NCBI GenBank assembly: GCA_963718745.1
Contig: OY970370.1
Span: 992,001-1,056,000, forward strand
Source: Fermentibacter sp963718745 [NCBI: Candidatus Fermentibacterota bacterium]
GTDB lineage: Bacteria > Fermentibacterota > Fermentibacteria > Fermentibacterales
Length of the DNA stretch: 64,000 bases
Direction of reading: 5' to 3'
Shown here: positions 1 through 64,000 of the stretch, piece after piece
Layout of the letters: every line of letters begins with the position of its first letter
Position numbering within the stretch: position 1 is the stretch's first letter
The notes under the pieces: model-generated
Told to the model about the DNA's origin: nothing
The model's database searches: none
Seen by the model: the letters and a program-made list of their open reading frames with translations, nothing else
Translations under genes and position numbers: made by a program

Positions 1-681
1 TCACACCTTCCGGGTTGCCGTGGGGGCTGTCCCCCGCAGACGGATTGCATCTTCGACCGTTTCGAGAATCATGTCGTCCAGCCCGGGTCCGGGCAGGGCC
101 GCATCCAGCACACGGAAGCGCGGATGCTTCGCTGCCAGGGAGAGATACTCCCTGCGCACCCTCTCGTGGAACCCGAGATCCTCCATCTCGATCCTGTCGG
201 GGCCGCCCTTCCTCGAGCCCAGCCTCGCCATACCGGCTGCAGGATCCAGATCGAGGAGAAGGGTCAGATCAGGGTCCAGCCCACCCGTCGCGAAGCTGCA
301 TGCGGCTTCGACCAGGTCCCTGTCCAGACCGCGGCCGGCGGTCTGATAGGCGAGCGTGGCATCGTTGTATCGCTCGCAGATCACGACCCGTCCTCCGGCC
401 AGGGCGGGTCTGACGACCTGCTCGACGTTGGAGGCCCGGGAGGCCAGGTAGAGCATCAGCTCGGCCGCCGGAGGGACTTCGAGGGCGGGATCGAGCAGTA
501 TGTGCCTTATCTTCTCGGCGAGAGGGGGGCCTCCGGGTTCGCGGGTATGGACCACCTGCATGCCTCTTTCGCGCAGGCGGTCCGCGAGGATGAGCGACCT
601 CGTGGTCTTGCCGGCTCCCTCGACGCCCTCGAAGGTGATGAAGAAGCCCGCAGGCCCCCTCGGGTCTGGATCAGGTATCAC
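1..681 (-). CDS. tmk: thymidylate kinase
   Basis: Phosphorylates dTMP to dTDP with ATP in the cytoplasm, for dTTP synthesis. The P-loop GVEGAGKT is at residues 19-26, followed by the EPGG motif, an [11 protein letters not shown] stretch at the position of the family DR(Y/F/H) motif, and a short LID region rich in Arg/Gly. The 226-residue length is normal for the family. The start is placed at a GTG that overlaps the stop of the inositol phosphate synthase gene as GTGA, with GGAAGG a few bases upstream. A longer reading frame begins inside the upstream gene but adds only unconserved residues. Translation is probably coupled to that gene. Confidence 0.93.
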
Positions 682-1775
682 GCGCCTTCCCGGTTGCCCC
701 CGTAGGTGCGGATGTACTCCTCGGTCATCTCCCGGCACTTGTCGTCATAGTACTGGATCGGAGGTGACTTGAAGAAGTAGGAGGAAGGCGCCTCGATGGC
801 TCCGCTGAGGCCGTTGTCGAGCGCCAGCTTGGCGCATCTGACTGCATCGATGATGACCCCTGCCGAATTGGGACTGTCCCAGACCTCGAGCTTGCACTCC
901 AGGTTCAGGGGCACGTCGCCGAATGTGGTGCCCTCCATGCGGATGTAGCACCACTTCCTGTCGTCCAGCCATTCGATGTAGTCGCTGGGGCCGATATGGA
1001 CGTTGCGCGGGGCGAGGCCGCCGGGGATCTGGGATGTGACGGCGTTCGTCTTGGAGATCTTCTTGGATTCGAGCCGCTCGCGCTCCAGCATGTTCAGGAA
1101 ATCGGTGTTCCCGCCGACATTGAGCTGATAGGTCCTGTCGAGCCTCACGCCACGGTCCTCGAAGAGCCTGGTGAGTATCCTGTGCAGGATGGTGGCCCCG
1201 ACCTGGCTCTTGATGTCGTCGCCCATGACTGGCAGGTTCTTGTCTCTGAATCTCTTCTGCCAGTAGGGCTCGCGGGCGATGAAAACCGGGATGGCGTTGA
1301 CGAATGCGCAGCCTGCCTCCAGGACCTGCTCGACGTACCACTTCGTGGCTTCCTCGCTGCCTACGGGCAGGTAGTTCACCACGACGTCGGTCTGGGTGTC
1401 CCTGAGGATCCTCACGATGTCGGCCGTCGGTCCGGGGGCCTTCTTGATCACGGGGGTGAGATACTTGCCGAGGCCGTCGTGCGTCATGCCCCGCTCTACC
1501 CTGATGCCCGACTCGGGCACGTCGCAGAACTTGAAGGTGCAGTTGGGATCGGCGGAGATGGCCTCGCTGAGGTCCTTGCCGACCTTGGTGACGTTTATGT
1601 CGAAGGCGGCGGAGAACTCGACGTCGCTGATGTGATATCCGCCGAGATTGACATGCATGAGGCCCGGAACCTTCTGATCATCCTTGACATTCTTGTAGAA
1701 CTCGACACCCTGGACAAGGCTGCTCGCGCAGTTGCCCACTCCGATGATCGCGACTCTGACCTTTTTCTCACCCAT
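678..1775 (-). CDS. ino1: inositol-3-phosphate synthase
   Basis: Isomerises glucose 6-phosphate to 1L-myo-inositol 1-phosphate using NAD as a redox catalyst. The N-terminal Rossmann motif [11 protein letters not shown] lies at residues 10-20. The family signatures [37 protein letters not shown] and [10 protein letters not shown] are all present. The length of 365 residues is that of the prokaryotic (actinobacterial/archaeal) form rather than the longer eukaryotic one. It starts at ATG with GGGAGG upstream. The next gene upstream (26 nt away) is a CDP-alcohol phosphatidyltransferase, so the inositol phosphate is probably used for a phospholipid headgroup. The stop overlaps the tmk start. Confidence 0.95.
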
Positions 1776-1800
1776 CAGTAACCTCCCTGGGACGGGATTC

Positions 1801-2418
1801 TCAATCCCTGTCCCCCAGCGATGGCCTGTCCTCCGAGAAGACGTTCACCAGCCTCTGGACAGCGGTCAGCCATGTACCGACCGAGACGAGGGCCAGCATC
1901 CATACAAGAGGACGAGCATTCCCGGCTGCAGGTGTCGCCGCCAGGGCGACTATCATCAGCACCAGTCTCTCGGTTCTGGTGAACAGCCCGACCTTGCAGG
2001 GTATCCCCACACCCTCTGAACGTGCACGCGTATAGCTGACCATGAAGGAACCGGACAAGGCAACCGGCGCAAGGATCAGGATCACGGGATAATCCGCGTA
2101 CGCACGCCCGGCAAGCAGGGCGAAGTACAGCAGGAATTCACCGATCCGGTCGCAGCTCGAATCGAGAACGGCACCGGCGCGGCTGACCATGTTCCTTTTC
2201 CGCGCCACACCACCGTCTACGGCATCCAGGATGCTGCCCGCGATCAGTATCGCGGCCGACACGACGTACTGGCCCTTCCAAGCGAAGAAGGCTGCAAGCG
2301 CGGTGACCGCAAGTCCCGCCAGAGTTATGGCGGACGGACTGACCCCGGCCCGGGCCAGCAGACTTATGAGCGGATCAAGCAGACGCCTGCCTGCAAGCCT
2401 TATCCGTTCCTGGGTCAA
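1801..2418 (-). CDS. CDP-alcohol phosphatidyltransferase, likely phosphatidylinositol-phosphate synthase
   Basis: Integral membrane enzyme that transfers an alcohol phosphate onto a CDP-diacylglycerol-type lipid. The complete family signature DxxDGxxARx8GxxxDxxxD is visible at about residues 65-90 (DAVDGGVAR, then G, then DSSCD), with several hydrophobic segments around it. The headgroup cannot be read from the motif. The adjacent Ino1 gene makes inositol phosphate the most likely acceptor, as in actinobacterial PgsA1/PIPS and archaeal AIP synthase. A di-myo-inositol-phosphate synthase role is an alternative. The start is TTG, chosen because GGAGG sits 6 nt upstream. 205 residues. Confidence 0.85.
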
Positions 2419-2478
2419 GTATCCTCCAGATGCTGCAATGCAACGGATTTGGGAACATAGACGACCCCGGACGGACCG

Positions 2479-3192
2479 TCAATCAGAAGCTTTGCGGGGC
2501 TTCTCCGCTCCGCCCACCACGAGAGTGATCTCGCCCTTCAGGACCCTGGAGGTGGAGGCCGCCAGGATCTCCGAGACAGTGCCTCTGATGTACTCCTCGT
2601 GGAGCTTCGTCATCTCCCTCGCGAGGCAGGCCGGACGGTCGCCGAACACGTCGAGCAGGTCGGCGAGCACCTTGGAGACGTGATGCGGGCCGACGAAGAA
2701 GATAATCGTATGAGGCAGGCCGGAGATCTCCTTCAGCCGGTTGACCCGCTGACCCGGTTTCCGCGGGAGGAATCCCTCGAAGAAGAACCTGTCGGGTGGG
2801 AGTCCGGAGGCGACCAGGGCTGTGAGAGCGGCCGAAGGCCCCGGTATGACCTCGACCCTGGCACCGCACTCGACAGCAAGCCGCACCGCGCGGAAACAGG
2901 GATCGGAGACGCCGGGCATGCCTGCATCCGTAACGAGCGCAACCCTGTCACCGGCCGCCAGCCTCTCCTTCAGGAGGGGCAGCCTGCCCTCTGCGTTGAA
3001 GTCGTTGTAGCTCAGCATGCGGCCTCTGCCCGGAGCGAGCTTCGAGGACCGCCGGGTATCCTCGGCCAGGACGAGGTCGGCTTCAGCGAGAACCGTGGAA
3101 GCTCTCGGAGAAAGGTCCGACATGTTCCCAATCGGGGTCGAGACGAGCAGGAGGACGCCCCTGACGGAGGCTTCGGGGCGGTCAGCGCCCAC
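2479..3192 (-). CDS. rsmI: 16S rRNA (cytidine(1402)-2'-O)-methyltransferase
   Basis: SAM-dependent methyltransferase of the SUMT/tetrapyrrole-methylase fold that 2'-O-methylates C1402 of 16S rRNA in the decoding centre. Diagnostic motifs in order are LVSTPIGNMSDL near the N-terminus, AEDTRRSSKL, SYNDFNAEGR, VTDAGMPGVSDPC, IPGPSAALTALVASGLP, FFEGFLPRK and REMTKLHEEYIRG. All agree with RsmI. The start is placed at a GTG 15 codons before VSTPIGN, which overlaps the end of the upstream DUF3006 gene by 11 nt. A longer frame exists but runs antisense-free through that gene and adds unconserved sequence. Length is about 237 residues, slightly short for the family. Confidence 0.93.
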   Translation of the reverse strand: MGADRPEASVRGVLLLVSTPIGNMSDLSPRASTVLAEADLVLAEDTRRSSKLAPGRGRMLSYNDFNAEGRLPLLKERLAAGDRVALVTDAGMPGVSDPCFRAVRLAVECGARVEVIPGPSAALTALVASGLPPDRFFFEGFLPRKPGQRVNRLKEISGLPHTIIFFVGPHHVSKVLADLLDVFGDRPACLAREMTKLHEEYIRGTVSEILAASTSRVLKGEITLVVGGAEKPRKASD

Positions 3193-3403
3193 CGCGGTCG
3201 AGCAGCCTTTCCTGGATTTCCCTGATGCGGCTGCGCCTCGACTCGGTCTCCGCGGCATCGGATTCGAACCGGACGAGCAGGACGGTACCTTCGGGGCAGT
3301 CCCCCGGCAGCTCGATCGCCGGCACCAGGAGGCGCCTCCCGTCATCTGCAAGGAGCACGGCGATGCCCTCCTCGATCCTGTCCAGCGTCATGTGGAAGGG
3401 CAT
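3182..3403 (-). CDS. DUF3006-family small protein
   Basis: A 73-residue protein. Its opening (MTLDRIEEGIAVLLADDG, then a short beta-rich segment with LVPAIELPGDCPEGTVLLV) matches the pattern of DUF3006 proteins, which start with a VDRIE(G/E)-type motif and form a small beta-barrel. The C-terminal third is a charged helix rich in Arg/Glu (SRRSRIREIQERL). Function is unknown. The ATG overlaps the stop of the upstream Na/Pi cotransporter as TGATG, and its end overlaps rsmI by 11 nt, so the three are probably translated from one message. Confidence 0.75.
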   Translation of the reverse strand: MPFHMTLDRIEEGIAVLLADDGRRLLVPAIELPGDCPEGTVLLVRFESDAAETESRRSRIREIQERLLDRGGR

Positions 3404-5124
3404 CAGACATCCTCCTCGGAGTGCCAGATGCCTCCGCCGAGGATGGACTGTGCGATGTTGGTCAGATGGTCCCCCATCCTCTCGCAGTAGTTCACGAAAT
3501 CGTGTACGGCGAGGCCCGCCAGGCCGTCACGGTTGACTCCGCAGAGGGAGTTCGTGTAGATGGCCCTGCACTGCTCGTCGATCAGGTTGAGCTTCTCCTC
3601 GAGGGCGAGGACGCTGCCCGATGCCCTGACGTCCTTCTTGTCGAGGGCTTCGACGATCTCGTCCAGCATCCTGCTCACAGTCTCAGAGGCCTTCCTCGCC
3701 GAATCACGGAGAACCGGGTCCACTCCCTGGAGCCTTCCCCCGATCCTCTCCCTTGCTTCGACCACGTTCACGGCGTTGTCGGATATCCTCTCGAGGTCGT
3801 TGATGCTGTGCAGCAGGACCGGGAGGCGGAGGGACAGCTCGTCGGAGAGGTCCCGGCTGAAGAGCTTCGTGGCATAGATGGTTATCGCGCTCTGCATCTC
3901 GTCCACCCGGTTCTCCATGGTCAGGATCTCTTCGGACCTGGGTCTGCCCTCGAAGAAGCACTCGAAGGCCTTGTTGACGGTGCTCCGGGTGTAGTCGGCC
4001 ATGCGGACGACCGTCCTGTCGATCTCGTCCACGGCGAGGACGGGCGTGTCCAGCAGCTTGTCGCTGAGTTTGACCTCGGCTGCGTCAGCAGCAGTGAGGT
4101 CCTCTCCGGGGACGAGGAACCGGCTCAGCCGTGTTAGCAGCGGGACAAGCGGCAGGAAGACGATGGCATTGAAGATGTTGAAGAGTGAGTGGGCATTCGC
4201 GACCTGCCGGAGCGGATCGGTGCTCGAACCTTCGACGATGCGCATGTAGAAGCTGCCGGCACGGGCCAGGATCATCCCGAAATACAGGGCGCCTATGAGA
4301 TTGAACAGGGTGTGGGCCATCGCGGCACGGCGGGCCGACTTGTTTGTTCCGATCGCGGCGAGCTGGGCTGTGATGGTCGTGCCGATGTTGTCGCCCAGCA
4401 CCAGGTACACGGCGCCTTCCAGCGTGATCAGGCCAGCGCCGGCAAGCGTCATGGTGAGGCCGACCGTGGCGCTCGAACTCTGGATGATGCAGGTCACGAG
4501 AGTGCCCGCGAGGATTCCGAGGAACGGCGACTGGCTGAAGAGCGTGAAGAAGTTCCTGACGGGCAGGCTCGCCTCCAGGGGCTCGAGGGAGCCCTTCATG
4601 ATATTCATGCCGAGCAGCAGGATGCCCAGGCCCATGGTCACGCGGCCCCAGAAACGGGTGGTGCTGCTGCGCCCGGCGAAGCTCATGATCAGACCGAGAG
4701 CGATCCCGGGATATGCGTATGCGTTGATCTTGAAGGCTATCAGCTGGCCGGTCATCGTGGTCCCGATGTTGGCTCCGAGTATCACGCCGACGGCCTGCTG
4801 GAGCGTCATCAGCCCCGTGTTGACGAAACTCACGAGGATGACGGTGGTGGCGCTGGAACTCTGGATGATGCCGGTGACGAGGGCTCCGGCGAGGAGACCC
4901 ATGACCCGGTTGCTTGTGAGCTTGCTCAGGATGCTTCTCATCTTGTTGCCCGCGACCCTCATGAGGCCTTCGGACATCATCTTCATCCCGAGGAGGAACA
5001 GGGCGAGGCCGCCGACCATCTGGAAGATGATGACCTTCAGATCGATGGACAGCTCCTCGAACCTGACGGAGCAGATGCTGCCGTCGGCGCATACGACCTC
5101 GGCGCTGGCGACGACGTCTCCCAT
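3403..5124 (-). CDS. Na/Pi cotransporter family protein with PhoU-like C-terminal domain
   Basis: Inner-membrane transporter of the Na+/phosphate symporter (NptA/PNaS) family. The two inverted repeats each carry the family's QSSSAT motif (GIIQSSSATTVIL and CIIQSSSATVGLT). They are followed by GANIGTT and GDNIGTT segments, about eight hydrophobic spans, and a C-terminal PhoU-like helical region of roughly 200 residues. The start shown is an internal ATG; a GTG at 5142 is also possible. The first 25 residues before the membrane region (GDVVASAEVVCADGSICSVRFEEL) look like the last strands of an Ig-like domain. The rest of that domain lies upstream in another frame, so this is probably the 3' part of a longer fusion gene. 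Confidence 0.85.
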   Translation of the reverse strand: MGDVVASAEVVCADGSICSVRFEELSIDLKVIIFQMVGGLALFLLGMKMMSEGLMRVAGNKMRSILSKLTSNRVMGLLAGALVTGIIQSSSATTVILVSFVNTGLMTLQQAVGVILGANIGTTMTGQLIAFKINAYAYPGIALGLIMSFAGRSSTTRFWGRVTMGLGILLLGMNIMKGSLEPLEASLPVRNFFTLFSQSPFLGILAGTLVTCIIQSSSATVGLTMTLAGAGLITLEGAVYLVLGDNIGTTITAQLAAIGTNKSARRAAMAHTLFNLIGALYFGMILARAGSFYMRIVEGSSTDPLRQVANAHSLFNIFNAIVFLPLVPLLTRLSRFLVPGEDLTAADAAEVKLSDKLLDTPVLAVDEIDRTVVRMADYTRSTVNKAFECFFEGRPRSEEILTMENRVDEMQSAITIYATKLFSRDLSDELSLRLPVLLHSINDLERISDNAVNVVEARERIGGRLQGVDPVLRDSARKASETVSRMLDEIVEALDKKDVRASGSVLALEEKLNLIDEQCRAIYTNSLCGVNRDGLAGLAVHDFVNYCERMGDHLTNIAQSILGGGIWHSEEDV

Positions 5125-5471
5125 GCCTCGTCCGGCAGGCACAGCCCGGCGGAGGCGGAGCCCGACGAGTCCGTCAGGACCAGCAGGCGCAGGATCTCGC
5201 CGCTCGAGGTATCCGAGAGCAGAGGCGTGCTCGGCTGTCCCTCGATCGGGACCAGGCTGCCGTCACCCGGGTTGATCGAGAAGACCACATGCGCACCGGA
5301 GACAGGCGCACCCGTGGCTGAGTCGGTCACTACGACGCGGATCGGATCATCCAGCAGCCCTCCTGATGATCCGGTCTGCATGCCGCCCGTGCATTCCACG
5401 AGCAGACCGGATTCCTGGAGGTTGCCGCCGGCGCCGGTGAGGGCGAGGAGGAGCAACAGACAGTTAATCAT
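5037..5471 (-). pseudogene. signal peptide plus Ig-like (Big-1 type) domain, out of frame with the Na/Pi transporter
   Basis: Begins with a hydrophobic signal sequence (MINCLLLLLALTGAGG). It continues as a bacterial Ig-like fold with the Big-1 pattern: DPIRVVVTDSATGAPVSGA, VVFSINPGDGSL, then LTDSSGSASAGLCLPDEA. The expected final strands are not in this frame, which degenerates into Ser/Pro/Arg-rich sequence after about 5125. They are found at the start of the transporter frame (GDVVASAEV..). A single missing base around 5121-5126 would join the two. This is either an assembly indel, a real frameshift mutation, or two overlapping genes. A perfect TATAAT lies 11 nt before the ATG. Confidence 0.6.
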
Positions 5472-5482
5472 TTTGAGTTTGG

Positions 5483-5488
5483 ATTATA
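5483..5488 (-). promoter_or_regulatory. candidate -10 element for the Ig/Na-Pi transporter operon
   Basis: A perfect TATAAT on the minus strand ends 11 nt before the ATG at 5471. There is no obvious -35 hexamer at 17 +/- 1 nt and no Shine-Dalgarno sequence between it and the start. The resulting transcript would have a leader of only about 5 nt. Confidence 0.4.
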
Positions 5489-5519
5489 GGTTTCCCGGCA
5501 CTCTCCCGCCACCTCCGGC

Positions 5520-5548
5520 TTGCGCGCGAGGCTCCGGGAAGATAGTTT
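5520..5548 (+). promoter_or_regulatory. candidate leaderless promoter of the UbiA-ispE operon
   Basis: TTGCGC, 17-nt spacer, TAGTTT. The -10 hexamer ends 6 nt before the ATG at 5555, so transcription would start at about the A of the start codon. No Shine-Dalgarno sequence precedes the ATG. Two other genes in this window show the same geometry. Confidence 0.45.
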
Positions 5549-5554
5549 CCACGC

Positions 5555-6472
5555 ATGTCTGCGAAGTTTGTGAAGAAGGCGCTTGCACTGCTCGAGAGCC
5601 TCAGGCCCAAGGCCTGGCTCAAGAACCTGTTCCTGTTCGCCGGCATCATCTTCGCGAGACTCTGGAGCTTCCCTGCCATCGCAGGGACCGCGCTGGGCGT
5701 CCTGGGCTTCTCCCTGCTCGCGGGTTCTGTCTACCTTTTCAACGACGTCGCCGACAGGAACAGGGACAGGCTCCACCCGGAGAAGAAACTTCGGCCGGTG
5801 GCCTCCGGCAGGCTCTCCCCCCGCGAGGCCGTCTCGGCGGCGGCGGTCATCGCCCTCATGGTGCTCGCGTCCTCGTGGTTCCTGTCCCCGCGCTTCTTCG
5901 CCGTCTGTCTTGCATATGTCCTGCTCCAGTTCCTCTACTCCTCCCGGCTCAAGCACGTGCCGATACTCGACTGCCTCGCGATAGCGATGGGTTTCGTCCT
6001 GAGGGCGCTGGCCGGGGTCGAGCTCGCCGCGGATGCCGGATATGCCATCACGATCTCCCCCTGGCTCCTGCTCTGCACGTTCTTCGTGGCGGTGTTCCTG
6101 GCCTTCTCGAAGCGCAGGGCCGAGGTGACCTCCCTGGGCGAGGACGCGCAGGGTCACAGGGCGATACTCCGGGATTACAGCCCGCAGCTCCTGGACGAGA
6201 TGATCGGGATCTCCACCGCGTCCAGCCTGATGTGCTACGCGATCTACACGGTAAGCGAGAGGACGGTCGAGCAGGTCTCCCCCAACCTCTGGGTAACGGT
6301 CCCGTTCGTCGCCTTCGGGATCTTCCGCTACCTGTTCCTCGTACACCGCAGGGGGCTGGGTGGAAGCCCCGAGAAGACGCTCCTGTCCGATCCCTCCCTC
6401 CTGATCAACATCATCCTCTGGCTGGGCACCGTCCTGGCGGTTCTCCGGTTCTTCCCGGCCAAGGCGCCGTGA
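5555..6472 (+). CDS. UbiA-family prenyltransferase, decaprenyl-phosphate phosphoribosyltransferase-like
   Basis: Polytopic membrane enzyme of the UbiA superfamily. The opening (LRPKAWLKNLFLFAGIIF) and the first Asp-rich motif (NDVADRNRD, residues 63-71, followed by HPEKKLRPVASG) match the 5-phospho-alpha-D-ribose-1-diphosphate:decaprenyl-phosphate transferase (Rv3806c/UbiA) subgroup better than the quinone enzymes. The second motif region is SKRRAEV..LGEDAQGHRAILRDYS. About nine hydrophobic spans are visible in 305 residues. In actinobacteria this enzyme makes the precursor of D-arabinofuranose polymers; here the product is probably a lipid-linked ribose or arabinose donor for a surface glycan, which is inference. 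It overlaps ispE as GTGA. Confidence 0.8.
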   Translation: MSAKFVKKALALLESLRPKAWLKNLFLFAGIIFARLWSFPAIAGTALGVLGFSLLAGSVYLFNDVADRNRDRLHPEKKLRPVASGRLSPREAVSAAAVIALMVLASSWFLSPRFFAVCLAYVLLQFLYSSRLKHVPILDCLAIAMGFVLRALAGVELAADAGYAITISPWLLLCTFFVAVFLAFSKRRAEVTSLGEDAQGHRAILRDYSPQLLDEMIGISTASSLMCYAIYTVSERTVEQVSPNLWVTVPFVAFGIFRYLFLVHRRGLGGSPEKTLLSDPSLLINIILWLGTVLAVLRFFPAKAP

Positions 6473-7350
6473 CCGGGAGCATCTCCGGGCTGGCGGAGGC
6501 CAAGATCAACCTGGGCCTCCGGATAATCGGGCGACGACCGGATGGTTACCACGACATAAGGAGCATCTTCCACTCGATCTCTCTCGCGGACAGTATCGAA
6601 ATCGAGCTGCGGGAGGGCGGGGGGATCTCGATCGAGGTCGAGGGCGGGGGCGGACTTGTCCCTGCCGACTCCACCAATCTCGCCTGGAAGGCTGCTGCCG
6701 CATTCCTGGACAGGACCGGAGCCCGGACAGGCGTCTCGATCAGGATCCACAAGAGGATACCGGCCGGAGGGGGGCTCGGAGGCGGGAGCAGCGATGCGGC
6801 CTGCACTCTCAGGCTCCTCCGCGACATCACTGGTCTGGATCCGGGGCTGGAATCCCTCGCCCGGGAGCTGGGGAGCGACGTGCCCTTCTTCCTGCGTGGC
6901 GGGGCCGCCCTGGTCGAGGGCAGGGGCGAGAGGATCACCCCCATCCCGGCAGGAGACTTCCGGGTGCTGATCCTGGACCCCGGCATACCGTCTTCGACGG
7001 CCCGCGCCTATGCAGACTGGGATATGAGACACCCCGGCTTGACGATACGACATTCCATGTATGATCTTTCGCCTCCGGAACTTGCTTGGCATGAGGGTAA
7101 ACCTTTCCCTGTAAGCCTCTGCAACGACTTCCTGCCGCTCCTGGTGGAGCGCTTTCCGGTAATGGCCGAGACGGCTGACAGACTGGACGCCTGCGCGTCG
7201 GTCTGGGGGCTGTCGGGGTCGGGTTCGTGCTTCTATGCCCTCTTCAAGGAGGCATGGGAGGTCGAATCCCTGGAAGCGAGCGTCCCGAGGCGCTTCTCCC
7301 CGGTTGTGTGCAGGGCGACAGGTTCCGCTGGGGTGTCGTCCAATTGGTAG
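6469..7350 (+). CDS. ispE: 4-(cytidine 5'-diphospho)-2-C-methyl-D-erythritol kinase
   Basis: GHMP kinase of the MEP isoprenoid pathway; phosphorylates the 2-hydroxyl of CDP-ME. Visible motifs are AKINLGL at residues 11-17, the kinase glycine loop PAGGGLGGGSSDA at 98-110, SDVPFFLRGGAALVEGRGE, and the C-terminal LSGSGSCFYALF. The start is the GTG overlapping the stop of the UbiA-type gene. The reading frame is open far upstream, but that part is antisense to the Na/Pi transporter and is rejected. The last seven codons, including the TAG stop, lie inside the tRNA-Gln gene, so the 3' end of the message overlaps a structured RNA. 293 residues. Confidence 0.93.
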   Translation: MTGSISGLAEAKINLGLRIIGRRPDGYHDIRSIFHSISLADSIEIELREGGGISIEVEGGGGLVPADSTNLAWKAAAAFLDRTGARTGVSIRIHKRIPAGGGLGGGSSDAACTLRLLRDITGLDPGLESLARELGSDVPFFLRGGAALVEGRGERITPIPAGDFRVLILDPGIPSSTARAYADWDMRHPGLTIRHSMYDLSPPELAWHEGKPFPVSLCNDFLPLLVERFPVMAETADRLDACASVWGLSGSGSCFYALFKEAWEVESLEASVPRRFSPVVCRATGSAGVSSNW

Positions 7351-7404
7351 GACGCAGGAATTTGGATCCTGTAGTTGGAGGTTCGAGTCCTCCCGCCCCA
7401 GCCA
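7329..7404 (+). tRNA. tRNA-Gln (anticodon TTG)
   Basis: A complete 76-nt cloverleaf with encoded CCA. The acceptor is TGGGGTG pairing with CGCCCCA. The D-arm is GTCC/GGAC. The anticodon stem CAGGA/TCCTG encloses loop ATTTGGA, which places TTG at positions 34-36 (reads CAA, Gln). The variable loop is 5 nt, and the T-arm GGAGG/CCTCC has the loop TTCGAGT. Its first 22 nt overlap the 3' end of ispE on the same strand. Confidence 0.96.
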
Positions 7405-7435
7405 CCGCAATCCCTGAGAGGAAGGGGTAATAGTA

Positions 7436-8074
7436 ATGCCTGGAACGATCGATCTCAAAGTCAGGAACAGGGCGTCGTCCGGTTCGGCCGAAGCCAGGAG
7501 GATGAGAAGAGCGGGAGAGCTCCCGGCCGTGCTCTACGGCGGCGGGAAGGAGACCGTGCTCGTCCTCGAGACCTTCGAGTTCATGAAGAAGATCGGCTAT
7601 GCCTCGGCGGCAGGCATGGTCACGCTCGTCGACCCTGATGGCGCGAAGACCACCGCGATCATCAAGGAAGTGCAGTGGAACCGGCTTACGGACAAGCCTC
7701 TGCATGTCGACTTCTACAGGGTTTCCATGGATCAGATCGTCGAAGTGAAGGTTCCCCTGCACTTCGAGGGTACGCCCAAGGGGCTCCTTTTCGGCGGCGT
7801 ATTCGACCAGCTGATGCACGAGGTCACGGTCAAGGTCAAGGCTTCCTCGATCCCGTCGAAGATCAGCGTCGACGTCTCCGACCTGGGCATCGGCGATGCT
7901 CTCCATGTGAGAGACCTCGTGCTCCCGGAGGGCGTGAAGCCCGACACCTCCGCCGATCTGCCGATAGCCCACGTGGTTCCGCCTACGGTCGAGAAGACCA
8001 AGCCCGCCGAGGCGGTCGCTGACGAGACCGCGGCTGCACCGGCCGTCGAGGAAGACAAGAAGAAGAAGGATTGA
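7436..8074 (+). CDS. rplY: 50S ribosomal protein L25 (Ctc form)
   Basis: 5S-rRNA-binding protein of the large subunit, of the two-domain general-stress/Ctc type (212 residues against about 95 for the short E. coli form). The N-terminal L25 domain shows ARRMRRAGELPAVLYGGG and the VQWNRLTDKPLHVDFYRV strand. The C-terminal TL5-like beta domain carries VKVPLHFEGTPKG and SDLGIGDALHVRDL. The protein ends in an acidic/Lys tail (VEEDKKKKD). The ATG is preceded by GGAAGGGG. It is followed by pth, the common rplY-pth pairing in bacteria. Confidence 0.95.
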   Translation: MPGTIDLKVRNRASSGSAEARRMRRAGELPAVLYGGGKETVLVLETFEFMKKIGYASAAGMVTLVDPDGAKTTAIIKEVQWNRLTDKPLHVDFYRVSMDQIVEVKVPLHFEGTPKGLLFGGVFDQLMHEVTVKVKASSIPSKISVDVSDLGIGDALHVRDLVLPEGVKPDTSADLPIAHVVPPTVEKTKPAEAVADETAAAPAVEEDKKKKD

Positions 8075-8088
8075 CGGAGGAAACCGGA

Positions 8089-8655
8089 ATGCCCGGGCCG
8101 AGGCTGGTTCTCTGCCTTGGCAACCCGGGGCCGAAATACTCGCTCACCTGGCATAACGCCGGCTTCTGGACCGCGGACGTTCTCGCGGCAGAGGCCGGCG
8201 TCTCGTTCACCAACGCCGGCCTGTTCTCGGCGGTCACGCTTCCCGGCGGCCTGGAGCTGGCCAAGCCCATGACCTTCATGAACGAGAGCGGCCGTGCGGC
8301 TGCAACTCTCCTCAGGCTGCACGACATGTCCCCGGGTGATCTGCTGGTGGTCTGCGACGAGGCGAGCCTGCCCCTCGGAAGGCTGAGGCTCCGGGCGGGA
8401 GGCTCGGCCGGTGGTCACAAGGGGCTTTCGAGCATAATCGCTTCTCTCGGAACAGACTGTTTCGCGAGGCTCCGCCTGGGCATCGGCCCCGCTCCGGGTT
8501 CGGCCGGTTTGGCGGATCATGTGCTGTCGAGGGTGCCCCGTTCCCTCGAGGAGGAGACCTCGGTGATGGCCCACAGGGCGGCGGACTGCGTTATGAAGGC
8601 TTTCCGGGACGGCATCGAGGCGGCCCAGGAGGTGTTCAACCGGGAGGCGCCCTGA
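8089..8655 (+). CDS. pth: peptidyl-tRNA hydrolase
   Basis: Releases tRNA from peptidyl-tRNAs that drop off the ribosome. Motifs are CLGNPGPKYSLTWHNAGF (Asn12 and catalytic His22), KPMTFMNESG, VCDEASLPLGRLRLRAGGSAGGHKGLSS (catalytic-dyad Asp) and a C-terminal lid region. The ATG start is selected by GGAGG 8 nt upstream; a TTG six codons earlier overlaps the rplY stop but lacks a ribosome-binding site. 188 residues, normal for the family. Confidence 0.95.
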   Translation: MPGPRLVLCLGNPGPKYSLTWHNAGFWTADVLAAEAGVSFTNAGLFSAVTLPGGLELAKPMTFMNESGRAAATLLRLHDMSPGDLLVVCDEASLPLGRLRLRAGGSAGGHKGLSSIIASLGTDCFARLRLGIGPAPGSAGLADHVLSRVPRSLEEETSVMAHRAADCVMKAFRDGIEAAQEVFNREAP

Positions 8656-8690
8656 GGGAGCCACCGGCACGCCCGCCTGAAGAATGAGAA

Positions 8691-8716
8691 GAGGGGCCGC
8701 CTGAGGGCGGCCCCTC
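8691..8716. terminator. bidirectional hairpin between pth and the convergent lipoprotein gene
   Basis: Perfect 11-bp stem GAGGGGCCGCC/GGCGGCCCCTC around a TGAG loop. It is followed on the plus strand by CCTTTG, with only a short T run. It lies between two convergent genes, so it probably serves both. Confidence 0.75.
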
Positions 8717-8733
8717 CCTTTGCTGCCTATGGA

Positions 8734-10413
8734 TTACTGGGCGGCGCCGAAGGCACCGGGGTTGGCCGAAGTGGCCATTATGCCGATCATCTCGGCCATG
8801 TCACTTCCGTCGACGGTCGAAGTGCAAGCGACGCCCTGGTCGGTGAAGTCCACGGTGTAGTACATCCAGGCCTCCGACTCCGACAGGACGGAGGGGTCGA
8901 AGCCGGACTCCTCGCCCATCATGTCGAAGATCAGCGCCATGTAGGCGGGGAAGTTCATGCCGAAGACCATTTCCTTGTCGGAGCCTGCACCTGCGAAGTA
9001 GGCGTCTCCGCCCATCGTCTCGCCCGCGTAGGTTCCGTTTATGACCTCGGCTATGAGCATCGGCTCGGGAGCCATCTCCAGGACGAGCAGATCTTCGTGC
9101 AATGCTAGCCAGGCTGTGAAGGCCAGGGCGGGAACCTCCTGCGCCGCGACGGTAACCTGTGCGTCGGCGATCACGGAAGGATCGATCGCCGTGCCGTAGG
9201 TGAGATACTGGATGCCTTCTATCACAGTGTCGCGGGGTGCCGAGAAGGCTATCCCCTCGACGCCCTGCATCAGATCCTGGCTGAATGCGATGGAGAACTC
9301 GATCCAGCCCCTCACATCCGCAAGGTCTGATCCGACAGGCATCTCGTAGACTGCCATGAAATGCATGAAGTCGTCATCGTACATCGCAAAGGACGTGTTG
9401 GACGACATCTGGGCCGTGAGGTCGATGTAGGTCTGGTCGACTTCCACGCCAAGGGCTTCGAAGACCGCGCCGGCCGCCGCGCTCGAGAGCTCGGGCGGCA
9501 AGGAGATCCTGGCGGCCATCACGTCGCTCGCGGGGAGCATCGAAAGATGGTCCGTCGCCTCGACGGGATGCAGGAGCGTGGCGAGGGTCGAACCCGGGTT
9601 GAATGTGGCGAGGCAGTTGACATCTATGTTCTCCGGGCCGAAAGTCACGGTGTACTCGAAGTCCTTAGTCTGGAGGAGGAAGATGTCGATGGCATCGAGA
9701 TACAGCTCCACCATGTCGGCGATCATGGCTTCGGAGGGGTTGCCGGTCATCTCGGACTGCATCCCGCTGAGGATCTGGGGTCTGTACATGTTGAGCTGTC
9801 CGGAGGCCATCGGGCCGACCATCGAGACGTCGAGCTTCATCCACATCGTGGACGGAGCCACCGTGACGGAGGCATGGGGCGCACGGCCCTCGATGCGGTC
9901 GATCATGGTCGAGATCTCGCTGCGGGAGCCTGCGAAGAGCGCAAGGCCCCTGTAGGTGGACACGAAGACAGTCATGTCGCCGCTGTTGAAGGTCTTCACG
10001 GGGGTGCCGGCGATGGCTTCGACCTCGGTCCATTCGGCGCCCCACTCCGCTGTCTTGAGCCAGAAGGTCTCGGGATCGGGCACGGAGAGAGCGGCTCCTA
10101 TCGTCTGCGGGTTGATCCCCGCTGCGTAGAAGACGGTCGTACCGTGGACGTCGATACCCATCATGGCCGTCAGCGAATCAAGGCTCGTGCAGTTGGTCGC
10201 TTCGAAGATCTGCTTGGCCAGCAGATCCGGTCCGGCTATGGGAACGCCCTGCTCGATATAGTCGTCAATCGTCGAGACGATCGAGGTGGGGTCGGAAACT
10301 GCGACCATCATGAAACCGCTCTCCGGGAGAACGTCCAGAGGCGATGCATCCTCCTTCTTCCCGCATCCAGCGGCAAGCAGCAAGAGCATCGTGACTGCAA
10401 GGTATCTTCTCAT
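8734..10413 (-). CDS. large lipoprotein of unknown function
   Basis: A 559-residue exported lipoprotein with lipobox LLAAGC (Cys17) and a GKKEDAS linker. The mature part is acidic and poor in Lys/Arg. Its repeated alpha/beta texture starts with LDVLPESGFMMVAVSDPTSIVSTIDDYIEQ, which recalls DUF3352-type exported proteins (LPADT.. openings), but I cannot assign it firmly. No catalytic motif is seen. The ATG is chosen because GGAGGGG sits just upstream; the frame is open further upstream but runs through the promoter region. A consensus promoter lies 28 nt or so before the start. Confidence 0.7.
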   Translation of the reverse strand: MRRYLAVTMLLLLAAGCGKKEDASPLDVLPESGFMMVAVSDPTSIVSTIDDYIEQGVPIAGPDLLAKQIFEATNCTSLDSLTAMMGIDVHGTTVFYAAGINPQTIGAALSVPDPETFWLKTAEWGAEWTEVEAIAGTPVKTFNSGDMTVFVSTYRGLALFAGSRSEISTMIDRIEGRAPHASVTVAPSTMWMKLDVSMVGPMASGQLNMYRPQILSGMQSEMTGNPSEAMIADMVELYLDAIDIFLLQTKDFEYTVTFGPENIDVNCLATFNPGSTLATLLHPVEATDHLSMLPASDVMAARISLPPELSSAAAGAVFEALGVEVDQTYIDLTAQMSSNTSFAMYDDDFMHFMAVYEMPVGSDLADVRGWIEFSIAFSQDLMQGVEGIAFSAPRDTVIEGIQYLTYGTAIDPSVIADAQVTVAAQEVPALAFTAWLALHEDLLVLEMAPEPMLIAEVINGTYAGETMGGDAYFAGAGSDKEMVFGMNFPAYMALIFDMMGEESGFDPSVLSESEAWMYYTVDFTDQGVACTSTVDGSDMAEMIGIMATSANPGAFGAAQ

Positions 10414-10447
10414 ACTCCCCTCCAGTTGTGAGATCCGCAACGGGTTA

Positions 10448-10476
10448 AGATTACAGGCGCAGGAACGATTTGTCAA
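10448..10476 (-). promoter_or_regulatory. consensus sigma-70-type promoter of the large lipoprotein gene
   Basis: On the minus strand: TTGACA, 17-nt spacer, TAATCT, giving a leader of about 28 nt with a GGAGGGG ribosome-binding site. Its -35 hexamer overlaps the -35 of the divergent plus-strand promoter. Confidence 0.65.
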
Positions 10477-10499
10477 AGCGACAGGGTCAGGTTTAGAAT
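10470..10499 (+). promoter_or_regulatory. candidate leaderless promoter of the exonuclease-murA operon
   Basis: TTGTCA, 18-nt spacer, TAGAAT. The -10 ends 6 nt before the ATG at 10506, so transcription would start at the start codon. No Shine-Dalgarno sequence is present. Confidence 0.5.
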
Positions 10500-10505
10500 A
10501 CATCC

Positions 10506-11318
10506 ATGTTTGGGGACCTTGATCTCTTTTCCGACGCAGGCCGACCTCCAGGGGGTCCGGGCACCGGGATCCTGTTCCTGGACACCGAAACTACCGGTGC
10601 GGATCCCTCCGTTGCGGAAATATGTGAAATCGGAGCGGTGCTGGTCTCATACCGGGGTCTCGTGCAGGCATCCGAGGAGATCTCCGAGTTCCACAGCCTG
10701 GTCAGACCTTCCGACCACATCCCTCCCGAAGCCTCGGCAGTACACCATATCACCGACTCCATGGTCGCCGCGGCACCCCCGGCGGGGGGATTGGAACAGT
10801 CGCTGGCCTCGTTCACCGCTCCAGCCGAGTACGTATGCGCGCACAACGCGCCGTTCGACCTCACGATCCTCCAGAGGCAGCTGCCGGCCGTGTTCCGCAG
10901 ATTCGACGAGTCCAGGGTCGTGGATTCCCTGCGCCTGGCCAGGCATCTCTGGCCGGAACTGCCCTCGCATGCACTGCAGGCTCTCCGGTACAGGTTCGGA
11001 CTCGGTGACGGGCTGGAGGGGGACCCCCACCGGGCGCTCTTCGATGCCCATCTTGTCAGGAGGCTCGTCCATCACGCCAGGGATTCCGGGCTTCTCGCGG
11101 CAGACAACTGGGAGAAACTCTGTGATTTCGCGAAATCGCCACTGGAGGTCCTCGTCTTCAACTTCGGAAAGTACCGCGGGAGCCTCGTCGAGGACATAGC
11201 CGTGCAGGACCCCCAGTACGTGACATGGCTCCTCTCGCAGGTCTGGATCCCCAAGGACTATCCCGACCTCTACCATACGCTGCTCAGGAAGCTCGGCCCC
11301 GAGAAGAAGGCGAAATGA
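10506..11318 (+). CDS. DnaQ-like 3'-5' exonuclease with C-terminal DUF3820-like domain
   Basis: DEDDh exonuclease related to the DNA polymerase III epsilon subunit. ExoI is LFLDTETTG (Asp26, Glu28), ExoII is CAHNAPFDLTIL, and ExoIII is HRALFDAHLVRRL. The N-terminal domain covers about residues 20-190. The C-terminal 60 residues contain FNFGKYRGSLVEDIAVQDPQYVTWLL, the pattern of the small DUF3820-type module found behind bacterial DnaQ-like nucleases. It is therefore more likely a stand-alone repair or RNA/DNA-trimming exonuclease than the replicative proofreader. The start is the first ATG, without a ribosome-binding site. The stop overlaps the murA start as ATGA. Confidence 0.85.
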   Translation: MFGDLDLFSDAGRPPGGPGTGILFLDTETTGADPSVAEICEIGAVLVSYRGLVQASEEISEFHSLVRPSDHIPPEASAVHHITDSMVAAAPPAGGLEQSLASFTAPAEYVCAHNAPFDLTILQRQLPAVFRRFDESRVVDSLRLARHLWPELPSHALQALRYRFGLGDGLEGDPHRALFDAHLVRRLVHHARDSGLLAADNWEKLCDFAKSPLEVLVFNFGKYRGSLVEDIAVQDPQYVTWLLSQVWIPKDYPDLYHTLLRKLGPEKKAK

Positions 11319-12619
11319 CGCGGAGCCTCCCGCAGGACTCCTGGCTCGTCGAAGGAGGAGTCAGGCTCCGTGGAACGCTGCACGCCGCCGGAAGCAAGAA
11401 CGCTGCGCTGCCGGAGCTTGCGGCCTGCCTGCTGACTGACCAGTCCGTCAGGCTCGAGGGGCTTCCCGCCATCCGGGATGTCCGATCCATGCTCGAACTC
11501 CTAGCGGGTCTCGGCGTCGACATCGAGGAGGATCACGGGGCGATAATGCTGCGAGCGTCGAGCATCGACCCGGGAAGGCTCGATTTCGACAAGGCAAGAG
11601 CCATCAGAGCCTCGATCCTGCTCGCCGGGCCTCTCCTTGCGAGATGCGGCCGCCTGGAGCTCCCGCCACCGGGAGGCGACGTCATAGGGCGCAGGCGGCT
11701 GGACTCGCATTTCATATCCCTCGAGGCGCTGGGTGCGCGGGTGAGCCTCGCAACCGGTTCCTACAGCTTCGACGGGGCATCGCTCCGGGGCGCCGGTATG
11801 CTCCTCGACGAACCGTCCGTGACGGCGACCGAGAACGTGATGATGGCCGCCTCGGTTATAGAAGGCACCACGGTCGTGTACAACGCCGCGTGCGAACCCA
11901 ACGTGCAGGATCTGGCCTTGCTGCTGGGAACCATGGGTGCATCGATAGAGGGAGCAGGCACCAACCGTCTGGTGATACACGGGCGGGGCGGGCTCCTCGG
12001 CGGGGCGACGCACAAGGTTGCGCCCGACCACATAGAGGTCGGGAGCTTCATCGGGCTGGCGGCCTGCTGCGGGATGGGCATCCGTATCCCGGGTATAGAT
12101 CCTTCGATCATCGAACCCACCATGAACGGCCTTGGAAGACTGGGCATCACCGTGGCTTTCGAGAACGGCGACCTGGTCATACCCGGCGGGAACACACTCG
12201 AGGTGGTGTGCGACCGTGGTGGAGCCGTCCCGACCATATACGACGCTCCGTGGCCCGGCTTCTCGCCCGATCTGACGAGCACGGCGGTAGTCACAGCCAC
12301 CCAGGCGAGAGGCACTGTCCTCGTGTTCGAGAAGATGTTCGAGAGCAGGCTCTTCTTCGTCGACAAGCTCGTGGCCATGGGAGCGTCCATCATCCTGTGC
12401 GATCCGCACAGGGTTGTGGTGGCGGGGCCGTCGAGGCTCAGGGGAACGGACGTGTCCAGCCCGGATATAAGAGCGGGTATGGCTCTGCTCACCGCGGCGC
12501 TCTGCGCTGAAGGCCCGAGCCTGATCCGCAACGTACACCAGATCGAAAGGGGTTACGAGAACCTGGTCGAGCGGTTGAGGGGTCTCGGTGCGGTCATCGA
12601 GGCCGGTCCGCCAGCCTGA
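11315..12619 (+). CDS. murA: UDP-N-acetylglucosamine 1-carboxyvinyltransferase
   Basis: First committed enzyme of peptidoglycan synthesis; transfers enolpyruvate from PEP to UDP-GlcNAc. The N-terminal substrate loop AAGSKNAALPELAACLLT (Lys28) and the inside-out alpha/beta barrel repeats are clear, as is the C-terminal DIRAGMALLTAALCAEG segment (written here as read: DIRAGMALL). At the mobile loop, where most bacteria have GGCAIG, this protein has GGDVIG. The catalytic/fosfomycin-target Cys is thus Asp122, as in mycobacterial and chlamydial MurA. 434 residues, slightly long. Coupled to the exonuclease gene by an ATGA overlap. Confidence 0.95.
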   Translation: MTRSLPQDSWLVEGGVRLRGTLHAAGSKNAALPELAACLLTDQSVRLEGLPAIRDVRSMLELLAGLGVDIEEDHGAIMLRASSIDPGRLDFDKARAIRASILLAGPLLARCGRLELPPPGGDVIGRRRLDSHFISLEALGARVSLATGSYSFDGASLRGAGMLLDEPSVTATENVMMAASVIEGTTVVYNAACEPNVQDLALLLGTMGASIEGAGTNRLVIHGRGGLLGGATHKVAPDHIEVGSFIGLAACCGMGIRIPGIDPSIIEPTMNGLGRLGITVAFENGDLVIPGGNTLEVVCDRGGAVPTIYDAPWPGFSPDLTSTAVVTATQARGTVLVFEKMFESRLFFVDKLVAMGASIILCDPHRVVVAGPSRLRGTDVSSPDIRAGMALLTAALCAEGPSLIRNVHQIERGYENLVERLRGLGAVIEAGPPA

Positions 12620-12636
12620 CGGGGGATCTCCACATC

Positions 12637-13578
12637 ATGAACACGCACTTCTTCAAGCCGGCAGTGATTCTGACAGCTGCAGCAGCCTTCGTGGCCGTGA
12701 CCTCATGCGGGAACAACCCGGAAGGTTTCGAACCCTGGCCCGACACCGCGGAATACTACATCGGATCCCCGAGCCCATACTCGGATACAGCGCTTGCCTT
12801 CAACCCCGGGGGGAACATCCTGCTGTTCTGCTCGAACTATTCGGGCAATCCCGGCATCTACGGGTACGGCTACGGCGAGGACCCGTCGCTCCGCACCTTC
12901 GCCGACCTCGACGAATCCAACGGCCCCAACGGCTGCTGGTCGGACACGGTCGGCGGGGAGGTCGGCAGGATCGTGTACACTGCCAACCGTGACGATGGCT
13001 CCACCGAGATCAGGTGGATCCAGGGCAACCTCTACGATGTGCATGTGGTCCTCTACGACAGTCTCCAGCACAGGCACCCGTCCTGGAACCCCCAGGCCGA
13101 CAGCGTCGTATGGGCAACGCTCTCGGGAGGCTCCTGGGGTCTCTGGACCGCCGCCCTGGACAGCGTCGTGCCGGTTGCGCTCCACACCCCGTCAGGCGCG
13201 GACTGCCTGATGCCTTCGTACTCTCCCGAGGGCGACTGGATCATCTTCGAGCGCCGCGAGGGCGGACAGGCCGACATCTGGGTCGTTCGCCCGGACGGGA
13301 GCGACGCACATGCGGTTGTCACCGGTTCGAGCGACGACATCCACCCCTGCTGGGGACAGGGTGCCGGCTGGTTCGCCTTCTCGTCAGACAGGACGGGCAA
13401 TTACGAGATTTGGATAGGAAACATGATGAGCGGAGACCTCATCCAGGCGACCGATGACGAGGCGACGGACTTCTACCCGGCGTGGAACCCCGAAGGGGAC
13501 TGGATCGCCTTCAGCTCCGACAGGAGCGATCCAGGCGTCAGCTACGACATCTTCTGGATCACCCCCCCTCTCCCATAA
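12637..13578 (+). CDS. TolB-like beta-propeller lipoprotein
   Basis: Lipoprotein with a signal sequence ending VTSCGNN (Cys24). The body is a WD40-like PD40 beta-propeller: repeated units of the form PSWNPQADSVVWAT, PSYSPEGDWIIFERR..ADIWVVRPDG, HPCWGQGAGWFAFSSDRTGNYEIW and YPAWNPEGDWIAFSSDRS. About five or six blades fit in 313 residues. Such proteins act as periplasmic or surface scaffolds; no enzyme motif is seen. The TAA stop shares its last two bases with the left inverted repeat of the adjacent transposable element, so the element may have replaced or exactly preserved the native end. Confidence 0.82.
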   Translation: MNTHFFKPAVILTAAAAFVAVTSCGNNPEGFEPWPDTAEYYIGSPSPYSDTALAFNPGGNILLFCSNYSGNPGIYGYGYGEDPSLRTFADLDESNGPNGCWSDTVGGEVGRIVYTANRDDGSTEIRWIQGNLYDVHVVLYDSLQHRHPSWNPQADSVVWATLSGGSWGLWTAALDSVVPVALHTPSGADCLMPSYSPEGDWIIFERREGGQADIWVVRPDGSDAHAVVTGSSDDIHPCWGQGAGWFAFSSDRTGNYEIWIGNMMSGDLIQATDDEATDFYPAWNPEGDWIAFSSDRSDPGVSYDIFWITPPLP

Positions 13579-14605
13579 GATCGGTTTTAACTATTGATCC
13601 TAACTTTTCGACAAAGTCCGAATATCTGGTTCCAAACAAGGGGTCCTTCGTCCTTTCAAGCATTTTCCCGACAGATGACGGAGTATGCTTCAGCATCCTA
13701 GCCACTTCGCTCATGGATAGACCTCTCTGCTCGACAAGGAACCTGGCAGCCATGCTCCTTGCACTTACGACCGGAGCCAGACGAGAGTCTGATGTCAGAC
13801 AAACGCGGCTTATCCCTGTCAGAGCACAGATCATCTGCAGCTCGACTTCTAGAGACACACGTACCCTGATTCTTCTATCTACGGAAGAGCCCAGCTTCTG
13901 AGCGGTTTCCAGTGCAAACTCCCTGGAGCCAAGCACAGCCCCCCAGCACTGGTACCGCCTGGATGTCAGCGATACTCTCGATGCCTCAACCAATCCGCTT
14001 TTCCCGAGCAACCAGCTGCCCGAATCGAGTTCCGGGCTTTCATCGTAGATCCCGTCACCAGTCCTGAGTAGAGAACTGTAGGCCGACAGAGCTTCCGCTC
14101 CAGTCTTGTTCAACAGAGATCTCAGCCCTTCCAGATCATGCCATTTCTCGGGCTGATTTCGGACAAATCCGCTGTGTCCGGTCAGAGGATAGTAATCGAG
14201 TGCGTCAATTGATCTAACCAGACCGGCCCGGACAGGATTCAGGTGGATATACCTGACCAGTTGCATCGCGTAGGATCCGTTCTCGACGAGAATGGATTTG
14301 TACTTTCCCCTAAAAAGGTGTCCTCGGCGATGGGTCTCGTGGTTGAAGATCATCGCAAAACTGACAAGAAGTGACTGCATGGTTGCTGAGAGGGGTTGCT
14401 CCCTGCAACGGATGAAGAGGTGTACATGATTCGGCATGACAGCCCACGCCAGAACTGAGAGACCTGTCTTTTCGACGCTCCTTCCGAGGCAGTACATGAA
14501 AGTAGACGCGTGCTTGATGTCGATGAATGGCGCACAGCCATCCACCGCGTGGCACATAACATGGTGCAGGCTTCCCGGGTGATCGAGTCTGGATCCCATA
14601 TCCAT
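13559..14605 (-). CDS. REP-associated tyrosine transposase (Y1/HUH) with C-terminal HTH
   Basis: Single-strand DNA transposase of the IS200-like Y1 superfamily. The HUH motif is in AVMPNHVHLFIRC (His60, His62). The RAYT signature RYIHLNPVRAGLV contains the probable nucleophilic Tyr (about residue 119), and GHLFRGKYKSILV is also typical. After about residue 250 there is a DnaA-C/HTH-like tail (VSARSMAARFLVEQRGLSMSEVARMLKHTPSSVGKML), seen in the longer RAYT subgroup. The start is uncertain: ATG at 14605 or 14599, neither with a good ribosome-binding site. The frame reads through the left inverted repeat and ends 18 nt inside the convergent propeller gene. About 348 residues, apparently intact. 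Confidence 0.85.
   Translation of the reverse strand: MDMGSRLDHPGSLHHVMCHAVDGCAPFIDIKHASTFMYCLGRSVEKTGLSVLAWAVMPNHVHLFIRCREQPLSATMQSLLVSFAMIFNHETHRRGHLFRGKYKSILVENGSYAMQLVRYIHLNPVRAGLVRSIDALDYYPLTGHSGFVRNQPEKWHDLEGLRSLLNKTGAEALSAYSSLLRTGDGIYDESPELDSGSWLLGKSGLVEASRVSLTSRRYQCWGAVLGSREFALETAQKLGSSVDRRIRVRVSLEVELQMICALTGISRVCLTSDSRLAPVVSARSMAARFLVEQRGLSMSEVARMLKHTPSSVGKMLERTKDPLFGTRYSDFVEKLGSIVKTDLMGEGG
13577..13603 (+). repeat. left 27-bp inverted repeat of the RAYT element
   Basis: Begins AAGATCGGTTTTAACTATTG and continues to base 13603. It is exactly the reverse complement of 14677-14703. It overlaps the last two bases of the propeller gene stop codon and lies inside the 3' end of the transposase reading frame. 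Confidence 0.95.
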
Positions 14606-14676
14606 ACTGATAGTTTCACACACCCGGGTGGAATTCGCAAGTATGGGAACGGATCCTCCCCCTCGGAAACACCGAA

Positions 14677-14703
14677 TTAGGATCAATAGTTAAAACCGAT
14701 CTT
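14677..14703 (+). repeat. right 27-bp inverted repeat of the RAYT element
   Basis: Exact reverse complement of the left copy. It lies about 70 nt upstream of the transposase start, and the match stops abruptly on both sides. Confidence 0.95.
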
Positions 14704-14718
14704 GATCTGGAAAGGAGA

Positions 14719-14740
14719 GGGGGCTCCGCGGGGAGCCCCC
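14719..14740. terminator. hairpin between the element and the TPR lipoprotein gene
   Basis: 9-bp stem GGGGGCTCC/GGAGCCCCC with loop GCGG. Before the element inserted, it would have lain directly after the propeller gene and between two convergent genes. No long T tract. Confidence 0.65.
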
Positions 14741-14770
14741 TTCCGGGAACGGTGATGCGGAACCCGGGGG

Positions 14771-15853
14771 CTAACCCTCGAAGTTCAGCATCGATTCGAT
14801 GACCTGTACGAGCAGGAACAGGAAGTCGGGCGACCTCCTGTTGAGCTCCATGCCGTAACCCTCGCTAGTGCAGTCGAACCATGCGAAGGGGAACGACTCC
14901 TCGTTGAAGGCCGTCGAGGCGGCCATGCCCTTGAGCTGCACCATGTTCAGATCTACCAGACCTTCGCGGTAGGCTCCGGCGCCGAACACGTACTCATCCA
15001 GTTCGTGGTCCAGGGCCCAGACGGCCGCGTTGGCCACGAGTGCGTCTCCGTTGTCGCCCCGGACGTGCTGGAGCAGGGCCCAGCCGGCGAGGGCGTCGTA
15101 GGAGAACTGGGACATCGCGCCCGGAACCAGGTTGATGTACTCGTACGTTATGTCGTTGTCTGCGCTGATCCAGGTGAGGTAGTTGTCATCGCCGATGGTG
15201 ACGTTGCGGTAGTTTCCGTTGAGGTAGATCCACATGCCGCCTTCGCCGTCCGACACGATGCTGTCGACCTGGCAGACCTGCTGCGAGAAGCCGTTCGTCC
15301 CGAACAGGAGCGCGACGGGGATCTCGTTCTGCACGTGGAACCTGTAGGGGATGTCGGGCTCCGTGTCCCCGGCGCCCGCGTTGTAGACGAGGGGATAGAT
15401 CTCTTCCCCGACCCAGATCAGGCCGGAATCGGCGGTCATCTCGAGGATCGGATCGAGCACCGCGGGAGGCAGGGCTGGATCGAGACACTCGAAGACGGTC
15501 CACATCGTGTCCTGGGTCGTTATCTCTGTCCTCGTGACCAGGGGCGCATAGCCCAGGTCCTGCTGGAGCGCCATGTAGAAGTAGCTGTCGGCGGCGATCC
15601 AGTAGTCGGACAGGTTCAGCGCGGCCCAGCCGGCCCCGAGGTAGCCTCCGGGATAGGTGATGTCGACTTCAATGGCCGACTGGAAGTGTTCCATGGCCAG
15701 CTCGTAGTCACCGACCTCGTAGGCATCCCAGCCCGCGATGCAGTACCCTTCGGCACCGTAGGGATCGGGCAGCACGGGATTCTCGGGGTTGCAGCCAGCC
15801 AGGAGGGCAAGGCTGATCACGGCCGGGAGAACCAGCGATCTAAGTACCTTCAT
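14771..15853 (-). CDS. lipoprotein with N-terminal TPR-like repeat
   Basis: Lipobox LLAGC (Cys21). It is followed by a tetratricopeptide-like pair (AGWDAYEVGDYELAMEHF, then YLGAGWAALNLSDYWIAADSYF). After about residue 110 comes a beta-rich region with no motif I recognise. 360 residues. The ATG follows GGAGGGAG. It starts 15 nt after the sorting-domain protein gene and is probably its operon partner, so a role in a surface or secretion assembly is plausible but inferred only from context. Confidence 0.75.
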   Translation of the reverse strand: MKVLRSLVLPAVISLALLAGCNPENPVLPDPYGAEGYCIAGWDAYEVGDYELAMEHFQSAIEVDITYPGGYLGAGWAALNLSDYWIAADSYFYMALQQDLGYAPLVTRTEITTQDTMWTVFECLDPALPPAVLDPILEMTADSGLIWVGEEIYPLVYNAGAGDTEPDIPYRFHVQNEIPVALLFGTNGFSQQVCQVDSIVSDGEGGMWIYLNGNYRNVTIGDDNYLTWISADNDITYEYINLVPGAMSQFSYDALAGWALLQHVRGDNGDALVANAAVWALDHELDEYVFGAGAYREGLVDLNMVQLKGMAASTAFNEESFPFAWFDCTSEGYGMELNRRSPDFLFLLVQVIESMLNFEG

Positions 15854-15867
15854 GTTCTCCCTCCATC

Positions 15868-18330
15868 CTACTCTGCGATGCGGAGCATCTTCTGAACAGC
15901 GCTCTGCCCAACGGCATCGAGCCTGCAGAAGTAGACACCCGCAGCAACCGTGTTGCCGGAATCGTCACGCCCGTCCCAGATCAGCGAGTGGTTGGCTGCA
16001 GCCATCTCGCCGTCGGCGATGGTCCTGATGATCCTTCCGGTCATGTCGTAAACCCTCAGGGACGCGTCGCCGGCCGCAGGCAGGCTGAAGCTGATGACGG
16101 TCTCGGAGCTGAACGGGTTCGGGAAGGTTCCGTGGAGCGTCAGCGTCGCGGGGAGCTCGGGAGAGGATACTCCCGGGGCGGTCCCGAACGCGTAGATGCC
16201 ACCCTCGGTTATCGGGGCGCACATCCTGCCGCTCTGGTAGAAGCTGTCCATCCGGACCCAGGTGCCGTCGACCCAGCGGTAGACGGATCCCCTGGTGCCC
16301 TCGGAGGGGAACGATATCTCGCCCTGGACGTTGCTTACCGTCACGGGACCCGCGAGGATTCCATCCATCGCCGGGGCGACCGCGTCGATCGGGATCTGCG
16401 ACGAGAGGGAGAGGCCCAGCATGTCGGTCTCGGCGAGCACGCCGATCATGCCCGGCGCCATGGCTCCGGCCTCGACGTCGATCATCGCGCTGGTCACTTC
16501 GAGGACCATGCCCGAACTCTCGACATAGCCGACCGCAAGCTCCTTCATCGCGTCCAGTGCCGTTCCCGAGGAGTCGTAGCCGGTGATGCCGACCTCGAAG
16601 TTGCCGGCCTCCCAGGCTGCGAACCTGAAGGACCACAGGGTCCCCGAGAAGGCATTCATGTCGATCGTCGCCGTGCTGTCAGCGACGCCGTCTGTCAGGT
16701 GGGAGATGTTGAGAATCGGCCCAATCCAGTTGAATCCGTCCGGCGTGCTTGTCTCGACTATGTAGGGAGTCGTGTAGATGTCGAGGTACTGCGGATTGGC
16801 GAGGTTCTGGAAGAAGGCGACTAGGAGGTCCCTCTCCTCCATGTCCTGGGAGAGGGTGAACCTCAGCCCGGTCGTGCCGCCGGGGTTGTTGTTCGTGACG
16901 ACGAGATAGTTCGAACCGCCTCCACCGAGGTCGAAGCCGCCCGTGTACAGGTTGGCCTCGGTGAGGTCGATCTCGGTCACAGACACGATGTCGGCATCGT
17001 CGGTCTGCACTATGAATGCATCCCACTTGCCGTTGAGGGCGGGACCGGAACCGGATCCATCCGAGTACATCCCGCTGAAGAGAACATCGGGGTAGGCGGA
17101 GTAGTCGGGGAGGAACTTCGCATACTGTGCGGCGAAGACCGATGCCGTCAGTCCATACGCGACGTCGGCTATGAACACGGGCAGCGGGTAGTTGTTGAAG
17201 GTCCCCACGAACGACGCGGTCTGCGCGGCATGGGAGAACTGGTACGTGCTCCCCTCGAGGAAGTCGTACCTGTAGATCCCGCCTGCGTAGTCGCTGCGGA
17301 GCTGGTTGACGACGTTGGTCACCAGCCAGTCGTTGTAGATGGGATAGACGAGCTGCTCGAAGGCGACGCTGTCAGGCACCGCGGGGTCGATGGCCCTGGC
17401 CACAGCCTGCATGCCCGTCGTGTCGGCCTGTGCTATGTCGTAGCAGATGCCTTCGTCGACCCTCTGCCTCAGGTACATGAACCACAGCATCTCCTGGCCC
17501 AGGTTCTTGCTGAAGTCGAGCGACTTCAAGCCGGAGAAAGCATTGGGGAGCTCCTGGGGAGCGGCGTTCTCGAAGTTCTGGATGTTGCCCTGAACACCCA
17601 TCTTGGAGGGGCCGATGTTCGTGTAGGTCAGCCCGTAGCATTCGTACTGGGCCACCTGCCCGAGCCCCCTGCTCACCCAGAGCGCCTCGTCGGACCTGAC
17701 GCCATGCCTTATCAGCATTGCGAGGCCGGAGGGGATGTACCAGCAGCGGAGCTTGGAGGCCACGCCCTGGTTCGTCTTGAAGACGCCTGCGTTGATGTAG
17801 ACGATGTCGTGGTCGTTGAAGGTGCCGGTGCCGTCGAAGTCCCCGGGTTCTATGTGTGCGACGCGGCCGACACGGGTCGAAGGCGCCCCGCCTGGGTTCT
17901 GGTAGAAGTCGGGGAAGTCAGCCATGACGATCCAGATCCTGGGATCGGCATCGCTGTCGGGGACTGCACCGAGCAGGGTTGTGACGGTTCCGTACACATC
18001 GATGCCGTCGCCCTCGAACTGGGCGGTCAGGCTGTCGATCTCGACCTGCGTTATGTAGTTGCCCCACACCGCCGAGGTATCCGGGGCATCGGGATTGGTA
18101 CCCAGGTACGTGGAGTCCTGGACCAGCCAGTAGGCATTGTCGGTGATCGCAACGCAGATGAAGTCCATCGTTACCGGGGCATCCGGGAACTCGGACACGT
18201 CGGGGACGAGGAGAGGCACTACCTCCCCGACATCAAGAGCGCTTGCGGTACCGACACCCAGGGCCGGCAACAGGAGCACCGCCGCGGTAGACAGAAGGCC
18301 TGCCAGGCGGGATCCCGTCATTGCTCTCAT
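15868..18330 (-). CDS. large secreted protein with M30-like peptidase-derived domain and C-terminal sorting domain
   Basis: 820 residues with a signal peptide (RLAGLLSTAAVLLLPALG..ASA). The N-terminal region (about residues 100-330) has the layout of secreted M6/M30-type metallopeptidase-like domains. Where a HExxH helix would be expected it reads SGLAMLIRHGVRSDEALWVSRGLGQVAQY, so the zinc motif is missing and catalysis is unlikely. The C-terminal 85 residues form a type IX-like sorting/FlgD-like domain (FPNPFSSETVISFSLP, LRVYDMTGRIIRT, WDGRDDSGNTVAAGVYF). The ATG was chosen over an upstream start because GGAGG lies 8-9 nt before it and the signal peptide follows directly. Confidence 0.78.
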   Translation of the reverse strand: MRAMTGSRLAGLLSTAAVLLLPALGVGTASALDVGEVVPLLVPDVSEFPDAPVTMDFICVAITDNAYWLVQDSTYLGTNPDAPDTSAVWGNYITQVEIDSLTAQFEGDGIDVYGTVTTLLGAVPDSDADPRIWIVMADFPDFYQNPGGAPSTRVGRVAHIEPGDFDGTGTFNDHDIVYINAGVFKTNQGVASKLRCWYIPSGLAMLIRHGVRSDEALWVSRGLGQVAQYECYGLTYTNIGPSKMGVQGNIQNFENAAPQELPNAFSGLKSLDFSKNLGQEMLWFMYLRQRVDEGICYDIAQADTTGMQAVARAIDPAVPDSVAFEQLVYPIYNDWLVTNVVNQLRSDYAGGIYRYDFLEGSTYQFSHAAQTASFVGTFNNYPLPVFIADVAYGLTASVFAAQYAKFLPDYSAYPDVLFSGMYSDGSGSGPALNGKWDAFIVQTDDADIVSVTEIDLTEANLYTGGFDLGGGGSNYLVVTNNNPGGTTGLRFTLSQDMEERDLLVAFFQNLANPQYLDIYTTPYIVETSTPDGFNWIGPILNISHLTDGVADSTATIDMNAFSGTLWSFRFAAWEAGNFEVGITGYDSSGTALDAMKELAVGYVESSGMVLEVTSAMIDVEAGAMAPGMIGVLAETDMLGLSLSSQIPIDAVAPAMDGILAGPVTVSNVQGEISFPSEGTRGSVYRWVDGTWVRMDSFYQSGRMCAPITEGGIYAFGTAPGVSSPELPATLTLHGTFPNPFSSETVISFSLPAAGDASLRVYDMTGRIIRTIADGEMAAANHSLIWDGRDDSGNTVAAGVYFCRLDAVGQSAVQKMLRIAE

Positions 18331-18424
18331 ACTCAACCTCCTCCTGACGAGCGGCAGCTTGTCGCCGCTGCCGGAACGCATCCTCCCGGCGCTGCTTTCG
18401 CGCCCGGATGTCATCGTATCCACT

Positions 18425-19738
18425 TTATTCCTCATCTCCAGACATGCCGGCCCCGATGGGCGAGAGCATATCCTGCCAGTTCGAATAACTGGGCTCGCCG
18501 GCAACGCTGGAGTAGACCTGGATGAAGTTGCCCGTTCCGTCGGAATCGACGAAGACGAACGTCTCGGTTCCCTGTCGGCTGTAGGTCCACACCTCGTACG
18601 GGAGCGTGTCGATCTGGAGGGGCATCCTGTCGATATCGTCCGGACGGCCGAACTTGATGTACACCCTCCCCCTGTCGGTACGCCATCCTTCCCTGAAGAT
18701 GGTTGTGAAGGACGTCGCCTCCCTGCACCTCGCCTCGAAATCCGCCCGCATCCCGGGTCTGGCGGTCCAGTAGCTCTCGTAGTACGCCACCCTGGCTTCG
18801 TCTCCGTCCAGACCCTCCATGACGGCCCTGTCTCCCGAACCGAGCAGGAGATAGAACTGAGGGAGGTATTCCGATGCCGAGCCCGGCTCGAACACCGGGT
18901 CGGCCTCAGCGACGGACACTTCGCGCATGATCATTATCGGCTTCCTCTCGAGGAGGGTGTCCGACCGGGTGATCACCGCGGTCTCGAGGTAGTGCAGGCC
19001 CGAGATCCTGGCGGCCGAGAGGTCGAGGCTGTCCAGCAGTCCCACGGCATCCGCACCCTCGGGTATCTCGATCGAATCCCACGGCCTTGCGAAGAGATAG
19101 GTACCCGAGGCATCCGTCAGACGGCTCTGCCTCAGGACGGTTTCGCCTCCCAGACCGTAGATCTCGGAGTAGATGAAGGCCCTCCACTCTCCCGGCAGAT
19201 CGAACCTGCTGTCTGCGGCAGGGAAGATCACCAGGCCTCCCTTCCTGAAGGGATTCTGGGATTCCTCTACTGCCGGCATGACGGTGTTGGCGATCTCCAA
19301 CTCGCTCATGGCAGAGGTCCCGTCCATGCTCAACTGTCTGGACGCGGTTCCCCTCCTGCCGTTGGACAGGTCGGTGATCGTTACGAACAGGGTGAAATCC
19401 CCTGCTCCAACCGCCATAATCGTCGAATTGACGACCGACCTGTCCTCGCTCCATCCGGTTTCGGAGATCCACTGCCTTACGTTCAGAGTGTCACCGGAAG
19501 GGGACACGAGAACGGCATCCGTCTGGAAGGAGGAGAGATCGCCTGCGTTGCGCGCGAGCTGACCGATCGGGACGTACTCGTAGATCTCGAGGGCGAGCGT
19601 GTCCGAATCGACCAGGTGGAAAACCGCCGTGTCGATGCTGAACGCGAGGTCGCCCTGTGAGGCCGTGGCGAGGCCCGATTCGGCGGAACATGCGCCTGCG
19701 GCCATGAGGAGGATCGCAATCAGCCTATATGCGTTCAT
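18425..19738 (-). CDS. GWxTD domain-containing secreted protein
   Basis: 437 residues with an N-terminal signal sequence (AILLMAAGACSAES; a lipobox-like AGAC is present at residues 14-17). The C-terminal 120 residues are the GWxTD domain: ATSFTTIFREGWRTDRGRVYI, then KFGRPDDIDRMP, YEVWTYSRQGTETFVFVD. These domains are frequent in FCB-group genomes and their function is unknown. The middle is a beta-rich region. The start is an ATG with GGAGGG, and the gene overlaps the preceding GWxTD-like gene by 14 nt, which suggests translational coupling and a joint product. Confidence 0.85.
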   Translation of the reverse strand: MNAYRLIAILLMAAGACSAESGLATASQGDLAFSIDTAVFHLVDSDTLALEIYEYVPIGQLARNAGDLSSFQTDAVLVSPSGDTLNVRQWISETGWSEDRSVVNSTIMAVGAGDFTLFVTITDLSNGRRGTASRQLSMDGTSAMSELEIANTVMPAVEESQNPFRKGGLVIFPAADSRFDLPGEWRAFIYSEIYGLGGETVLRQSRLTDASGTYLFARPWDSIEIPEGADAVGLLDSLDLSAARISGLHYLETAVITRSDTLLERKPIMIMREVSVAEADPVFEPGSASEYLPQFYLLLGSGDRAVMEGLDGDEARVAYYESYWTARPGMRADFEARCREATSFTTIFREGWRTDRGRVYIKFGRPDDIDRMPLQIDTLPYEVWTYSRQGTETFVFVDSDGTGNFIQVYSSVAGEPSYSNWQDMLSPIGAGMSGDEE

Positions 19739-20852
19739 ACGCCCTCCTGATCTCGGCCCAGGAAGTCACCAGCTCGTAGATCCCGATCCCGTACTCGTCC
19801 GCGAAGACGACCGTGATCGCGGGAGTGAAGTAGGTCCAGACCTGATAGGGGATGTCGTCGGTCTCGAAGGGCATGTCCTCCAGGATGTCCGGCTCCCCCA
19901 TGAGGGCGTAGACCCGCCCCATGTCCGTGTCTATGCCGATGGTTCCGGCGGTCGAGAAGTGTTCCATTATGTAGTCGAGCCGCTCCAGATACATGTCCAG
20001 GTACTCGTTGACCGGAGTCATGGGCGTCGGATCCTTCTCCTGCCAGAACTGCGACATCGTCGCCCTTCGTCCGGCTTCGGAATCCGCCCGGTCGAGATCC
20101 TCCAGCAGATCCACCCCGGCGATCGGACGCACCAGGTCCGCAGTGAGCGACGCGTTGCCGCCCCAGACGTCCCAGTCGTTCCTGATCTCCAGGAGGATGA
20201 CGGATGAGGTCTGTATCTCGCTGCCCAGGACAGCTGCAACCGTGAGGTCGTACTCTCCCGCGGGCAGAAGCCCGAGAGACACCGTTCCACGGTATGTCTC
20301 CGCCGACTCGTGCGCAAGCCATCCCTCGAGAGCCGTGTCGCCGGAAGCGCTTCTGAGGAGGAAGGCCGCCTCGAGCGAATCCGGCAGTTCGGAACCCTCC
20401 GGGGGGAAGACCTGCCACGAGAAGTCGATGGAACCCGCTATCCGTCTGTTGTCTCCGGCGATCTGGACCAGGGAGGAGGACCATCTCTCGGCAGTCCTGA
20501 GAGGGACTTCGACGGATGTCTCCCTCCGGGTGGTCCGACCCGACTCGAGATCCCTGACCATGAGAACCAGGTCCTGCCTTCCGGCATCGATGTCTTCCAG
20601 CGTGAGGACCTGGACATACGGGAGTTCGGCATGCGTGACCGTACCGCCGCTTCTCGCGAAACCGCCACCGGCAATCGTTACGACCGTCTCGAAGGAGGCC
20701 GTTTCGATGCCGTTCTCGCGCACGAAAACGAGATCCCCCTCTTCGATCGTCGCGCTGACGGCTATGGATCCGGGATCCGCAGCCGTTGAGGGTGCGACGG
20801 TCCAGCCGAGCTGGAGACCCGTCAGCGCGAGGAGGATTGCAGATACGGTCAT
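19725..20852 (-). CDS. GWxTD-like secreted protein, divergent paralogue
   Basis: 375 residues with a signal peptide (MTVSAILLALTGLQLGWTV). The C-terminal region aligns by eye with the GWxTD domain of the downstream neighbour: VNEYLDMYLERLDYIME, then GTIGIDTDMGRVYALMGEPDILEDMP and YQVWTYFTPAITVVFADE. The Gly-Trp of the name motif is replaced (GIDTD), while the DMGRVYALMGEPD core remains. The central region is Ig-like and beta-rich. The start ATG has only a weak ribosome-binding site. Tandem placement with the true GWxTD gene suggests duplication followed by divergence. Confidence 0.8.
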   Translation of the reverse strand: MTVSAILLALTGLQLGWTVAPSTAADPGSIAVSATIEEGDLVFVRENGIETASFETVVTIAGGGFARSGGTVTHAELPYVQVLTLEDIDAGRQDLVLMVRDLESGRTTRRETSVEVPLRTAERWSSSLVQIAGDNRRIAGSIDFSWQVFPPEGSELPDSLEAAFLLRSASGDTALEGWLAHESAETYRGTVSLGLLPAGEYDLTVAAVLGSEIQTSSVILLEIRNDWDVWGGNASLTADLVRPIAGVDLLEDLDRADSEAGRRATMSQFWQEKDPTPMTPVNEYLDMYLERLDYIMEHFSTAGTIGIDTDMGRVYALMGEPDILEDMPFETDDIPYQVWTYFTPAITVVFADEYGIGIYELVTSWAEIRRAYERI

Positions 20853-20872
20853 TCAGAAGCCTTCCGGCCGCC

Positions 20873-20903
20873 CGGGCGGGAGGAGCGGAGCCCCTCCCGC
20901 CCG
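20873..20903 (-). terminator. strong GC-rich hairpin after the PorV-like gene
   Basis: 11-bp stem CGGGCGGGAGG/CCTCCCGCCCG with a 9-nt loop, between the PorV-like gene and the GWxTD-like gene. No T tract follows, so it may attenuate or stabilise the message instead of ending it. Confidence 0.5.
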
Positions 20904-20910
20904 AACCGGT

Positions 20911-21891
20911 CTAGAACTCGAACCCCAGGCTGGCCCTGTGGACCATGTCCAGCCTGTTGAAGTCGGCATACGCGTAATCGAGCGCGATCGTGCGACCACC
21001 CATGGGGATGCGGAATCCCGCACCGGCCGTGAGGCCTTCCTCGTCGGTGTTCACGCGATAGCCGCCACGGAGGGCGACCATGCCGTTGTACCAGTATTCG
21101 CCGCCGATGTTGACCTGCTCGACATTGTCATTGGGGTGAACGCCGTCGACCGCGATAGTCATGAAGTGCGGACCCTGGTCTATCACGTCCATGGCGAGAC
21201 CCAGCTTGAAGGTCATCGGAAGCGAGTAGGGAAGATACGTCTTGGTGGAGTCCGACCCGCTGTAGTAGTCGTCGAACTCGCCATCGGGAGTGAGCTCCCC
21301 GCCGAAGTGCTGGATGGCCATGCCGATCCTCAGGGTGCGGAAACCGGTGTTGTAGAGCGTCCCGAGGTCGACTGCCAGGCCGGAGGCCGATATGTCGTCC
21401 CACCCTTCGCGGACATACTTGAACGTCACGCCTGCGCTGAACCTGTCGGTCAGCAGTCTGGAGTAGGTCAGCCCGACCACCATGTCGCTGCAGGTGAAGG
21501 TCTCCCCTGTCCCCTGCGGATCCTCGATGGTGGTGAGATCCATGTCGCCGGAGCTGAGGAGCCCGAACTGCAGGGCGAAGGTGCCGATCGAAGGGAACTC
21601 CCTCGTGACGACACCCGCCTCGTAGCGGACATCCTCGAACCACTCCGTATGGGTGAGCTGCACCTGCGTGCCGGGCACGCGAACCAGACAAGCGGGATTC
21701 CACCAGGCGGCGCTCGCATCGTCCGCCGTGGCGACGAAGGCGCCGCCCATGGCTGCCCCCCTGGTGCCCAGACCTATCTTGAGGAACTGGGCGCCGGCGG
21801 TTCCCACCTTGGCGAAACTCGCGTCTGCCACTGCCGGGAAGAGCAGGAGGACGGCAGCCGCTGCAATCAGGATTCTTCCTGTCAGTTTCAT
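20911..21891 (-). CDS. PorV/PorQ-family outer-membrane beta-barrel protein
   Basis: 326 residues with a signal peptide (LIAAAAVLLLFPAVADA). The family opening is clear: GAQFLKIGLGTRGAAMGGAFVATADDASAAWWNPACLV is the region, with GTRGAAMGGAF as the core motif. Alternating amphipathic strands run to a C-terminal Phe (ASLGFEF), the usual signal for BAM-dependent assembly. PorV in Bacteroidetes shuttles type IX secretion substrates. Sorting-domain proteins on both sides of this gene make a similar role possible, but no other type IX machinery gene is visible here. Confidence 0.85.
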   Translation of the reverse strand: MKLTGRILIAAAAVLLLFPAVADASFAKVGTAGAQFLKIGLGTRGAAMGGAFVATADDASAAWWNPACLVRVPGTQVQLTHTEWFEDVRYEAGVVTREFPSIGTFALQFGLLSSGDMDLTTIEDPQGTGETFTCSDMVVGLTYSRLLTDRFSAGVTFKYVREGWDDISASGLAVDLGTLYNTGFRTLRIGMAIQHFGGELTPDGEFDDYYSGSDSTKTYLPYSLPMTFKLGLAMDVIDQGPHFMTIAVDGVHPNDNVEQVNIGGEYWYNGMVALRGGYRVNTDEEGLTAGAGFRIPMGGRTIALDYAYADFNRLDMVHRASLGFEF

Positions 21892-21904
21892 TGCCCCCTC
21901 CTTC

Positions 21905-24133
21905 CTACTTTATGATGGCAAACTTGCCGACTACGTAATCATCTTCAGTCTCTATCCTGTAGAAGTACAGGCCGGAGACGACTTCCTGCTCGTTGCGGCT
22001 CACGAGGTCCCAGTACTCGGTACCCTCGTCGCCGCCCCATCCACGGTGCTCGAGGGTGACCACGTGGTCGCCGCCGAGCGTGTAGATGTAGATGTCGCAC
22101 ATGACAGGCAGATTGATGAAGGCGATCTTGTCGAAGTAGGTCTGCTCCCATGCCGCGGAACCGCGGTACGGGTTCGGGACCACAGTGACGAGTTCCTTCC
22201 AGTCCGCCGTGCTGTTCCAGGAGGGGATGACCGACAGAGGCGTTCCCTCGAGGGTCTGCTTGTAGTTGGAACGCGTGCTCTCCACATCGGTTTCCCCGTC
22301 GTACGCGCAGACGACGTAGTAGTACGGGAAGCCGTTCACCACTGTTTCGTCGTCATACGAGTAGGTCCCGGTCCCGGGGATGTCGGCTATCAGTTCCCAT
22401 CCGGACGGAGCGAACGTGGACCTGTAGATGCGGTAGCCGCCGAAGGGCTCGTAGGTCTCTGCGTTGGCGCCCCACTCGAGATGGACGTTCCCGTCCTGGG
22501 CCTCGTAGAAGAGGATGGGCGTGGGCGGGAGCTTGGGTACGCCCCATCCGCCGTCGCGGTAGTAGGCGTCGAGGAGGTTGTCCGCACCCTGCCTGAGACC
22601 GTCGAGACCGAGGCCTACGATCCAGCCGCCCACCATGAAGAGGCTGTCGCCGTCCGCCAGAGTCGTCGGTCCCATCGTGACCAGGAACCTGTAGTCGAAC
22701 GTCGGATAGCCCTGCAGGAGCGGGGTTTCGTCGACGATCGGCCACGGACCCTGGTTCGTGGTGGAGATCGCTTCGGGGGCATTGGGGTTGCCGACCCAGC
22801 CTTCGAGGTAGCTCGGGCCGCTGTACTGGCCGCTGGCGTCGGGATTCATGCCCCACTGCATGTTGTAGCGCTCGGGGTCGGTACCCGGATCGCTCTCCCA
22901 GTTCCACCATGTGTGGGACAGGGGGATCGGATAGCCGTAGACATCGATCGGACGCTCGATGGTGCCGTCCGACTTCTTCAGCCAGTAGTCCAGCAGGCGC
23001 CAGCCGATGAAGCCGTTGCAGACGGGGATGTTGTCGGGCTCGCCGGAATCATCGACCGACGACGCCGCGAAGTCGCTGTCCCACAGATAGCTCATGTTGC
23101 GGGGCACGACGAGGTATGTCGTGTCGCCGACGGTGTGGGTCCAGTGGTTCTCGGGCATTCCGAGCGCGAAGAGCTCGAGGCCCGTGTTCGGATCGATCGC
23201 ATAGATGGTGTCCGCGCCCACGACCTTGGCGAGCACCGTGAAGTGATCGCTTACGCCGTCCGCATTCACATCGGCGTCGACGATCCCGTCTCCCCCGACG
23301 TAGTTGTAGTAGTAGTAGATGTTGTCCTCGGGGACGGCGTACACGGCATCCGGGTTCTGCTGGTAGGTGAAGTAGTCGGCCTCGGATGCGATGGTGCCGT
23401 CGTCGAAGACGTACTCGAAGGGGTTGTCCGGATCGTTGCACCAGATCGCATGGCCGTCATAGAAGACCATGTCGTCCAGGTGGCAGTCCGTGACGTCGCC
23501 CTGGGCAACGTCGCAGTCGGCCTTGATGGCTATCGTCAGGCCCTCGAGGGGGACGCCGGGAGCACCATGGGCGCTCTCGTGGGTCATGACGAAGTAGTTG
23601 GCTATGAAGGTGTTGAACCCGGGGGTGCCCCAGGAGTAGTTCTCCTCGTAGACCTTCAGGCCGTAGGGATCGTCGTTGTTGGGACCCCAGTCGTCGTAGC
23701 CGTAGTGGCTCTCTTCGAGGGCTGTGGGTCCGGGGACCAGCTTGACGAGGGGGAAGCCCTCGCTGCACCAGAACTCCCAGCCTGCCGAATAGTCGGTGGC
23801 GCTGGCCCACTTCGCGAGAGAGTCGCCGTGAACGGTCACGGGACCGTAGCATCCGCTCCAGAACTCGCCGTCCCAGAGGTAGCTGTTCGCTTCGCCGCCC
23901 GGCCACTCCATCGAAGGATAGACCGACCAGGGATCGCCGAACAGCCCGATGTTGAGGAAAGCGCTCCAGGTATAAGAGAGATTGTGCAGAACCCAGACCG
24001 CGGGCGGACGGGCGTCCGTTCCCTCGGGCGGCATGACGTGCCTCAGGCTCCTGGCACCCGCAGTGCCTGTCATGATGACGAGCATCAGTATCGCGAGAAT
24101 CAGAAGCCCGGGTCTCTGGCTGGATTTTCTCAT
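21905..24133 (-). CDS. large secreted protein with fibronectin-type region and C-terminal sorting domain
   Basis: 742 residues with a signal peptide (LLILAILMLVIMTGTAGA). Most of the chain is an unfamiliar Tyr/Trp/Gly/Asp-rich region. Around residues 560-650 there is a fibronectin type III-like segment (GNVHLEWGANAE..FGGYRIYRST..GTYSYDDETVVNGFPYYY is the span). The C-terminus is a sorting-type domain: VTVVPNPYRGSAAWE, CDIYIYTLGGDHV, VVSGLYFYRIE..VGKFAIIK. No catalytic motif is recognised. The ATG is chosen from the double GGAGGTGAAGGAGGG upstream. Probably exported through the same route as the other sorting-domain protein. Confidence 0.78.
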   Translation of the reverse strand: MRKSSQRPGLLILAILMLVIMTGTAGARSLRHVMPPEGTDARPPAVWVLHNLSYTWSAFLNIGLFGDPWSVYPSMEWPGGEANSYLWDGEFWSGCYGPVTVHGDSLAKWASATDYSAGWEFWCSEGFPLVKLVPGPTALEESHYGYDDWGPNNDDPYGLKVYEENYSWGTPGFNTFIANYFVMTHESAHGAPGVPLEGLTIAIKADCDVAQGDVTDCHLDDMVFYDGHAIWCNDPDNPFEYVFDDGTIASEADYFTYQQNPDAVYAVPEDNIYYYYNYVGGDGIVDADVNADGVSDHFTVLAKVVGADTIYAIDPNTGLELFALGMPENHWTHTVGDTTYLVVPRNMSYLWDSDFAASSVDDSGEPDNIPVCNGFIGWRLLDYWLKKSDGTIERPIDVYGYPIPLSHTWWNWESDPGTDPERYNMQWGMNPDASGQYSGPSYLEGWVGNPNAPEAISTTNQGPWPIVDETPLLQGYPTFDYRFLVTMGPTTLADGDSLFMVGGWIVGLGLDGLRQGADNLLDAYYRDGGWGVPKLPPTPILFYEAQDGNVHLEWGANAETYEPFGGYRIYRSTFAPSGWELIADIPGTGTYSYDDETVVNGFPYYYVVCAYDGETDVESTRSNYKQTLEGTPLSVIPSWNSTADWKELVTVVPNPYRGSAAWEQTYFDKIAFINLPVMCDIYIYTLGGDHVVTLEHRGWGGDEGTEYWDLVSRNEQEVVSGLYFYRIETEDDYVVGKFAIIK

Positions 24134-24169
24134 ACCCTCCTTCACCTCCAATTCATCCGCTTTGACGCC

Positions 24170-24199
24170 GGAGCCTTCCGGGCTCTCCCGGCAGGCTCC
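24170..24199 (-). terminator. two-part hairpin downstream of tonB
   Basis: Outer stem GGAGCCT/AGGCTCC and inner stem CCGGG/CCCGG with an AGAG loop. It lies between the end of the tonB gene and the start of the large secreted protein gene, so it may separate the energy-transduction cluster from the surface-protein genes. Confidence 0.5.
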
Positions 24200-24229
24200 A
24201 GACTGGAATAGTGCTTCACTGTCTCCATG

Positions 24230-24901
24230 CTAGCTCGTCAGCGAGAACCGGTATGTGAGTGTCGTCCAGACGCCCACCGGTATCCCGTTGTTAGAGGCCG
24301 GAACCCATCTCGTCCTCGGAGCCGCGGCCAGGGCGGCCTCGTCGAGCGACGAGACGCCGCTCGAGTTGTAGAGCTGCACATCACCGACGGTGCCGTCTGA
24401 TTTGACGAACACCCAGAGGACCACGCTGCCTTCCACGCCGGCCATGCGGGCCATCTCGGGATAGGCCGGCGCCGGCTGGAATGTGCAGGAAGGGAAGACC
24501 TCGGCGGGCATGAACCTGGGAGGTCCCATGGTACCGTCGCCCTGTCCGACATCCTCGAGGGTCTGCGACACCGTGGTCACGCTGGAGAGGCCGATCGTAT
24601 CGGAGCTCAGAGAGATCGTCACGTCCGTCTGGAGCTGCTCGATCATTTCCTCGGCCGCCTGCTGCATCTCTTCCTGCTCCTGCTGGACCTCCTCCTGCTG
24701 CTCCTCGACCTGGTCGTCGAACGCGAGATCGGCCTCGACGGCCTCCATCTCGGTGTCCGAGGTGCGGGTGTTGATCCTGCCCATCTCGTTGGGAGGAATC
24801 GCCTCGAGCAGGACTATCATCGCGGTGAGCGCACCTACGGTGGCCCAGTCGTAGAGGAGGGCGGAGCGTTCCTTGAACTCGTTGTTCGCGTGGGTGCTCA
24901 T
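24230..24901 (-). CDS. tonB: TonB-family energy transducer
   Basis: 223 residues. A short cytoplasmic tail is followed by one membrane span (WATVGALTAMIVLLEAIP). A coiled-coil-prone Glu/Gln segment (residues 67-92, EEQQEEVQQEQEEMQQ) takes the place of the usual Pro-rich linker. The C-terminal TonB domain shows FQPAPAYPEMARMAGVEGSVVLWVFVKSDGTVGDV and SSLDEAALAAAPRTRWVPA as its region. It links the ExbB/ExbD motor to the TonB-dependent receptor encoded upstream in the same direction. AAGGAGGG precedes the ATG. Confidence 0.88.
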   Translation of the reverse strand: MSTHANNEFKERSALLYDWATVGALTAMIVLLEAIPPNEMGRINTRTSDTEMEAVEADLAFDDQVEEQQEEVQQEQEEMQQAAEEMIEQLQTDVTISLSSDTIGLSSVTTVSQTLEDVGQGDGTMGPPRFMPAEVFPSCTFQPAPAYPEMARMAGVEGSVVLWVFVKSDGTVGDVQLYNSSGVSSLDEAALAAAPRTRWVPASNNGIPVGVWTTLTYRFSLTS

Positions 24902-24912
24902 GTCCCTCCTTC

Positions 24913-25368
24913 CTAGTCGAACTCTTCAGCGTTGAACATCACGCTGTAGAGCTCTTCGTACCGGAGCGCGTTGAACAGCTCGACCATCGCACCCATCGGC
25001 ACGCGCTGGTCGACGTTGAACACGATCACGTCCACGGACTTGTTCTGCTCGCGCCAGATGCGCTCGCTCAGGGTACGGAGCTGCTGGGGGACGTCGTGGA
25101 CCGGCATGTCGAAGTCGCCAATCCGCGCGACTATCTCGCTCTGGGGGTCCCCCGGGGTGATCTGCTTGATCCACACCCTGAGGGTGAGCGACTGCTTCCC
25201 CAGCTCCGACATCACCTCGGGATGGGCCTGCGGGAAGCGTATGCTCATCCCCCCCTCCTCCTTGAAGAGGGTGGTGCTCATGAAGAAGATGATCAGGATG
25301 AAGACGAGGTCGGCGGAAGTGCCCGTGTAGACCTTCGCCGCAGCTCTTATGCGTCGCTTGATCAGCAT
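24913..25368 (-). CDS. exbD: ExbD/TolR-family biopolymer transport protein (first)
   Basis: 151 residues. The N-terminal cytoplasmic segment is followed by the single span SADLVFILIIFFMSTTLF, which holds the proton-path Asp after TGTSA, then a periplasmic domain ending with the typical VDVIVFNVDQRVPMGAMVEL segment. Its ATG overlaps the stop of the second ExbD gene (TGATG). It is part of the ExbB-ExbD-ExbD-TonB set. Confidence 0.88.
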   Translation of the reverse strand: MLIKRRIRAAAKVYTGTSADLVFILIIFFMSTTLFKEEGGMSIRFPQAHPEVMSELGKQSLTLRVWIKQITPGDPQSEIVARIGDFDMPVHDVPQQLRTLSERIWREQNKSVDVIVFNVDQRVPMGAMVELFNALRYEELYSVMFNAEEFD

Positions 25369-26117
25369 CAGGCCCCACCCCCCGTTCTTTCCTGGATGGT
25401 TATCCCGGTACGGCTCACTCCGTTGCGGCGCAGCATGTCGAGAGCCTGTACCATTCCGTTGTAGTCACAGTCGGGGAAGAACTTGAGGATCACGACGAGT
25501 TCACTTTCCCTGACGACCGTTGCTATCTCTCCCTGCACGGCATCCGACAGCACGAGCGTATCTCCGAAGGCGACCTGCCCGAACAGCGGGTCGTCATCCA
25601 CGGAGATGCCTGAACCTATCAGGGTCCTCATCAGGCCGAGCCTGACCTGGGGCACGAGGTTCTCGCCCTCGATCGCCCTCTCGAGACTCGAGTAGGTGTC
25701 CTCCGGCAGGTCCATTGCAACCATGAGGTTGGCAAGGAGCCGGGATCTCGATGCGGATACCGCTTCAACTCTGTCTGAGGCCAGAATCCTTATCCCGGAA
25801 ACGAGCGAGTCGGATTCGAGACTGACGTCCTCGCCTGCCCGTGCCCTGCGGAGAGGTCCGCCCGGGGGGGCCTGGTCGATGAGGGCGACATACTCGTTCA
25901 GACCCCACTGCTTGACGGTCATCATCAGGCGGTTCGCCTCGTCGATGACAACCTCCTGTGTCTGCTCGTCCGGCTTCTTGGGCAGCCTGTAGGAGATGCC
26001 CTTCTGGACCTCGAAAGTGGTCGTGACGAGGAAGAAGATCAGCAACAGGAATCCGATGTCCGCCATTGAGGCTTCCGGAATATCCGCGCCTACGGCTGGT
26101 TTCTTCAGGATTCGCAT
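25368..26117 (-). CDS. exbD: ExbD/TolR-family biopolymer transport protein (second, long form)
   Basis: 249 residues, about 100 longer than a typical ExbD. The N-terminus has the family span EASMADIGFLLLIFFLVTTTF with the conserved Asp. A Lys/Glu-rich periplasmic start follows (KGISYRLPKKPDEQTQEV). The extra length is an insertion of about 90 residues in the periplasmic part (around residues 85-185), before a normal C-terminal strand pair (ELVVILKFFPDCDYNGMVQALDML). AAGGAG precedes the ATG. The two ExbD proteins probably form a heterodimer with ExbB, as in other FCB-group gene sets. Confidence 0.87.
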   Translation of the reverse strand: MRILKKPAVGADIPEASMADIGFLLLIFFLVTTTFEVQKGISYRLPKKPDEQTQEVVIDEANRLMMTVKQWGLNEYVALIDQAPPGGPLRRARAGEDVSLESDSLVSGIRILASDRVEAVSASRSRLLANLMVAMDLPEDTYSSLERAIEGENLVPQVRLGLMRTLIGSGISVDDDPLFGQVAFGDTLVLSDAVQGEIATVVRESELVVILKFFPDCDYNGMVQALDMLRRNGVSRTGITIQERTGGGA

Positions 26118-26128
26118 CCGATCTCCTT

Positions 26129-26947
26129 CTAGAGCTTCTTGAGCAGTTCCATGTCAGAGAGTGTATCGATGAGGAAGCTGCTGGCCTCCTCCATGTCGAC
26201 AACGTACCTGCCTATCAGGGAGACGTACCAGTTGTACGCGAGCTGGACCGGGATGGCGATTATCAGACCGGCTGCGGTCGTGATGAGGGCCTCCTGGATA
26301 CCGCTGGCGACGAGGCTGGCCTCGACGTTCTTGGCCGCGGCGATCGCGCCGAAGGCGTTGATCATGCCCGAGACCGTGCCGAGGAAGCCGAGCATCGGGG
26401 CCACCACCACGACGGATGCCATGATGATCAGACCCTTCTCGAGGAAGGACATCTCGACCTGGGCAGCCGTCTCGATACCCTTCTCGACGGCCTCCAGGCC
26501 CTTGTCGCGCCGGAGCAGGCCGGCCCTCAGTATGGATGCGACGGGGCCGCGTGTGCGGTCGCAGAGTTCCTCGGCGCCCTTGTGATCGCCCTTGCGGATG
26601 TATCCGCCGAGCTGATCGAGCAGGGTGCCCTGGTTTATCTTGCACTTGCGAAGGGTGATGAACCTCTCGATCCCCACCGCGACGCCGATGATCGCGCTGA
26701 GGAGCAGAGGCCACATGAAGATGCCGCCCGCGATGAACAGGTCCTTGAGGTCCATCGCTGCGTTCTGCGGCCTTTCTATGTCTTCACCCTCCGGCGCTTC
26801 GACGGCGTCCGCCGGAGGAGTCACTGGCTCTACTGGTTCCTCGACCTGTGTCGTGGTGTCGACGGGGGCCGGCGCGGTCGTATCTGCCGGTGCCTGTGCC
26901 CAGGAAGCAGCAGCCAGCATGAGGACTGCCAAGAGAATGTTACGCAT
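26129..26947 (-). CDS. exbB: MotA/TolQ/ExbB proton channel protein
   Basis: 272 residues. A cleavable signal peptide (ILLAVLMLAAASWAQA) and a Pro/Thr/Glu linker of about 50 residues precede the channel, an arrangement common in FCB-group ExbB. Three membrane spans follow (GGIFMWPLLLSAIIGVAVG; the pore helix MLGFLGTVSGMINAF; and ALITTAAGLIIAIPVQLAYN) with the family GTVxGM and TAAGL signatures. It powers the TonB receptor. The ATG is favoured over an upstream TTG by a GGAG 9 nt before it. Confidence 0.92.
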   Translation of the reverse strand: MRNILLAVLMLAAASWAQAPADTTAPAPVDTTTQVEEPVEPVTPPADAVEAPEGEDIERPQNAAMDLKDLFIAGGIFMWPLLLSAIIGVAVGIERFITLRKCKINQGTLLDQLGGYIRKGDHKGAEELCDRTRGPVASILRAGLLRRDKGLEAVEKGIETAAQVEMSFLEKGLIIMASVVVVAPMLGFLGTVSGMINAFGAIAAAKNVEASLVASGIQEALITTAAGLIIAIPVQLAYNWYVSLIGRYVVDMEEASSFLIDTLSDMELLKKL

Positions 26948-26973
26948 GAGGAACAACTCCTTGTGGCTCGGTT

Positions 26974-26999
26974 GGGGCGGCCCCCCGCGGGGCCGCCCC
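26974..26999 (-). terminator. GC-rich hairpin between the TonB receptor and exbB
   Basis: Perfect 11-bp stem GGGGCGGCCCC/GGGGCCGCCCC with a 4-nt loop and no T tract. ExbB has little room for its own promoter behind it, so the hairpin probably causes partial termination or protects the receptor message, giving less exbB than receptor transcript. Confidence 0.5.
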
Positions 27000-27022
27000 G
27001 ATGATTTCTATGACTTCCTAAC

Positions 27023-29716
27023 CTACCACTCCAGCCCGAATCCGAACCTGATCATCCTGGGGCGTGAGTAGACGTACGGGTCGTGCAGCGAACCGCCCGG
27101 ATCGTGATCGGGCCTGCCATCGCCGTCCTGGTCCGCATCGTACCAGGCTATGTCGCTGATGGTGGTGATGTTCCTGCGATCGAACACGTTGAGCACCCAG
27201 CAGTAGACATCGAGCGTCAGAGGGCCGGCCCATATGGTGCGGTTGACTCTGACGTCGGTATCCAGCGTCCAGGGGTAGCGGTGACCGTTGATCTGAGGAG
27301 AGGCCGTTCCCTGGCTGGACTGGGTGTAGGGGAACCCGGAACCGTAGTTGAAGACGACCGAAGTGCCGAAGCCTTCGAGAATCGGGTAGTCGCCGATCCT
27401 GGGGCCTTCGCCCTGGGGGATCCTGAAGTCGAGGTCGGCGTTGAAGGAGTGCCTCTGGTCCCAGTCCAGGTAGGACTCGCGCTTGGGGACGACCCAGCCG
27501 GACCAGAGATAGGAGTAGTTCTGGGTCGCGCCGGAGGACTTGCCCTTCGCGACCTGGTAGGTGTAGCTGGCGCTGGCCGAGAAGAAGCCTGTGGGACGGC
27601 GCATGAGAGTGAACTCCGCTCCGCGGACGTTTCCGAAGTCGCCGTTGATGAAACGATCGTAGGAGTCGACTGCGCTGTAGAAGTTCTTCTCGGTGTCGAC
27701 GAGACCCGTGATGTCCTTGTAGAAGCCGGTGACGTCCAGCAGCGTGTAGTCGTCGAACTGGTGCTTGACGCCGACTTCGTAGGCTATCGTCTGCTCGGGT
27801 TCGAGGTCGACGTTGCCGATCAGCGGGAAGGCGCCTGACAGGTCATAGGAGGAGCCGTTGTAGAGCCTGTCGAGCATGGGCATCTGGAAGTAGTGGCCGT
27901 ACGTGAAGTGCAGCACGTCGCGTTCGGTGATGGGGTGGGAGAAGCCGACGCGCGGGCTGAGATGGTATTTCATCGGCACTTCGATGGGGTTGATGATGTG
28001 ATCCGGGTCGCCCGGGGTGGTGCCGGGCATGACGGGGTTGGACGGATCAGCCGGATACTCGTCGAAGTTGGGATCGAAGTAGTCGAACCTGATACCGGCA
28101 TTCACGACCATGCCGCGGTATTCCATCTTGTCCTGGAAGTAGACCGCGCCGGAGTTGGGGAAGGCGTGGTAGCGGTTGAGGTAGATGTTACCGCCCGAGG
28201 CGGTGTCCACGCTGTAGTCGAACACATCGTAGTAGCGGCCTTCGAGGCCCGCCTTGAGCTGGTGCTGCTGGTTGACCTGGCTCGTTATGTCGAAGCGCAT
28301 CGATGCCGTCGCGCTCCGGGTGTCGCCCCAGGCCATCCTGCTTGCGCCATCGCGGTAGAAGCCGTCGGGGTCGATGGTCCTGGAAGGCGTGTAGGCAAGC
28401 CAGTCCTCGGGGGTCCAGTCCTCGCCCAGCCAGGACATGTCGCTATTGCGGATCTTGTAGCTGAACTCGGAAACGTACTGGTTGACCTTGAGCTCCATGA
28501 AGGTCGCGTCGCTCAGGGTCTGGGTCAGGCCCACGCCATAGCTTGTGTTCAGCCAGAAGCGGGTCGGGAGGCCGAACCTGATGTCCTCGCCACAGGTCGT
28601 GTCGCCCTCGGCGATGTAGGGAGTCTCGAACCTGCTCCAGGCCCAGTCCGACCAGCCGCCGGTCCTGTCCATCACGTACCCGGTGAAGTTGATCTTTGTG
28701 CGGGGGGTGGGTCTGATGGTCAGCTTGGCGTTGCCGGAGAGCTGGGTCGACCAGCCGTTGAACTGGTACTGGTAGCGGTTTTCCTCGCCACCGCCGATCT
28801 CGAGGAACTCTCCGGAGAGGAAGAGCCTCACGTCGCCGGGAACGCGGACGCCCATCGCGGGTAGAAGGTAGCTGGTGATGGGCTCGGGGCCGCCGATCGC
28901 GGCCTCGGCGTTGAGCCGGGCTTCGGAGAAGGGGCCCGCGTCGCCGCGGTTGGACTGCCAGGTCCAGTCGTCGGCTGCGCCGAGCGCCTGCCAGTCGTTG
29001 CCGCTGACTTCGAGCTCACCCGTGTAGGAGTTGCCGCCTTCGCGGGTGATGATCTGGACGATGCCGGACTGCGCGTTGCCGTACTCGGCTCCGAAGCCGC
29101 CGGTCATGACCGAGGTCTCGGACACGGCGGACATCGGGATGTCCGAGTTGAAGGTGTTCGTGGTGGCATCCTGCTGAGCCACGCCGTCGACGAGGTACGC
29201 GACCTCGCCCGTGCGGCCGCCGCGCATGTGGAGACCGCCGCGGTCGGTGGCTCCGGCCTGGCGGTTGACGACATCCTGGATGCCGGCGACGGGCAGCGTC
29301 TTGATCTCGTCACGGCCCACGACATGCATCGAGGACGTTATGTCCCTGAGGATCATGCCGCGCTGGTCCGTGACCTGGATTACCGTGCTGCCGACCGTGG
29401 TGATGTTCAGGACGAAGTCCATCCGCGTGGTGAGGTCGGCGCTGACCGAGACGCCGTTGGCCGTGGAGCTCGCCATGCCGACCATGTTGGCGGCGAGGTT
29501 GTAGCTCCCGGGCTCGAGGTTGATGATGAAGAACTCTCCGTTGGCGTCCGTCATCGCGCCGAACGAGGTTCCGACGATCATGACCGTTGCGCCGATGAGA
29601 GGATTGCCGGAAGTGTCAGTGACCCTCCCTGCAATCTTGCCGGTGGTACCTGCGCCGGCGACCAGCGCGAGGCACAGGACCAGAGCGGCGGTTATAGCCG
29701 TAGCCCTTCCTAGCAC
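27023..29716 (-). CDS. TonB-dependent receptor with carboxypeptidase-regulatory domain
   Basis: Outer-membrane active transporter of 897 residues. A signal peptide (AITAALVLCLALVAGAG) is followed by a carboxypeptidase-regulatory-like beta-sandwich (GKIAGRVTDTSGNPLIGATV, about residues 26-110). The plug follows (DEIKTLPVAGIQDVVNRQAG, LHMRGGRTGEVAYLVDGV, GGFGAEYGNAQSGIVQI), and then a 22-strand-type barrel ends in a C-terminal aromatic (FGFGLEW). The substrate is unknown; the domain order is that of SusC/CirA-like and FCB receptors. The start is a GTG with AAAGGAG upstream; a GTG at 29788 is an alternative. Two tiny ORFs overlap each other and this start. Confidence 0.88.
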   Translation of the reverse strand: MLGRATAITAALVLCLALVAGAGTTGKIAGRVTDTSGNPLIGATVMIVGTSFGAMTDANGEFFIINLEPGSYNLAANMVGMASSTANGVSVSADLTTRMDFVLNITTVGSTVIQVTDQRGMILRDITSSMHVVGRDEIKTLPVAGIQDVVNRQAGATDRGGLHMRGGRTGEVAYLVDGVAQQDATTNTFNSDIPMSAVSETSVMTGGFGAEYGNAQSGIVQIITREGGNSYTGELEVSGNDWQALGAADDWTWQSNRGDAGPFSEARLNAEAAIGGPEPITSYLLPAMGVRVPGDVRLFLSGEFLEIGGGEENRYQYQFNGWSTQLSGNAKLTIRPTPRTKINFTGYVMDRTGGWSDWAWSRFETPYIAEGDTTCGEDIRFGLPTRFWLNTSYGVGLTQTLSDATFMELKVNQYVSEFSYKIRNSDMSWLGEDWTPEDWLAYTPSRTIDPDGFYRDGASRMAWGDTRSATASMRFDITSQVNQQHQLKAGLEGRYYDVFDYSVDTASGGNIYLNRYHAFPNSGAVYFQDKMEYRGMVVNAGIRFDYFDPNFDEYPADPSNPVMPGTTPGDPDHIINPIEVPMKYHLSPRVGFSHPITERDVLHFTYGHYFQMPMLDRLYNGSSYDLSGAFPLIGNVDLEPEQTIAYEVGVKHQFDDYTLLDVTGFYKDITGLVDTEKNFYSAVDSYDRFINGDFGNVRGAEFTLMRRPTGFFSASASYTYQVAKGKSSGATQNYSYLWSGWVVPKRESYLDWDQRHSFNADLDFRIPQGEGPRIGDYPILEGFGTSVVFNYGSGFPYTQSSQGTASPQINGHRYPWTLDTDVRVNRTIWAGPLTLDVYCWVLNVFDRRNITTISDIAWYDADQDGDGRPDHDPGGSLHDPYVYSRPRMIRFGFGLEW

Positions 29717-29763
29717 CGTGTACGCTCCTTTCCTTTCTTGGGAGACGTTGCTCTTTCCTTCAT
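29710..29763 (-). CDS. candidate 17-residue leader ORF 2 upstream of the TonB receptor
   Basis: Encodes MKERATSPKKGKERTRC, strongly basic. Its ATG overlaps the stop of leader ORF 1 (AATGA) and its TAG stop overlaps the receptor's GTG start (GTGCTAG). Too short for coding statistics; the support is the overlap geometry alone. Confidence 0.35.
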   Translation of the reverse strand: MKERATSPKKGKERTRC

Positions 29764-29816
29764 TCCTCACGTCCGGCGCTCCCTTCACCCCCTGAGATGA
29801 ACCGCCGGACCCACAT
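29760..29816 (-). CDS. candidate 18-residue leader ORF 1 upstream of the TonB receptor
   Basis: Encodes MWVRRFISGGEGSAGREE. AAGGAG lies 6 nt before its ATG, an ideal ribosome-binding site, and it begins about 70 nt after the predicted transcription start. It ends in an overlap with leader ORF 2. Confidence 0.4.
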   Translation of the reverse strand: MWVRRFISGGEGSAGREE

Positions 29817-29895
29817 ACGTAACTCCTTGTTCTATTGCCCCGTAACGTCCGTCCTCCGAAGGGCGGACTTCACCTGTATTCCCTCTCTGAAAGCG

Positions 29896-29924
29896 AGAAT
29901 ACCCGCGGTTCCGACGCGTGTCAA
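29896..29924 (-). promoter_or_regulatory. consensus promoter of the TonB receptor-exbB-exbD-tonB cluster
   Basis: Minus-strand TTGACA, 17-nt spacer, TATTCT. The predicted leader to the receptor start is about 170 nt. It contains a small hairpin with a CTTCGG loop (around 29850-29872) and the two leader ORFs. No known riboswitch fold was recognised. Confidence 0.65.
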
Positions 29925-29945
29925 GCATTCCGGGGAGCCTCGTTT

Positions 29946-30602
29946 TCACCCGTTCAGACCCAGCAGGACGGGGATCGTCGGAAGCCATTCGAAGAGCAGG
30001 AACTGGGCCTGCCCGATGAGGAGGCTGATCCTCGCCATCACCGTGTAGCCGAAGCTCGCTCCGAAGGCGACCATGAGTATCGTGATCCCCACGTTGGCGG
30101 CCCCCCCGACAACGCCTCTGTGGGCCTTGGAGAAGAAGAAGTAGACGAGTCCGCAGACGACTCCCACGACGAGGACGAGGTTGTTCAGGAAGCCGGCCGT
30201 ACCTATTCCGGAGAGGGGCACGATGGTCCCCTCGACCTGGCTCAGGCAGTTCGTCTGCAGCGTGCTTACGAGCCCGAGACCCGCCCCGGTGCCGACTATC
30301 ATCGCGAGCGCGAGCCTGGAGAGGCCTGCGACCCTGGGGACCAGCCTCGCCAGCATGAACAGTGCGAAGACTCCGGGGATGATCATGAAGAGGTCCGGAG
30401 TCCCGTCGCCTGCGCCTGTGATCTCGTTCCAGAAGTTGGGGATGAGCACGTTGAAGATGGTGTAGATGAGCCAGTAGCCGGCACTCATGCCGACGAAGAG
30501 GTGCTCCGCGAACTTGTAGAAAGGATTGTCCTTGTACAGGAAGCTGTAGAGCATCAGCGTGAGCAATGCTCCGAGCCAGATCCCGGCAGTCTCCCAGTTC
30601 AC
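29946..30602 (-). CDS. membrane protein of the GlmL-associated cluster (about 6 spans)
   Basis: 218 residues, nearly all hydrophobic, with about six membrane spans. Examples are WLGALLTLMLYSFLY, LFMIIPGVFALFMLARLV, FLNNLVLVVGVVCGLVYFFF and VGITILMVAFGASFGYTVM. A conserved-looking DNPFYKFAEHLFVGMSAGYWL segment follows the first span. No family name is recognised. The GTG start overlaps the upstream gene as GTGA. Being the last gene of a run of four coupled membrane-protein genes, it is probably a subunit of one complex with them. Confidence 0.75.
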   Translation of the reverse strand: MNWETAGIWLGALLTLMLYSFLYKDNPFYKFAEHLFVGMSAGYWLIYTIFNVLIPNFWNEITGAGDGTPDLFMIIPGVFALFMLARLVPRVAGLSRLALAMIVGTGAGLGLVSTLQTNCLSQVEGTIVPLSGIGTAGFLNNLVLVVGVVCGLVYFFFSKAHRGVVGGAANVGITILMVAFGASFGYTVMARISLLIGQAQFLLFEWLPTIPVLLGLNG

Positions 30603-31459
30603 CTGGCCGCCCCCTTCCTGCCCTTGTGGACGGTGAGGTACGTGATGTTCCCCAGGACGATGAAGAACATTATCACGAGGTGGGCAATGGACTGCGCAGC
30701 CATGCCCGGCGTCGCCGTTCCCGGCGGAGCGCCCACGGTGCCTTCCCTGACCATGGTCTCATAGTCGGCGGCACCCTTGAGACCGCCGAGCAGGCCGACC
30801 ATCTGCCCCGCACCGAGGTAGGGGTAGAACTCGGGCGCGCTGACGGCCGTGCAGCCGCCTCCCACGGGCACGCCGAACCTGTCGCCCGCCATCATCACCC
30901 AGGCATGGATGCCGGGGTCGCCTGCGGAGAGGCTGATCACAAGGTCGATGTCGCGAAGGCTCTGGATCCTCCGCAGCATGGGGATGGAGTCGTACGACAC
31001 CCCGTCCCGGTCCTGGGGGAACACGGCCTGTATCGAGCTGCCCATCCTGACGACGGACACCCCTGCGCCAACAGTGTATCCGAGGTTCACCCAGTCGCCG
31101 TACTGCTCCTTGCCGAGGCTGTCTCCGACCGACGTCAGCACTTCCTGGCAGAGGCTCGCTCCCTGGGGCCAGAGAGCCGTCGCTATCACCTTGTGGCCGT
31201 TGGTGAAGAGGTGCTGGGACATGGCGACGGCCATGGGCTGGAGTTCGGGCATGGTCGAAGGATCGTAGTCGAAGCTCACGAGCACGACCGATCCCTCCGG
31301 AAGGGAGTCGACGAAATCGAACATGTGCCGGCTCGGTCCGGTGCCAACCGGTATGGGGAAGTCGAGTCTGAACGCGAGAGGGACGAACACGGAGAGCGCC
31401 ATCAGGACGTAGATGACCCTCCTGTCGACCCTGTCCAGCCTTTCGAGAAACTTCCTCAT
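30599..31459 (-). CDS. membrane-anchored protein of the GlmL-associated cluster
   Basis: 286 residues. An N-terminal span (VIYVLMALSVFVPLAFRL) and a C-terminal span (IAHLVIMFFIVLGNITYLTV) bracket a domain of about 200 residues. That domain has an alpha/beta texture (GSVVLVSFDYDPSTMPELQPMA as its first strand-helix; DIDLVISLSAGDPGIHAWVMM). It contains no motif I recognise; a GATase- or Rossmann-like fold is possible. If both spans are real, the domain is on the outer side. The ATG has GGAGG 6 nt upstream and overlaps the preceding stop (ATGA). Confidence 0.75.
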   Translation of the reverse strand: MRKFLERLDRVDRRVIYVLMALSVFVPLAFRLDFPIPVGTGPSRHMFDFVDSLPEGSVVLVSFDYDPSTMPELQPMAVAMSQHLFTNGHKVIATALWPQGASLCQEVLTSVGDSLGKEQYGDWVNLGYTVGAGVSVVRMGSSIQAVFPQDRDGVSYDSIPMLRRIQSLRDIDLVISLSAGDPGIHAWVMMAGDRFGVPVGGGCTAVSAPEFYPYLGAGQMVGLLGGLKGAADYETMVREGTVGAPPGTATPGMAAQSIAHLVIMFFIVLGNITYLTVHKGRKGAAR

Positions 31460-32115
31460 TCGGCACCTCCGAGATAGCTCCGCTCGATCCCGAAGATCAT
31501 GCGGAGCGAGGTTGCCACCACTCCGAGCGCGGCTCCTATCATCACTGCCCTCTGTCCGGCCATGTTCGGCACCTGCATCAGCCATTCGGCGACATCGGAG
31601 ACCAGGCTGGGATGGGCGCCTTCGGCCGCTCCCGGGATGAGCCTCCAGATCAGATCGCCAATCGGGACCCGGCCGAGCATGACGATGAAGGCCGACACGA
31701 GCAGCAGCGTCGCCCTCCAGTTGGACGAGCGGAAGGCCCTGAACGCGGCCGAGGCCACGAAGAAGGCCAGCAGGCTGAACATCGTGGCGCCCATCGGCAC
31801 CACCATGTTCTGGAACATGAAGTCGAAGGGTCTCGCCTCCTCGACCCCGTAGACGACTCCGGTCCCCACCATCGCGAAGAAGCCTGCCAGCACCACGGGG
31901 CTGTACTGCCAGTTCTTCGACTTGTTCGAGATCTTCATCAGGTGGACCTGCACGAGGTTGACCACTCCGAGGAAGATGGCGGCGGATGCGACTATCATGT
32001 ACCAGTCCGTGAGCCCCTCGCCCATCGTGGATATGGGTGCATGAGGTATGAAGAAGTGCAGGATCATCAGGATCCCGCAGAGGAAGGTAACCAGAAGCGG
32101 CAGAAAGAGCCTCAT
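31456..32115 (-). CDS. membrane protein of the GlmL-associated cluster (about 6 spans)
   Basis: 219 residues with about six hydrophobic spans, including LFLPLLVTFLCGILMILHFFIP, WYMIVASAAIFLGVVNLVQVHL and MFSLLAFFVASAAFRAF. A short polar loop NKSKNWQYS follows the second. No family assignment. GGAGGGG precedes the ATG, and the stop overlaps the next gene of the cluster. Coupled gene order suggests a fixed stoichiometry with its neighbours. Confidence 0.75.
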   Translation of the reverse strand: MRLFLPLLVTFLCGILMILHFFIPHAPISTMGEGLTDWYMIVASAAIFLGVVNLVQVHLMKISNKSKNWQYSPVVLAGFFAMVGTGVVYGVEEARPFDFMFQNMVVPMGATMFSLLAFFVASAAFRAFRSSNWRATLLLVSAFIVMLGRVPIGDLIWRLIPGAAEGAHPSLVSDVAEWLMQVPNMAGQRAVMIGAALGVVATSLRMIFGIERSYLGGAE

Positions 32116-32126
32116 ATCACCCCTCC

Positions 32127-33365
32127 CTACTCGACATGGCAGAGGAACCGGATGAAGCCTGCCACCCTGCCGGCGGGCTCCCACCAGTTCCCGGCCGTGG
32201 CCGCGAGGACCCCGACGACTATCAGGATCATTATCACCAGTTTGGCCGCATCCTGACCCTTCAGGCTCCCGAGCAGCTTGGGCTCCCGGGAGAGGTAGGC
32301 GCTGGCCGCGAAGAGCTCCTCGCCTATGAGGGTGTAGTCGCATGCGGCGATGAAGAAGGGCAGCTGGCTGACCATGGCGGTGCCTGCGATCTGTATGGCG
32401 CCTACGCTCTTGCCTGTCTCGGCAAGGATGAGGCTCTCGGCGTAGAACGTACCGAGCAGGAAGATGGCGGCAGGCCTCTGGCGGACCATGATCCCGTCGA
32501 CTCCCGCCGCGTATCCGAACTGGTCGTCGGTGAGGTAGTTGATGTTCTCGCGTCGGAAGGCGTCGGGCCGGCCGACCTGGAGGTAGGCCTCCTTCACGAC
32601 TTCCTGGGCAACGCTCATCACCACGCTGCGGGTGTTCGGAACCAGCAGGTTGGCGCCGTACTCGGCCGTCTTGGCGGCGACCCTGCCCAGAATCACCATG
32701 CTAGCTATCGTCTGGATGTCGTCCATGTCCATGATGCCAGGGATGTAGAGTACGGGGCGTCCCATCTCGGTAGCCCGTCCGACGGCGTCCTCCACCGCCG
32801 AGAGGCCGGCGATCTCCCTGATGAACAGCGGCCTGCCCCTTTTGCCCCTCTCGATGTACCAGAAGATGACAAGCGCGAGCAGGACGGTTATCACGAACAT
32901 CCCGACCCTGCCACCGTGGAACCACTGTGCCTCCGGGATGCCCCGGGCCTCCGCGCTCCGGCCGGCCGGGAATCCCCCGTACCAGGCCTCCAGGATGAAG
33001 GAGTAGGTCGAACCGTTCTCGAGTCCGCTCACGGTGAACGAGTCGGTCCCGGGGAGGATCCAGCCCTCCTCGTACTCCCCGCCTCCCTCCATCCGCACGA
33101 GCACACGGATGGAATCGGGCTGGACGCCGGCTTCGGCCATCGTCCAGTACAGGTCGAGAACTCCGCCTCCGTCGTTCGGGGCGTCGGCCGCCTCGAGCGA
33201 TACGAATGCGGCGATCCCCGGGGGGGCGGCCGCAATCGCTGAGTCGGGCTCCGACAGGACCTGCGCAGGTGGTGCATCCGTGGAATCCGGCGCCGGACCC
33301 GTCGTCTGGGCCGCGGCAACGGATGCCAGAAGCAACAGCGCAGGACAGAAGAGGTACAGCTTCAT
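32127..33365 (-). CDS. DUF6754-like membrane protein with fibronectin-type domain
   Basis: 412 residues. A signal peptide (LYLFCPALLLLASVAAAQ) is followed by a linker and a fibronectin III-like domain (about residues 50-140; LDLYWTMAEAGVQPDSIRVLV, YSFILEAWYGG). Next is a membrane span (VGMFVITVLLALVIFWYIERG) and a cytoplasmic alpha/beta domain (AEMGRPVLYIPG is here TEMGRPVLYIPG; FGYAAGVDGIMVRQRP; ESLILAETGKSVGAIQIAGT). A C-terminal span closes the protein. The last domain resembles what is catalogued as DUF6754, from memory and not verified. Start chosen at the ATG 6 nt after GGGAGG. Confidence 0.72.
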   Translation of the reverse strand: MKLYLFCPALLLLASVAAAQTTGPAPDSTDAPPAQVLSEPDSAIAAAPPGIAAFVSLEAADAPNDGGGVLDLYWTMAEAGVQPDSIRVLVRMEGGGEYEEGWILPGTDSFTVSGLENGSTYSFILEAWYGGFPAGRSAEARGIPEAQWFHGGRVGMFVITVLLALVIFWYIERGKRGRPLFIREIAGLSAVEDAVGRATEMGRPVLYIPGIMDMDDIQTIASMVILGRVAAKTAEYGANLLVPNTRSVVMSVAQEVVKEAYLQVGRPDAFRRENINYLTDDQFGYAAGVDGIMVRQRPAAIFLLGTFYAESLILAETGKSVGAIQIAGTAMVSQLPFFIAACDYTLIGEELFAASAYLSREPKLLGSLKGQDAAKLVIMILIVVGVLAATAGNWWEPAGRVAGFIRFLCHVE

Positions 33366-33411
33366 GCGCATCCTCCCATCCTGCAATGCGGAGCGATATC
33401 CGCGAATGCGG

Positions 33412-33437
33412 GGAAGGGGAGCCTTCGCCCCCCTTCC
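33412..33437 (-). terminator. hairpin between the barrel-sandwich gene and the DUF6754-like gene
   Basis: 8-bp stem GGAAGGGG/CCCCTTCC around a 10-nt loop, in a 104-nt intergenic gap. No T run. It may divide the cluster into two transcriptional parts. Confidence 0.45.
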
Positions 33438-33469
33438 GAAAACCTTCCGTCGCCGGGACGGTACATCCT

Positions 33470-34591
33470 CTATTCCTCTATCAGTTCGACATTCGCCCTG
33501 GGAACGATCGCCCTGGACGAGTCTCCGAACTCCACCTCCAGGACTCGCACCTTCGCCTCGGTCTCCAGGAGCTGGAGTTCCGCCGGGAGGGCCGTGACCC
33601 TTCCGAGCCTGCCGAAGTAGGGGGCACGGATGACTCGTATGGGCGAACCAACGTCGAGGGCGCCCTGCTCCCGGCCCTCGTCCCGTCCCTTCATCGCAGC
33701 CTCGACAGGGATGACCACTTCAGGCCTGATCACCCCGGCGCGGATCTGGGTGGCGCCGTTTATGCTCGCGAGCATCCCCTCGCGGCTGCAGAGAAGGTCG
33801 AAGGTGCCTCGGGCCATGTGCATCCTGCCGAAGCCCTCGGTGAGGATGAGAGTGATGCCCTTGTTCTCGTGGCCCGTGATGGCCACTCCGAGGTCGTATC
33901 CGAGGAAGTCCTTGAGATCCCTGTCGTCGAAGCCGCCGGTGACTATGCCCTTCACGCCGGCCGACACCGCCTTCCTGAGCGTGGCGTGGCTGACGAAAGA
34001 TCCTCCTATCAGGATCTTGCCGGCGCAGGATGCATCTATCAGGTCGGCCGTCAGCTCCTGTTCAGGTGACTTTACAGCCTTCCGGATCTCTCCCCTCGTC
34101 TCGCCGCCGATCCCGAAGATGCCCTGGACGAATGTGGCACGGGTCTCGATTATGACTCCCTCGTCCTCGATGATCCCGACAACCCTGCCCTTCACGTAGG
34201 CTTCGATGGTGACGGGCGAGGGGGGCTCCCTGAGGACCGCCTGCCCCGTCACCTTGTTGAAGCTCTCGAATGTTCCCTCGATCGGTGACCTGACCGTGTT
34301 CCTGAAGAGCCCGAAGATCCCCTTCGACTGCGCGATCGTATCCTCGACCGCCAGGGGATCCCCCTCCTTCTTCAGCAGGAGCGTGGGGATGTCCTCGGGC
34401 GGCACTCCCAGGATGTTCGCCAGGTTGATCATCTTGACGTTGCCCGGAAGCTCGGTGCGCGCGACCACGGTATCCGCCGAGACCTCGTCGCCGATCTTCG
34501 CCAGGACTCTCCCCTTGAGCGGGAGGCGGCGCTCCTTGCGGATGACCGCCACATCGGCCACGCGGAGACCGGGGGTGTATGCGAAAGCCAT
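33470..34591 (-). CDS. barrel-sandwich and KOW-like domain protein of the GlmL cluster
   Basis: 373 soluble residues. The N-terminal 165 residues show repeated short beta hairpins of the biotinyl/lipoyl or RnfC-type barrel-sandwich kind (LKGRVLAKIGDEVSADTVVART, VRSPIEGTFESFNKVTGQAVL, VKGRVVGIIEDEGVIIETRA are the spans). A central alpha/beta part follows (IDASCAGKILIGGSFVSHATLRKAVSAG region). The C-terminus is KOW-like (GSPIRVIRAPYFGRLGRVTAL, VEFGDSSRAIVPRANVELI). No known enzyme is recognised. It lies 3 nt after the GlmL-type ATPase gene with GGAGGTAGGAG before its ATG, so the two are almost certainly co-translated partners. Confidence 0.75.
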   Translation of the reverse strand: MAFAYTPGLRVADVAVIRKERRLPLKGRVLAKIGDEVSADTVVARTELPGNVKMINLANILGVPPEDIPTLLLKKEGDPLAVEDTIAQSKGIFGLFRNTVRSPIEGTFESFNKVTGQAVLREPPSPVTIEAYVKGRVVGIIEDEGVIIETRATFVQGIFGIGGETRGEIRKAVKSPEQELTADLIDASCAGKILIGGSFVSHATLRKAVSAGVKGIVTGGFDDRDLKDFLGYDLGVAITGHENKGITLILTEGFGRMHMARGTFDLLCSREGMLASINGATQIRAGVIRPEVVIPVEAAMKGRDEGREQGALDVGSPIRVIRAPYFGRLGRVTALPAELQLLETEAKVRVLEVEFGDSSRAIVPRANVELIEE

Positions 34592-34594
34592 CTC

Positions 34595-36463
34595 CTACCT
34601 CCCCAGGGAAAGGAACTTGTCAGGATAGGCGGTAAGAGCCATGGCCCACTCCTGCAGTTTCTTGACTCTCTCGGAATCGCCCGAGGGCAGCACGAAGGGT
34701 CTTCCCCTGCCGTCGAGCACGATTCCGACCACTCCGCCTTCGAGGTCCGTCTCCAGGACCTTCCCGGGACCAGCGCCCACGTCGAAGTTCTTCGCAGGCC
34801 TGATGACGCTCCTGGCCTTCTCTCCCACACCGAGGGGGATCACCTGCATCCGGCCGAACTCGATCGACACCTCCCGGGTCTTGCCGTCGGGCATGTGCAT
34901 CGAGATCGACGCGACCTGGGAGCCATCCTTGCCAAGCCCGGAAGGGGCGACGCAGGAACCGAGCCTGATCAGACAGTCCTTGTCGAAGACTTCGGTTGCG
35001 GCCCGGGGTAGAACCTCCGAGAGGACACCGAGCTGAGGCATCATGAATATCGAATCCACCGAGAGCATCGTGACGCCCTCCGGCACGAAGGAGTCAATGA
35101 GCATGAGAGCGGCCTGGCTCCGCCTGGGTGCGTGCGAAAGCACTCCGCCAGATCCGATCAGCAGGTCGAGCGCCATCATGTTCACGAGCGTCGCCCCGGT
35201 CTGCGTCTGGTCGAAGGCGTCGCCGATGGTCCGCTCCTGCGCCACTCCCTTGAGGCCGACGGCCAGGTCCCTGTGCTGGACGAGGGCCAGCCTCAGCGCC
35301 TCCCTGGCTATGGCCTGCTCGATGATGAGCTCCTCGAGAGTCTGGGGGACGGTGGTGGGCCGGATCATCTTGTTCCTGATCCTGTTGCGGAGGTCCGCCT
35401 CGTCCATCCTGAACGGCACCCACCGCATCACATTGTCGAGCCCTGCGCTGGCGAGTACGTTGGAGACGCTGTAGCTCATGCCGAGGTTGGCGGACACCGT
35501 GCGGTTGAACACGGGCTGTCCCTCGCAGTCGAAGACGGAGAACACGTCGGTGGTCGCGCCTCCGATGTCGACGCCCATCACATGGATGTTCTCGGCCTTC
35601 GCGACCATCTCGATCAGCTTGCCTACCGCGCCCGGCGTGGGCATTATGGGGACGTTCTCCCAGTCGTTGCCCACGTAGTGCCCCGCCCACTGCATCAGCC
35701 TGCCGTATCCGGGGGCCTGGGCCATCACGTGCTCCATGAACAGCTCGTGTATCGTATCACGCGCCGGGCTGAGGTTCTCCTTCTCGAGGACGGGCCTGAT
35801 GTTGGGCACGACCTTGAGGGCGGCTATCTCTCCCAGCTCGTTGCTGACTTCGTCCGCTGCGTCGCAGTTGCCCGCGAAGATCACGGGGAGCTTGTACCCG
35901 ACCCCGAAGCGGGGCTTGGGATCCGCGGCCCTGATGACCTGGGCCAGCTCCACGACGTGATCCACCGTTCCTCCGTCGATGCCGCCGGAGAGAAGGATCA
36001 TGTCGGGGCGGAGGCGCCTTATGTCTGCGACCTTCTCGTGGAAGAGCCGCCCGTCGTTCGATGCGACGACGTCCATCACGATGGCTCCGGCACCCAGAGC
36101 GGCCCTCTGGGCGCTCTCGCCCGTCATGCTCTTCACGACGCCGGCCACGGTCATCTGGAGCCCGCCGCCCGCCGAGGAGGTGGACATGTAGATGTCGACA
36201 CCCCTCGTGGGGTCGTCCCCGACGAAGATGCCTTCCTTGTCGTCGGTCAGGAACTGCCGCGACAGCAGGTCCTCGATCTCGCCGACGGCGTTGAGCACGC
36301 CCTTGGTGACGTCCTCTGCGGGAGCCTCCACCGTCGTGGGCGCCTCCCCGCGCGTGATGAGCCGATACTCGCCATCGCGCTTCTCGATGAGGATCGCCTT
36401 GGTGGTCGTACTACCGCAGTCGGTCGCCAGTATCCTCGTTATTTCCTTGTCGGCCAACGCCAT
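34595..36463 (-). CDS. GlmL/MutL-family ASKHA ATPase
   Basis: 622 residues of the glutamate mutase L family (actin/Hsp70/sugar-kinase fold). The phosphate-1 loop is ILATDCGSTTTKAILIE near the N-terminus, and the second nucleotide loop is VMGVDIGGATTDVFSVF around residue 300. Other signatures are STSSAGGGLQMTVAGVV and LLSGGIDGGTVDHV. In clostridia GlmL lies between the two subunits of B12-dependent glutamate mutase, possibly as a reactivase. Here no mutase subunit is nearby, and the gene leads a set of membrane proteins, so its partner is probably different. ATG with GGGAG just upstream. Confidence 0.88.
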   Translation of the reverse strand: MALADKEITRILATDCGSTTTKAILIEKRDGEYRLITRGEAPTTVEAPAEDVTKGVLNAVGEIEDLLSRQFLTDDKEGIFVGDDPTRGVDIYMSTSSAGGGLQMTVAGVVKSMTGESAQRAALGAGAIVMDVVASNDGRLFHEKVADIRRLRPDMILLSGGIDGGTVDHVVELAQVIRAADPKPRFGVGYKLPVIFAGNCDAADEVSNELGEIAALKVVPNIRPVLEKENLSPARDTIHELFMEHVMAQAPGYGRLMQWAGHYVGNDWENVPIMPTPGAVGKLIEMVAKAENIHVMGVDIGGATTDVFSVFDCEGQPVFNRTVSANLGMSYSVSNVLASAGLDNVMRWVPFRMDEADLRNRIRNKMIRPTTVPQTLEELIIEQAIAREALRLALVQHRDLAVGLKGVAQERTIGDAFDQTQTGATLVNMMALDLLIGSGGVLSHAPRRSQAALMLIDSFVPEGVTMLSVDSIFMMPQLGVLSEVLPRAATEVFDKDCLIRLGSCVAPSGLGKDGSQVASISMHMPDGKTREVSIEFGRMQVIPLGVGEKARSVIRPAKNFDVGAGPGKVLETDLEGGVVGIVLDGRGRPFVLPSGDSERVKKLQEWAMALTAYPDKFLSLGR

Positions 36464-36863
36464 CTCCCTTCGGATCCCCGCGGACTCCGCGGCGGAGCCA
36501 TGCAAAGAAACCCTGCCTCCGGGGACGGGCGGCCTTCTCGGCGGCCCTTGCACCGGCTTCGCGGGCGTTCTCGTCTTCGATCGCGCAAATCAGCTTCTCG
36601 ACGTTCTCACGGTCCTCGATCATCCTGACGAACTTCTGGTAGTCCTTCGAGTCGATCACCAGGGTCACCATGGGATCCATGAATATCAGCATCTGGTTGC
36701 CCAGGAACGAAAGCGGCTTGACCGATTCGAGGAACATGACCGCAGGCACGGTCATCTGGCGCTCGACGACCTTCCTCGCGATCTTCGCCGAGAGCTCGCT
36801 GAAGTCCTCTGCCACGCCCTCAGGCGGGAGGCTTTCCCACGTACCGGTCTCTGATAAACGCAA
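36411..36863 (-). CDS. small conserved-looking protein upstream of the GlmL-type ATPase
   Basis: 150 residues. The core (about residues 20-105) is a helix-rich module, DFSELSAKIARKVVERQMTVPAVMFLES, then LIFMDPMVTLVIDSKDYQKFVRMIEDRENVEKLI. The last 40 residues are Arg/Gly-rich and overlap the ATPase start by 53 nt. The predicted start is a TTG with GGAGG 6 nt upstream, inside the previous gene; a GTG at 36815 just after that gene's stop is an alternative. Function unknown. Always-coupled position before the ATPase suggests an accessory role. Confidence 0.65.
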   Translation of the reverse strand: MRLSETGTWESLPPEGVAEDFSELSAKIARKVVERQMTVPAVMFLESVKPLSFLGNQMLIFMDPMVTLVIDSKDYQKFVRMIEDRENVEKLICAIEDENAREAGARAAEKAARPRRQGFFAWLRRGVRGDPKGDGVGRQGNNEDTGDRLR

Positions 36864-37230
36864 CTACTTCCTCCCGGTTTCCGGAAGAGAACTGTACCGA
36901 GAGCCCCCTGAACTTCGCAAGGGGCGTGGGAGCCGGGAAGGGGCTCAGGAGCGCCCCCCTGGAGTCGGTGGTGATGCTCCTCACCTCTCTCCAGGTGCGT
37001 TTCTCGACTCCGAAGAGGGATTTCTTCTCCACTCCGGACTCGTCCATGCGGAATCGCACCGGGAGAAAGAAGCTCCACATGGCCAGGAAGAGAAGGCAGA
37101 AACCCACCAGCCCCCACCAGGGCCCGTTCCCGTACCAGCCCGCGAAGATGGAGGCAACGATCATTATAACGATGAGGACGGCAGCGGCCAGGGGACGTTC
37201 CCTGGCCGGGTGCGCCGTCCATTCGAGCAT
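36820..37230 (-). CDS. small membrane protein with PH-like domain
   Basis: 136 residues. After MLEWTAHPARERP come two adjacent membrane spans (LAAAVLIVIMIVASIFAGW and GLVGFCLLFLAMWSFFLPV). Then a beta-rich domain (VRFRMDESGVEKKSLFGVEKRTW as the first strands, FRGLSVQFSSGNREEVVAFI as the last) matches bacterial PH/YdbS-like membrane proteins. The start is placed at an internal ATG, which avoids overlap with gcvPB; an ATG ten codons upstream is possible. Function unknown. It sits between the glycine cleavage operon and the GlmL cluster. Confidence 0.68.
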   Translation of the reverse strand: MLEWTAHPARERPLAAAVLIVIMIVASIFAGWYGNGPWWGLVGFCLLFLAMWSFFLPVRFRMDESGVEKKSLFGVEKRTWREVRSITTDSRGALLSPFPAPTPLAKFRGLSVQFSSGNREEVVAFIRDRYVGKPPA

Positions 37231-37244
37231 TCCGGGCGCCCCTG

Positions 37245-38702
37245 CTACGGGGTCTCCCATTTTTCCACGATCTCGAGTTCCTTGACTGCCCTGACCTCGT
37301 CCAGCCTCAGCACCGGAGTGTTCACCGGGGCGTCGGTCACGAGATGGGGCTTCTCGACGACCTCACGTGCGATGGAGAGCATCGCCCCGGCGAAGGCGTC
37401 CAGGGACTCCAGGCTCTCCGTCTCGGTTGGCTCGATCATCATCGACTCGTGCACGATCATCGGGAAGTACACGGTGGGAGCATGGAACCCATAGTCCAGA
37501 AGCCTCTTGGCCATGTCCAGGGTCCTGACCCCGGCCTTCGCCTGCCTCTCGCCGGAGATGACGAACTCGTGCATGCACGGACCGTTGTCGTAGGGGATGT
37601 CGAAGGTCCCGCCGAGGAGCGTCTTGAGGTAGTTGGCGTTGAGGAGGGCCGTCTCGGAGGCCTCTCTGAGCCCTGCCGCCCCGAGGGTCCTGATGTAGGC
37701 CCACGCACGCACCAGCACGCCGAAGTGGCCATGAAACGCCAGGAGTCTGCCGAAGGAATCCTTGTCGGCTGTCATCCGTGCGGTGCCGTCGGGCGACCTC
37801 CCCACCACCGGATCGGGCAGGTACTTCGCGAGGAAGTCCCTGCATGCGACCGGGCCGGAACCAGGGCCGCCGCCGCCGTGGGGCGTCGAGAAGGTCTTGT
37901 GCAGATTCAGGTGGCAGACGTCGAAACCCATGTCGCCCGGGCGCGCTATTCCGAGCAGGGCGTTCATGTTCGCCCCGTCCATGTAGCAGAGCCCTCCGGC
38001 TTCGTGGACTATCCTTGTTATCTCGTCGATCCCCGATTCGAAGATGCCGAGGGTGTTCGGGTTGGTGAGCATGAGACCCGCGGTGGCGGGGCCGGCCTTG
38101 GCTCTGAGGTCGTCGATGTCCACTTCGCCGCGGGAGTTCGATCCGACGTTGACGGTCCGGAATCCCGCCAGGGTGCACGAGGCCGGGTTCGTTCCGTGCG
38201 CGGAGTCGGGCATCAGTATCTCTACCCTGCCGGTGTCCCCGCGTTCGAGGTGGTAGTGGCGGATCAGGAGGAGGCCGGTCAGCTCGCCGTGCGCGCCGGC
38301 CGCGGGCTGGAGCGAGACGCCTTCGAATCCGGTTATCTCGCAGAGGAAGGATCCGAGCCGGCACATCAGCTCCAGGGCGCCTTCGCAGAGATCCGCGGGC
38401 GCCAGGGGGTGCAGGGACGCGAAGCCTGACAGCCTGGCCAGGTCCTCGTTCAGCTTCGGGTTGTACTTCATGGTGCACGAGCCCAGAGGATACATGCCCT
38501 TGTCCAGATGGTAGTTCTTCGTGCTCAGGTTGACGAAGTGCCTCACCACCTGAGTCTCGCTCACCTCGGGAAGGCCGACGGGGCCGCTCCTCAGGGCATC
38601 CTGACCGAAGACCGCAGCCGGATCGGCCGCGGGCACGTCGAGCTCCGGAAGGTCGATCCCCCTCCTGCCGCAGCAGCTCTCGAGAAAAATGGTGCCCTCC
38701 AT
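37245..38702 (-). CDS. gcvPB: glycine dehydrogenase (decarboxylating) subunit 2
   Basis: PLP-binding C-terminal half of the split P-protein. It decarboxylates glycine and loads the aminomethyl group onto lipoyl-GcvH together with GcvPA. The PLP lysine motif is NLHKTFSTPHGGGGPGSGP (about residues 270-290). Other signatures are LSTKNYHLDKGMYPLGSCTMKYNP in its N-terminal part and MDGANMNALLGIARPGDMG. 485 residues. It starts at ATG overlapping the gcvPA stop (TGATG); GTG one codon earlier is possible. Last gene of the gcvT-H-PA-PB operon. Confidence 0.96.
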   Translation of the reverse strand: MEGTIFLESCCGRRGIDLPELDVPAADPAAVFGQDALRSGPVGLPEVSETQVVRHFVNLSTKNYHLDKGMYPLGSCTMKYNPKLNEDLARLSGFASLHPLAPADLCEGALELMCRLGSFLCEITGFEGVSLQPAAGAHGELTGLLLIRHYHLERGDTGRVEILMPDSAHGTNPASCTLAGFRTVNVGSNSRGEVDIDDLRAKAGPATAGLMLTNPNTLGIFESGIDEITRIVHEAGGLCYMDGANMNALLGIARPGDMGFDVCHLNLHKTFSTPHGGGGPGSGPVACRDFLAKYLPDPVVGRSPDGTARMTADKDSFGRLLAFHGHFGVLVRAWAYIRTLGAAGLREASETALLNANYLKTLLGGTFDIPYDNGPCMHEFVISGERQAKAGVRTLDMAKRLLDYGFHAPTVYFPMIVHESMMIEPTETESLESLDAFAGAMLSIAREVVEKPHLVTDAPVNTPVLRLDEVRAVKELEIVEKWETP

Positions 38703-40045
38703 CACTCCACCCCCCCGCAGATCCGCGCGATCGTGTCGCGCAATCCGTCCATCTCGGCCCTGGTCCTCTTCTCGGTGACCGCTGTCAGGAGCGCCCCGGC
38801 GCCGAGCGCGGGGACGGGGACGCCGGCGAGGTAACCCTTGTCGGCAGCCTTCCGCACGATCAGCCCGGCATCGACCGGGTACTCCAGGACGAACTCACGG
38901 AACGAAGGGGCGCCGAAGACCTTCCGCACGCCGGGGATCCCGGTCAGGGCGTCCTCGAGATAGGCGGCCTTAGAGAGACACTGGAGGGATATCTCCCTGA
39001 ATCCGCTCTCGCCGGCCAACGAGAGATAGACGGTGTTGGCCAGGGCCATCAGAGCTTCGTTGGAGCAGATGTTGCTCGTGGCCTTCTCGCGCCTTATGTG
39101 CTGCTCCCGTGTCTGGAGGGTCAGCACGTAGCCGGTCTGCCCGGCCTTGTCCAGGGTGCGGCCTATGATGCGGCCGGGCATGTTGCGCACGAGCTCCCTG
39201 CGGCATGCCATGAATCCGACATAGGGGCCGCCGAAGGAGAGCGGGACTCCCATGCTCTGGCCCTCGCCCACCGCGATGTCGGCACCGGCGGCTCCGGGGG
39301 ATTCCAGTACGGCCATCGCCACGGGGTCCGCCACAACGACAAGGAGTGCGCCCGCTGAATGAGCCATCCCGGCGGCAGCCCGGACATCCTGCACCACTCC
39401 GTGGAAATCGGGCTGCTGGATCATGAGGGCGGCTGCGTCGACTACGAGTCTGCCTGCGGCCTCGATGTCGATCGAGCCGTCGGCGCTCCAGGGTACGACG
39501 TCCATGCCGAAGCCGCCCTGGGCCAGATAGGTCCGGATGACTTCGAGGTAGCGCGGGTTGAGGGAGCCCGAAACGGCCACGCGGTTGCGCCTGGTGGCGC
39601 GCATGGCCATTAGGGCCGCCTCGGCTGCCGCGCTCGCGCCGTCGTACATCGAGGCGTTCGCGCAGTCCAGGCCGGAGAGTCTGGCCATCAGCGTCTGATA
39701 TTCGAAAATGCACTGGAGCGTCCCCTGGCTGACCTCGGCCTGGTAGGGCGTATAGGCCGTGTAGAACTCGCTCCTCAGGAGGATGTGGTCGACGACGGCG
39801 GGGATGAAGTGGTCATAGGCGCCTGCACCTGCGAAACAGACGAGGCCCGCCGCCCGGTTGGACCCGGCCAGCTCCCGCGCCTCGCGCACGAGCTCGAGCT
39901 CGCTCGCAGCTGCGGGAAGATCCAGGGGGCGCGTCATCCTCCTGTCCGCGGGGACTGCCGCGACCAGGTCGTCGATGCTGCGGGCTCCCACGGTATCCAG
40001 CATCCGGCGCCTGTCGGCGCCGAGTATCGAGGTGAATCTGCTCAT
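38702..40045 (-). CDS. gcvPA: glycine dehydrogenase (decarboxylating) subunit 1
   Basis: N-terminal half of the split P-protein, an aminotransferase-fold partner of GcvPB. Typical segments are FLGAGAYDHF here read as FAGAGAYDHFIPAVVDHIL, YTPYQAEVSQGTLQCIFEYQ and GLDCANASMYDGASAAAEAA, with ICSNEALMALANTVYLS in the C-terminal part. 447 residues, the expected size. GGAG precedes the ATG, 8 nt after the gcvH stop. No PLP lysine is expected in this subunit. Confidence 0.95.
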   Translation of the reverse strand: MSRFTSILGADRRRMLDTVGARSIDDLVAAVPADRRMTRPLDLPAAASELELVREARELAGSNRAAGLVCFAGAGAYDHFIPAVVDHILLRSEFYTAYTPYQAEVSQGTLQCIFEYQTLMARLSGLDCANASMYDGASAAAEAALMAMRATRRNRVAVSGSLNPRYLEVIRTYLAQGGFGMDVVPWSADGSIDIEAAGRLVVDAAALMIQQPDFHGVVQDVRAAAGMAHSAGALLVVVADPVAMAVLESPGAAGADIAVGEGQSMGVPLSFGGPYVGFMACRRELVRNMPGRIIGRTLDKAGQTGYVLTLQTREQHIRREKATSNICSNEALMALANTVYLSLAGESGFREISLQCLSKAAYLEDALTGIPGVRKVFGAPSFREFVLEYPVDAGLIVRKAADKGYLAGVPVPALGAGALLTAVTEKRTRAEMDGLRDTIARICGGVE

Positions 40046-40053
40046 CTGGATGC

Positions 40054-40440
40054 CTACTCTCCCGCAAGCTCCCTGTACTGCTCGGCGGAGAGCAGCCCGT
40101 CGAACTGCGAGGGGTTCGAGGGGTGGATGGTTACGAGCCAGCCCTGGCCGTAGCAGTCGGTGTTCACCAGACCCGGGTCGGATTCGAGTGCGACGTTGCC
40201 CGTGACGACCTTGCCGTCGACCGGCGAGAAGAAGTCCTCGGCGGTCTTCACGGCCTCGAGCACGCCCATGGCCTCACCGGTGCGAGCGTCGCGCCCGGCC
40301 GGGGGGAGCTCGACCATGACGATCTCGCCCATGAGACCCTGCGCGTGATCGGTGATGCCCATCGTCAGGTTCCCGTCGGCTCCGCGCCTGACCCACTCGT
40401 GGCTCTTCGTGTACCTGAGATCACCGGGAATGCTGCTCAT
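40054..40440 (-). CDS. gcvH: glycine cleavage system H protein
   Basis: Lipoyl carrier that shuttles the aminomethyl group between P, T and L proteins. 128 residues with YTKSHEWVR at 10-18, GITDHAQGLMGEIVMVELP, and the lipoyl-lysine site GVLEAVKTAEDFFSPVDG (Lys65), close to the usual ESVKA form. AAGGAGG lies 7 nt before the ATG; an open frame upstream is not conserved. The lipoamide dehydrogenase and lipoylation enzymes are not in this window. Confidence 0.96.
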   Translation of the reverse strand: MSSIPGDLRYTKSHEWVRRGADGNLTMGITDHAQGLMGEIVMVELPPAGRDARTGEAMGVLEAVKTAEDFFSPVDGKVVTGNVALESDPGLVNTDCYGQGWLVTIHPSNPSQFDGLLSAEQYRELAGE

Positions 40441-40465
40441 CCCTGGCCTCCTTCCTGATGCGCTG

Positions 40466-41566
40466 TTACTGCCGGCGGCTGCCGGCTGTATAGAACGGTA
40501 GTCTGGAAACGACAACCGGGAGACGGCGGCCCCTGACGTCCGCCTCTATCTTCGTGCCGACCTTCGAGAGGCCCTTCTCGACGTAGCCCAGCCCGACGGC
40601 GATGCCGAGCGCGGGCGCCATGGTTCCACTGGTCACGACGCCGATCTTCCTGTCGCCCTGGAAGAGCTCGGTGCCGTGGCGGATCACTCCCCTGCCCTCG
40701 ACCGTGAGGCCGACCAGCAGCCGGGAGACTCCGTCCGCCTTCTGGCGCCTGAGCACGTCACGTCCGACGAAGTCCTTGTCGGTGGCCAGCTTGACCACCC
40801 AGCCCAGCTTGGCTTCGAGAGGAGAGGTGGAATGATCGATGTCGTTGCCGTACAAGACATATCCAACCTCGAGCCGGAGGGTGTCCCTCGCGGCCAGGCC
40901 GATGGGCCTTACGCCCAGGTCGGCTCCTGACGACATCGCGGCGTCCCAGACAGCCGGAGCATCCTTCGAGGCGACATAGAACTCGAAGCCGTCCTCGCCC
41001 GTGTAACCGGTCCTGGCTATCACTGCGGGGCACCCGGCGACGCTTCCGACGGTCTGCGCGTAGTACCCGATGGAATCCAGGTCCGCCGAAGTGAGGCGGG
41101 AGGCCAGTTCCTGCGACCGGGGCCCCTGGATGGCGACGAGTGCGGTGTCATCGCTCTCGTTCGTGATCCTGACATCGAAGGAGCCCGTGTGGCTTGTGAC
41201 CCAGGCCCAGTCCTTGTCGATGTTCGAGGCGTTGACCACCATGAGGAACTCGTCCTCGGCAAGCCTGTAGACGATCAGGTCGTCGACTATGCCGGCGTCC
41301 GGATAGCACATCGTGCTGTAGTACGCCTTCCCGGGCGCGACATCGGCATTGTTCGTGAGAAGGGCGTCGAGGAACTCTCTGGCTCCCCGACCCTTGATCC
41401 TGAACTCGCCCATGTGGGAGAGATCGAAGAGACCGACGCCCTTGCGGACCGCCATGTGCTCCTCGATCACGCTTCCGTAGCGGATAGGCATCATATAGCC
41501 CGCGAACGACTCGATCTGAGCGTTCAGGGCCACATGCCTTCCATAGAGAGGGGTTTCCTTGTCCAT
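40466..41566 (-). CDS. gcvT: glycine cleavage system aminomethyltransferase
   Basis: Transfers the aminomethyl carbon to tetrahydrofolate, making methylene-THF and releasing ammonia. 366 residues with LFDLSHMGEFRIKG, YYSTMCYPDAGIVDDLIVYRL, NASNIDKDW, RTGYTGEDGFEFYV and RDTLRLEVGYVLYGNDID, all characteristic. First gene of the operon, with a GGGAGAAG ribosome-binding site and its own promoter. No glycine riboswitch fits in the roughly 35-nt leader. Confidence 0.96.
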   Translation of the reverse strand: MDKETPLYGRHVALNAQIESFAGYMMPIRYGSVIEEHMAVRKGVGLFDLSHMGEFRIKGRGAREFLDALLTNNADVAPGKAYYSTMCYPDAGIVDDLIVYRLAEDEFLMVVNASNIDKDWAWVTSHTGSFDVRITNESDDTALVAIQGPRSQELASRLTSADLDSIGYYAQTVGSVAGCPAVIARTGYTGEDGFEFYVASKDAPAVWDAAMSSGADLGVRPIGLAARDTLRLEVGYVLYGNDIDHSTSPLEAKLGWVVKLATDKDFVGRDVLRRQKADGVSRLLVGLTVEGRGVIRHGTELFQGDRKIGVVTSGTMAPALGIAVGLGYVEKGLSKVGTKIEADVRGRRLPVVVSRLPFYTAGSRRQ

Positions 41567-41606
41567 CAGTTATCTTCTCCCTGAAGCATATGGAAAAACT
41601 CTGTCG

Positions 41607-41635
41607 AATCTATGTCGACCGTCCTGCCGGTGCAA
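41607..41635 (-). promoter_or_regulatory. candidate promoter of the glycine cleavage operon
   Basis: Minus-strand TTGCAC, 17-nt spacer, TAGATT. The leader to gcvT is about 35 nt and carries a ribosome-binding site. Confidence 0.5.
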
Positions 41636-41650
41636 TGAGAGGATGGACCC

Positions 41651-42118
41651 GTGCCTGACCGTACCGACCGCAGCCTGGAACTGGCGGCCCGGAGATGGCT
41701 GGCCTCTCTCGGAATGCCCTGCTGGCTGTGGCCCGGCGGGTCGGGAGCCGCGGAGCGCTACGGCCTCCTTCTGCCATCGGGAGCCAGGGTGGCGGTCGGT
41801 CCCTGGCCCGATCCGGGGATCAGCTTCGACGACATGGCCCGCGCCAGGTGCGCATATCTCCTGGCCGTGGATCGTGAGGCGGCAGGCGGACCCTGTCCGA
41901 AGGTGCTAATGACGCTCCGGGACATGGAGCTCCTCGGCAATCCGCTCTCGAAACGCAGCCTCGGAACCGCGTCCGTCCGGAAACCCGGGGATCTGATCCT
42001 GCTCGAGGGAAGGCCGGCGCACCCCCGCCTGCGTTTCCTGCTCGGCTCGCTCCGGCTGCTCCTTGCAGGAGACCCTGAAGCTCACTTTCCAGGGCCACCC
42101 CCGCGTCAGCGGGGATGA
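41651..42118 (+). CDS. hypothetical protein
   Basis: 155 residues from a GTG start, with no family recognised. The chain reads as a small alpha/beta protein (LELAARRWLASLGMPCWLWPGG, YGLLLPSGARVAVGPWP, AYLLAVDREAAGG). It is divergent from gcvT and convergent with pckA. The last residues (FPGPPPRQRG) are encoded by a palindromic repeat whose right arm contains the stop codon, so the natural C-terminus may have been replaced. Absence of a clear ribosome-binding site lowers confidence. Confidence 0.45.
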   Translation: MPDRTDRSLELAARRWLASLGMPCWLWPGGSGAAERYGLLLPSGARVAVGPWPDPGISFDDMARARCAYLLAVDREAAGGPCPKVLMTLRDMELLGNPLSKRSLGTASVRKPGDLILLEGRPAHPRLRFLLGSLRLLLAGDPEAHFPGPPPRQRG

Positions 42119-42124
42119 CCCTGG
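42089..42124. repeat. long imperfect palindrome overlapping a stop codon
   Basis: Outer arms CCAGGG/CCCTGG and inner arms CCCCGC/GCGGGG around a GTCA loop, with two internal mismatches in a 16-bp stem. The CCCCGC-n4-GCGGGGATGA core resembles intergenic palindromic repeats common in many bacterial genomes. It may also act as a terminator for the hypothetical gene. Confidence 0.6.
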
Positions 42125-42190
42125 GCGCAAACTGATTCATGCCAAAGCGTTGCACGTCCATTTCAAGCTATTTAAACCTGAACTGCTACA

Positions 42191-42213
42191 CCAGTTCCGC
42201 TTCGCGGAACTGG
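42191..42213 (-). terminator. perfect hairpin directly after pckA
   Basis: 10-bp stem CCAGTTCCGC/GCGGAACTGG with a 3-nt loop, beginning 2 nt after the pckA stop. It is followed on the minus strand by a moderately T-rich stretch. It could be a second palindromic repeat used as a terminator. The gene-free bases between the two palindromes hold nothing else recognisable. Confidence 0.6.
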
Positions 42214-42214
42214 A

Positions 42215-43867
42215 TTACAACCCCGGACAGGCCTCGACTATGGCCGGGGCCAGATTCTTGTCCCCGTACGACTTCCTGAACCTGGACGCGAACTCCGCGG
42301 CCAGCCTGCCAGCCCTCTCGCGGTAGGCCGCGGGGTCCGTCCAGGTATTCTCCGGTTTCAGCACCGAACTGTCTGCGAGGCCGGGGCAGGTCAGGGGCAC
42401 GAGGACCTTGAAGAACGGGTCCGCCGAGTACTCGACATCCGCCAGGCGGCCTGAGAGTGCGGCAGACACCATGGCCCTGGTGAGTGCGATGTCCATCCTA
42501 CGGCCGACCCCGTAGGGTCCGCCGCTCCATCCCGTATTGACCAGGTACACGGTCGTGCCGTGCTTGTCGAGCTTCTCGCCGAGCATCCTCGCATAGATGT
42601 CCGGCAGGAGGGGCATGAACGGAGCACCGAAAAAGCGCGAGAAGGTGCTCTTCGGCTCCACCACGCCCGCCTCGGTGCCTGCGAGCTTGCTCGTGTACCC
42701 CATCAGGAACCAGAGCATCGCCTGGTCCCTCGTGAGCCTGGCCAGCGGGGGCAGGACGCCGTTCGCATCGGCAGTCAGGAAGAGGATCGTGCGGGGGTGC
42801 CCCGAAACCGGGACCTCCTTCACGTTCGACAGGAAGGAGAGCGGGAAGGAGCCTCTGGAGTTGGGAGTGAGCCTCTCGTCGTCCAGGTCGAACGTCCCGT
42901 CGGGATAGACCATCGCGTTCTCGATTATCGCCCCGTGCCGATCGGCCGGAGCGTCGTGGAAGCACGCGTGATAGATCTCCGGCTCCTTCCGCGGGTTCAG
43001 ATTGATCAGCTTCGCGTAGCAACCGTACTCGTAATTGCTGATGAGCTCCTCTGTCCAGGCGTGTTCGTCGTCGCCGAGCAGGGCCCTCTCGGGATCGGCC
43101 GAGAGAGTCGTCTTGCCGGTGCCCGACAGCCCCAGGAGCAGGGCGGAGTCGCCTCCGGGTCCCTCGTTGGCGCTGCAGTGCAGAGAGAGGATCCCCTCGA
43201 GGGGGAGCATGTAGTTCATGACAGTGAAGAGCAGCTTCTTGACGCTTCCGCAGTAGGAGGAGCCGAACACCACTCCGATGCTGCGGTCGAAATCCATGCC
43301 GATTATCATCGTGGAGGTATGGCCCAGGGCCGGGTCGATCCGCAGACGGCCCTCGTACCTGGCTGGATCCAGCTTCCGGTCGGGCACCACCACCAGGGTG
43401 AAGGGCCTGTCCCGGAAGATGCTGCCGGTGATCACATTCTGGTCGAATGGACGGAACATGTTGTATGTGAACAGAGCTGTGAGCGCCTTCTCGGAAACGG
43501 TCTTCACATGCAGGGCGCAGGCCGGGTCCGAACCCACGAGGCGGTCCGTCACATAGAGGCTGCCGGCCTTTCCGAGAGCTGCGAGCGCATCCTCCAGAAC
43601 CATGTCGAAGGTGACCTCGTCCACAGGAAGGCAGTTCGGGCTCGTCCAGTCTATGTTGGCCTCGCTCGACGGCCTCTTGACGATCAGAGTGTCCTCGGGG
43701 CTGCGGCCGGTCGACTCGGGCCTGGTCCAGGTCGCCAGGGCGCCGCAGGCGCTGACCATGGCCTCCCTGTTCTTCACGCACTCCATTATCAGCTCGGGGC
43801 GCGGAATGTTGGTCATAACTCCCTGCCGCGAGGCCAGGAAACCAGCCAGTCTGTCCTGGAAGAGCAT
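42215..43867 (-). CDS. pckA: phosphoenolpyruvate carboxykinase (ATP)
   Basis: Converts oxaloacetate to PEP with ATP (gluconeogenesis), or runs in reverse in fermentative bacteria. The ATP-type P-loop LLGLSGTGKTTLSADP is at about residue 250. The substrate and metal motifs are IGVVFGSSYCGSVKKLLFTVMNYML, YGCYAKLINLN (in the family, Y-x-K-x-I) and VEPKSTFSRFFGAPF. 550 residues, normal. The ATG follows a GGGGGG run; the open frame continuing upstream is antisense to the neighbouring HAD gene and is rejected. A promoter lies about 65 nt upstream. Confidence 0.95.
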   Translation of the reverse strand: MLFQDRLAGFLASRQGVMTNIPRPELIMECVKNREAMVSACGALATWTRPESTGRSPEDTLIVKRPSSEANIDWTSPNCLPVDEVTFDMVLEDALAALGKAGSLYVTDRLVGSDPACALHVKTVSEKALTALFTYNMFRPFDQNVITGSIFRDRPFTLVVVPDRKLDPARYEGRLRIDPALGHTSTMIIGMDFDRSIGVVFGSSYCGSVKKLLFTVMNYMLPLEGILSLHCSANEGPGGDSALLLGLSGTGKTTLSADPERALLGDDEHAWTEELISNYEYGCYAKLINLNPRKEPEIYHACFHDAPADRHGAIIENAMVYPDGTFDLDDERLTPNSRGSFPLSFLSNVKEVPVSGHPRTILFLTADANGVLPPLARLTRDQAMLWFLMGYTSKLAGTEAGVVEPKSTFSRFFGAPFMPLLPDIYARMLGEKLDKHGTTVYLVNTGWSGGPYGVGRRMDIALTRAMVSAALSGRLADVEYSADPFFKVLVPLTCPGLADSSVLKPENTWTDPAAYRERAGRLAAEFASRFRKSYGDKNLAPAIVEACPGL

Positions 43868-43931
43868 CTTTCCCCCCAATGTGGTTGTTCGCTTCTGCGG
43901 GCCCCGGGCGCCCTGCCGGCCGTGCCAGGCT

Positions 43932-43960
43932 AGAATAAGACAAGGGGCTCCAGCGGGCAA
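43932..43960 (-). promoter_or_regulatory. candidate promoter of pckA
   Basis: Minus-strand TTGCCC, 17-nt spacer, TATTCT, giving a leader of about 60 nt. The remaining bases up to 44077 hold no other recognisable feature. Confidence 0.45.
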
Positions 43961-44077
43961 TCTGCAGCCGGAGCAGGCGGACAGCATCGGCAGGCCGGCT
44001 TTCTCGCACACGCCCGCGGCGGTATCTTCCGGCTTCCGCCTCCCGGGGCGGCTCGCTGACTTCGACTGGAGGCGCGA

Positions 44078-44767
44078 TTGAAACTGATCCTGCTCGATGT
44101 GGACATGACGCTGATATCGACCCGTGGAGCGGGCATCGCATCGCTCAACGCGGCGATGCATGAACTCTACGGCCTCGAGCGGGGCTTCGAGGGCATCGAG
44201 TTCGCAGGCAGGACGGACTGGATGATCACGGAGGACGGCCTCGCGGCGAACGGCCTGCAGGCCACCGGGGAAAGGGTTTCCGCCGTGAGGGGGGCCTACA
44301 TCAGGAACCTCGCACGCAACCTCTCGGAGGGATGGCCTGCTGCGCCCCTGCCCGGGGTGACCGGGCTCCTCGATCTCCTGGAAGGGCGGGATGATGCTTG
44401 CTTCGGCCTGCTCACCGGGAACTGGAAGGAGGGAGCCTTCCTCAAGCTCGCCGCATGCGGCATCGACCGCTGCTTCAGTTTCGGCGCCTTCGCCGAATGC
44501 GGCAGGAGGCGCGGAGAGCTGGTCCCCCTCGCGGTAGGACTGGCCGAGAGGATGGCAGGGGAATCCTTCCAGAAGAACGACGTCTGGGTGGTGGGTGACA
44601 CCCCCCATGACGTGGCATGCGGGATCGAGTGGGGGTTCAGGACCCTGGCGGTCGCCACCGGCCCGTACGGGGAGGTCGCGCTGGAGGCATCCGGCGCAGA
44701 GGTCGTGATGCGGGACCTGGCCGACACCGCCCTCGTCGGACGCATCCTGCTGGGGTGCGGCCAGTGA
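44078..44767 (+). CDS. HAD-superfamily hydrolase (phosphoglycolate phosphatase-like)
   Basis: 229 residues of the haloacid dehalogenase fold. Motif I is LLDVDMTLIST (nucleophile Asp7 and Asp9), motif II is FGLLTGNW, and motif IV is VWVVGDTPHDVACG. A helical cap domain lies between about residues 20 and 85. The substrate is not predictable; phosphoglycolate or another small phosphate ester is typical. The TTG start is chosen because GGAGG sits 5-6 nt upstream and the sequence then opens directly with the first strand. Overlaps the following transporter gene as GTGA. Confidence 0.85.
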   Translation: MKLILLDVDMTLISTRGAGIASLNAAMHELYGLERGFEGIEFAGRTDWMITEDGLAANGLQATGERVSAVRGAYIRNLARNLSEGWPAAPLPGVTGLLDLLEGRDDACFGLLTGNWKEGAFLKLAACGIDRCFSFGAFAECGRRRGELVPLAVGLAERMAGESFQKNDVWVVGDTPHDVACGIEWGFRTLAVATGPYGEVALEASGAEVVMRDLADTALVGRILLGCGQ

Positions 44768-46035
44768 GGATGTCCCCGGCGACTGCATGGAGCCTGTACG
44801 ACTGGGCCGACTCGGCCTTCGTCACGACCATAGTCGCGGCAGTGCTCCCCGCCTATTTCGCATCAGTCGTCTGCGGCGGCGGGGACGTGTCCTTCAGATT
44901 GTTCTCGTTCACGGTCTCGGGCAGTCCGACCTCGCTCTGGGGCTACGCGGTCTCCATCGCGGCTCTTTTCGTTGCGATCGTCTCCCCCGTGACGGGAGCG
45001 TTCGCCGATGCCGGAGGAAGGCGGAAGGCATGCCTGGCCGTCTTTGCCTTCATCGGGATAGCATCCTCGATCATGCTCTCGATGTCCGGAGCGGGCGCGG
45101 TGCTATTCACCCTGGTGTTCCTCGTCCTCGGAGAGATCGGCTTCGCAGGAGGCCAGGTCTTCTACAACTCCCTCCTGACCGACGTCTCGGATGCGGGCGG
45201 CAGGGATTCGACATCCTCGCGCGGCTTCGCGCTCGGCTACCTCGGAGGGGGGCTGCTGCTCGCCCTCAACACGGCGATGATCACGGCCCCGGGGTTCTTC
45301 GGGCTCAGGGACGCGGCGCAGGCAAGCCGTGCGAGTTTCGCCTCGGTGGCCGTCTGGTGGGCGGTTTTCTCTGTGCCTCTGTTCCTGTACGTACGTGAGG
45401 GAAGGCCCTCCTCCCCGGCGGGTGCCCCGCGGGGCGAGGCCATGAGGATGCTCGCAGCCGCTGCGAGAGACATCGCCACGAGGCGCAACCTGCTCCTCTT
45501 CCTGCTGGCGTTCCTCCTCTACAACGACGGGATCCAGACCGTGATACTCATGGCCGCCGTCTACGGGAAGGCCGATCTCGGACTGGATACCGGCGCGATG
45601 ATAAGAGCCCTGCTCGTGACCCAGTTCGTAGGCGTCCCCGGGAGCATCCTCTTCGGGAAGGCCGCAGCGAGGTTCGGCGCCCGCAGGTCCCTGCTCGCCG
45701 GCGTGGCGGCATACCTTGTCATAATCCTGCTGGCTTACAGGATGACCACCGCATCGGACTTCATGACTCTCGCGGTGCTCGTCGGACTGTTCCAGGGCGG
45801 CATGCAGGCGGTCAGCAGGAGCTTCTTCTCGAGGCTCATCCCCGCGGGCATGAGCGCCGAATACTTCGGATTCTTCTCTGTCTCGACGCGGTTCGCGAGC
45901 GTGGCCGGCCCCCTGCTCTTCGCCCTCGTCCGGGACGTGACCGGTGACGGCCGGGCTGCCATACTTGCAGTGGCAGCGCTCTTCCTGGGTGGCGGCGCGC
46001 TCCTTGCGGCCGTGAAGGATCCGGAGGTCTGCTGA
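44764..46035 (+). CDS. MFS transporter of the UMF1/Atg22-like family
   Basis: About 423 residues with twelve hydrophobic spans. The opening SPATAWSLYDWADSAFVTTIVAAVLPAYFA contains the family signature (W-x-YDWA-NSAF type). The loop AFADAGGRRKACL follows span 3. Substrate unknown; the family is linked to amino-acid efflux in yeast vacuoles. The GTG overlapping the HAD stop is taken as start, with ATG two codons later as the alternative. The stop overlaps the next gene (TGATG). Confidence 0.85.
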   Translation: MRMSPATAWSLYDWADSAFVTTIVAAVLPAYFASVVCGGGDVSFRLFSFTVSGSPTSLWGYAVSIAALFVAIVSPVTGAFADAGGRRKACLAVFAFIGIASSIMLSMSGAGAVLFTLVFLVLGEIGFAGGQVFYNSLLTDVSDAGGRDSTSSRGFALGYLGGGLLLALNTAMITAPGFFGLRDAAQASRASFASVAVWWAVFSVPLFLYVREGRPSSPAGAPRGEAMRMLAAAARDIATRRNLLLFLLAFLLYNDGIQTVILMAAVYGKADLGLDTGAMIRALLVTQFVGVPGSILFGKAAARFGARRSLLAGVAAYLVIILLAYRMTTASDFMTLAVLVGLFQGGMQAVSRSFFSRLIPAGMSAEYFGFFSVSTRFASVAGPLLFALVRDVTGDGRAAILAVAALFLGGGALLAAVKDPEVC

Positions 46036-46868
46036 TGCTGGCTGTCTCCCTCGCATGCATAGTGGCGGTCCTGCTGGAGGAGCTGTTCCTCAGGAGGAAC
46101 CGGCTCAGGTTCATGGACAGCCGGGACTTCGGCGAGGAGAGCCTGCCGCCGGGCCTCCAGGCGAGGATGGCGACCTTCCGGACGAGATACAGGTTCATCC
46201 GCGTGGTCCAGTTCATCGTGTTCGGGCTGCTCTGGATCATGGCCGGAGAGAAGGCCGGCGCCAGGATCTTCTACTCCCCTCTCGGACAGCTCACGACCAC
46301 TCTCCTCCTGCTCCAGGTCATACGGGTGCTCGGACGCCGGGTCGTGAGGAGCTGGCCGCTCCTGACCATCACGGGCGCACAGCAGAGCATCCAGGCGATC
46401 CTCGTGGCGCTCCTCTCCCGGGGGGCTGCGCCTGTGGTCCCCGCGGCGGATCCCCTGGGCTTCCTGTACGGCCTGAGCATCGTCTGCGCCTCGGTAGCCT
46501 CGGCGGTTTCCTTCTCGTCTGCTGCCGTCTACTTCGCGAGGCGGTCACCCGACGGAACCCGGTTCTTCGGCGAGGAGCCCCCCCCTCTCTCGGCATCCGA
46601 GGCCATAGGGAGGCGAGGGCTCGCGATCGCCTCGGCGATCCTCCTCCCCGCGGTCGCGGCCGGCATCATAGGACTTGCCGGAAACGAGAGCACCCCTGCG
46701 GGCTGCCTCGCCGTCCCCTCGGCGGCGCTTCTCACATGCGTGCTCGCGCTGCTCATCTGCTCCGACCGCCGCAGGTTCCATCACCCCGCCGGGATGGCCA
46801 TGGCCCTGCTGCCGTATCCGCTGCTCGTCGCCTCGATGGTGTCAGGGCTCACTTCGAACTGCTTCTGA
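46035..46868 (+). CDS. hypothetical polytopic membrane protein
   Basis: 277 residues with about seven hydrophobic segments (such as VVQFIVFGLLWIMAG, PLLTITGAQQSIQAILVAL and AIASAILLPAVAAGIIGLAG). The loops are Arg-rich. No family recognised. Start ATG overlaps the transporter stop, and the radical SAM gene follows 1 nt after its stop, so it belongs to the same operon. A transport or membrane-anchoring role for its neighbours is possible but unsupported. Confidence 0.7.
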   Translation: MLAVSLACIVAVLLEELFLRRNRLRFMDSRDFGEESLPPGLQARMATFRTRYRFIRVVQFIVFGLLWIMAGEKAGARIFYSPLGQLTTTLLLLQVIRVLGRRVVRSWPLLTITGAQQSIQAILVALLSRGAAPVVPAADPLGFLYGLSIVCASVASAVSFSSAAVYFARRSPDGTRFFGEEPPPLSASEAIGRRGLAIASAILLPAVAAGIIGLAGNESTPAGCLAVPSAALLTCVLALLICSDRRRFHHPAGMAMALLPYPLLVASMVSGLTSNCF

Positions 46869-46869
46869 G

Positions 46870-48654
46870 ATGCGGGCGCTCCTCGTCCAGCTGCCGCTCA
46901 ACGGAACGGCCGCATTCGAGCCGACCGGCAACACTCCCCTCGCCGCGGGGATCCTGGCCGCGGCTGCGGGTCTCCCGGCGGAATCGATACTGGGCCGGGA
47001 AGAGGCGGACACCCTGGGTGACAGAGCCCTCGCCGGGGCGATAGCGCTCCGCTCCCCGGACATTGTCGGATTCACGCTCTATTCCTGGAACGCCGAGCGG
47101 AGTGCATACATCGCCTCGCTCCTGCGGAGGATCCTGCCCGGGGCCAGGCTGGTCGCGGGCGGTCCGGAGGTCCAGCCGGACAACTCGTGGCTTGTCGAAT
47201 CCGGAGCGTTCGACCTCCTGGTCTCGGGCGAGGGCGAGCCGCTGGCACGGATCCTGTCGGGAGGCATGCCCTTCCCGGATGGCGGGCTGGTGACGACGGG
47301 TCCGCAGGACTTCCTCCCGGGAGCGTTCCCCGATCCATGGCTCAAGGGGATCATCGTACCCGGCGAGGACGGCTCGGTGATGGCCGAGACGGTCAGGGGC
47401 TGCCCGTCCGGCTGCCTCTACTGCAGCTACCGGCGGAGGCATCCGGTGCAGAGGGCCATGAGCGCCGCAGACGCCGTCGGGTACGTGCGGCAGCTATCCC
47501 TTCTGGGCGGGGAGGAGATCGTGTTCATAGACCCTACGTTCAACGCAAGGCCTGACTTCGCCGAACTCCTGAGCGGGCTCGAGGGTCTCGGCCGGAAATG
47601 CTTCGCGGAGCTGAGGGGCGAGAACGTCGACGAGAGGATCGCGGCCGCCCTGGCGAGAGCGGGGTTCGCAAGCGTGGAGCTGGGACTCCAGACTTCCGAC
47701 CGGAGGGTACTGGAGCTGTGCGGCAGGAGATCCGACCCCGAGGCGGTCGTCCGCGCTGCGGCGATCCTGGCCTCCAGGGGCGTGGCTCCCGTCGTGGACA
47801 TAATCATCGGACTCCCCGGCGACGGGAGGGAGGGCCCGGTGAGAGCGGCGCAGATGCTGGCGGAGGCCGGCGCCGGAGAGAGGGTCCAGTCCTTCTATCT
47901 GTCCGCCCTGCCCGGCACGGAGCTGCGTGCGGTCGCCGGGGGCTCTGGGCTCCGATTCATGGACCGCCCCCCCTATTACGTCGTCGAGACCCCCTGGGGC
48001 GGGATTGCAGAGATGGAGGAGGCCAGGGAGGAGATCTCCGACATCCTGGGATACGATGCGGACCTCGAACCCCGTCCCCTCCTCGTCGAGGACTGGCCCG
48101 GCGACGAGAGCCTGGATCTGGATGCCGGAGATGATCCTCCGGGCGATCCGCCATCGTACAGGCACGGCCGACTGACGCTCCGCTCCTCCGACCTGCAGAG
48201 ACACCGGCAGCGGATCGCCGATCTCGTCAGGAGGCGCATCGACGCCGATCCCTACTGCGTCCTGGACGTTGTTCTGGTCCCGGAAGACCAGTTCCCCCCC
48301 GGCCTGCCGGACTGGATAAGGAGCCTCGCCCGGTGCAACGACTACTCCTCCAGGACAGCCGCACGACACGGCCTGGACGGCAACCTCAGAGTCTCCGTGC
48401 TGCTCCCTGACCATCGCAGCTTCGACCCGGCCTGGGTGGACAGGATGCTCCAGACCTGCCCGGTGACAGTCGACGTCACTTCTCCGGAAGCGATGCCGGA
48501 GATCCTGGGGAGGCTCGGCGCCGGGATGAGGCTGCCCGGCGCGGAGTGGGACCTGGCAGCCCTGTCGTCCTCGACCGCCGACCCGCTTTCCATCCACTTC
48601 TCTTCGCAGCTCATGGAGCAGCTCTGGTGCTCGCTCCACCTGGGGTCGGAATAG
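46870..48654 (+). CDS. B12-binding-type radical SAM protein
   Basis: 594 residues. The N-terminal 150 residues have the cobalamin-binding Rossmann layout seen in B12-radical SAM enzymes (LLVQLPLNGTAAFEPTGNTPLAAGILAAAAG region; VGFTLYSWNAERSAYIASLLRRILPGARLVAGGPE), although the DxHxxG histidine is not evident. The radical SAM motif CPSGCLYC has Cys178, Cys182 and Cys185 for the 4Fe-4S cluster, followed by VELGLQTSDRRVLELCGR and VDIIIGLPGD. The last 170 residues (from about 425) form an extension with no recognised domain. Substrate unknown; last gene of the HAD-MFS-membrane operon. Confidence 0.85.
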   Translation: MRALLVQLPLNGTAAFEPTGNTPLAAGILAAAAGLPAESILGREEADTLGDRALAGAIALRSPDIVGFTLYSWNAERSAYIASLLRRILPGARLVAGGPEVQPDNSWLVESGAFDLLVSGEGEPLARILSGGMPFPDGGLVTTGPQDFLPGAFPDPWLKGIIVPGEDGSVMAETVRGCPSGCLYCSYRRRHPVQRAMSAADAVGYVRQLSLLGGEEIVFIDPTFNARPDFAELLSGLEGLGRKCFAELRGENVDERIAAALARAGFASVELGLQTSDRRVLELCGRRSDPEAVVRAAAILASRGVAPVVDIIIGLPGDGREGPVRAAQMLAEAGAGERVQSFYLSALPGTELRAVAGGSGLRFMDRPPYYVVETPWGGIAEMEEAREEISDILGYDADLEPRPLLVEDWPGDESLDLDAGDDPPGDPPSYRHGRLTLRSSDLQRHRQRIADLVRRRIDADPYCVLDVVLVPEDQFPPGLPDWIRSLARCNDYSSRTAARHGLDGNLRVSVLLPDHRSFDPAWVDRMLQTCPVTVDVTSPEAMPEILGRLGAGMRLPGAEWDLAALSSSTADPLSIHFSSQLMEQLWCSLHLGSE

Positions 48655-48665
48655 CCTGACGCCGA

Positions 48666-48693
48666 TTGACCGTTTGTTAGGCATACCTAATAA
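48666..48693 (+). promoter_or_regulatory. candidate leaderless promoter of the dtxR-feoB operon
   Basis: TTGACC, 16-nt spacer, TAATAA. The -10 ends 6 nt before the ATG at 48700. An overlapping TAATAT is an alternative -10. No ribosome-binding site precedes the ATG. Confidence 0.5.
48677..48690 (+). promoter_or_regulatory. DtxR-type iron-box operator
   Basis: Palindrome TTAGGCATACCTAA (arms TTAGG/CCTAA, 4-nt centre). It matches the half-site pattern of DtxR/IdeR-family operators and lies in the spacer and up to the -10 of the promoter, so metal-bound repressor would block RNA polymerase. The gene it precedes encodes such a repressor, implying autoregulation together with feoB. Confidence 0.7.
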
Positions 48694-48699
48694 TATGGC

Positions 48700-49422
48700 A
48701 TGGGCATCACACACAGCATGGAGGACTATCTGCGGACCGTCGGGATACTGGCGCGGGGTTCCGCTCCGGTACGGGTTGCGGAGATAGCACGGATACGCGG
48801 CGTGAGCATGGCGAGCGTCTGCGAGGCGCTGAACCGCCTCGACAGGGACGGTCTGGTGGTCTACTCGAAGGGTGTCTCGGGAACCATCACCCTCACCACG
48901 GAGGGTGCCAGGATCGCCCGGAAGCTCTCATCCACCCACGATTTCATCCTCGGCTTCCTGCGGGACCTCCTCGGAGTCAACCCGGAGGATGCAGAGAAGG
49001 ACGCATGCGCACTCGAGCACGAACTGAGCCCGGATACCCTGTCCCACCTCGTCGCGTTCTCGCAGTTCGCGGACTCCAGGGTCTGCGGAGGCGAGAAGCT
49101 CAGTGAGATCTATCGGAGATCCGAGCCTCTCGGGGGCGAGGGGGTCGGATTCGCGAGGGGGAGGCACGGCGGCAGGAACCTTTCGGCGGGAGGTCCGGGG
49201 CTCTCCGAAGTGCCGGAGGGCGGCAGGGCGAGGGTGGTCCACCTTCATGCCTCCTGCCCGATACGGCGCAGGCTCGCCGACATGGGCATCCTGCCGGGGG
49301 TCGAGGTCGAGATGGTCCGCAAGGCGCCGCTCGGGGGCCCCGTCGAGATAGCCCTGGACGGTTTCTCCCTCTCTCTGAGGCGCTCCGAGGCACGCGCCGT
49401 CGAGGTGGAGTTCCTGGCGTGA
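48700..49422 (+). CDS. DtxR-family iron-dependent repressor with C-terminal FeoA/SH3-like domain
   Basis: 240 residues. A winged helix (residues 8-70) is followed by the dimerisation domain. Metal ligands can be matched to the family: His80, Cys103, Glu106 and His107 in KDACALEHELS. The Cys follows the iron-type DtxR pattern, not the Mn-type MntR pattern that has Glu, while Asp9 replaces DtxR Met10. The C-terminal 80 residues form an SH3-like FeoA domain (VVHLHASCPIRRRLADMGILPGVEVEMVRKAPLGGPVEI region). It probably represses its own operon with feoB under iron repletion. The FeoA part may stand in for a separate feoA gene, which is absent. Confidence 0.88.
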   Translation: MGITHSMEDYLRTVGILARGSAPVRVAEIARIRGVSMASVCEALNRLDRDGLVVYSKGVSGTITLTTEGARIARKLSSTHDFILGFLRDLLGVNPEDAEKDACALEHELSPDTLSHLVAFSQFADSRVCGGEKLSEIYRRSEPLGGEGVGFARGRHGGRNLSAGGPGLSEVPEGGRARVVHLHASCPIRRRLADMGILPGVEVEMVRKAPLGGPVEIALDGFSLSLRRSEARAVEVEFLA

Positions 49423-51428
49423 CAGAGACCCGCGTGGCGCTGGCCGGCAACCCCAACACCGGCAAGTCGACGATCTTCAACAGGCTCACGGGGGCAGCCG
49501 CCCACGAGGGCAACTATCCCGGGGTTACGGTCGAACTCTCATGCGGTTCGCGCAGGTGCGGAGACCGGCTCTTCAGGTTCATCGATCTCCCGGGGCAGTA
49601 CAGCCTCACGCCGGCGTCCGAGGACGAGGCGGTGGCCGTACGCCACATCCTCGACAACCCCTCCGACCTGATCCTGAACGTCGTAGACGCGACCAACCTG
49701 GAGAGGAACCTCCAGCTCACGATACAGCTCGCCCGCCTGGGCATGAGGCTGGTCGTCGCCCTCAACATGTGCGACGAGGCCGAGGCCGCGGGCAGGATGC
49801 CCGACGTCGGGATCCTCTCCGACAGGCTCGGGGTGCCGGTCGTCCGGACCGTCGGCAGGACAGGCGAGGGGATGGGCGATCTCGTCGCCGCCCTGGAGGA
49901 GGCAGCCGTCTCCGGAAGCCTGCCACGGACCCTCCATCTGGGCGGGGACGCGGATGAGGAGATAGCGGGCATCGCAGCCCTGCTCCCCGCCATGGTTCCT
50001 TCGGGCGTCGGGCTCGCATCCATGCTCCTGGAGGGCAACGAGGAGGCGGAGGGGCTCGTCCGGCGGACGGCTCCGGAGCGCGCCCGGGAGATACTCGAGA
50101 AGTCGGCACAGGCAGCCGGCAGGCTGGAGTCCCTCTACGGAGACCCCGCATCCCTCGTGCTTGCCGGGCTCCGGCGGGGAATTGCAGCCGGTCTGGTCAT
50201 GGAGGCCTCCGGCCCCCCCAGGAGGAGATCCACCGGGCCTTCACTCACCCGGAGGATAGACTCGGTCATGCTCAACAGGTACCTGGGCTTCCCCATCTTC
50301 GCCCTGATCATGTATCTGGCCTTCTGGCTGACATTCCGGGCCTCGGCGCCTCTCGAGGGCATCATCTCCTCGGCATTCGGAATGCTCTCCTCGGGAGTCG
50401 CGAGGCTGCTGCCCGAAGGTCCGCTGCAGTCGCTCCTGTCTGATGGAGTGATCGGCGGGGTAGGCGGAGTCCTGCTCTATGTCCCGGGGATAGCCGTGCT
50501 GTTCCTCGCGATATCTCTGATGGAGGATACGGGATACATGGCCAGGGCCGCCTTCCTCACGGACGGGCTGATGCACAGGTTCGGCCTCCACGGTCGGAGC
50601 TTCATCCCGATGCTCCTGGGGTTCGGCTGCACGGTGCCGGCGATACTCGCCGCACGCACGCTGGAGAGCAGACGCGACAGGCTCGCGACGATACTCGTGC
50701 TCCCCCTGCTCTCCTGCGGGGCGAGACTCCCGGTCTACCTGCTCGTGATCAGGGCCTTCTTCCCGGGCAGGCAGCCTCTCGTCCTCTTCCTTGTCTACGG
50801 GCTGGGCATAGCTCTCGCGCTGCTGGGGGCGAGGCTCCTGAGGAAGACCCTCCTGTCGGGCGAGGACTCGCCCTTCGTGATGGAGCTGCCGCCCTACAGG
50901 CTGCCTACCGCAAGGGCGCTGTCGCGCCATGTTTGGGGAAGGGTCGGCCACTATCTCGCAAAGGCCGGCACCGTGATACTGGCATTCTCCGTCGGGCTGT
51001 GGCTGCTCGGCTACTTCCCCAGACCCGCTCCGGGGACCGACCCCGCAGAAGCGCTCGAGGCCTCCTTCTCGGGAAGGATCGGGCATGCTCTGGAGCCGCT
51101 TGTCGAACCGCTGGGCTTCGACTGGCGGATCGCCACGGCCATGGTGGGGGCGATGGGGGCCAAGGAGCTCTTCGTCTCCCAGATGGCGATACTCTCGTCG
51201 CTCGGGGATGCAGGGGGGCACGGCCTCTCAGCGGAGCTGGCGAGCCGCTACGATCCTGGCACGGGGATAGCCATCATGGTCTTCATACTGATCTCCGCGC
51301 CCTGCCTGGCGACCGTGGTGATGGTGAGGCGGGAGACCGGCAGATGGTGGATAGCCCTCACGCAATATGCGCTGCTGACCCTTGTGGCATGGGTGGCGGC
51401 CTTCGCGGCAAGGGCTCTTCTGGGCTGA
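49419..51428 (+). CDS. feoB: ferrous iron transport protein B
   Basis: 669-residue Fe(II) transporter. The N-terminal G domain has G1 GNPNTGKST, G2 in NYPGVTVE, G3 DLPGQYSL and G4 NMCDEAEAAG (NxxD). The membrane domain follows from about residue 280 with the Gate motifs GGVLLYVPGIAVLFLAISLMEDTGYMARAAF and LLGFGCTVPAILAARTLESRRDRL regions, including the conserved GCTVPA Cys. The GTG start overlaps the regulator's stop. No feoA or feoC is present separately. Confidence 0.95.
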   Translation: MTETRVALAGNPNTGKSTIFNRLTGAAAHEGNYPGVTVELSCGSRRCGDRLFRFIDLPGQYSLTPASEDEAVAVRHILDNPSDLILNVVDATNLERNLQLTIQLARLGMRLVVALNMCDEAEAAGRMPDVGILSDRLGVPVVRTVGRTGEGMGDLVAALEEAAVSGSLPRTLHLGGDADEEIAGIAALLPAMVPSGVGLASMLLEGNEEAEGLVRRTAPERAREILEKSAQAAGRLESLYGDPASLVLAGLRRGIAAGLVMEASGPPRRRSTGPSLTRRIDSVMLNRYLGFPIFALIMYLAFWLTFRASAPLEGIISSAFGMLSSGVARLLPEGPLQSLLSDGVIGGVGGVLLYVPGIAVLFLAISLMEDTGYMARAAFLTDGLMHRFGLHGRSFIPMLLGFGCTVPAILAARTLESRRDRLATILVLPLLSCGARLPVYLLVIRAFFPGRQPLVLFLVYGLGIALALLGARLLRKTLLSGEDSPFVMELPPYRLPTARALSRHVWGRVGHYLAKAGTVILAFSVGLWLLGYFPRPAPGTDPAEALEASFSGRIGHALEPLVEPLGFDWRIATAMVGAMGAKELFVSQMAILSSLGDAGGHGLSAELASRYDPGTGIAIMVFILISAPCLATVVMVRRETGRWWIALTQYALLTLVAWVAAFAARALLG

Positions 51429-51435
51429 AGAGAAA

Positions 51436-51461
51436 CCGGCCGCACCTCCAGGCGCGGCCGG
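51436..51461. terminator. hairpin between convergent feoB and korC
   Basis: 8-bp stem CCGGCCGC/GCGGCCGG with a 10-nt loop in the 59-nt gap between two convergent operons. Probably bidirectional. Confidence 0.6.
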
Positions 51462-51487
51462 CTGTGCAATCGATCGGTATTCCGGCT

Positions 51488-52108
51488 TCAGCCGTTGCGC
51501 AGCTTCTTCTTCAGGCTGTCCGGAACAGGCTGTTTCCGGTCGAATGCGACGGGCTTCCTGACGGCGTGATCCTTCGCCATCTCCCTGCCTGCGCCGCATC
51601 CCAGGTCGAAGGCCTCCAGGTTGACGTCACGGAACCTCGCGGGAACGAGGGCCGATACGGACTTCCTCCAGGTCTCCGGCTTGAAGAAGTTGACGAGCGA
51701 CGACATCATGCCCAGGGCTATCATGTTCGCCATCATCGAGTTGTTGAACCGCTTCACAGCCTCTGTCGTGAGGGCGAAGGCGTAGACGTTGCCGGAGGGG
51801 AGCTGGTCGACGAAGGTCGAGTCCACGATCAGGATCCCGCCGTCCTTCACGTCCGGGCTGTACATGGTGCAGCTCTCCTGGTTCATGGCGAGCAGGAGGT
51901 CGAGCTCCCTGCAGTTGGGGAAGAGGATCTCGTCCCTGGAGATTATGATGTCCGTCTTGCTGGAGCCGCCGCGGGCCTCGGGCCCGTAGCTCTGCGTCTG
52001 GCAGACGTTGTAGTCCTCGGTTATGGCGGCTTCCGCTATGATCCTGCCGGCGAGACCGAGGCCCTGCCCTCCGGAACCGCTGAGCCGCATCTCCGCGTAC
52101 CTCATCAT
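51488..52108 (-). CDS. korC: 2-oxoacid:ferredoxin oxidoreductase subunit gamma
   Basis: 206 residues. The opening RLSGSGGQGLGLAGRIIAEAA and QSYGPEARGGSSKTDIIIS are signatures of the gamma domain of 2-oxoglutarate/2-oxoacid ferredoxin oxidoreductases. In these enzymes it contributes to CoA binding and the subunit interface. Start at the first of two adjacent ATGs, 7 nt after GGAGG. Overlaps the korB stop. The last residues (SLKKKLRNG) are basic. Confidence 0.9.
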   Translation of the reverse strand: MMRYAEMRLSGSGGQGLGLAGRIIAEAAITEDYNVCQTQSYGPEARGGSSKTDIIISRDEILFPNCRELDLLLAMNQESCTMYSPDVKDGGILIVDSTFVDQLPSGNVYAFALTTEAVKRFNNSMMANMIALGMMSSLVNFFKPETWRKSVSALVPARFRDVNLEAFDLGCGAGREMAKDHAVRKPVAFDRKQPVPDSLKKKLRNG

Positions 52109-52950
52109 GGCTTCACCTCCACCAGGGCTCCCTGCACCCTGGCGCAGAGCTCTGCGTAGAGCTCCGTGTAACCGGGTGCGTCCCTCTCCGCCAGCACGCC
52201 CCGGACTATCTTCCCGGACAGCTCCTCGGGCGTCATCTTGGAGGCCTTCACGACATTGACAGAGTTGTCGCGCATGTCCTCCATCATCTTGACGGCGTCG
52301 CCCAGGCGGTTCGCCCTCCCGTAGTTGGTCGGGCATGGCGAGAGGGCCTCGACCACGCTGAAGCCCTTCTTCTCCAGAGCCTGCTTGATGAGGCCGTCCA
52401 TCTCTATGACGTGGTAGACGGTCGCCCGGGCTACGAAGGAGGCCCCTGCAGAGGACAGGAGGGCGCAGGTGTCGAACCCGGGCTCGATCATACCGTGCGG
52501 GGATGTCGAGGTTATCGCCCGCATGGGCGTGGTCGGGGAGTGCTGGCCGCCCGTCATGCCGTAGTTGAAGTTGTTCACGATTATGGACGTGATGTCGATG
52601 TTGCGGCGGGCGGCGTGGATTATGTGGTTGCCGCCTATGGCCAGGGCGTCGCCGTCGCCCATGACGGCTATCACCTTCAGGTCCGGCTTCGCGAGCTTCA
52701 CGCCCGTGGCGAACGCCAGCGCCCTTCCGTGCATCGTGTGGAGCGTGTTGAAGTCCAGGTAGACGGGCATCCTCGAGGTGCAGCCGATCCCCGAGACCAG
52801 CATGACCTCGTTCTTGTTCCACCCGAGGGCGTCCACAGCCCGGATTATCGAGCCCATGACTATCCCGATGCCGCAGCCCGGACACCATACGTGCGGGAAT
52901 TTCTTCTTTGCGCGTAGATACTTGTATTCGTACGGGAGGATTGCGGCCAT
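52105..52950 (-). CDS. korB: 2-oxoacid:ferredoxin oxidoreductase subunit beta
   Basis: TPP-binding subunit, 281 residues. CPGCGIGIVMGSIIRA carries the CxxC cluster-ligand pair near the N-terminus. VMGDGDALAIGGNHIIHAARRN..VNNFNYGMTGGQ is the TPP/Mg region, and SGIGCTSRMPVYLDFNTLHTMHGRALAFATG precedes it. The Kor type (2-oxoglutarate) is favoured over pyruvate enzymes by the D-A-B-C subunit order, but branched-chain or other 2-oxoacids cannot be excluded. GGAGG before the ATG. Confidence 0.93.
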   Translation of the reverse strand: MAAILPYEYKYLRAKKKFPHVWCPGCGIGIVMGSIIRAVDALGWNKNEVMLVSGIGCTSRMPVYLDFNTLHTMHGRALAFATGVKLAKPDLKVIAVMGDGDALAIGGNHIIHAARRNIDITSIIVNNFNYGMTGGQHSPTTPMRAITSTSPHGMIEPGFDTCALLSSAGASFVARATVYHVIEMDGLIKQALEKKGFSVVEALSPCPTNYGRANRLGDAVKMMEDMRDNSVNVVKASKMTPEELSGKIVRGVLAERDAPGYTELYAELCARVQGALVEVKP

Positions 52951-54089
52951 CACATCACCTCCATCACTGCTGAGACTATCTCCTCGGGCGTGATCTCGTA
53001 GCCGTCGACCCTCTGGACGGGGACCACCCGGACGCAGTCCGAGGTGAGCCTCTCCACCTCGTGGATCAGCTGGCCCTGGTTCAGCTCGGGCACGATCACG
53101 ACGTCCTTCTCGTCCAGGTACTCCTTGACCTCCCGGTCGGGGAAGGGCCAGAGCGTGACGGGTCTGAAAACGCCGATCCTCTTGTGCTTCTTCTCCAGGA
53201 TCACCTGGGCCGCCAGAGCGGACCGGTAGACGGAGCCGTATGCGAACACAACCACGCGGGACTGCTCCACATCGTGCAGCTTCACCTCGACCAGCTCGTC
53301 CAGCCGCCTGACAACCTTGTTCTTGAGGCGGGCCATCTTCTCGTCGACCTCGTCCACGCGCCTGGTCGGGAAGCCCTGCCTGTCGTGGGTCAGGCCGGTG
53401 ACGTGGAACCTGTAGCCCGATCCGTAGCTCGCCATGGGCGAGACGTTGGAGGGGGTCGGATGATAGTGCTCGTACCACTCCTTCGGGGTCTCGGGCACGG
53501 GGCGGTCGAAAACCGCCACATCCTCCTTCTTCGGAAAGGTCACCCTCTCGCGCATGTGGCCTATCACCTCGTCGGAGAGGAGGAGCACCGGGGTGCGGAA
53601 CTCCTCGGACAGGTTGAAGGCCCTGACCGTGAGGTCGAAGCACTCCCGCACGCTGGAGGGGCAGAGCGCGATCACGGGGTGGTCGCCGTGCGTGCCCCAG
53701 CGGGCCTGCATCACGTCGCCCTGGGATACCTGGGTAGGGAGGCCGGTCGAGGGACCCGCCCTCATGACGTCGACCAGTACGAAGGGGATCTCGGCCATGC
53801 AGCCGTATCCGAGGCCCTCCTGCATCAGGCTGAAACCGGGACCGCTCGTGGCCGTCATGGCCTTGGCCCCGGCAAGGCTCGCGCCCATCACCGAGCTGAT
53901 ACTGGCGATCTCGTCCTCCATCTGGATGAACACGCCCCCCGTTTCGGGCAGGCGCCTTGCAAGGATCTCGGCGATCTCGGTGGAGGGCGTGATGGGGTAG
54001 CCTCCGAAGAATCTGACACCGGAGGCGAGGGCGCCGAGCGCTATGGCCTCGTTGCCCTGCACAAGTCTGGTCTCTCCCCAGGGGATCAT
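52950..54089 (-). CDS. korA: 2-oxoacid:ferredoxin oxidoreductase subunit alpha
   Basis: 379 residues. Family motifs are VQGNEAIALGALASGVRFFGGYPITPSTEI, QMEDEIASISSVMGASLAGAKAMTATSGPGFSLMQEG and DVMRAGPSTGLPTQ (each a region). The pyrimidine-binding and C-terminal domains are in the usual order. It catalyses oxidative decarboxylation of a 2-oxoacid to its acyl-CoA with reduction of ferredoxin, together with KorB, KorC and KorD. The ATG overlaps the korD stop (ATGA). Confidence 0.93.
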   Translation of the reverse strand: MIPWGETRLVQGNEAIALGALASGVRFFGGYPITPSTEIAEILARRLPETGGVFIQMEDEIASISSVMGASLAGAKAMTATSGPGFSLMQEGLGYGCMAEIPFVLVDVMRAGPSTGLPTQVSQGDVMQARWGTHGDHPVIALCPSSVRECFDLTVRAFNLSEEFRTPVLLLSDEVIGHMRERVTFPKKEDVAVFDRPVPETPKEWYEHYHPTPSNVSPMASYGSGYRFHVTGLTHDRQGFPTRRVDEVDEKMARLKNKVVRRLDELVEVKLHDVEQSRVVVFAYGSVYRSALAAQVILEKKHKRIGVFRPVTLWPFPDREVKEYLDEKDVVIVPELNQGQLIHEVERLTSDCVRVVPVQRVDGYEITPEEIVSAVMEVM

Positions 54090-54403
54090 GCCTCGTCCCC
54101 CTCCTGCCGGATCCTCTCCAGCTCTTCGGTTATCGTGACGGCGAAGTCCGGGCAGCGCCTGGCGCAGAGGTAGCACCTTATGCAGTCCTCTGGGCGGGCG
54201 ACGAAGGCCTTCTGGTTGGCGCCCATCTCGAGCACCTTCTTCGGGCAGAACGCAACGCAGATCCCGCACCCCTTGCACCACTCCTGGAAGATGTGCACGT
54301 AGGAGCAGACATCCTCCGGCCCGCAGACCCCGGCGTCCGCAGGAGCCTCCGCCTTTACCGGCGGCATCTCCCCGGCGCTCTCCGGCCCTTTTTTTCCGGC
54401 CAT
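54086..54403 (-). CDS. korD: 2-oxoacid:ferredoxin oxidoreductase subunit delta (2x 4Fe-4S ferredoxin)
   Basis: 105 residues with two CxxCxxCxxxCP motifs (Cys43, 46, 49, 53 and Cys74, 77, 80, 84). They bind two 4Fe-4S clusters that pass electrons from the TPP centre to external ferredoxin. A polar extension of about 35 residues precedes the ferredoxin fold. First kor subunit, 4 nt after the GTPase-like gene. Confidence 0.92.
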   Translation of the reverse strand: MAGKKGPESAGEMPPVKAEAPADAGVCGPEDVCSYVHIFQEWCKGCGICVAFCPKKVLEMGANQKAFVARPEDCIRCYLCARRCPDFAVTITEELERIRQEGDEA

Positions 54404-54407
54404 TTGC

Positions 54408-55739
54408 CTATTTCACCCCTGTGAACGCCTTGAGGACGTCGGCGATATCCGGCTTGCCGATCTCCTGGAGGTCGTACGTGACCCTGACGGAGGGCTTGTC
54501 GATCCTGATGACCCTGGCCAGGTCTATGGGAGTCGCGATTATCACGCTGTCGCAGTCGCAGCGCCTGATGGTCTCCTCGAGGTCCTTCATCTGAGCGTCG
54601 CCGTATCCCATCGCGGGCAGGACGTTCGCCTCCTCGCGGCCGGCGTAGTACTTCTCGAAGGTCTCGAGTATCGAGCCGACGGCGAACTTCCTCGGGTCGA
54701 CGAGGGACTCGGCCCCGAAGCGCTCCGCGGCTACGAAACCGGCTCCGTACTCCATGTCGCCATGGGTGAGGGTCGGACCGTCCTCGACCACGAGCACCCT
54801 GCGGCCGAGGATGAGGTTGGGGTTCTCGACGGACACGGGGCTGGCGGCCTCGATGATCGTGGCGCGGGGGTTGGCCTCGCGGCAGTTCTCGCGGACCTCG
54901 TTCACGTCCTCCGGGTATGCCGAGTCGATCTTGTTTATCACTATGACGTCTGCGAGGCGCAGGTTGGTCTGTCCGGGGTAGTAGGAGATCTCGTCACCGG
55001 GCCTGTGCGGATCGACGACGGTGATCGTCAGGTCCGGCCTGTAGAAGGACGTGTCGTTGTTGCCGCCGTCCCAGAGGATGATGTCGGCCTCCTTCTCCGC
55101 TTCGCGGAGTATCGCTTCGTAGTCGACGCCGGCATACACCGTGACTCCGCGGGCGATATGGGGCTCGTACTCCTCCATCTCCTCTATCGTGCACTTGTGC
55201 TTCTTCAGGTCCTCGATCGTCGCGAACCTCTGCACCTTCTGGGCGACGAGGTCACCGTAGGGCATGGGGTGGCGGATCGCCACGACCTTCTTGCCGGCGG
55301 CCTTCAGCACCTCTGCCACCCTGCGGGTGGTCTGGCTCTTGCCGCAGCCGGTCCTCACTGCGGTGACGGCGATGACGGGCTTGGTGCTCGCTACCATCGT
55401 CTTCCTGATGCCGAGCATCGTGAAGTCCGCTCCCGCGGCGTTGCAGCGGCTGGCCAGCTCCATGACCGTGTTGTCGGAGAGGTCGCTGTATGCGAGCACG
55501 CAGAGGTCGATCGACTTCTCGGCGATGAGCGACTCCAGTTCGTCCTCGGGGACGATCGGGATCCCGGCGGGGTAGAGCGACCCGGCGAGCTGGGCCGGAT
55601 ACTTCCGGTCGTCTATGTCAGGGATCTGGGTGGCGGTGAACGCAACGACCTCGTAGTCGGCGTTGTCGCGATAGACGGTGTTGAAGTTGTGGAAGTCCCG
55701 CCCTGCGGCACCAAGGATTAGCACCCGTGTCTTCGCCAT
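54408..55739 (-). CDS. cyclic 2,3-diphosphoglycerate synthetase-like P-loop protein (COG2403 type)
   Basis: 443 residues. The N-terminal Rossmann-like domain (RVLILGAAGRDFHNFNTVYRDN) is followed by a P-loop domain starting at about residue 120 with TGCGKSQT (130-137). Also present are WDGGNNDTSFYRPDLTITVVDPHRPGDE and INKIDSAYPEDV as regions. This matches archaeal cyclic 2,3-diphosphoglycerate synthetase and its bacterial relatives, usually called predicted GTPases. In bacteria the function is not established. It heads the kor operon, so a role tied to that enzyme or to phosphoglycerate metabolism is possible. AAAGGA lies before the ATG. A weak promoter (TTGACG, 16 nt, CATGAT) may lie near 55860-55885. 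Confidence 0.8.
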   Translation of the reverse strand: MAKTRVLILGAAGRDFHNFNTVYRDNADYEVVAFTATQIPDIDDRKYPAQLAGSLYPAGIPIVPEDELESLIAEKSIDLCVLAYSDLSDNTVMELASRCNAAGADFTMLGIRKTMVASTKPVIAVTAVRTGCGKSQTTRRVAEVLKAAGKKVVAIRHPMPYGDLVAQKVQRFATIEDLKKHKCTIEEMEEYEPHIARGVTVYAGVDYEAILREAEKEADIILWDGGNNDTSFYRPDLTITVVDPHRPGDEISYYPGQTNLRLADVIVINKIDSAYPEDVNEVRENCREANPRATIIEAASPVSVENPNLILGRRVLVVEDGPTLTHGDMEYGAGFVAAERFGAESLVDPRKFAVGSILETFEKYYAGREEANVLPAMGYGDAQMKDLEETIRRCDCDSVIIATPIDLARVIRIDKPSVRVTYDLQEIGKPDIADVLKAFTGVK

Positions 55740-55957
55740 GTTCTGGTCCTTTCCGCAAACAGTTGCCGAGCTTGCAGGAAAGCAACAGCGAGCCGGAGGA
55801 CGGCTCGGCCTCTCCCGTCGACGGTTGTCGGCCCGGGCGGGCCGGCAAAGCAATCGAATCATGCTAAATAGGATAACCGCGTCAACACGGAGGAGGGTAC
55901 TCGTGCGCGGCGATGCCCTGCGGGGGACTGTCGACCGCAGAGGGTCGCAGATGCGGA

Positions 55958-55979
55958 GGAGGGGGCCGAAGCCCCCTCC
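55958..55979 (-). terminator. UUCG-loop hairpin downstream of the secreted-protein gene
   Basis: On the minus strand, 9-bp stem GGAGGGGGC/GCCCCCTCC closed by a TTCG tetraloop, about 20 nt after the stop of the upstream gene. The rest of the 55740-56000 gap holds no gene I can support. Confidence 0.7.
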
Positions 55980-56000
55980 CCGCCTGACGATTCAGCGGTA

Positions 56001-56717
56001 CTAGATGTCGAATCCGGCCTTGATCGAGCCCCACGTCGCGGGGGTGAGGCTGCTCTCGCCGTACATGAACTGGACGATGTTCTCCCAGATGTTCACATCA
56101 TCGTTCGCGTAGGCGACGGTGAAGCCGCTGATGATGCTGTGCTCATCGGGGCAGACCACGATGCCGGCCTGGCCGGGGGTGGAGGTGGAGGTCCAGCCGG
56201 TGACCGGCGTGGCCGTGCCGACCGTGACTCTGCCGTTGATCGTGAGCAGACCCGGGTCGAACCAGCCCCAGTCCGTGATGCCTTCGCAGATGGGATGAGC
56301 GGTATCCCACGCGTAGTGGGGGATCACCGGCGCACCGAAGCCGCCCACACCATTGACGCCCATGGCTGCGAGCAGGCCGCCCGCGGAGTTGTAGTTCCAG
56401 CTGGAGACGTAGAGCGTGCCGCCGCCGTTGTAGTAATTGAGGATGCCGGTCCAGTTGAGATCGGAGTTGGCGGCATACCAGGACTCGACGATGACCATGT
56501 CCCACGGACCCGTGGCGAGTGCGTCGTTGAACAGGGCGTGCTCCGCACTGGGATAACCGTCGTATGCGGCGAGCTCGGTGCTCGGCCAGATGTTCTGGAT
56601 GGCGGTGAGCACAGCCTCGCCGGTGCCGCCGAAACTGTCGTAGTACACGAGGATCCTGGTGGGATCAGCGGAAACGATCCCGACCAGAAGGATCAGGGCA
56701 AACAGTACTTTCTTCAC
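56001..56717 (-). CDS. secreted GATase-like (ThuA/DUF4350-type fold) protein
   Basis: 238 residues with a signal peptide (MKKVLFALILLVGIVSA). The mature part has the class I glutamine-amidotransferase-like layout: RILVYYDSFGGTGEAVL, WDMVIVESWYAANSD, LNYYNGGGTLYVSSWNYNSAGGLLAAMG and HPICEGITDWGWF. A nucleophilic Cys-His pair is not evident, so it is probably a binding or structural member of the fold. The GTG start follows GGAGG by 6 nt. It has its own promoter and terminator. Confidence 0.72.
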   Translation of the reverse strand: MKKVLFALILLVGIVSADPTRILVYYDSFGGTGEAVLTAIQNIWPSTELAAYDGYPSAEHALFNDALATGPWDMVIVESWYAANSDLNWTGILNYYNGGGTLYVSSWNYNSAGGLLAAMGVNGVGGFGAPVIPHYAWDTAHPICEGITDWGWFDPGLLTINGRVTVGTATPVTGWTSTSTPGQAGIVVCPDEHSIISGFTVAYANDDVNIWENIVQFMYGESSLTPATWGSIKAGFDI

Positions 56718-56756
56718 TCCAGACCTCCATTTGGATGATGAACGGAAACCACGTTA

Positions 56757-56784
56757 AAACTAGTCAAGCCGGGCATGATGTCAA
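56757..56784 (-). promoter_or_regulatory. candidate promoter of the secreted GATase-like gene
   Basis: Minus-strand TTGACA, 16-nt spacer, TAGTTT; leader of about 35 nt with GGAGG. Confidence 0.5.
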
Positions 56785-56811
56785 CCCCTGCGTGCGGGAC
56801 TGGACGAACCC

Positions 56812-57210
56812 TCAGGCGGACCCGGGTTCGCTCCGCTCCGAGAGGAACGAGGACGCCGCGTCGACAACCAGTAGGGACACGCCGACCCCCGCCAGGGTGC
56901 CGGTCGCAGTCCTCAGCAGGAGCGTGCTCTCGTAAAGGCCGGCGAGCTGCATGAAGCCGTCGGCGATCATGGGGAGGAGCATTGCGGCCTGCCGGGGGAA
57001 CTTCACTGCACGCCTGACTCCATGCGGGAGGGCGGCTGCCAGCGCCATGCCCGCCCAGAATGCGGTGCATCTCGCGCACAGTCCGCTCGAGCCCCAAGGA
57101 AGCGCTATGCACCTCTCCGGGATGCGGTGGCAGGTACTGGACAGGAATCGTGACAGCTCGACCGCCCCGGCCCTCCCGAGCAGAGGGTGGACCAGGGAGG
57201 CCGCCGCCAT
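56812..57210 (-). CDS. DUF2085-family membrane protein
   Basis: 132 residues with the DUF2085 signature CHRIPERCIALPWGSSGLCARCTAFWAG, containing a Cys/His arrangement that suggests metal binding. Two or three membrane spans follow (MALAAALPHG region, LLLRTATGTLAGVGVSLLVVDAA). Function unknown. The ATG used gives a short N-terminus; in-frame hydrophobic codons continue upstream to about 57255 without a standard start, so the true start could be a rare CTG. Confidence 0.75.
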   Translation of the reverse strand: MAAASLVHPLLGRAGAVELSRFLSSTCHRIPERCIALPWGSSGLCARCTAFWAGMALAAALPHGVRRAVKFPRQAAMLLPMIADGFMQLAGLYESTLLLRTATGTLAGVGVSLLVVDAASSFLSERSEPGSA

Positions 57211-57251
57211 GAGAGCGGCGGGCAGGCCGACCAGAGCCTGCGCGACGAACG

Positions 57252-58664
57252 TCAGCCGTCGGCCCAGGTGCCCTGGTTCCAGTTGAACCGCTCCCTCACG
57301 GAGCCCTCGCCCAGGAGCTCGAGCGCCGCGTACTCACCCATCTCCATGGAATGATCCATGTTGTTGTAGCGGAACAGCCCCTGGCGGCCGCAGGTCACGG
57401 AGCCGGGAATGCTTCCCAGGGCATCCAGGACGGTGCCGGAAGCCCGTTCGTAGCCGATCCTGTAGACCGGATAGGCGTGAGGCTGCCTCTCGACCGTCCC
57501 GCCCCGGACCTCGTCCTTCTCGAACAGACCGAGCCTCGCTCCGCCCTCGATGCAGGCGGCTTCGAGCTCGGAACCTCCGTGCCAGATGCGGTCGTCCGGG
57601 AGCGGGTCGCAGGTGAACTCGAAGACCACCTGTGCTCCGGTTTCGCTCATCCCGGGATCGAAGTTCTCCGAGAAGGAGAGCCGGTTGAACCCGTAGCGCT
57701 CCTCCGGGGTGTAGATCCAGTGGTCGCGCGCTCCGGGCCTGTCGGCGAGTTTGAGCACCACGAAGACAATCGACCTGAAGCGGAGGGCACCGGAGGCCTC
57801 GTGCGCCTCCCCGGGCAGCAGCCCGCCGAGAAGTGACGCATACTCCGTCAGAGGCATGGTGTTCACAATCCCGTCCGCTTCGATCGCACCCTCCGGAGTG
57901 CCCACCGTGAAGCCCCGGGAGGTCCTCTCCACCGAGTGCGGCCGGGTTGAGACGAGTATGCTGCCGCCGGCCGCGGTGATCCTCCCGGCGAGAGCATCAG
58001 CTATCCGGCCTATGCCCCCCCTCGGGTAGTGGAAGAGGCTGACGAGGCTTCGCGCCTTCTCCCTTCCCGGAAACAGGGTCTCCTTCACGAGGCCGCCCAG
58101 GCCCGGCACCGAGATCCTCTGGCTGGCCCAGTCGGGAGAGAGTTCCGAGGGATCGAGCCCCCAGAGCTTCCCGGTGTAGGGTCCGAAATAGACGTCGTAC
58201 AGGCAGCGGCCGAAGCGGTTCACGACCCAGCTCTCGAAGCTGTCGTCCCTGGATCCGCCCGCAGCCACCCTCAGGCGCGCCCCGGCGTAGCTCGCGATCA
58301 TCGCCGCACCTCTGTGGAGCGGCATCCTCCGGAGGACGTCGAAGAGGCTGAGCGGATAATGGAAGTACCGGTCGAGCAACCTTATGCGGCTCAACCGTTC
58401 GAGCTCGAGGAGTTCGCCGCCCAGGAGGGTCCTGACACGTTCGAGCAGCTTCGCGTTCGTCGTATGGAATCTGTGGGGTCCGTAGTCGAAATTGAAGCCC
58501 CCGCCCCTCTTCGTCGCGGCAAGGCCTCCGATCGAACCCGTGCGCTCCAGCACGACGACTCTGATCCCCCTGGATGCAAGCAGATCCGCCGCGCTGAGGC
58601 CGGCGAGCCCGGCGCCCAGCACGACTACGGTTGCGCCCGGCTTCAGCGGGGTTCGTCTATCCAA
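57252..58664 (-). CDS. FAD-dependent oxidoreductase, UDP-galactopyranose mutase/protoporphyrinogen oxidase-like
   Basis: 470 residues. The dinucleotide-binding motif VVVLGAGLAGLSAADLLASRGIRVVVLER is followed by GGLAATKRGGGFNFDYGPHRFHTTNAKLLERV. That segment is characteristic of a COG1232-type subgroup found in surface-polysaccharide loci and related to UDP-galactopyranose mutase. The C-terminal flavin-binding end (SMEMGEYAALELLG) is present. The substrate is probably a sugar nucleotide or an isoprenoid/amine; context does not decide. TTG start with GAGGG upstream; overlaps the 5'-nucleotidase gene by 22 nt. Confidence 0.78.
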   Translation of the reverse strand: MDRRTPLKPGATVVVLGAGLAGLSAADLLASRGIRVVVLERTGSIGGLAATKRGGGFNFDYGPHRFHTTNAKLLERVRTLLGGELLELERLSRIRLLDRYFHYPLSLFDVLRRMPLHRGAAMIASYAGARLRVAAGGSRDDSFESWVVNRFGRCLYDVYFGPYTGKLWGLDPSELSPDWASQRISVPGLGGLVKETLFPGREKARSLVSLFHYPRGGIGRIADALAGRITAAGGSILVSTRPHSVERTSRGFTVGTPEGAIEADGIVNTMPLTEYASLLGGLLPGEAHEASGALRFRSIVFVVLKLADRPGARDHWIYTPEERYGFNRLSFSENFDPGMSETGAQVVFEFTCDPLPDDRIWHGGSELEAACIEGGARLGLFEKDEVRGGTVERQPHAYPVYRIGYERASGTVLDALGSIPGSVTCGRQGLFRYNNMDHSMEMGEYAALELLGEGSVRERFNWNQGTWADG

Positions 58665-60256
58665 GTAACCCTCGGCATGTCGTCACCCTCCAGCAGGGCG
58701 ATGCCGGACAGGTAGCCGACCACCGCGTCGAAGAGCGTGACACCGGTGGGAATGGCCTCGAAATCCCTCATCAGATCGTAGCCGACGTTGCCCTGTGCGA
58801 GATATCCGGTGGTGACCAGGGTGTAGGTCCGGGTGGAGTCGACCGGCACTCCGCCTATCAGGAGGGACTCGATCTTGGCTCCGTCCGGGAGCGCCTGGTT
58901 CCTTACGGCGGTGAAGCCTGCGGGCTCCATGTCGCGACGGCGCCCCTGCATCCCGGTCTCGAGGATCCTCCGCAGGTCGGCCCCGGTGAGGGTGATGACG
59001 AAGAGGTCCTCCTCGAACGGGATGGCCTCGTAGACTATCCTCGGGGTGACCGGACCCCTGGGGATGGCCGCCCGCACTCCTCCGCGGTTCATGAGTGCGA
59101 CGTCGGCCCCCGAGGAGGCCAGCATCGCGTCCGCGATCAGCCTTCCCAGCGGGTGCTCCGCGCTGCCCCTCGGGATCTCCTCCAGGGCTTCGGTGATGAC
59201 CTGGTCGAGCCCCGATTCGGCGGAGACCCTGAACCCCTCGATCAGTGCGGCGGCCGACGTATCAGGCATGAACTCGTCGTGGAGGAGGCTCACCAGCGCC
59301 TCTCCCGCAGGGCATTCCCAGCCCACTATCTCTCCGGCATCCGAGTCGATGAACAGACGGAGGTGCGAGACCCCGGTCCCGTTGGCATAGCCCTGGATGA
59401 CTATCGTGTGGGTGTAGGGATTCACCCACGGTGTCCTGAGGCCGTAGTGGGTGTGTCCGGAGATGACGAGGTCTATCCCCGGGACGAGCGTCGTGAGTTC
59501 GGCATTGTTGAGGGCAAAGTCCTTGGTGAAGTCCTCCCCCGACGACAGGGCCTCCACGACCCTTTCGACGTAGCGCCCGGGGTCCGAAGGCTGACCGAGG
59601 TGGGAGAGTACGAAGACTATGTCGGCGCCCTCCGCCCGGACAGCCTCGATCTCGCGCTCCATCGCCTCCCTCTCGGGGAGGAAGGCGTAGCCCTCGAGCA
59701 GCGCGGGATCGACGAGACCCCATGTGTCGGTCGTGCACAGCCCTATCAGGGCGATTCTCACACCCTCGTACTCGAGCATGACGTGGGAGCGGACCGGTTC
59801 GGGCGGCTCGCCTCCCCCGACGGGGACGAAGTTGCACCCGAGGACGGGGAAGTCCGCTGCGCGCGCGAGCGTGAGAGCGTTCTCCACGCCGTCGTCGAAA
59901 TCGTGGTTCCCCAGGGTCATCGCCTCGTAACCGGCGGCGTTCATCCACTCGATGACCGAAAGGCCGGTGTCGGAATTGCCGACCGGCGTCCCCTGGTAGA
60001 CGTCGCCCGCGTCGACGAAGAGGCAGTATCCGCCTTCCGCCTCGCGCTCGGTCCTCACCGATTCGACGTAGGACAGCAGCCAGGCCCCTCCCCCGATGAG
60101 GGGGGGGAAGTCGGGATTGAGGAAGGTTGCGTCCCTTGGGGTTATCCCGCCGTGCACGTCGTTCGTGTGCATTATGTCCAGCGTGAACACCTCCGCTCCG
60201 GCGCCTGTGCCCCCGAGCAGGAGGAGGAGGGCGGCGAGGTATTTCACGGCCGCCAT
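58643..60256 (-). CDS. secreted 5'-nucleotidase/metallophosphatase (UshA type)
   Basis: 537 residues with a signal peptide (YLAALLLLLGGTGAGA). The calcineurin-like metal motifs are IMHTNDVHGG (31-37), DAGDVYQGT, LGNHDFDDG and GHTHYG. The C-terminal 5'-nucleotidase substrate domain carries NRGGVRAAIPRGPVT and the typical IPFEEDLFVITLTG. Hydrolyses nucleotides or related phosphoesters in the periplasm to release phosphate and nucleosides. The start ATG lies 1 nt after the upstream stop with a weak ribosome-binding site. Confidence 0.9.
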   Translation of the reverse strand: MAAVKYLAALLLLLGGTGAGAEVFTLDIMHTNDVHGGITPRDATFLNPDFPPLIGGGAWLLSYVESVRTEREAEGGYCLFVDAGDVYQGTPVGNSDTGLSVIEWMNAAGYEAMTLGNHDFDDGVENALTLARAADFPVLGCNFVPVGGGEPPEPVRSHVMLEYEGVRIALIGLCTTDTWGLVDPALLEGYAFLPEREAMEREIEAVRAEGADIVFVLSHLGQPSDPGRYVERVVEALSSGEDFTKDFALNNAELTTLVPGIDLVISGHTHYGLRTPWVNPYTHTIVIQGYANGTGVSHLRLFIDSDAGEIVGWECPAGEALVSLLHDEFMPDTSAAALIEGFRVSAESGLDQVITEALEEIPRGSAEHPLGRLIADAMLASSGADVALMNRGGVRAAIPRGPVTPRIVYEAIPFEEDLFVITLTGADLRRILETGMQGRRRDMEPAGFTAVRNQALPDGAKIESLLIGGVPVDSTRTYTLVTTGYLAQGNVGYDLMRDFEAIPTGVTLFDAVVGYLSGIALLEGDDMPRVTWIDEPR

Positions 60257-60257
60257 C

Positions 60258-61451
60258 CTAAAGTGAGAAGGTCCTGGAAGCGGACATCCGGAGCACCGTG
60301 CAGGTCTCCTCGACACGGAGGCTGTCACCCGTCGTGAACGAGACCATTCCCGGGAGATCCTGCTGATCCCACGACCTGGGCGTGAAGCTTGCGCCGGCGT
60401 CCAGAGCCCAGCCATCCAGCTCGAATCCCAGCCCTCCGGTGAAGCTCACCGTATCCAGCGCCCTCGAGAGGGGGGATTTGTCGTACCTGAAGCCGAACCT
60501 GCAGGCCGGCCCTCCGGGAATCAGGTTCTCTACGCCCGCGGAGGCGCTCCAGCAGTCCCGCAGCCCCATGTCGGAGCCATCGAACTCCGCACCGGAGGCG
60601 GCATACCACGTCATCTCGGTGCTGAACCTGGTCCTGAGGATGTTCCCGGGCAGCCAGAGAGCGCCGAGCCTCAATCTCGGAGGCAGGCTGACGTCGCCGT
60701 CGGTGTCCCCGGTCCAGGCCAGGGACATGGCCTTCTCGGCGCCGAGGCAGACACTGAGCGACCGCAGGGGCGTGACCATGACGGATGCCCTGCCGACCAT
60801 CCCCGAGATCTCCGATTCCGAGGCGTCGTCGGTGTCGGGAATGGTGGGATCCACCCAGGTGCGCGTCCAGCGGGTGTCCCTGTAGCCACCCAGCCATCCT
60901 CCGCCTATCCCGACCGCAACCATGTCCGAGACGGCAAGGGCCGCCGAGGCGCAGATCTCCCCCAGGTAACCCTCGGCGGAGAGCTCCTCCGTGCCCAGCG
61001 TCACGTAGTAGTCGTCCGTGACGGTCCTGTCGTACCCGTACCCGAACGACTCCCTCTCCATCCAGCCGAGTGCGAGGAAGAGATTGCCGGGCAATCCACC
61101 CGCACCGGAGAGGGAGAGACCCAGCCCGCCCGGGACGAGATCCGCACCCGTGTTGAAGGCATGCTCGGCCTCGCCTATGGAGCTGCCGAACTCGTCGTAG
61201 ACCGTCCTGGTCCTCTTCTCTACCGAGAGGTCCATGCCGCCCGCGAGCTGGAAGCCGAGACCGGGTCCGGACAGGGAGGCGGCGGCGGGGTTGGTGAGGG
61301 ATCCCAGGACGGAGAAATCCATGAACTCCATGACGCCCATGCCGGTCGCCCTGGCGCTCACGGGACCGTTCCAGTATCCGCCCTGGAGGAGGGTCTCGGG
61401 AAGACCCGCCGCACAGACCGCCGAAGTGAAGACTGTCAGAAGGAGATTCAT
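60258..61451 (-). CDS. outer-membrane beta-barrel protein (PorV/FadL-like)
   Basis: 397 residues with a short signal peptide (LLLTVFTSAVCAAG). The opening GPVSARATGMGVMEFMDFSVLGSLTNPAAASLSGPG matches the NPA-type start of PorV/FadL-related barrels. Alternating strands run to a C-terminal hydrophobic end (MRMSASRTFSL in part). Function unknown; possibly an export or lipid channel working with the barrel encoded just upstream. GGGGAAG before the ATG. Confidence 0.75.
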   Translation of the reverse strand: MNLLLTVFTSAVCAAGLPETLLQGGYWNGPVSARATGMGVMEFMDFSVLGSLTNPAAASLSGPGLGFQLAGGMDLSVEKRTRTVYDEFGSSIGEAEHAFNTGADLVPGGLGLSLSGAGGLPGNLFLALGWMERESFGYGYDRTVTDDYYVTLGTEELSAEGYLGEICASAALAVSDMVAVGIGGGWLGGYRDTRWTRTWVDPTIPDTDDASESEISGMVGRASVMVTPLRSLSVCLGAEKAMSLAWTGDTDGDVSLPPRLRLGALWLPGNILRTRFSTEMTWYAASGAEFDGSDMGLRDCWSASAGVENLIPGGPACRFGFRYDKSPLSRALDTVSFTGGLGFELDGWALDAGASFTPRSWDQQDLPGMVSFTTGDSLRVEETCTVLRMSASRTFSL

Positions 61452-61464
61452 CTCTTCCCCCGGC

Positions 61465-63906
61465 CTACCAGCGGAAGTCCAGCTGGCAGTTGATCCCGTA
61501 GCCCGCGCTATGGTCCCCGAAGTCCCTGACCAGCGAGGAGCCGTCGCCCTCGTAGTAGTACTGGTCCTCGGGGTCCGGCCTGTAGAGCCCGGTCCTCGGG
61601 AAGTACGTATCCTTCCGGAGGATCCTCAGGCGCAGCTGCAGGAAGTCCGACACTGTCTGCTTGATCGTAAAATAGACCTTCGAGCCTCGACCGTCGAGGA
61701 AATCTATGCCCGTATCCTCGAACTCCCACTGGCTCATCCCGTCCGTGGTCCAGAGCGTGGTGCCCCCGAGCACCGAGAAATCCTCGGTGAACCTGTGCTC
61801 CCAGCGGGCGCTTATGAATCCGCCCGACATGAGCCTGTCGTCGTCGTACCTGGGGTTGGGGGTCAGCTCGACCGCGCCCGCCCTGAGGGCGATCTCGAAG
61901 AAATCGTTGCCTGCGGGCAGGATGAATGTCCTGAGAGTGATTTCGTGAGTCACGGAGTTCGTGGGCAGGATGTCCTGCATCTTTGTCTTGTCCTGGATCT
62001 TGTATTTCAGGCGGAACCGGACCGGGAAGACCGGCCTGTACTCGACCTCGCCCTGGAAGCGGTAGTTCTCGAAACCCCAGGGGATGGAGCGCCATACATC
62101 CACGTATACGCGAGGGAATGTGATCTGCCTGCTCACCTGGAACCTCGATTCCAGGTAGATCCCCTCCTCGGGCTTGGGCACCGGCCAGTCCGCCATCTGT
62201 CCCATCAGAGGATCGTTCAGGTAGTAGGGTTTCTCGAAGATCGTGTCGTCGAAGCGCGCCTGTTCGGCGAAACCCCGGTTGTAGGGGTTCGTGTAGCCCA
62301 GTCCGTAACGGCGCCAGGAACCGAGGAGATAGAACCAGTCGTTCTGCCATCTGGCGCTCGCGAGAACGGCGGATGCGTCGTTGTCCTGCATGGCGGCCTC
62401 GCCCTCGAGGGAGACGGGTCCGAGAACCGTCTGCCCGCAGAGCGAGAAGACCTGCATGGCGTCACCGGAGGGCATGCCGTCGTATTCGGGGCAGATCCAC
62501 GGTTCCGCGTCCCCCGGGATGTCCAGCTCCCCGGCGTCGGGCGCGAGGGAATCGTCCCATGCGATGTTCATGGCGCCGGCCCCCAGGGCCGTGCCATACG
62601 GGAGGAGGCCTCCCAGATCGATTATCCCGTATCCCCCAGCGGTGGTCTCCCTGACAGCGTCCGCCTGGTACGAGGTCCTGAAGCCCGCCAGGAGGAGCGT
62701 GTTGGGCGTGCCGTCCGAGTTGACGATCGCATCCCTGGGAGCGCTCGAGAAGAAGCCGAAGCCGATGAACCTGCCTGCCCTGATCTCCGCGGCCCCCCCC
62801 GTGAACGCGAACTGCCTGGTCGAGGTCAGATCGGGGTGCAGACCCCAGGGTCTGTACATCGTCCTGCTCATGAACTCGTCGGTGTTGTCCACCATCAGGC
62901 CCTGACCCAGCGAGAGCCGGTAGTTGCCCAGGATCACCTGCCGCACGGGTCCGAGGTACTGGAGCGATGCAAATCCCTTGGCGACGTCCCACGTGTCGCT
63001 CGCTCCGCCCAGGTCGAGGTCGGAGAACAGCCCGTATCCGGCCGTGGTCGATCTCCCGCGGGAGAGGCGCAGACCCGCCCTCACCCTGTCCCCCATCCCG
63101 ATCCTGGCTGTCTGCTCGCTGCCGGTCACGTGCCTGGCGTCGAGAAGCTGGTCCCGCTCGTCCTGGATGCGCCCGTACAGGGCGGCGCTGTCCACTCCGG
63201 AACCGGAGTAGTCCCTGCCCCCCTCCTCGAAATCCCTCAGGGCGCTGCCGAGTTCGTCCAGGTTGCCCTCGAGCCCCTGCTCGTCGAACCAGCGTCCCGA
63301 ACCCGCATCGACAGCCACCCTGACCGACCCGAAGAGTTCCATGCTGCTGAGATCCGGATCGCGGACCGCCACGAAGTCCCGCATGTTGCGGAAACCGTAG
63401 TAGGTGAGGTTGTCGGTCCCCCTGAAGGAGGCGACGCTCGACACGGGTCCGAGGGTCGCCAGCCTGGCTTCCACTGCGGCGGCATCGACCAGGCTCACCC
63501 TGTCGAGCATCCTGAGGTCCCAGTGAGTCAGCGTGTTGGCCGGGAGAGGCCTTATCAGCAGGTCCTCCCACAGCCCGACGGCCGCATCCCCCGGCCCGTC
63601 CTCCGTCGCCAGCCTCTCCATCACGTCGAGGACAGCCGTGGATATCCGTCCCGGAGGGGGCGGGAGCACGACAGTGTTGTCCTTGAGCCAGGCGAGCTCG
63701 ACGGCGGTGAAGCCCCGGACTGCCATGACTCCGTAGATGTCTTCGAGGCCGCCCGTCTCCAGGATGTACTGGTGGAGAGCCGCGGCCTGCTCCGCAGAGA
63801 TGCCCTCGAGCGAGGCGAGCTCCTCGAGGGTGGCGGTGTTGAGGTCGATTCCGGTCTGCGGAGCACCCAGTGCGAGAAGCAGGCAGGCCAGAATGCTAGA
63901 AGGCAT
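61465..63906 (-). CDS. secreted helix-hairpin-helix plus beta-barrel protein
   Basis: 813 residues with a signal peptide (SSILACLLLALGAPQ). Immediately after it comes a ComEA-like helix-hairpin-helix unit (GIDLNTATLEELASLEGISAEQAAALHQYI) and a second weaker one (TLTHWDLRMLDRVSLVDAAAVEARL). The remaining 600 residues look like an outer-membrane barrel with aromatic-rich alternating strands and a C-terminal Trp (INCQLDFRW). HhH units usually bind DNA. The combination with a barrel is known only as uncharacterised proteins in FCB-type genomes, as far as I recall. A role in DNA uptake is possible but unproven. Confidence 0.78.
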   Translation of the reverse strand: MPSSILACLLLALGAPQTGIDLNTATLEELASLEGISAEQAAALHQYILETGGLEDIYGVMAVRGFTAVELAWLKDNTVVLPPPPGRISTAVLDVMERLATEDGPGDAAVGLWEDLLIRPLPANTLTHWDLRMLDRVSLVDAAAVEARLATLGPVSSVASFRGTDNLTYYGFRNMRDFVAVRDPDLSSMELFGSVRVAVDAGSGRWFDEQGLEGNLDELGSALRDFEEGGRDYSGSGVDSAALYGRIQDERDQLLDARHVTGSEQTARIGMGDRVRAGLRLSRGRSTTAGYGLFSDLDLGGASDTWDVAKGFASLQYLGPVRQVILGNYRLSLGQGLMVDNTDEFMSRTMYRPWGLHPDLTSTRQFAFTGGAAEIRAGRFIGFGFFSSAPRDAIVNSDGTPNTLLLAGFRTSYQADAVRETTAGGYGIIDLGGLLPYGTALGAGAMNIAWDDSLAPDAGELDIPGDAEPWICPEYDGMPSGDAMQVFSLCGQTVLGPVSLEGEAAMQDNDASAVLASARWQNDWFYLLGSWRRYGLGYTNPYNRGFAEQARFDDTIFEKPYYLNDPLMGQMADWPVPKPEEGIYLESRFQVSRQITFPRVYVDVWRSIPWGFENYRFQGEVEYRPVFPVRFRLKYKIQDKTKMQDILPTNSVTHEITLRTFILPAGNDFFEIALRAGAVELTPNPRYDDDRLMSGGFISARWEHRFTEDFSVLGGTTLWTTDGMSQWEFEDTGIDFLDGRGSKVYFTIKQTVSDFLQLRLRILRKDTYFPRTGLYRPDPEDQYYYEGDGSSLVRDFGDHSAGYGINCQLDFRW

Positions 63907-64000
63907 AGCCCACCCCGAGTTGGTGGGTCGGATCGAGGTCCGGATGGCTTTCGAAGCCGTACTGGAGGTTGATCCCGGAGACGACGAAGGACAGGCCCGC
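63896..64000 (-). CDS. C-terminal fragment of an outer-membrane barrel protein (cut by the window edge)
   Basis: The last 34 codons of a gene that starts beyond the window. The translated end is LSFVVSGINLQYGFESHP..LGVGYAF, alternating strands with a terminal Phe, the usual outer-membrane barrel signature. Its TAG stop lies inside the first codons of the helix-hairpin-helix gene (11-nt overlap), so these are coupled. Probably a PorV-like barrel. Confidence 0.7.
   Translation of the reverse strand, partial: AGLSFVVSGINLQYGFESHPDLDPTHQLGVGYAF

Follow-up and report, generated by a model that had tools for sequence, protein, structure and literature searches.

Organisation of the gene block

The window, i.e., the whole stretch of 64,000 nucleotides analysed here, carries at 29946-37260 of its minus strand a block of genes encoding PHm, hel, a MutL-family ATPase (MutL-long), BSH, a DUF6754 protein, M5, M6 and M7. 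All of these are minus-strand ORFs at the following positions:

36820..37260, minus strand: PHm, small membrane protein, accessory (ORF; overlaps the gcvPB stop)
36411..36815, minus strand: hel, small helical protein (alignment A7, 24 sequences)
34595..36463, minus strand: MutL-long, ASKHA ATPase (PF13941 profile, ATP-site motifs)
33470..34591, minus strand: BSH, barrel-sandwich hybrid/KOW protein (alignment A3; weak matches in homologues; MutL fusions)
33412..33437, minus strand: hairpin within the 104 nt that separate the ATPase and membrane modules (folding)
32127..33365, minus strand: DUF6754 protein (PF20539, E 1.9e-121)
31456..32115, minus strand: M5, polytopic membrane protein (alignment A6; topology)
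30599..31459, minus strand: M6, two TM helices flanking a Rossmann-like alpha/beta domain (model; topology)
29946..30602, minus strand: M7, polytopic membrane protein (alignment A5; genome co-occurrence)

The sequence-only reading of this DNA had listed a helical protein, an ATPase, a barrel-sandwich/KOW protein, an FN3 membrane protein and three further membrane proteins, all of which are present as ORFs. Of the extent that it gave, 29946-36863, the genes stand but the 5' boundary does not, as PHm (37260-36820) also belongs to the block. The start of hel is, by reading, probably the GTG at 36815, the earlier ORF start being 36863. The junctions read from the sequence agree with the tight spacing described before (overlaps or 3-11 nt, with one 104-nt gap containing a hairpin): hel and MutL overlap by 53 nt, MutL and BSH lie 3 nt apart, BSH and DUF6754 104 nt apart (with ATG 33365 as the DUF6754 start) and DUF6754 and M5 11 nt apart, while M5/M6 and M6/M7 overlap by 4 nt each. 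The coding is real: seven genes give dN/dS values of 0.05-0.27 in comparison with Ca. Fermentibacter daniensis (L001), M6 being compared over 28 codons only and M7 lying outside the comparison since L001 ends before it. Scans of 29600-37400 for promoters and terminators gave sites no more numerous than in shuffles, and Rfam matched only tRNA in the window.

All Pfam and NCBIfam matches of PHm fall under cut-off, and "PH-like" is a description from reading the protein. Its homologues lie 5' of hel-MutL in the Fermentibacterota loci and L028, and 3' of M7 in L029.

A long MutL-family ATPase distinct from GlmL

MutL-long matches PF13941 over the entire profile (E 1.1e-121, 407.2 bits against a cut-off of 27, profile positions 1-450 of 450), the matching region covering residues 11-497 of 622 and being followed by about 125 residues. 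The ASKHA phosphate and adenosine motifs, which we take to be the ATP site of the MutL family, are all three carried by the window protein, and among this protein and its 32 long homologues DCGSTTTK is found in 32/33, DIGGATTD in 32/33 and GSGG in 29/33. No solved-structure relative was found by sequence.

The sequence-only reading had called this protein a GlmL-type ATPase. Its assignment to the MutL family of ASKHA proteins holds, GlmL and OR-4 sharing the profile PF13941 with it, but the GlmL type does not, for the protein belongs to a distinct and longer branch and scores 220.4 bits against the NCBIfam GlmL equivalog, where the cut-off is 475. The scores against the GlmL-family model TIGR01319 (166.6 bits, cut-off 204.05) and the OR-4 ornithine-degradation NCBIfam equivalog (206.0 bits, cut-off 600) are likewise below threshold. 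In a midpoint-rooted FastTree tree, whose branch separation was read without support values, 33 long and five fused MutL proteins stand apart from four GlmE-linked and six OR-4-like copies. The long proteins measure 580-647 aa, compared with 445-468 aa for the GlmE-linked and OR-4-like copies; over the aligned part, MutL-long is 30-35% identical to the GlmE-linked and 30-33% to the OR-4-like copies of Riflebacteria. It branches with the MutL-BSH fusions, away from GlmL and OR-4, and no GlmE adjoins it.

Probing the window with Riflebacteria GlmE and GlmL yielded no GlmE homologue and no second MutL, which for GlmE agrees with the earlier remark that neither GlmS nor GlmE is present here. Across genomes with the cluster, where that reading had suggested looking for glmE, GlmE was encoded in 4 of 20 relatives and in all four adjoined a different MutL; the dependence of a GlmE on this ATPase, which it had raised as a counter-case, is thus not seen among these relatives. 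Taken together, the low GlmL scores, the separate branch, the lack of a GlmE match in the window and the placement of GlmE beside other MutL proteins in the relatives searched lead us to reject MutL-long as the GlmL of a hidden glutamate mutase. The family is named after an accessory of a B12 mutase, yet MutL-long does not travel with a mutase.

BSH, the DUF6754 protein and the membrane proteins

The BSH protein of the window has no Pfam match and no convincing solved-structure relative by sequence. At E values up to 1, the alignment of 22 BSH members brought Biotin_lipoyl in 17, RnfC_N in 12 and KOW in three. Five proteins of 910-930 aa, belonging to a paralogous system, are MutL-BSH fusions (L070, L072, two in L073, and L079), and RnfC_N in the L070 fusion reaches 26.2 bits, just above its cut-off of 25.6. 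The barrel-sandwich hybrid domain and the weak RnfC_N matches in 12/22 BSH proteins may indicate a likeness to RnfC/NqrA; however, none of the Rnf/Nqr membrane-subunit families is among the matches listed for M5, M6 and M7, a comparison of sequence profiles covering, for M5, the best 25 of 32 families.

The DUF6754 protein is a clear member of PF20539 (404.5 bits, cut-off 27, profile positions 2-249 of 257). By the positive-inside rule, from which all membrane topologies here were predicted, it comprises a signal-like N-terminus, an FN3 domain outside, a TM helix, a highly conserved inner domain and a second TM helix. The FN3 and cytoplasmic domains proposed previously are consistent with the model (FN3 at residues 55-154, VIA Z 13.2) and with the predicted topology, respectively. 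Residues 295-378 of the inner domain are modelled at pLDDT below 50, FN3 fills the list of structure matches, and the sequence gave no convincing solved-structure relative. At the level of search results, the literature yielded no paper naming DUF6754 and none on this gene set.

No Pfam or NCBIfam family over cut-off was found for M5, M6 or M7 of the window. M6 (model pLDDT 88.8) has a domain predicted to lie outside the cytoplasm, with a Rossmann-like fold whose best VIA match is MTH777 (1kjn; Z 9.9, rmsd 3.2, 139 aligned; next match 8.7), a fold-level likeness only; by sequence, M6 has no convincing solved-structure relative. The TMD0 domain of ABC transporters is weakly matched by 7/31 M5 homologues (best 1.3e-5), the window M5 scoring 15.7 bits where the cut-off is 27, and the domain inserted in planctomycete M5 (L196, L199) has no Pfam family above cut-off. 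Shared ancestry of the DUF6754 inner and M6 outer domains, considered for their similar helix-strand order, reached at best a probability of 0.4-9% in profile comparison, which also gave no support to a common origin of M5 and M7. M7 shows a weak internal repeat (probability 14%).

Conservation across phyla

The block occurs in 49 loci and in two modular orders. DUF6754, M5, M6 and M7 follow one another in 45/49 loci, a count that includes copies with a frame-shift or truncated where the contig stops (e.g., L023); in the other four the contig ends before M7 (L001, L007, L022) or the order is ambiguous (L048). MutL-long is present in 32/49 loci and BSH comes next in 31, L033 stopping at the contig end. 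Fermentibacterota and L028 have the MutL side in front, Riflebacteria-type loci and L029 the membrane side. One module consists of hel, MutL-long and BSH, joined in some groups by PHm; the other is DUF6754-M5-M6-M7.

DUF6754 was detected in 42/42 genomes of Fermentibacterota (the phylum of the closest relatives), 113/120 of the Stahlbacteria type (the phylum of L025), 29/39 Riflebacteria, 41/149 Planctomycetota, 4/146 of the L028 phylum and 0/14 controls. Its retention by all the Fermentibacterota genomes searched and nearly all those of the Stahlbacteria type suggests a core function in the cell envelope of these little-studied bacteria. Among the 149 Planctomycetota, DUF6754 and BSH are both present in 36 and both absent from 106, DUF6754 being alone in five and BSH alone in two (one of them a 29-bit fragment); the two are therefore concordant in 142 genomes (Fisher p 1e-26, kinship not corrected).

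In 55 selected genomes, a sample biased to strong matches and long contigs, the pattern is all-or-none. The 18 DUF6754-positive genomes of the Stahlbacteria/Coatesbacteria type have MutL-long in 16, BSH in 18 (as two fragments in G180) and M7 in 18; all 14 DUF6754-positive Planctomycetota examined (of 41) have MutL-long, BSH and M7, and the 20 DUF6754-negative ones examined (of 108) have no full-length MutL-long, BSH or M7, one partial MutL-long (115 bits) being the only trace. In G312, G231, G344 and G294, the parts are separated by megabases or distributed over different contigs. Furthermore, 15 of the 16 MutL-long-positive Stahlbacteria/Coatesbacteria-type genomes have exactly one MutL-long alongside 2-6 M7 matches, and the nearly single-contig G162 has six DUF6754, six M7 (one partial), one MutL and one BSH. 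Stahlbacteria-type genomes accordingly hold several membrane modules and usually one MutL-long and one BSH.

A chance operon, or plain vertical inheritance of genes sharing no function, would agree with the large amount of synteny within phyla and with a co-occurrence test that takes no account of kinship. Joint presence and absence without linkage in Planctomycetota, inversion of the modules between phyla and the MutL-BSH fusion all disfavour it, and we regard it as the least credible explanation. The gene block is a real system whose two modules evolve as one functional unit, a set of seven or eight neighbouring genes kept or lost together in several deep-branching phyla. The sequence-only reading had proposed testing whether the set co-occurs in the same order across phyla; co-occurrence is borne out, in two orders. 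It had also named as refuting it a lack of joint conservation elsewhere, which 49 loci in several phyla answer. Its placing of the ATPase in a membrane machine also gains ground: the data support MutL-long as part of a multi-subunit membrane system with no glutamate mutase partner, for which the transporter, energy-coupling complex and reactivating system suggested there are candidate roles.

Genomic neighbours and the alternatives they raise

In 12 loci of Fermentibacterota and 11 of the Stahlbacteria type, the gene gcvPB lies within 5 kb, usually directly, 5' of hel-MutL; its end overlaps the block in the window, L076, L142 and L144. This association could mean that MutL-long and hel are accessories of glycine cleavage serving GcvP. 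However, in Riflebacteria, Planctomycetota and the L028 phylum the gcv probes had no match next to the block, and the same Stahlbacteria-type genomes carry BSH and the membrane module elsewhere (e.g., BSH beside accA), so we consider such a role highly improbable.

Other neighbours belong to the envelope. TonB receptor-ExbB-ExbD-TonB genes lie near the block in Fermentibacterota, and three loci of the Stahlbacteria type and one from a planctomycete have ExbB nearby; TonB-ExbB-ExbD probes found no match in the remaining loci, whose flanks are limited. Wzz lies near the Riflebacteria block, a polysaccharide-export protein near L113, FtsY near L104/L107 (more distant in L151) and an M48 (HtpX-like) protease near L153, L164, L165 and L111. 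ASKHA adaptors exist in pili and secretion systems, and by analogy the system might serve the building of the envelope as a nucleotide-gated scaffold or signalling platform, organising other machines and itself moving nothing. The envelope genes adjoining it in different groups would suit this proposal, but no single partner is common to all groups, and the ATP site retains most of its residues, although a scaffold alone would have no need of them; we think it unlikely. Clustering of 998 flanking ORFs (the longest non-overlapping ones, taken without a gene finder) disclosed no general partner across groups.

HypA-HypB, SelD, SelB (by sequence reading) and MoeA (Pfam, L197) are neighbours in a few genomes each, and these scattered genes suggest enzymes containing cofactors. 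The mutase relatives of MutL-long are thought to be reactivating chaperones, and MutL-long could likewise spend ATP on repairing or loading a membrane enzyme formed by DUF6754-M5-M6-M7 rather than on driving its work. Such a reactivase or assembly chaperone would conform to the known behaviour of ASKHA reactivases, and one ATPase for many paralogous membrane modules would suit it as well. Against this, no catalytic or cofactor-binding family exceeds cut-off in DUF6754, M5, M6 or M7 of the window, and none is found consistently among homologues, so that we hold this account to be doubtful, albeit ahead of the scaffold.

A link to sphingolipids was dropped, as it involves a single genome, G393, whose divergent system sits beside a gene read as serine palmitoyltransferase. 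The M6 of G393, searched against 193 genomes, matches only itself and three distant copies.

A proposed ATP-driven switch

The reading that we rank ahead of all others, at a rough probability of 0.45, is that several paralogous membrane modules share one ATP-driven switch. MutL-long would be the conformational switch and, as the two can be one polypeptide, BSH its adaptor. Both would dock on the cytosolic domain of DUF6754, and nucleotide turnover may open, load or assemble an inner-membrane complex of M5-M6-M7 whose outer face would bear FN3 and the Rossmann-like domain of M6; one cytosolic motor or loader would therefore be common to several membrane modules with differing envelope substrates. 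Lipid, surface polymer, ion or protein are candidate substrates.

For the switch we count the conservation of the block, the all-or-none pattern, the shared ATPase, the fusions, the ATP-site motifs and the predicted topology. On the other side stand the altered adenosine motif (GSGG) in 4/33 long proteins, DUF6754 without M5-M7 in three stretches (L080, L084, L085), two genomes (G009, G010) with DUF6754, BSH and M7 but no MutL, where genome gaps are possible, the divergent G393 system with hel, DUF6754, M5, M6 and M7 but neither MutL nor BSH, and neighbours pointing several ways. Moreover, the ASKHA proteins that we know of are chaperones, kinases, filaments and adaptors, and to our knowledge none powers a membrane transporter.

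In ECF transporters, several membrane modules depend on a shared energising module. The present system would resemble them in combining one common cytosolic ATPase part with several membrane modules per genome; in contrast, its ATPase is of the MutL/ASKHA and not the ABC type, and no ECF family is among the matches of the window proteins. More tentatively, one ASKHA ATPase and a barrel-sandwich adaptor may energise or load interchangeable DUF6754-M5-M6-M7 modules, each with its own substrate, and thereby represent a new class of envelope machine. If this were true, MutL-long would provide the first known case of a membrane transport or assembly complex driven by an ASKHA protein. The question is testable in those Planctomycetota that carry the system in nearly single-contig genomes, and anyone seeking new functions of the cell envelope has a clear target in this block.

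Finally, the 104-nt gap region folds at -54.2 kcal/mol (z -3.26) and contains an 11-bp hairpin (33437-33412). Except in L022, a strong hairpin occurs at the equivalent gap of the related loci folded (8/9), with sequences that vary by group, and it is possibly an attenuator or a 3' stabiliser.

Gene block and its surroundings

The sequence-only reading described a minus-strand run encoding a helical protein, a MutL-family ATPase, a barrel-sandwich hybrid/KOW protein (BSH), a membrane protein with a fibronectin domain (here the DUF6754 protein) and three more membrane proteins (here M5, M6 and M7), and this run is indeed present in the window. Only two of the encoded proteins gave Pfam matches above cut-off, the long MutL form, MutL-long (PF13941, 1.1e-121), and DUF6754 (PF20539, 1.9e-121).

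37260 to 29946, minus strand: block, in the order PHm, hel, MutL-long, BSH, DUF6754, M5, M6, M7
37245-41566: gcvT-gcvH-gcvPA-gcvPB, directly upstream of the block (names by reading of the sequence)
24230-29788: TonB-dependent receptor, ExbB, two ExbD and TonB, immediately after the block on its downstream side

The PHm gene and gcvPB overlap. The downstream TonB/ExbB/ExbD set recurs in Fermentibacterota and partly in Stahlbacteria-type loci and one planctomycete. Judged by reading, large, secreted-looking proteins with apparent type IX-type C-terminal sorting domains are encoded at 15868-18504 and 21905-24151 (the latter with no Pfam match), and a REP-associated transposase-like gene lies at 13559-14686.

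Conservation across phyla

Among 49 loci collected with the DUF6754 protein as query, 45 carry DUF6754, M5, M6 and M7 in this order, a count that includes copies truncated at a contig end or carrying a frame shift (L023); elsewhere the contig ends before M7 (three loci) or the arrangement is not clear (L048). MutL-long is present in 32 of the 49 and is followed by BSH in 31, the last one ending at the contig end. The membrane module (DUF6754-M5-M6-M7) and the ATPase module (hel, MutL-long and BSH, with PHm in some groups) occur in two relative orders: Fermentibacterota and L028 begin with the MutL side, whereas Riflebacteria-type loci and L029 begin with the membrane side. Titles of metagenome-assembled genomes can be misleading: L006 bears the title of an ANME archaeon, yet its genes and their order are those of Fermentibacterota, and the genome of L041, titled Methylomirabilis, is assigned to the same phylum as the Riflebacteria genome G013.

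Table. Genomes with DUF6754, by phylum as reached via loci
Phylum of L002 (relatives of the window): 42/42
Phylum of L030 (Riflebacteria): 29/39
Phylum of L025 (titled Stahlbacteria): 113/120, drawn from a larger group
Phylum of L048 (titled Planctomycetota): 41/149, drawn
Phylum of L028 (titled Deltaproteobacteria): 4/146, drawn
Control genomes: 0/14

Joint presence and modularity

We compared 55 hand-chosen genomes, favouring strong matches and long contigs: 18 DUF6754-positive genomes of Stahlbacteria/Coatesbacteria type, 14 of 41 positive and 20 of 108 negative Planctomycetota, and three of the four matches in the L028 phylum. In the three positive groups, respectively, MutL-long was found in 16/18, 14/14 and 2/3, BSH in 18/18 (as two fragments in G180), 14/14 and 2/3, and M7 in 18/18, 14/14 and 3/3. 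The 20 negative Planctomycetota yielded no BSH, no M7 and no full-length MutL-long (one partial match, 115 bits, in G217). G009 and G010 gave no MutL match, and G393, the exception among the three genomes of the L028 phylum, has a divergent system that includes neither MutL nor BSH; single absences prove little, because the completeness of the compared genomes is not given. When every one of the 149 drawn Planctomycetota is counted, DUF6754 and BSH occur together in 36 and are both missing from 106; five have DUF6754 alone (G221, G244, G257, G306, G352) and two BSH alone (G274; G260, a 29-bit fragment). The association has a Fisher p of 1.05e-26, with kinship ignored, negatives only partly listed and the two draws equated by genome handles.

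In four genomes (G312, G231, G344, G294) M7 and DUF6754 are separated by megabases or sit on different contigs. The distance between the two modules is 2.5-7 kb in L003, L009, L011, L017 and L047, and about 27 kb in G001. Taken together, these data show that the system forms a unit, and likewise that it is modular.

A divergent hel-DUF6754(1055 aa)-M5-M6-M7 arrangement occurs at L109:6186-11878; its genome gave no match to MutL-long or BSH, and a gene resembling serine palmitoyltransferase (by reading) lies close by.

Exactly one MutL-long was found in 15 of the 16 Stahlbacteria/Coatesbacteria-type genomes that have it (G093: two), alongside 2-6 M7 matches. G162, almost one contig, holds six DUF6754 and six M7 matches (one partial) with one MutL-long and one BSH, G188 seven DUF6754 and five M7 with one of each, and L024 and L114 carry membrane modules in tandem triplicate. 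These counts show an ATPase common to several membrane modules.

The strongest single hint that MutL and BSH work as one is their fusion in a protein of 910-930 aa, MutL in its N-terminal and BSH in its C-terminal half, found in a paralogous system of Fermentibacterota (L070, L072, and L073 with two) and in L079; for the L070 protein the fusion is also seen with Pfam. This second system, as seen in L070, L072 and L074, comprises DUF6754-M5-M6-M7 and a lone extra DUF6754, with the fusion between them in L070 and L072; it was not seen in L074.

The 104-nt gap with a hairpin, also pointed out from sequence, lies between BSH and DUF6754. Eight of nine related loci folded have a strong hairpin in the same gap (none in L022); since it recurs despite sequences that vary from group to group, its position may be selected. 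The hairpin may allow separate expression levels for the two modules.

The ATPase is not GlmL

The "GlmL-type" label did not survive: MutL-long scores 220 bits against a GlmL cut-off of 475, and is below cut-off also for OR-4 (206 vs 600) and the GlmL family (167 vs 204). Its separation from glutamate mutase did hold among relatives, where GlmE occurs in four of 20 genomes, each time beside a different MutL, with MutL-long on another contig. In a FastTree tree (midpoint root, support values not inspected), long and fused MutL forms share a branch that excludes the GlmE-linked and OR-4-like copies. Profile scores, GlmE neighbourhood in relatives and tree placement rule out MutL-long as GlmL. 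Three ATP-site motifs are kept in 32/33, 32/33 and 29/33 long forms, and the window protein extends some 125 residues beyond the PF13941 region, many positions being invariant.

Protein architecture and possible mechanism

DUF6754 consists of a signal-like N-terminus, an FN3 domain (VIA Z 13.2, rmsd 2.1, 95 aligned), a transmembrane helix, an inner domain and a second helix; an alignment of 37 sequences has 73 invariant columns, 72 of them within the inner domain. By the positive-inside rule, the charges beside the helices predict FN3 on the outer side of the membrane and the conserved domain on the inner side. M6 has a Rossmann-like domain between two helices (pLDDT 88.8), predicted outside by its positive C-terminus. 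M5 and M7 are polytopic by hydropathy, and their homologues point to no consistent family; TMD0_ABC matched weakly in 7 of 31 M5 proteins. BSH is assigned to barrel-sandwich and KOW by matches that are weak but recur among homologues. In planctomycete M5 proteins (L196:11512-13338 and L199:6761-8605) a stretch of nearly 400 residues is inserted, for which no Pfam family scores above cut-off.

In the favoured reading, MutL-long would serve as an ATP switch and BSH as an adaptor, both in the cytosol, acting on the DUF6754 inner domain and through it on M5-M6-M7. We infer the docking site, the direction of the conformational signal and the substrate. The main rival, with which all results here are compatible, would make MutL-long a chaperone.

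The single families are already in databases; the whole system matches no known kind tested here. Open-licence PubMed Central yielded no paper naming DUF6754, PF20539 or PF13941, and wider literature searches listed no paper on the gene set.

Genomic neighbours

No general partner common to all groups appeared among the neighbours examined. Envelope and lipid genes are frequent. gcvPB lies near hel-MutL in 12 Fermentibacterota and 11 Stahlbacteria-type loci; near the block are ExbB (Fermentibacterota, L025, L112, L119, L103), a TonB receptor (Fermentibacterota, L113, L162), FtsY (L104, L107; farther away in L151), an M48 protease (L153, L164, L165, L111) and, by reading, HypA-HypB (L026, L151). 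Only in Stahlbacteria-type genomes does accA adjoin BSH and plsX-fabH adjoin MutL, and only in Riflebacteria does Wzz follow BSH. MoeA lies near block genes in L197, L198, L084 and L085: M7 adjoins moeA in the first two, and in the others (L084:1043-3084, L085:6069-8180) a DUF6754 protein without M5-M7 adjoins a moeA-like gene.
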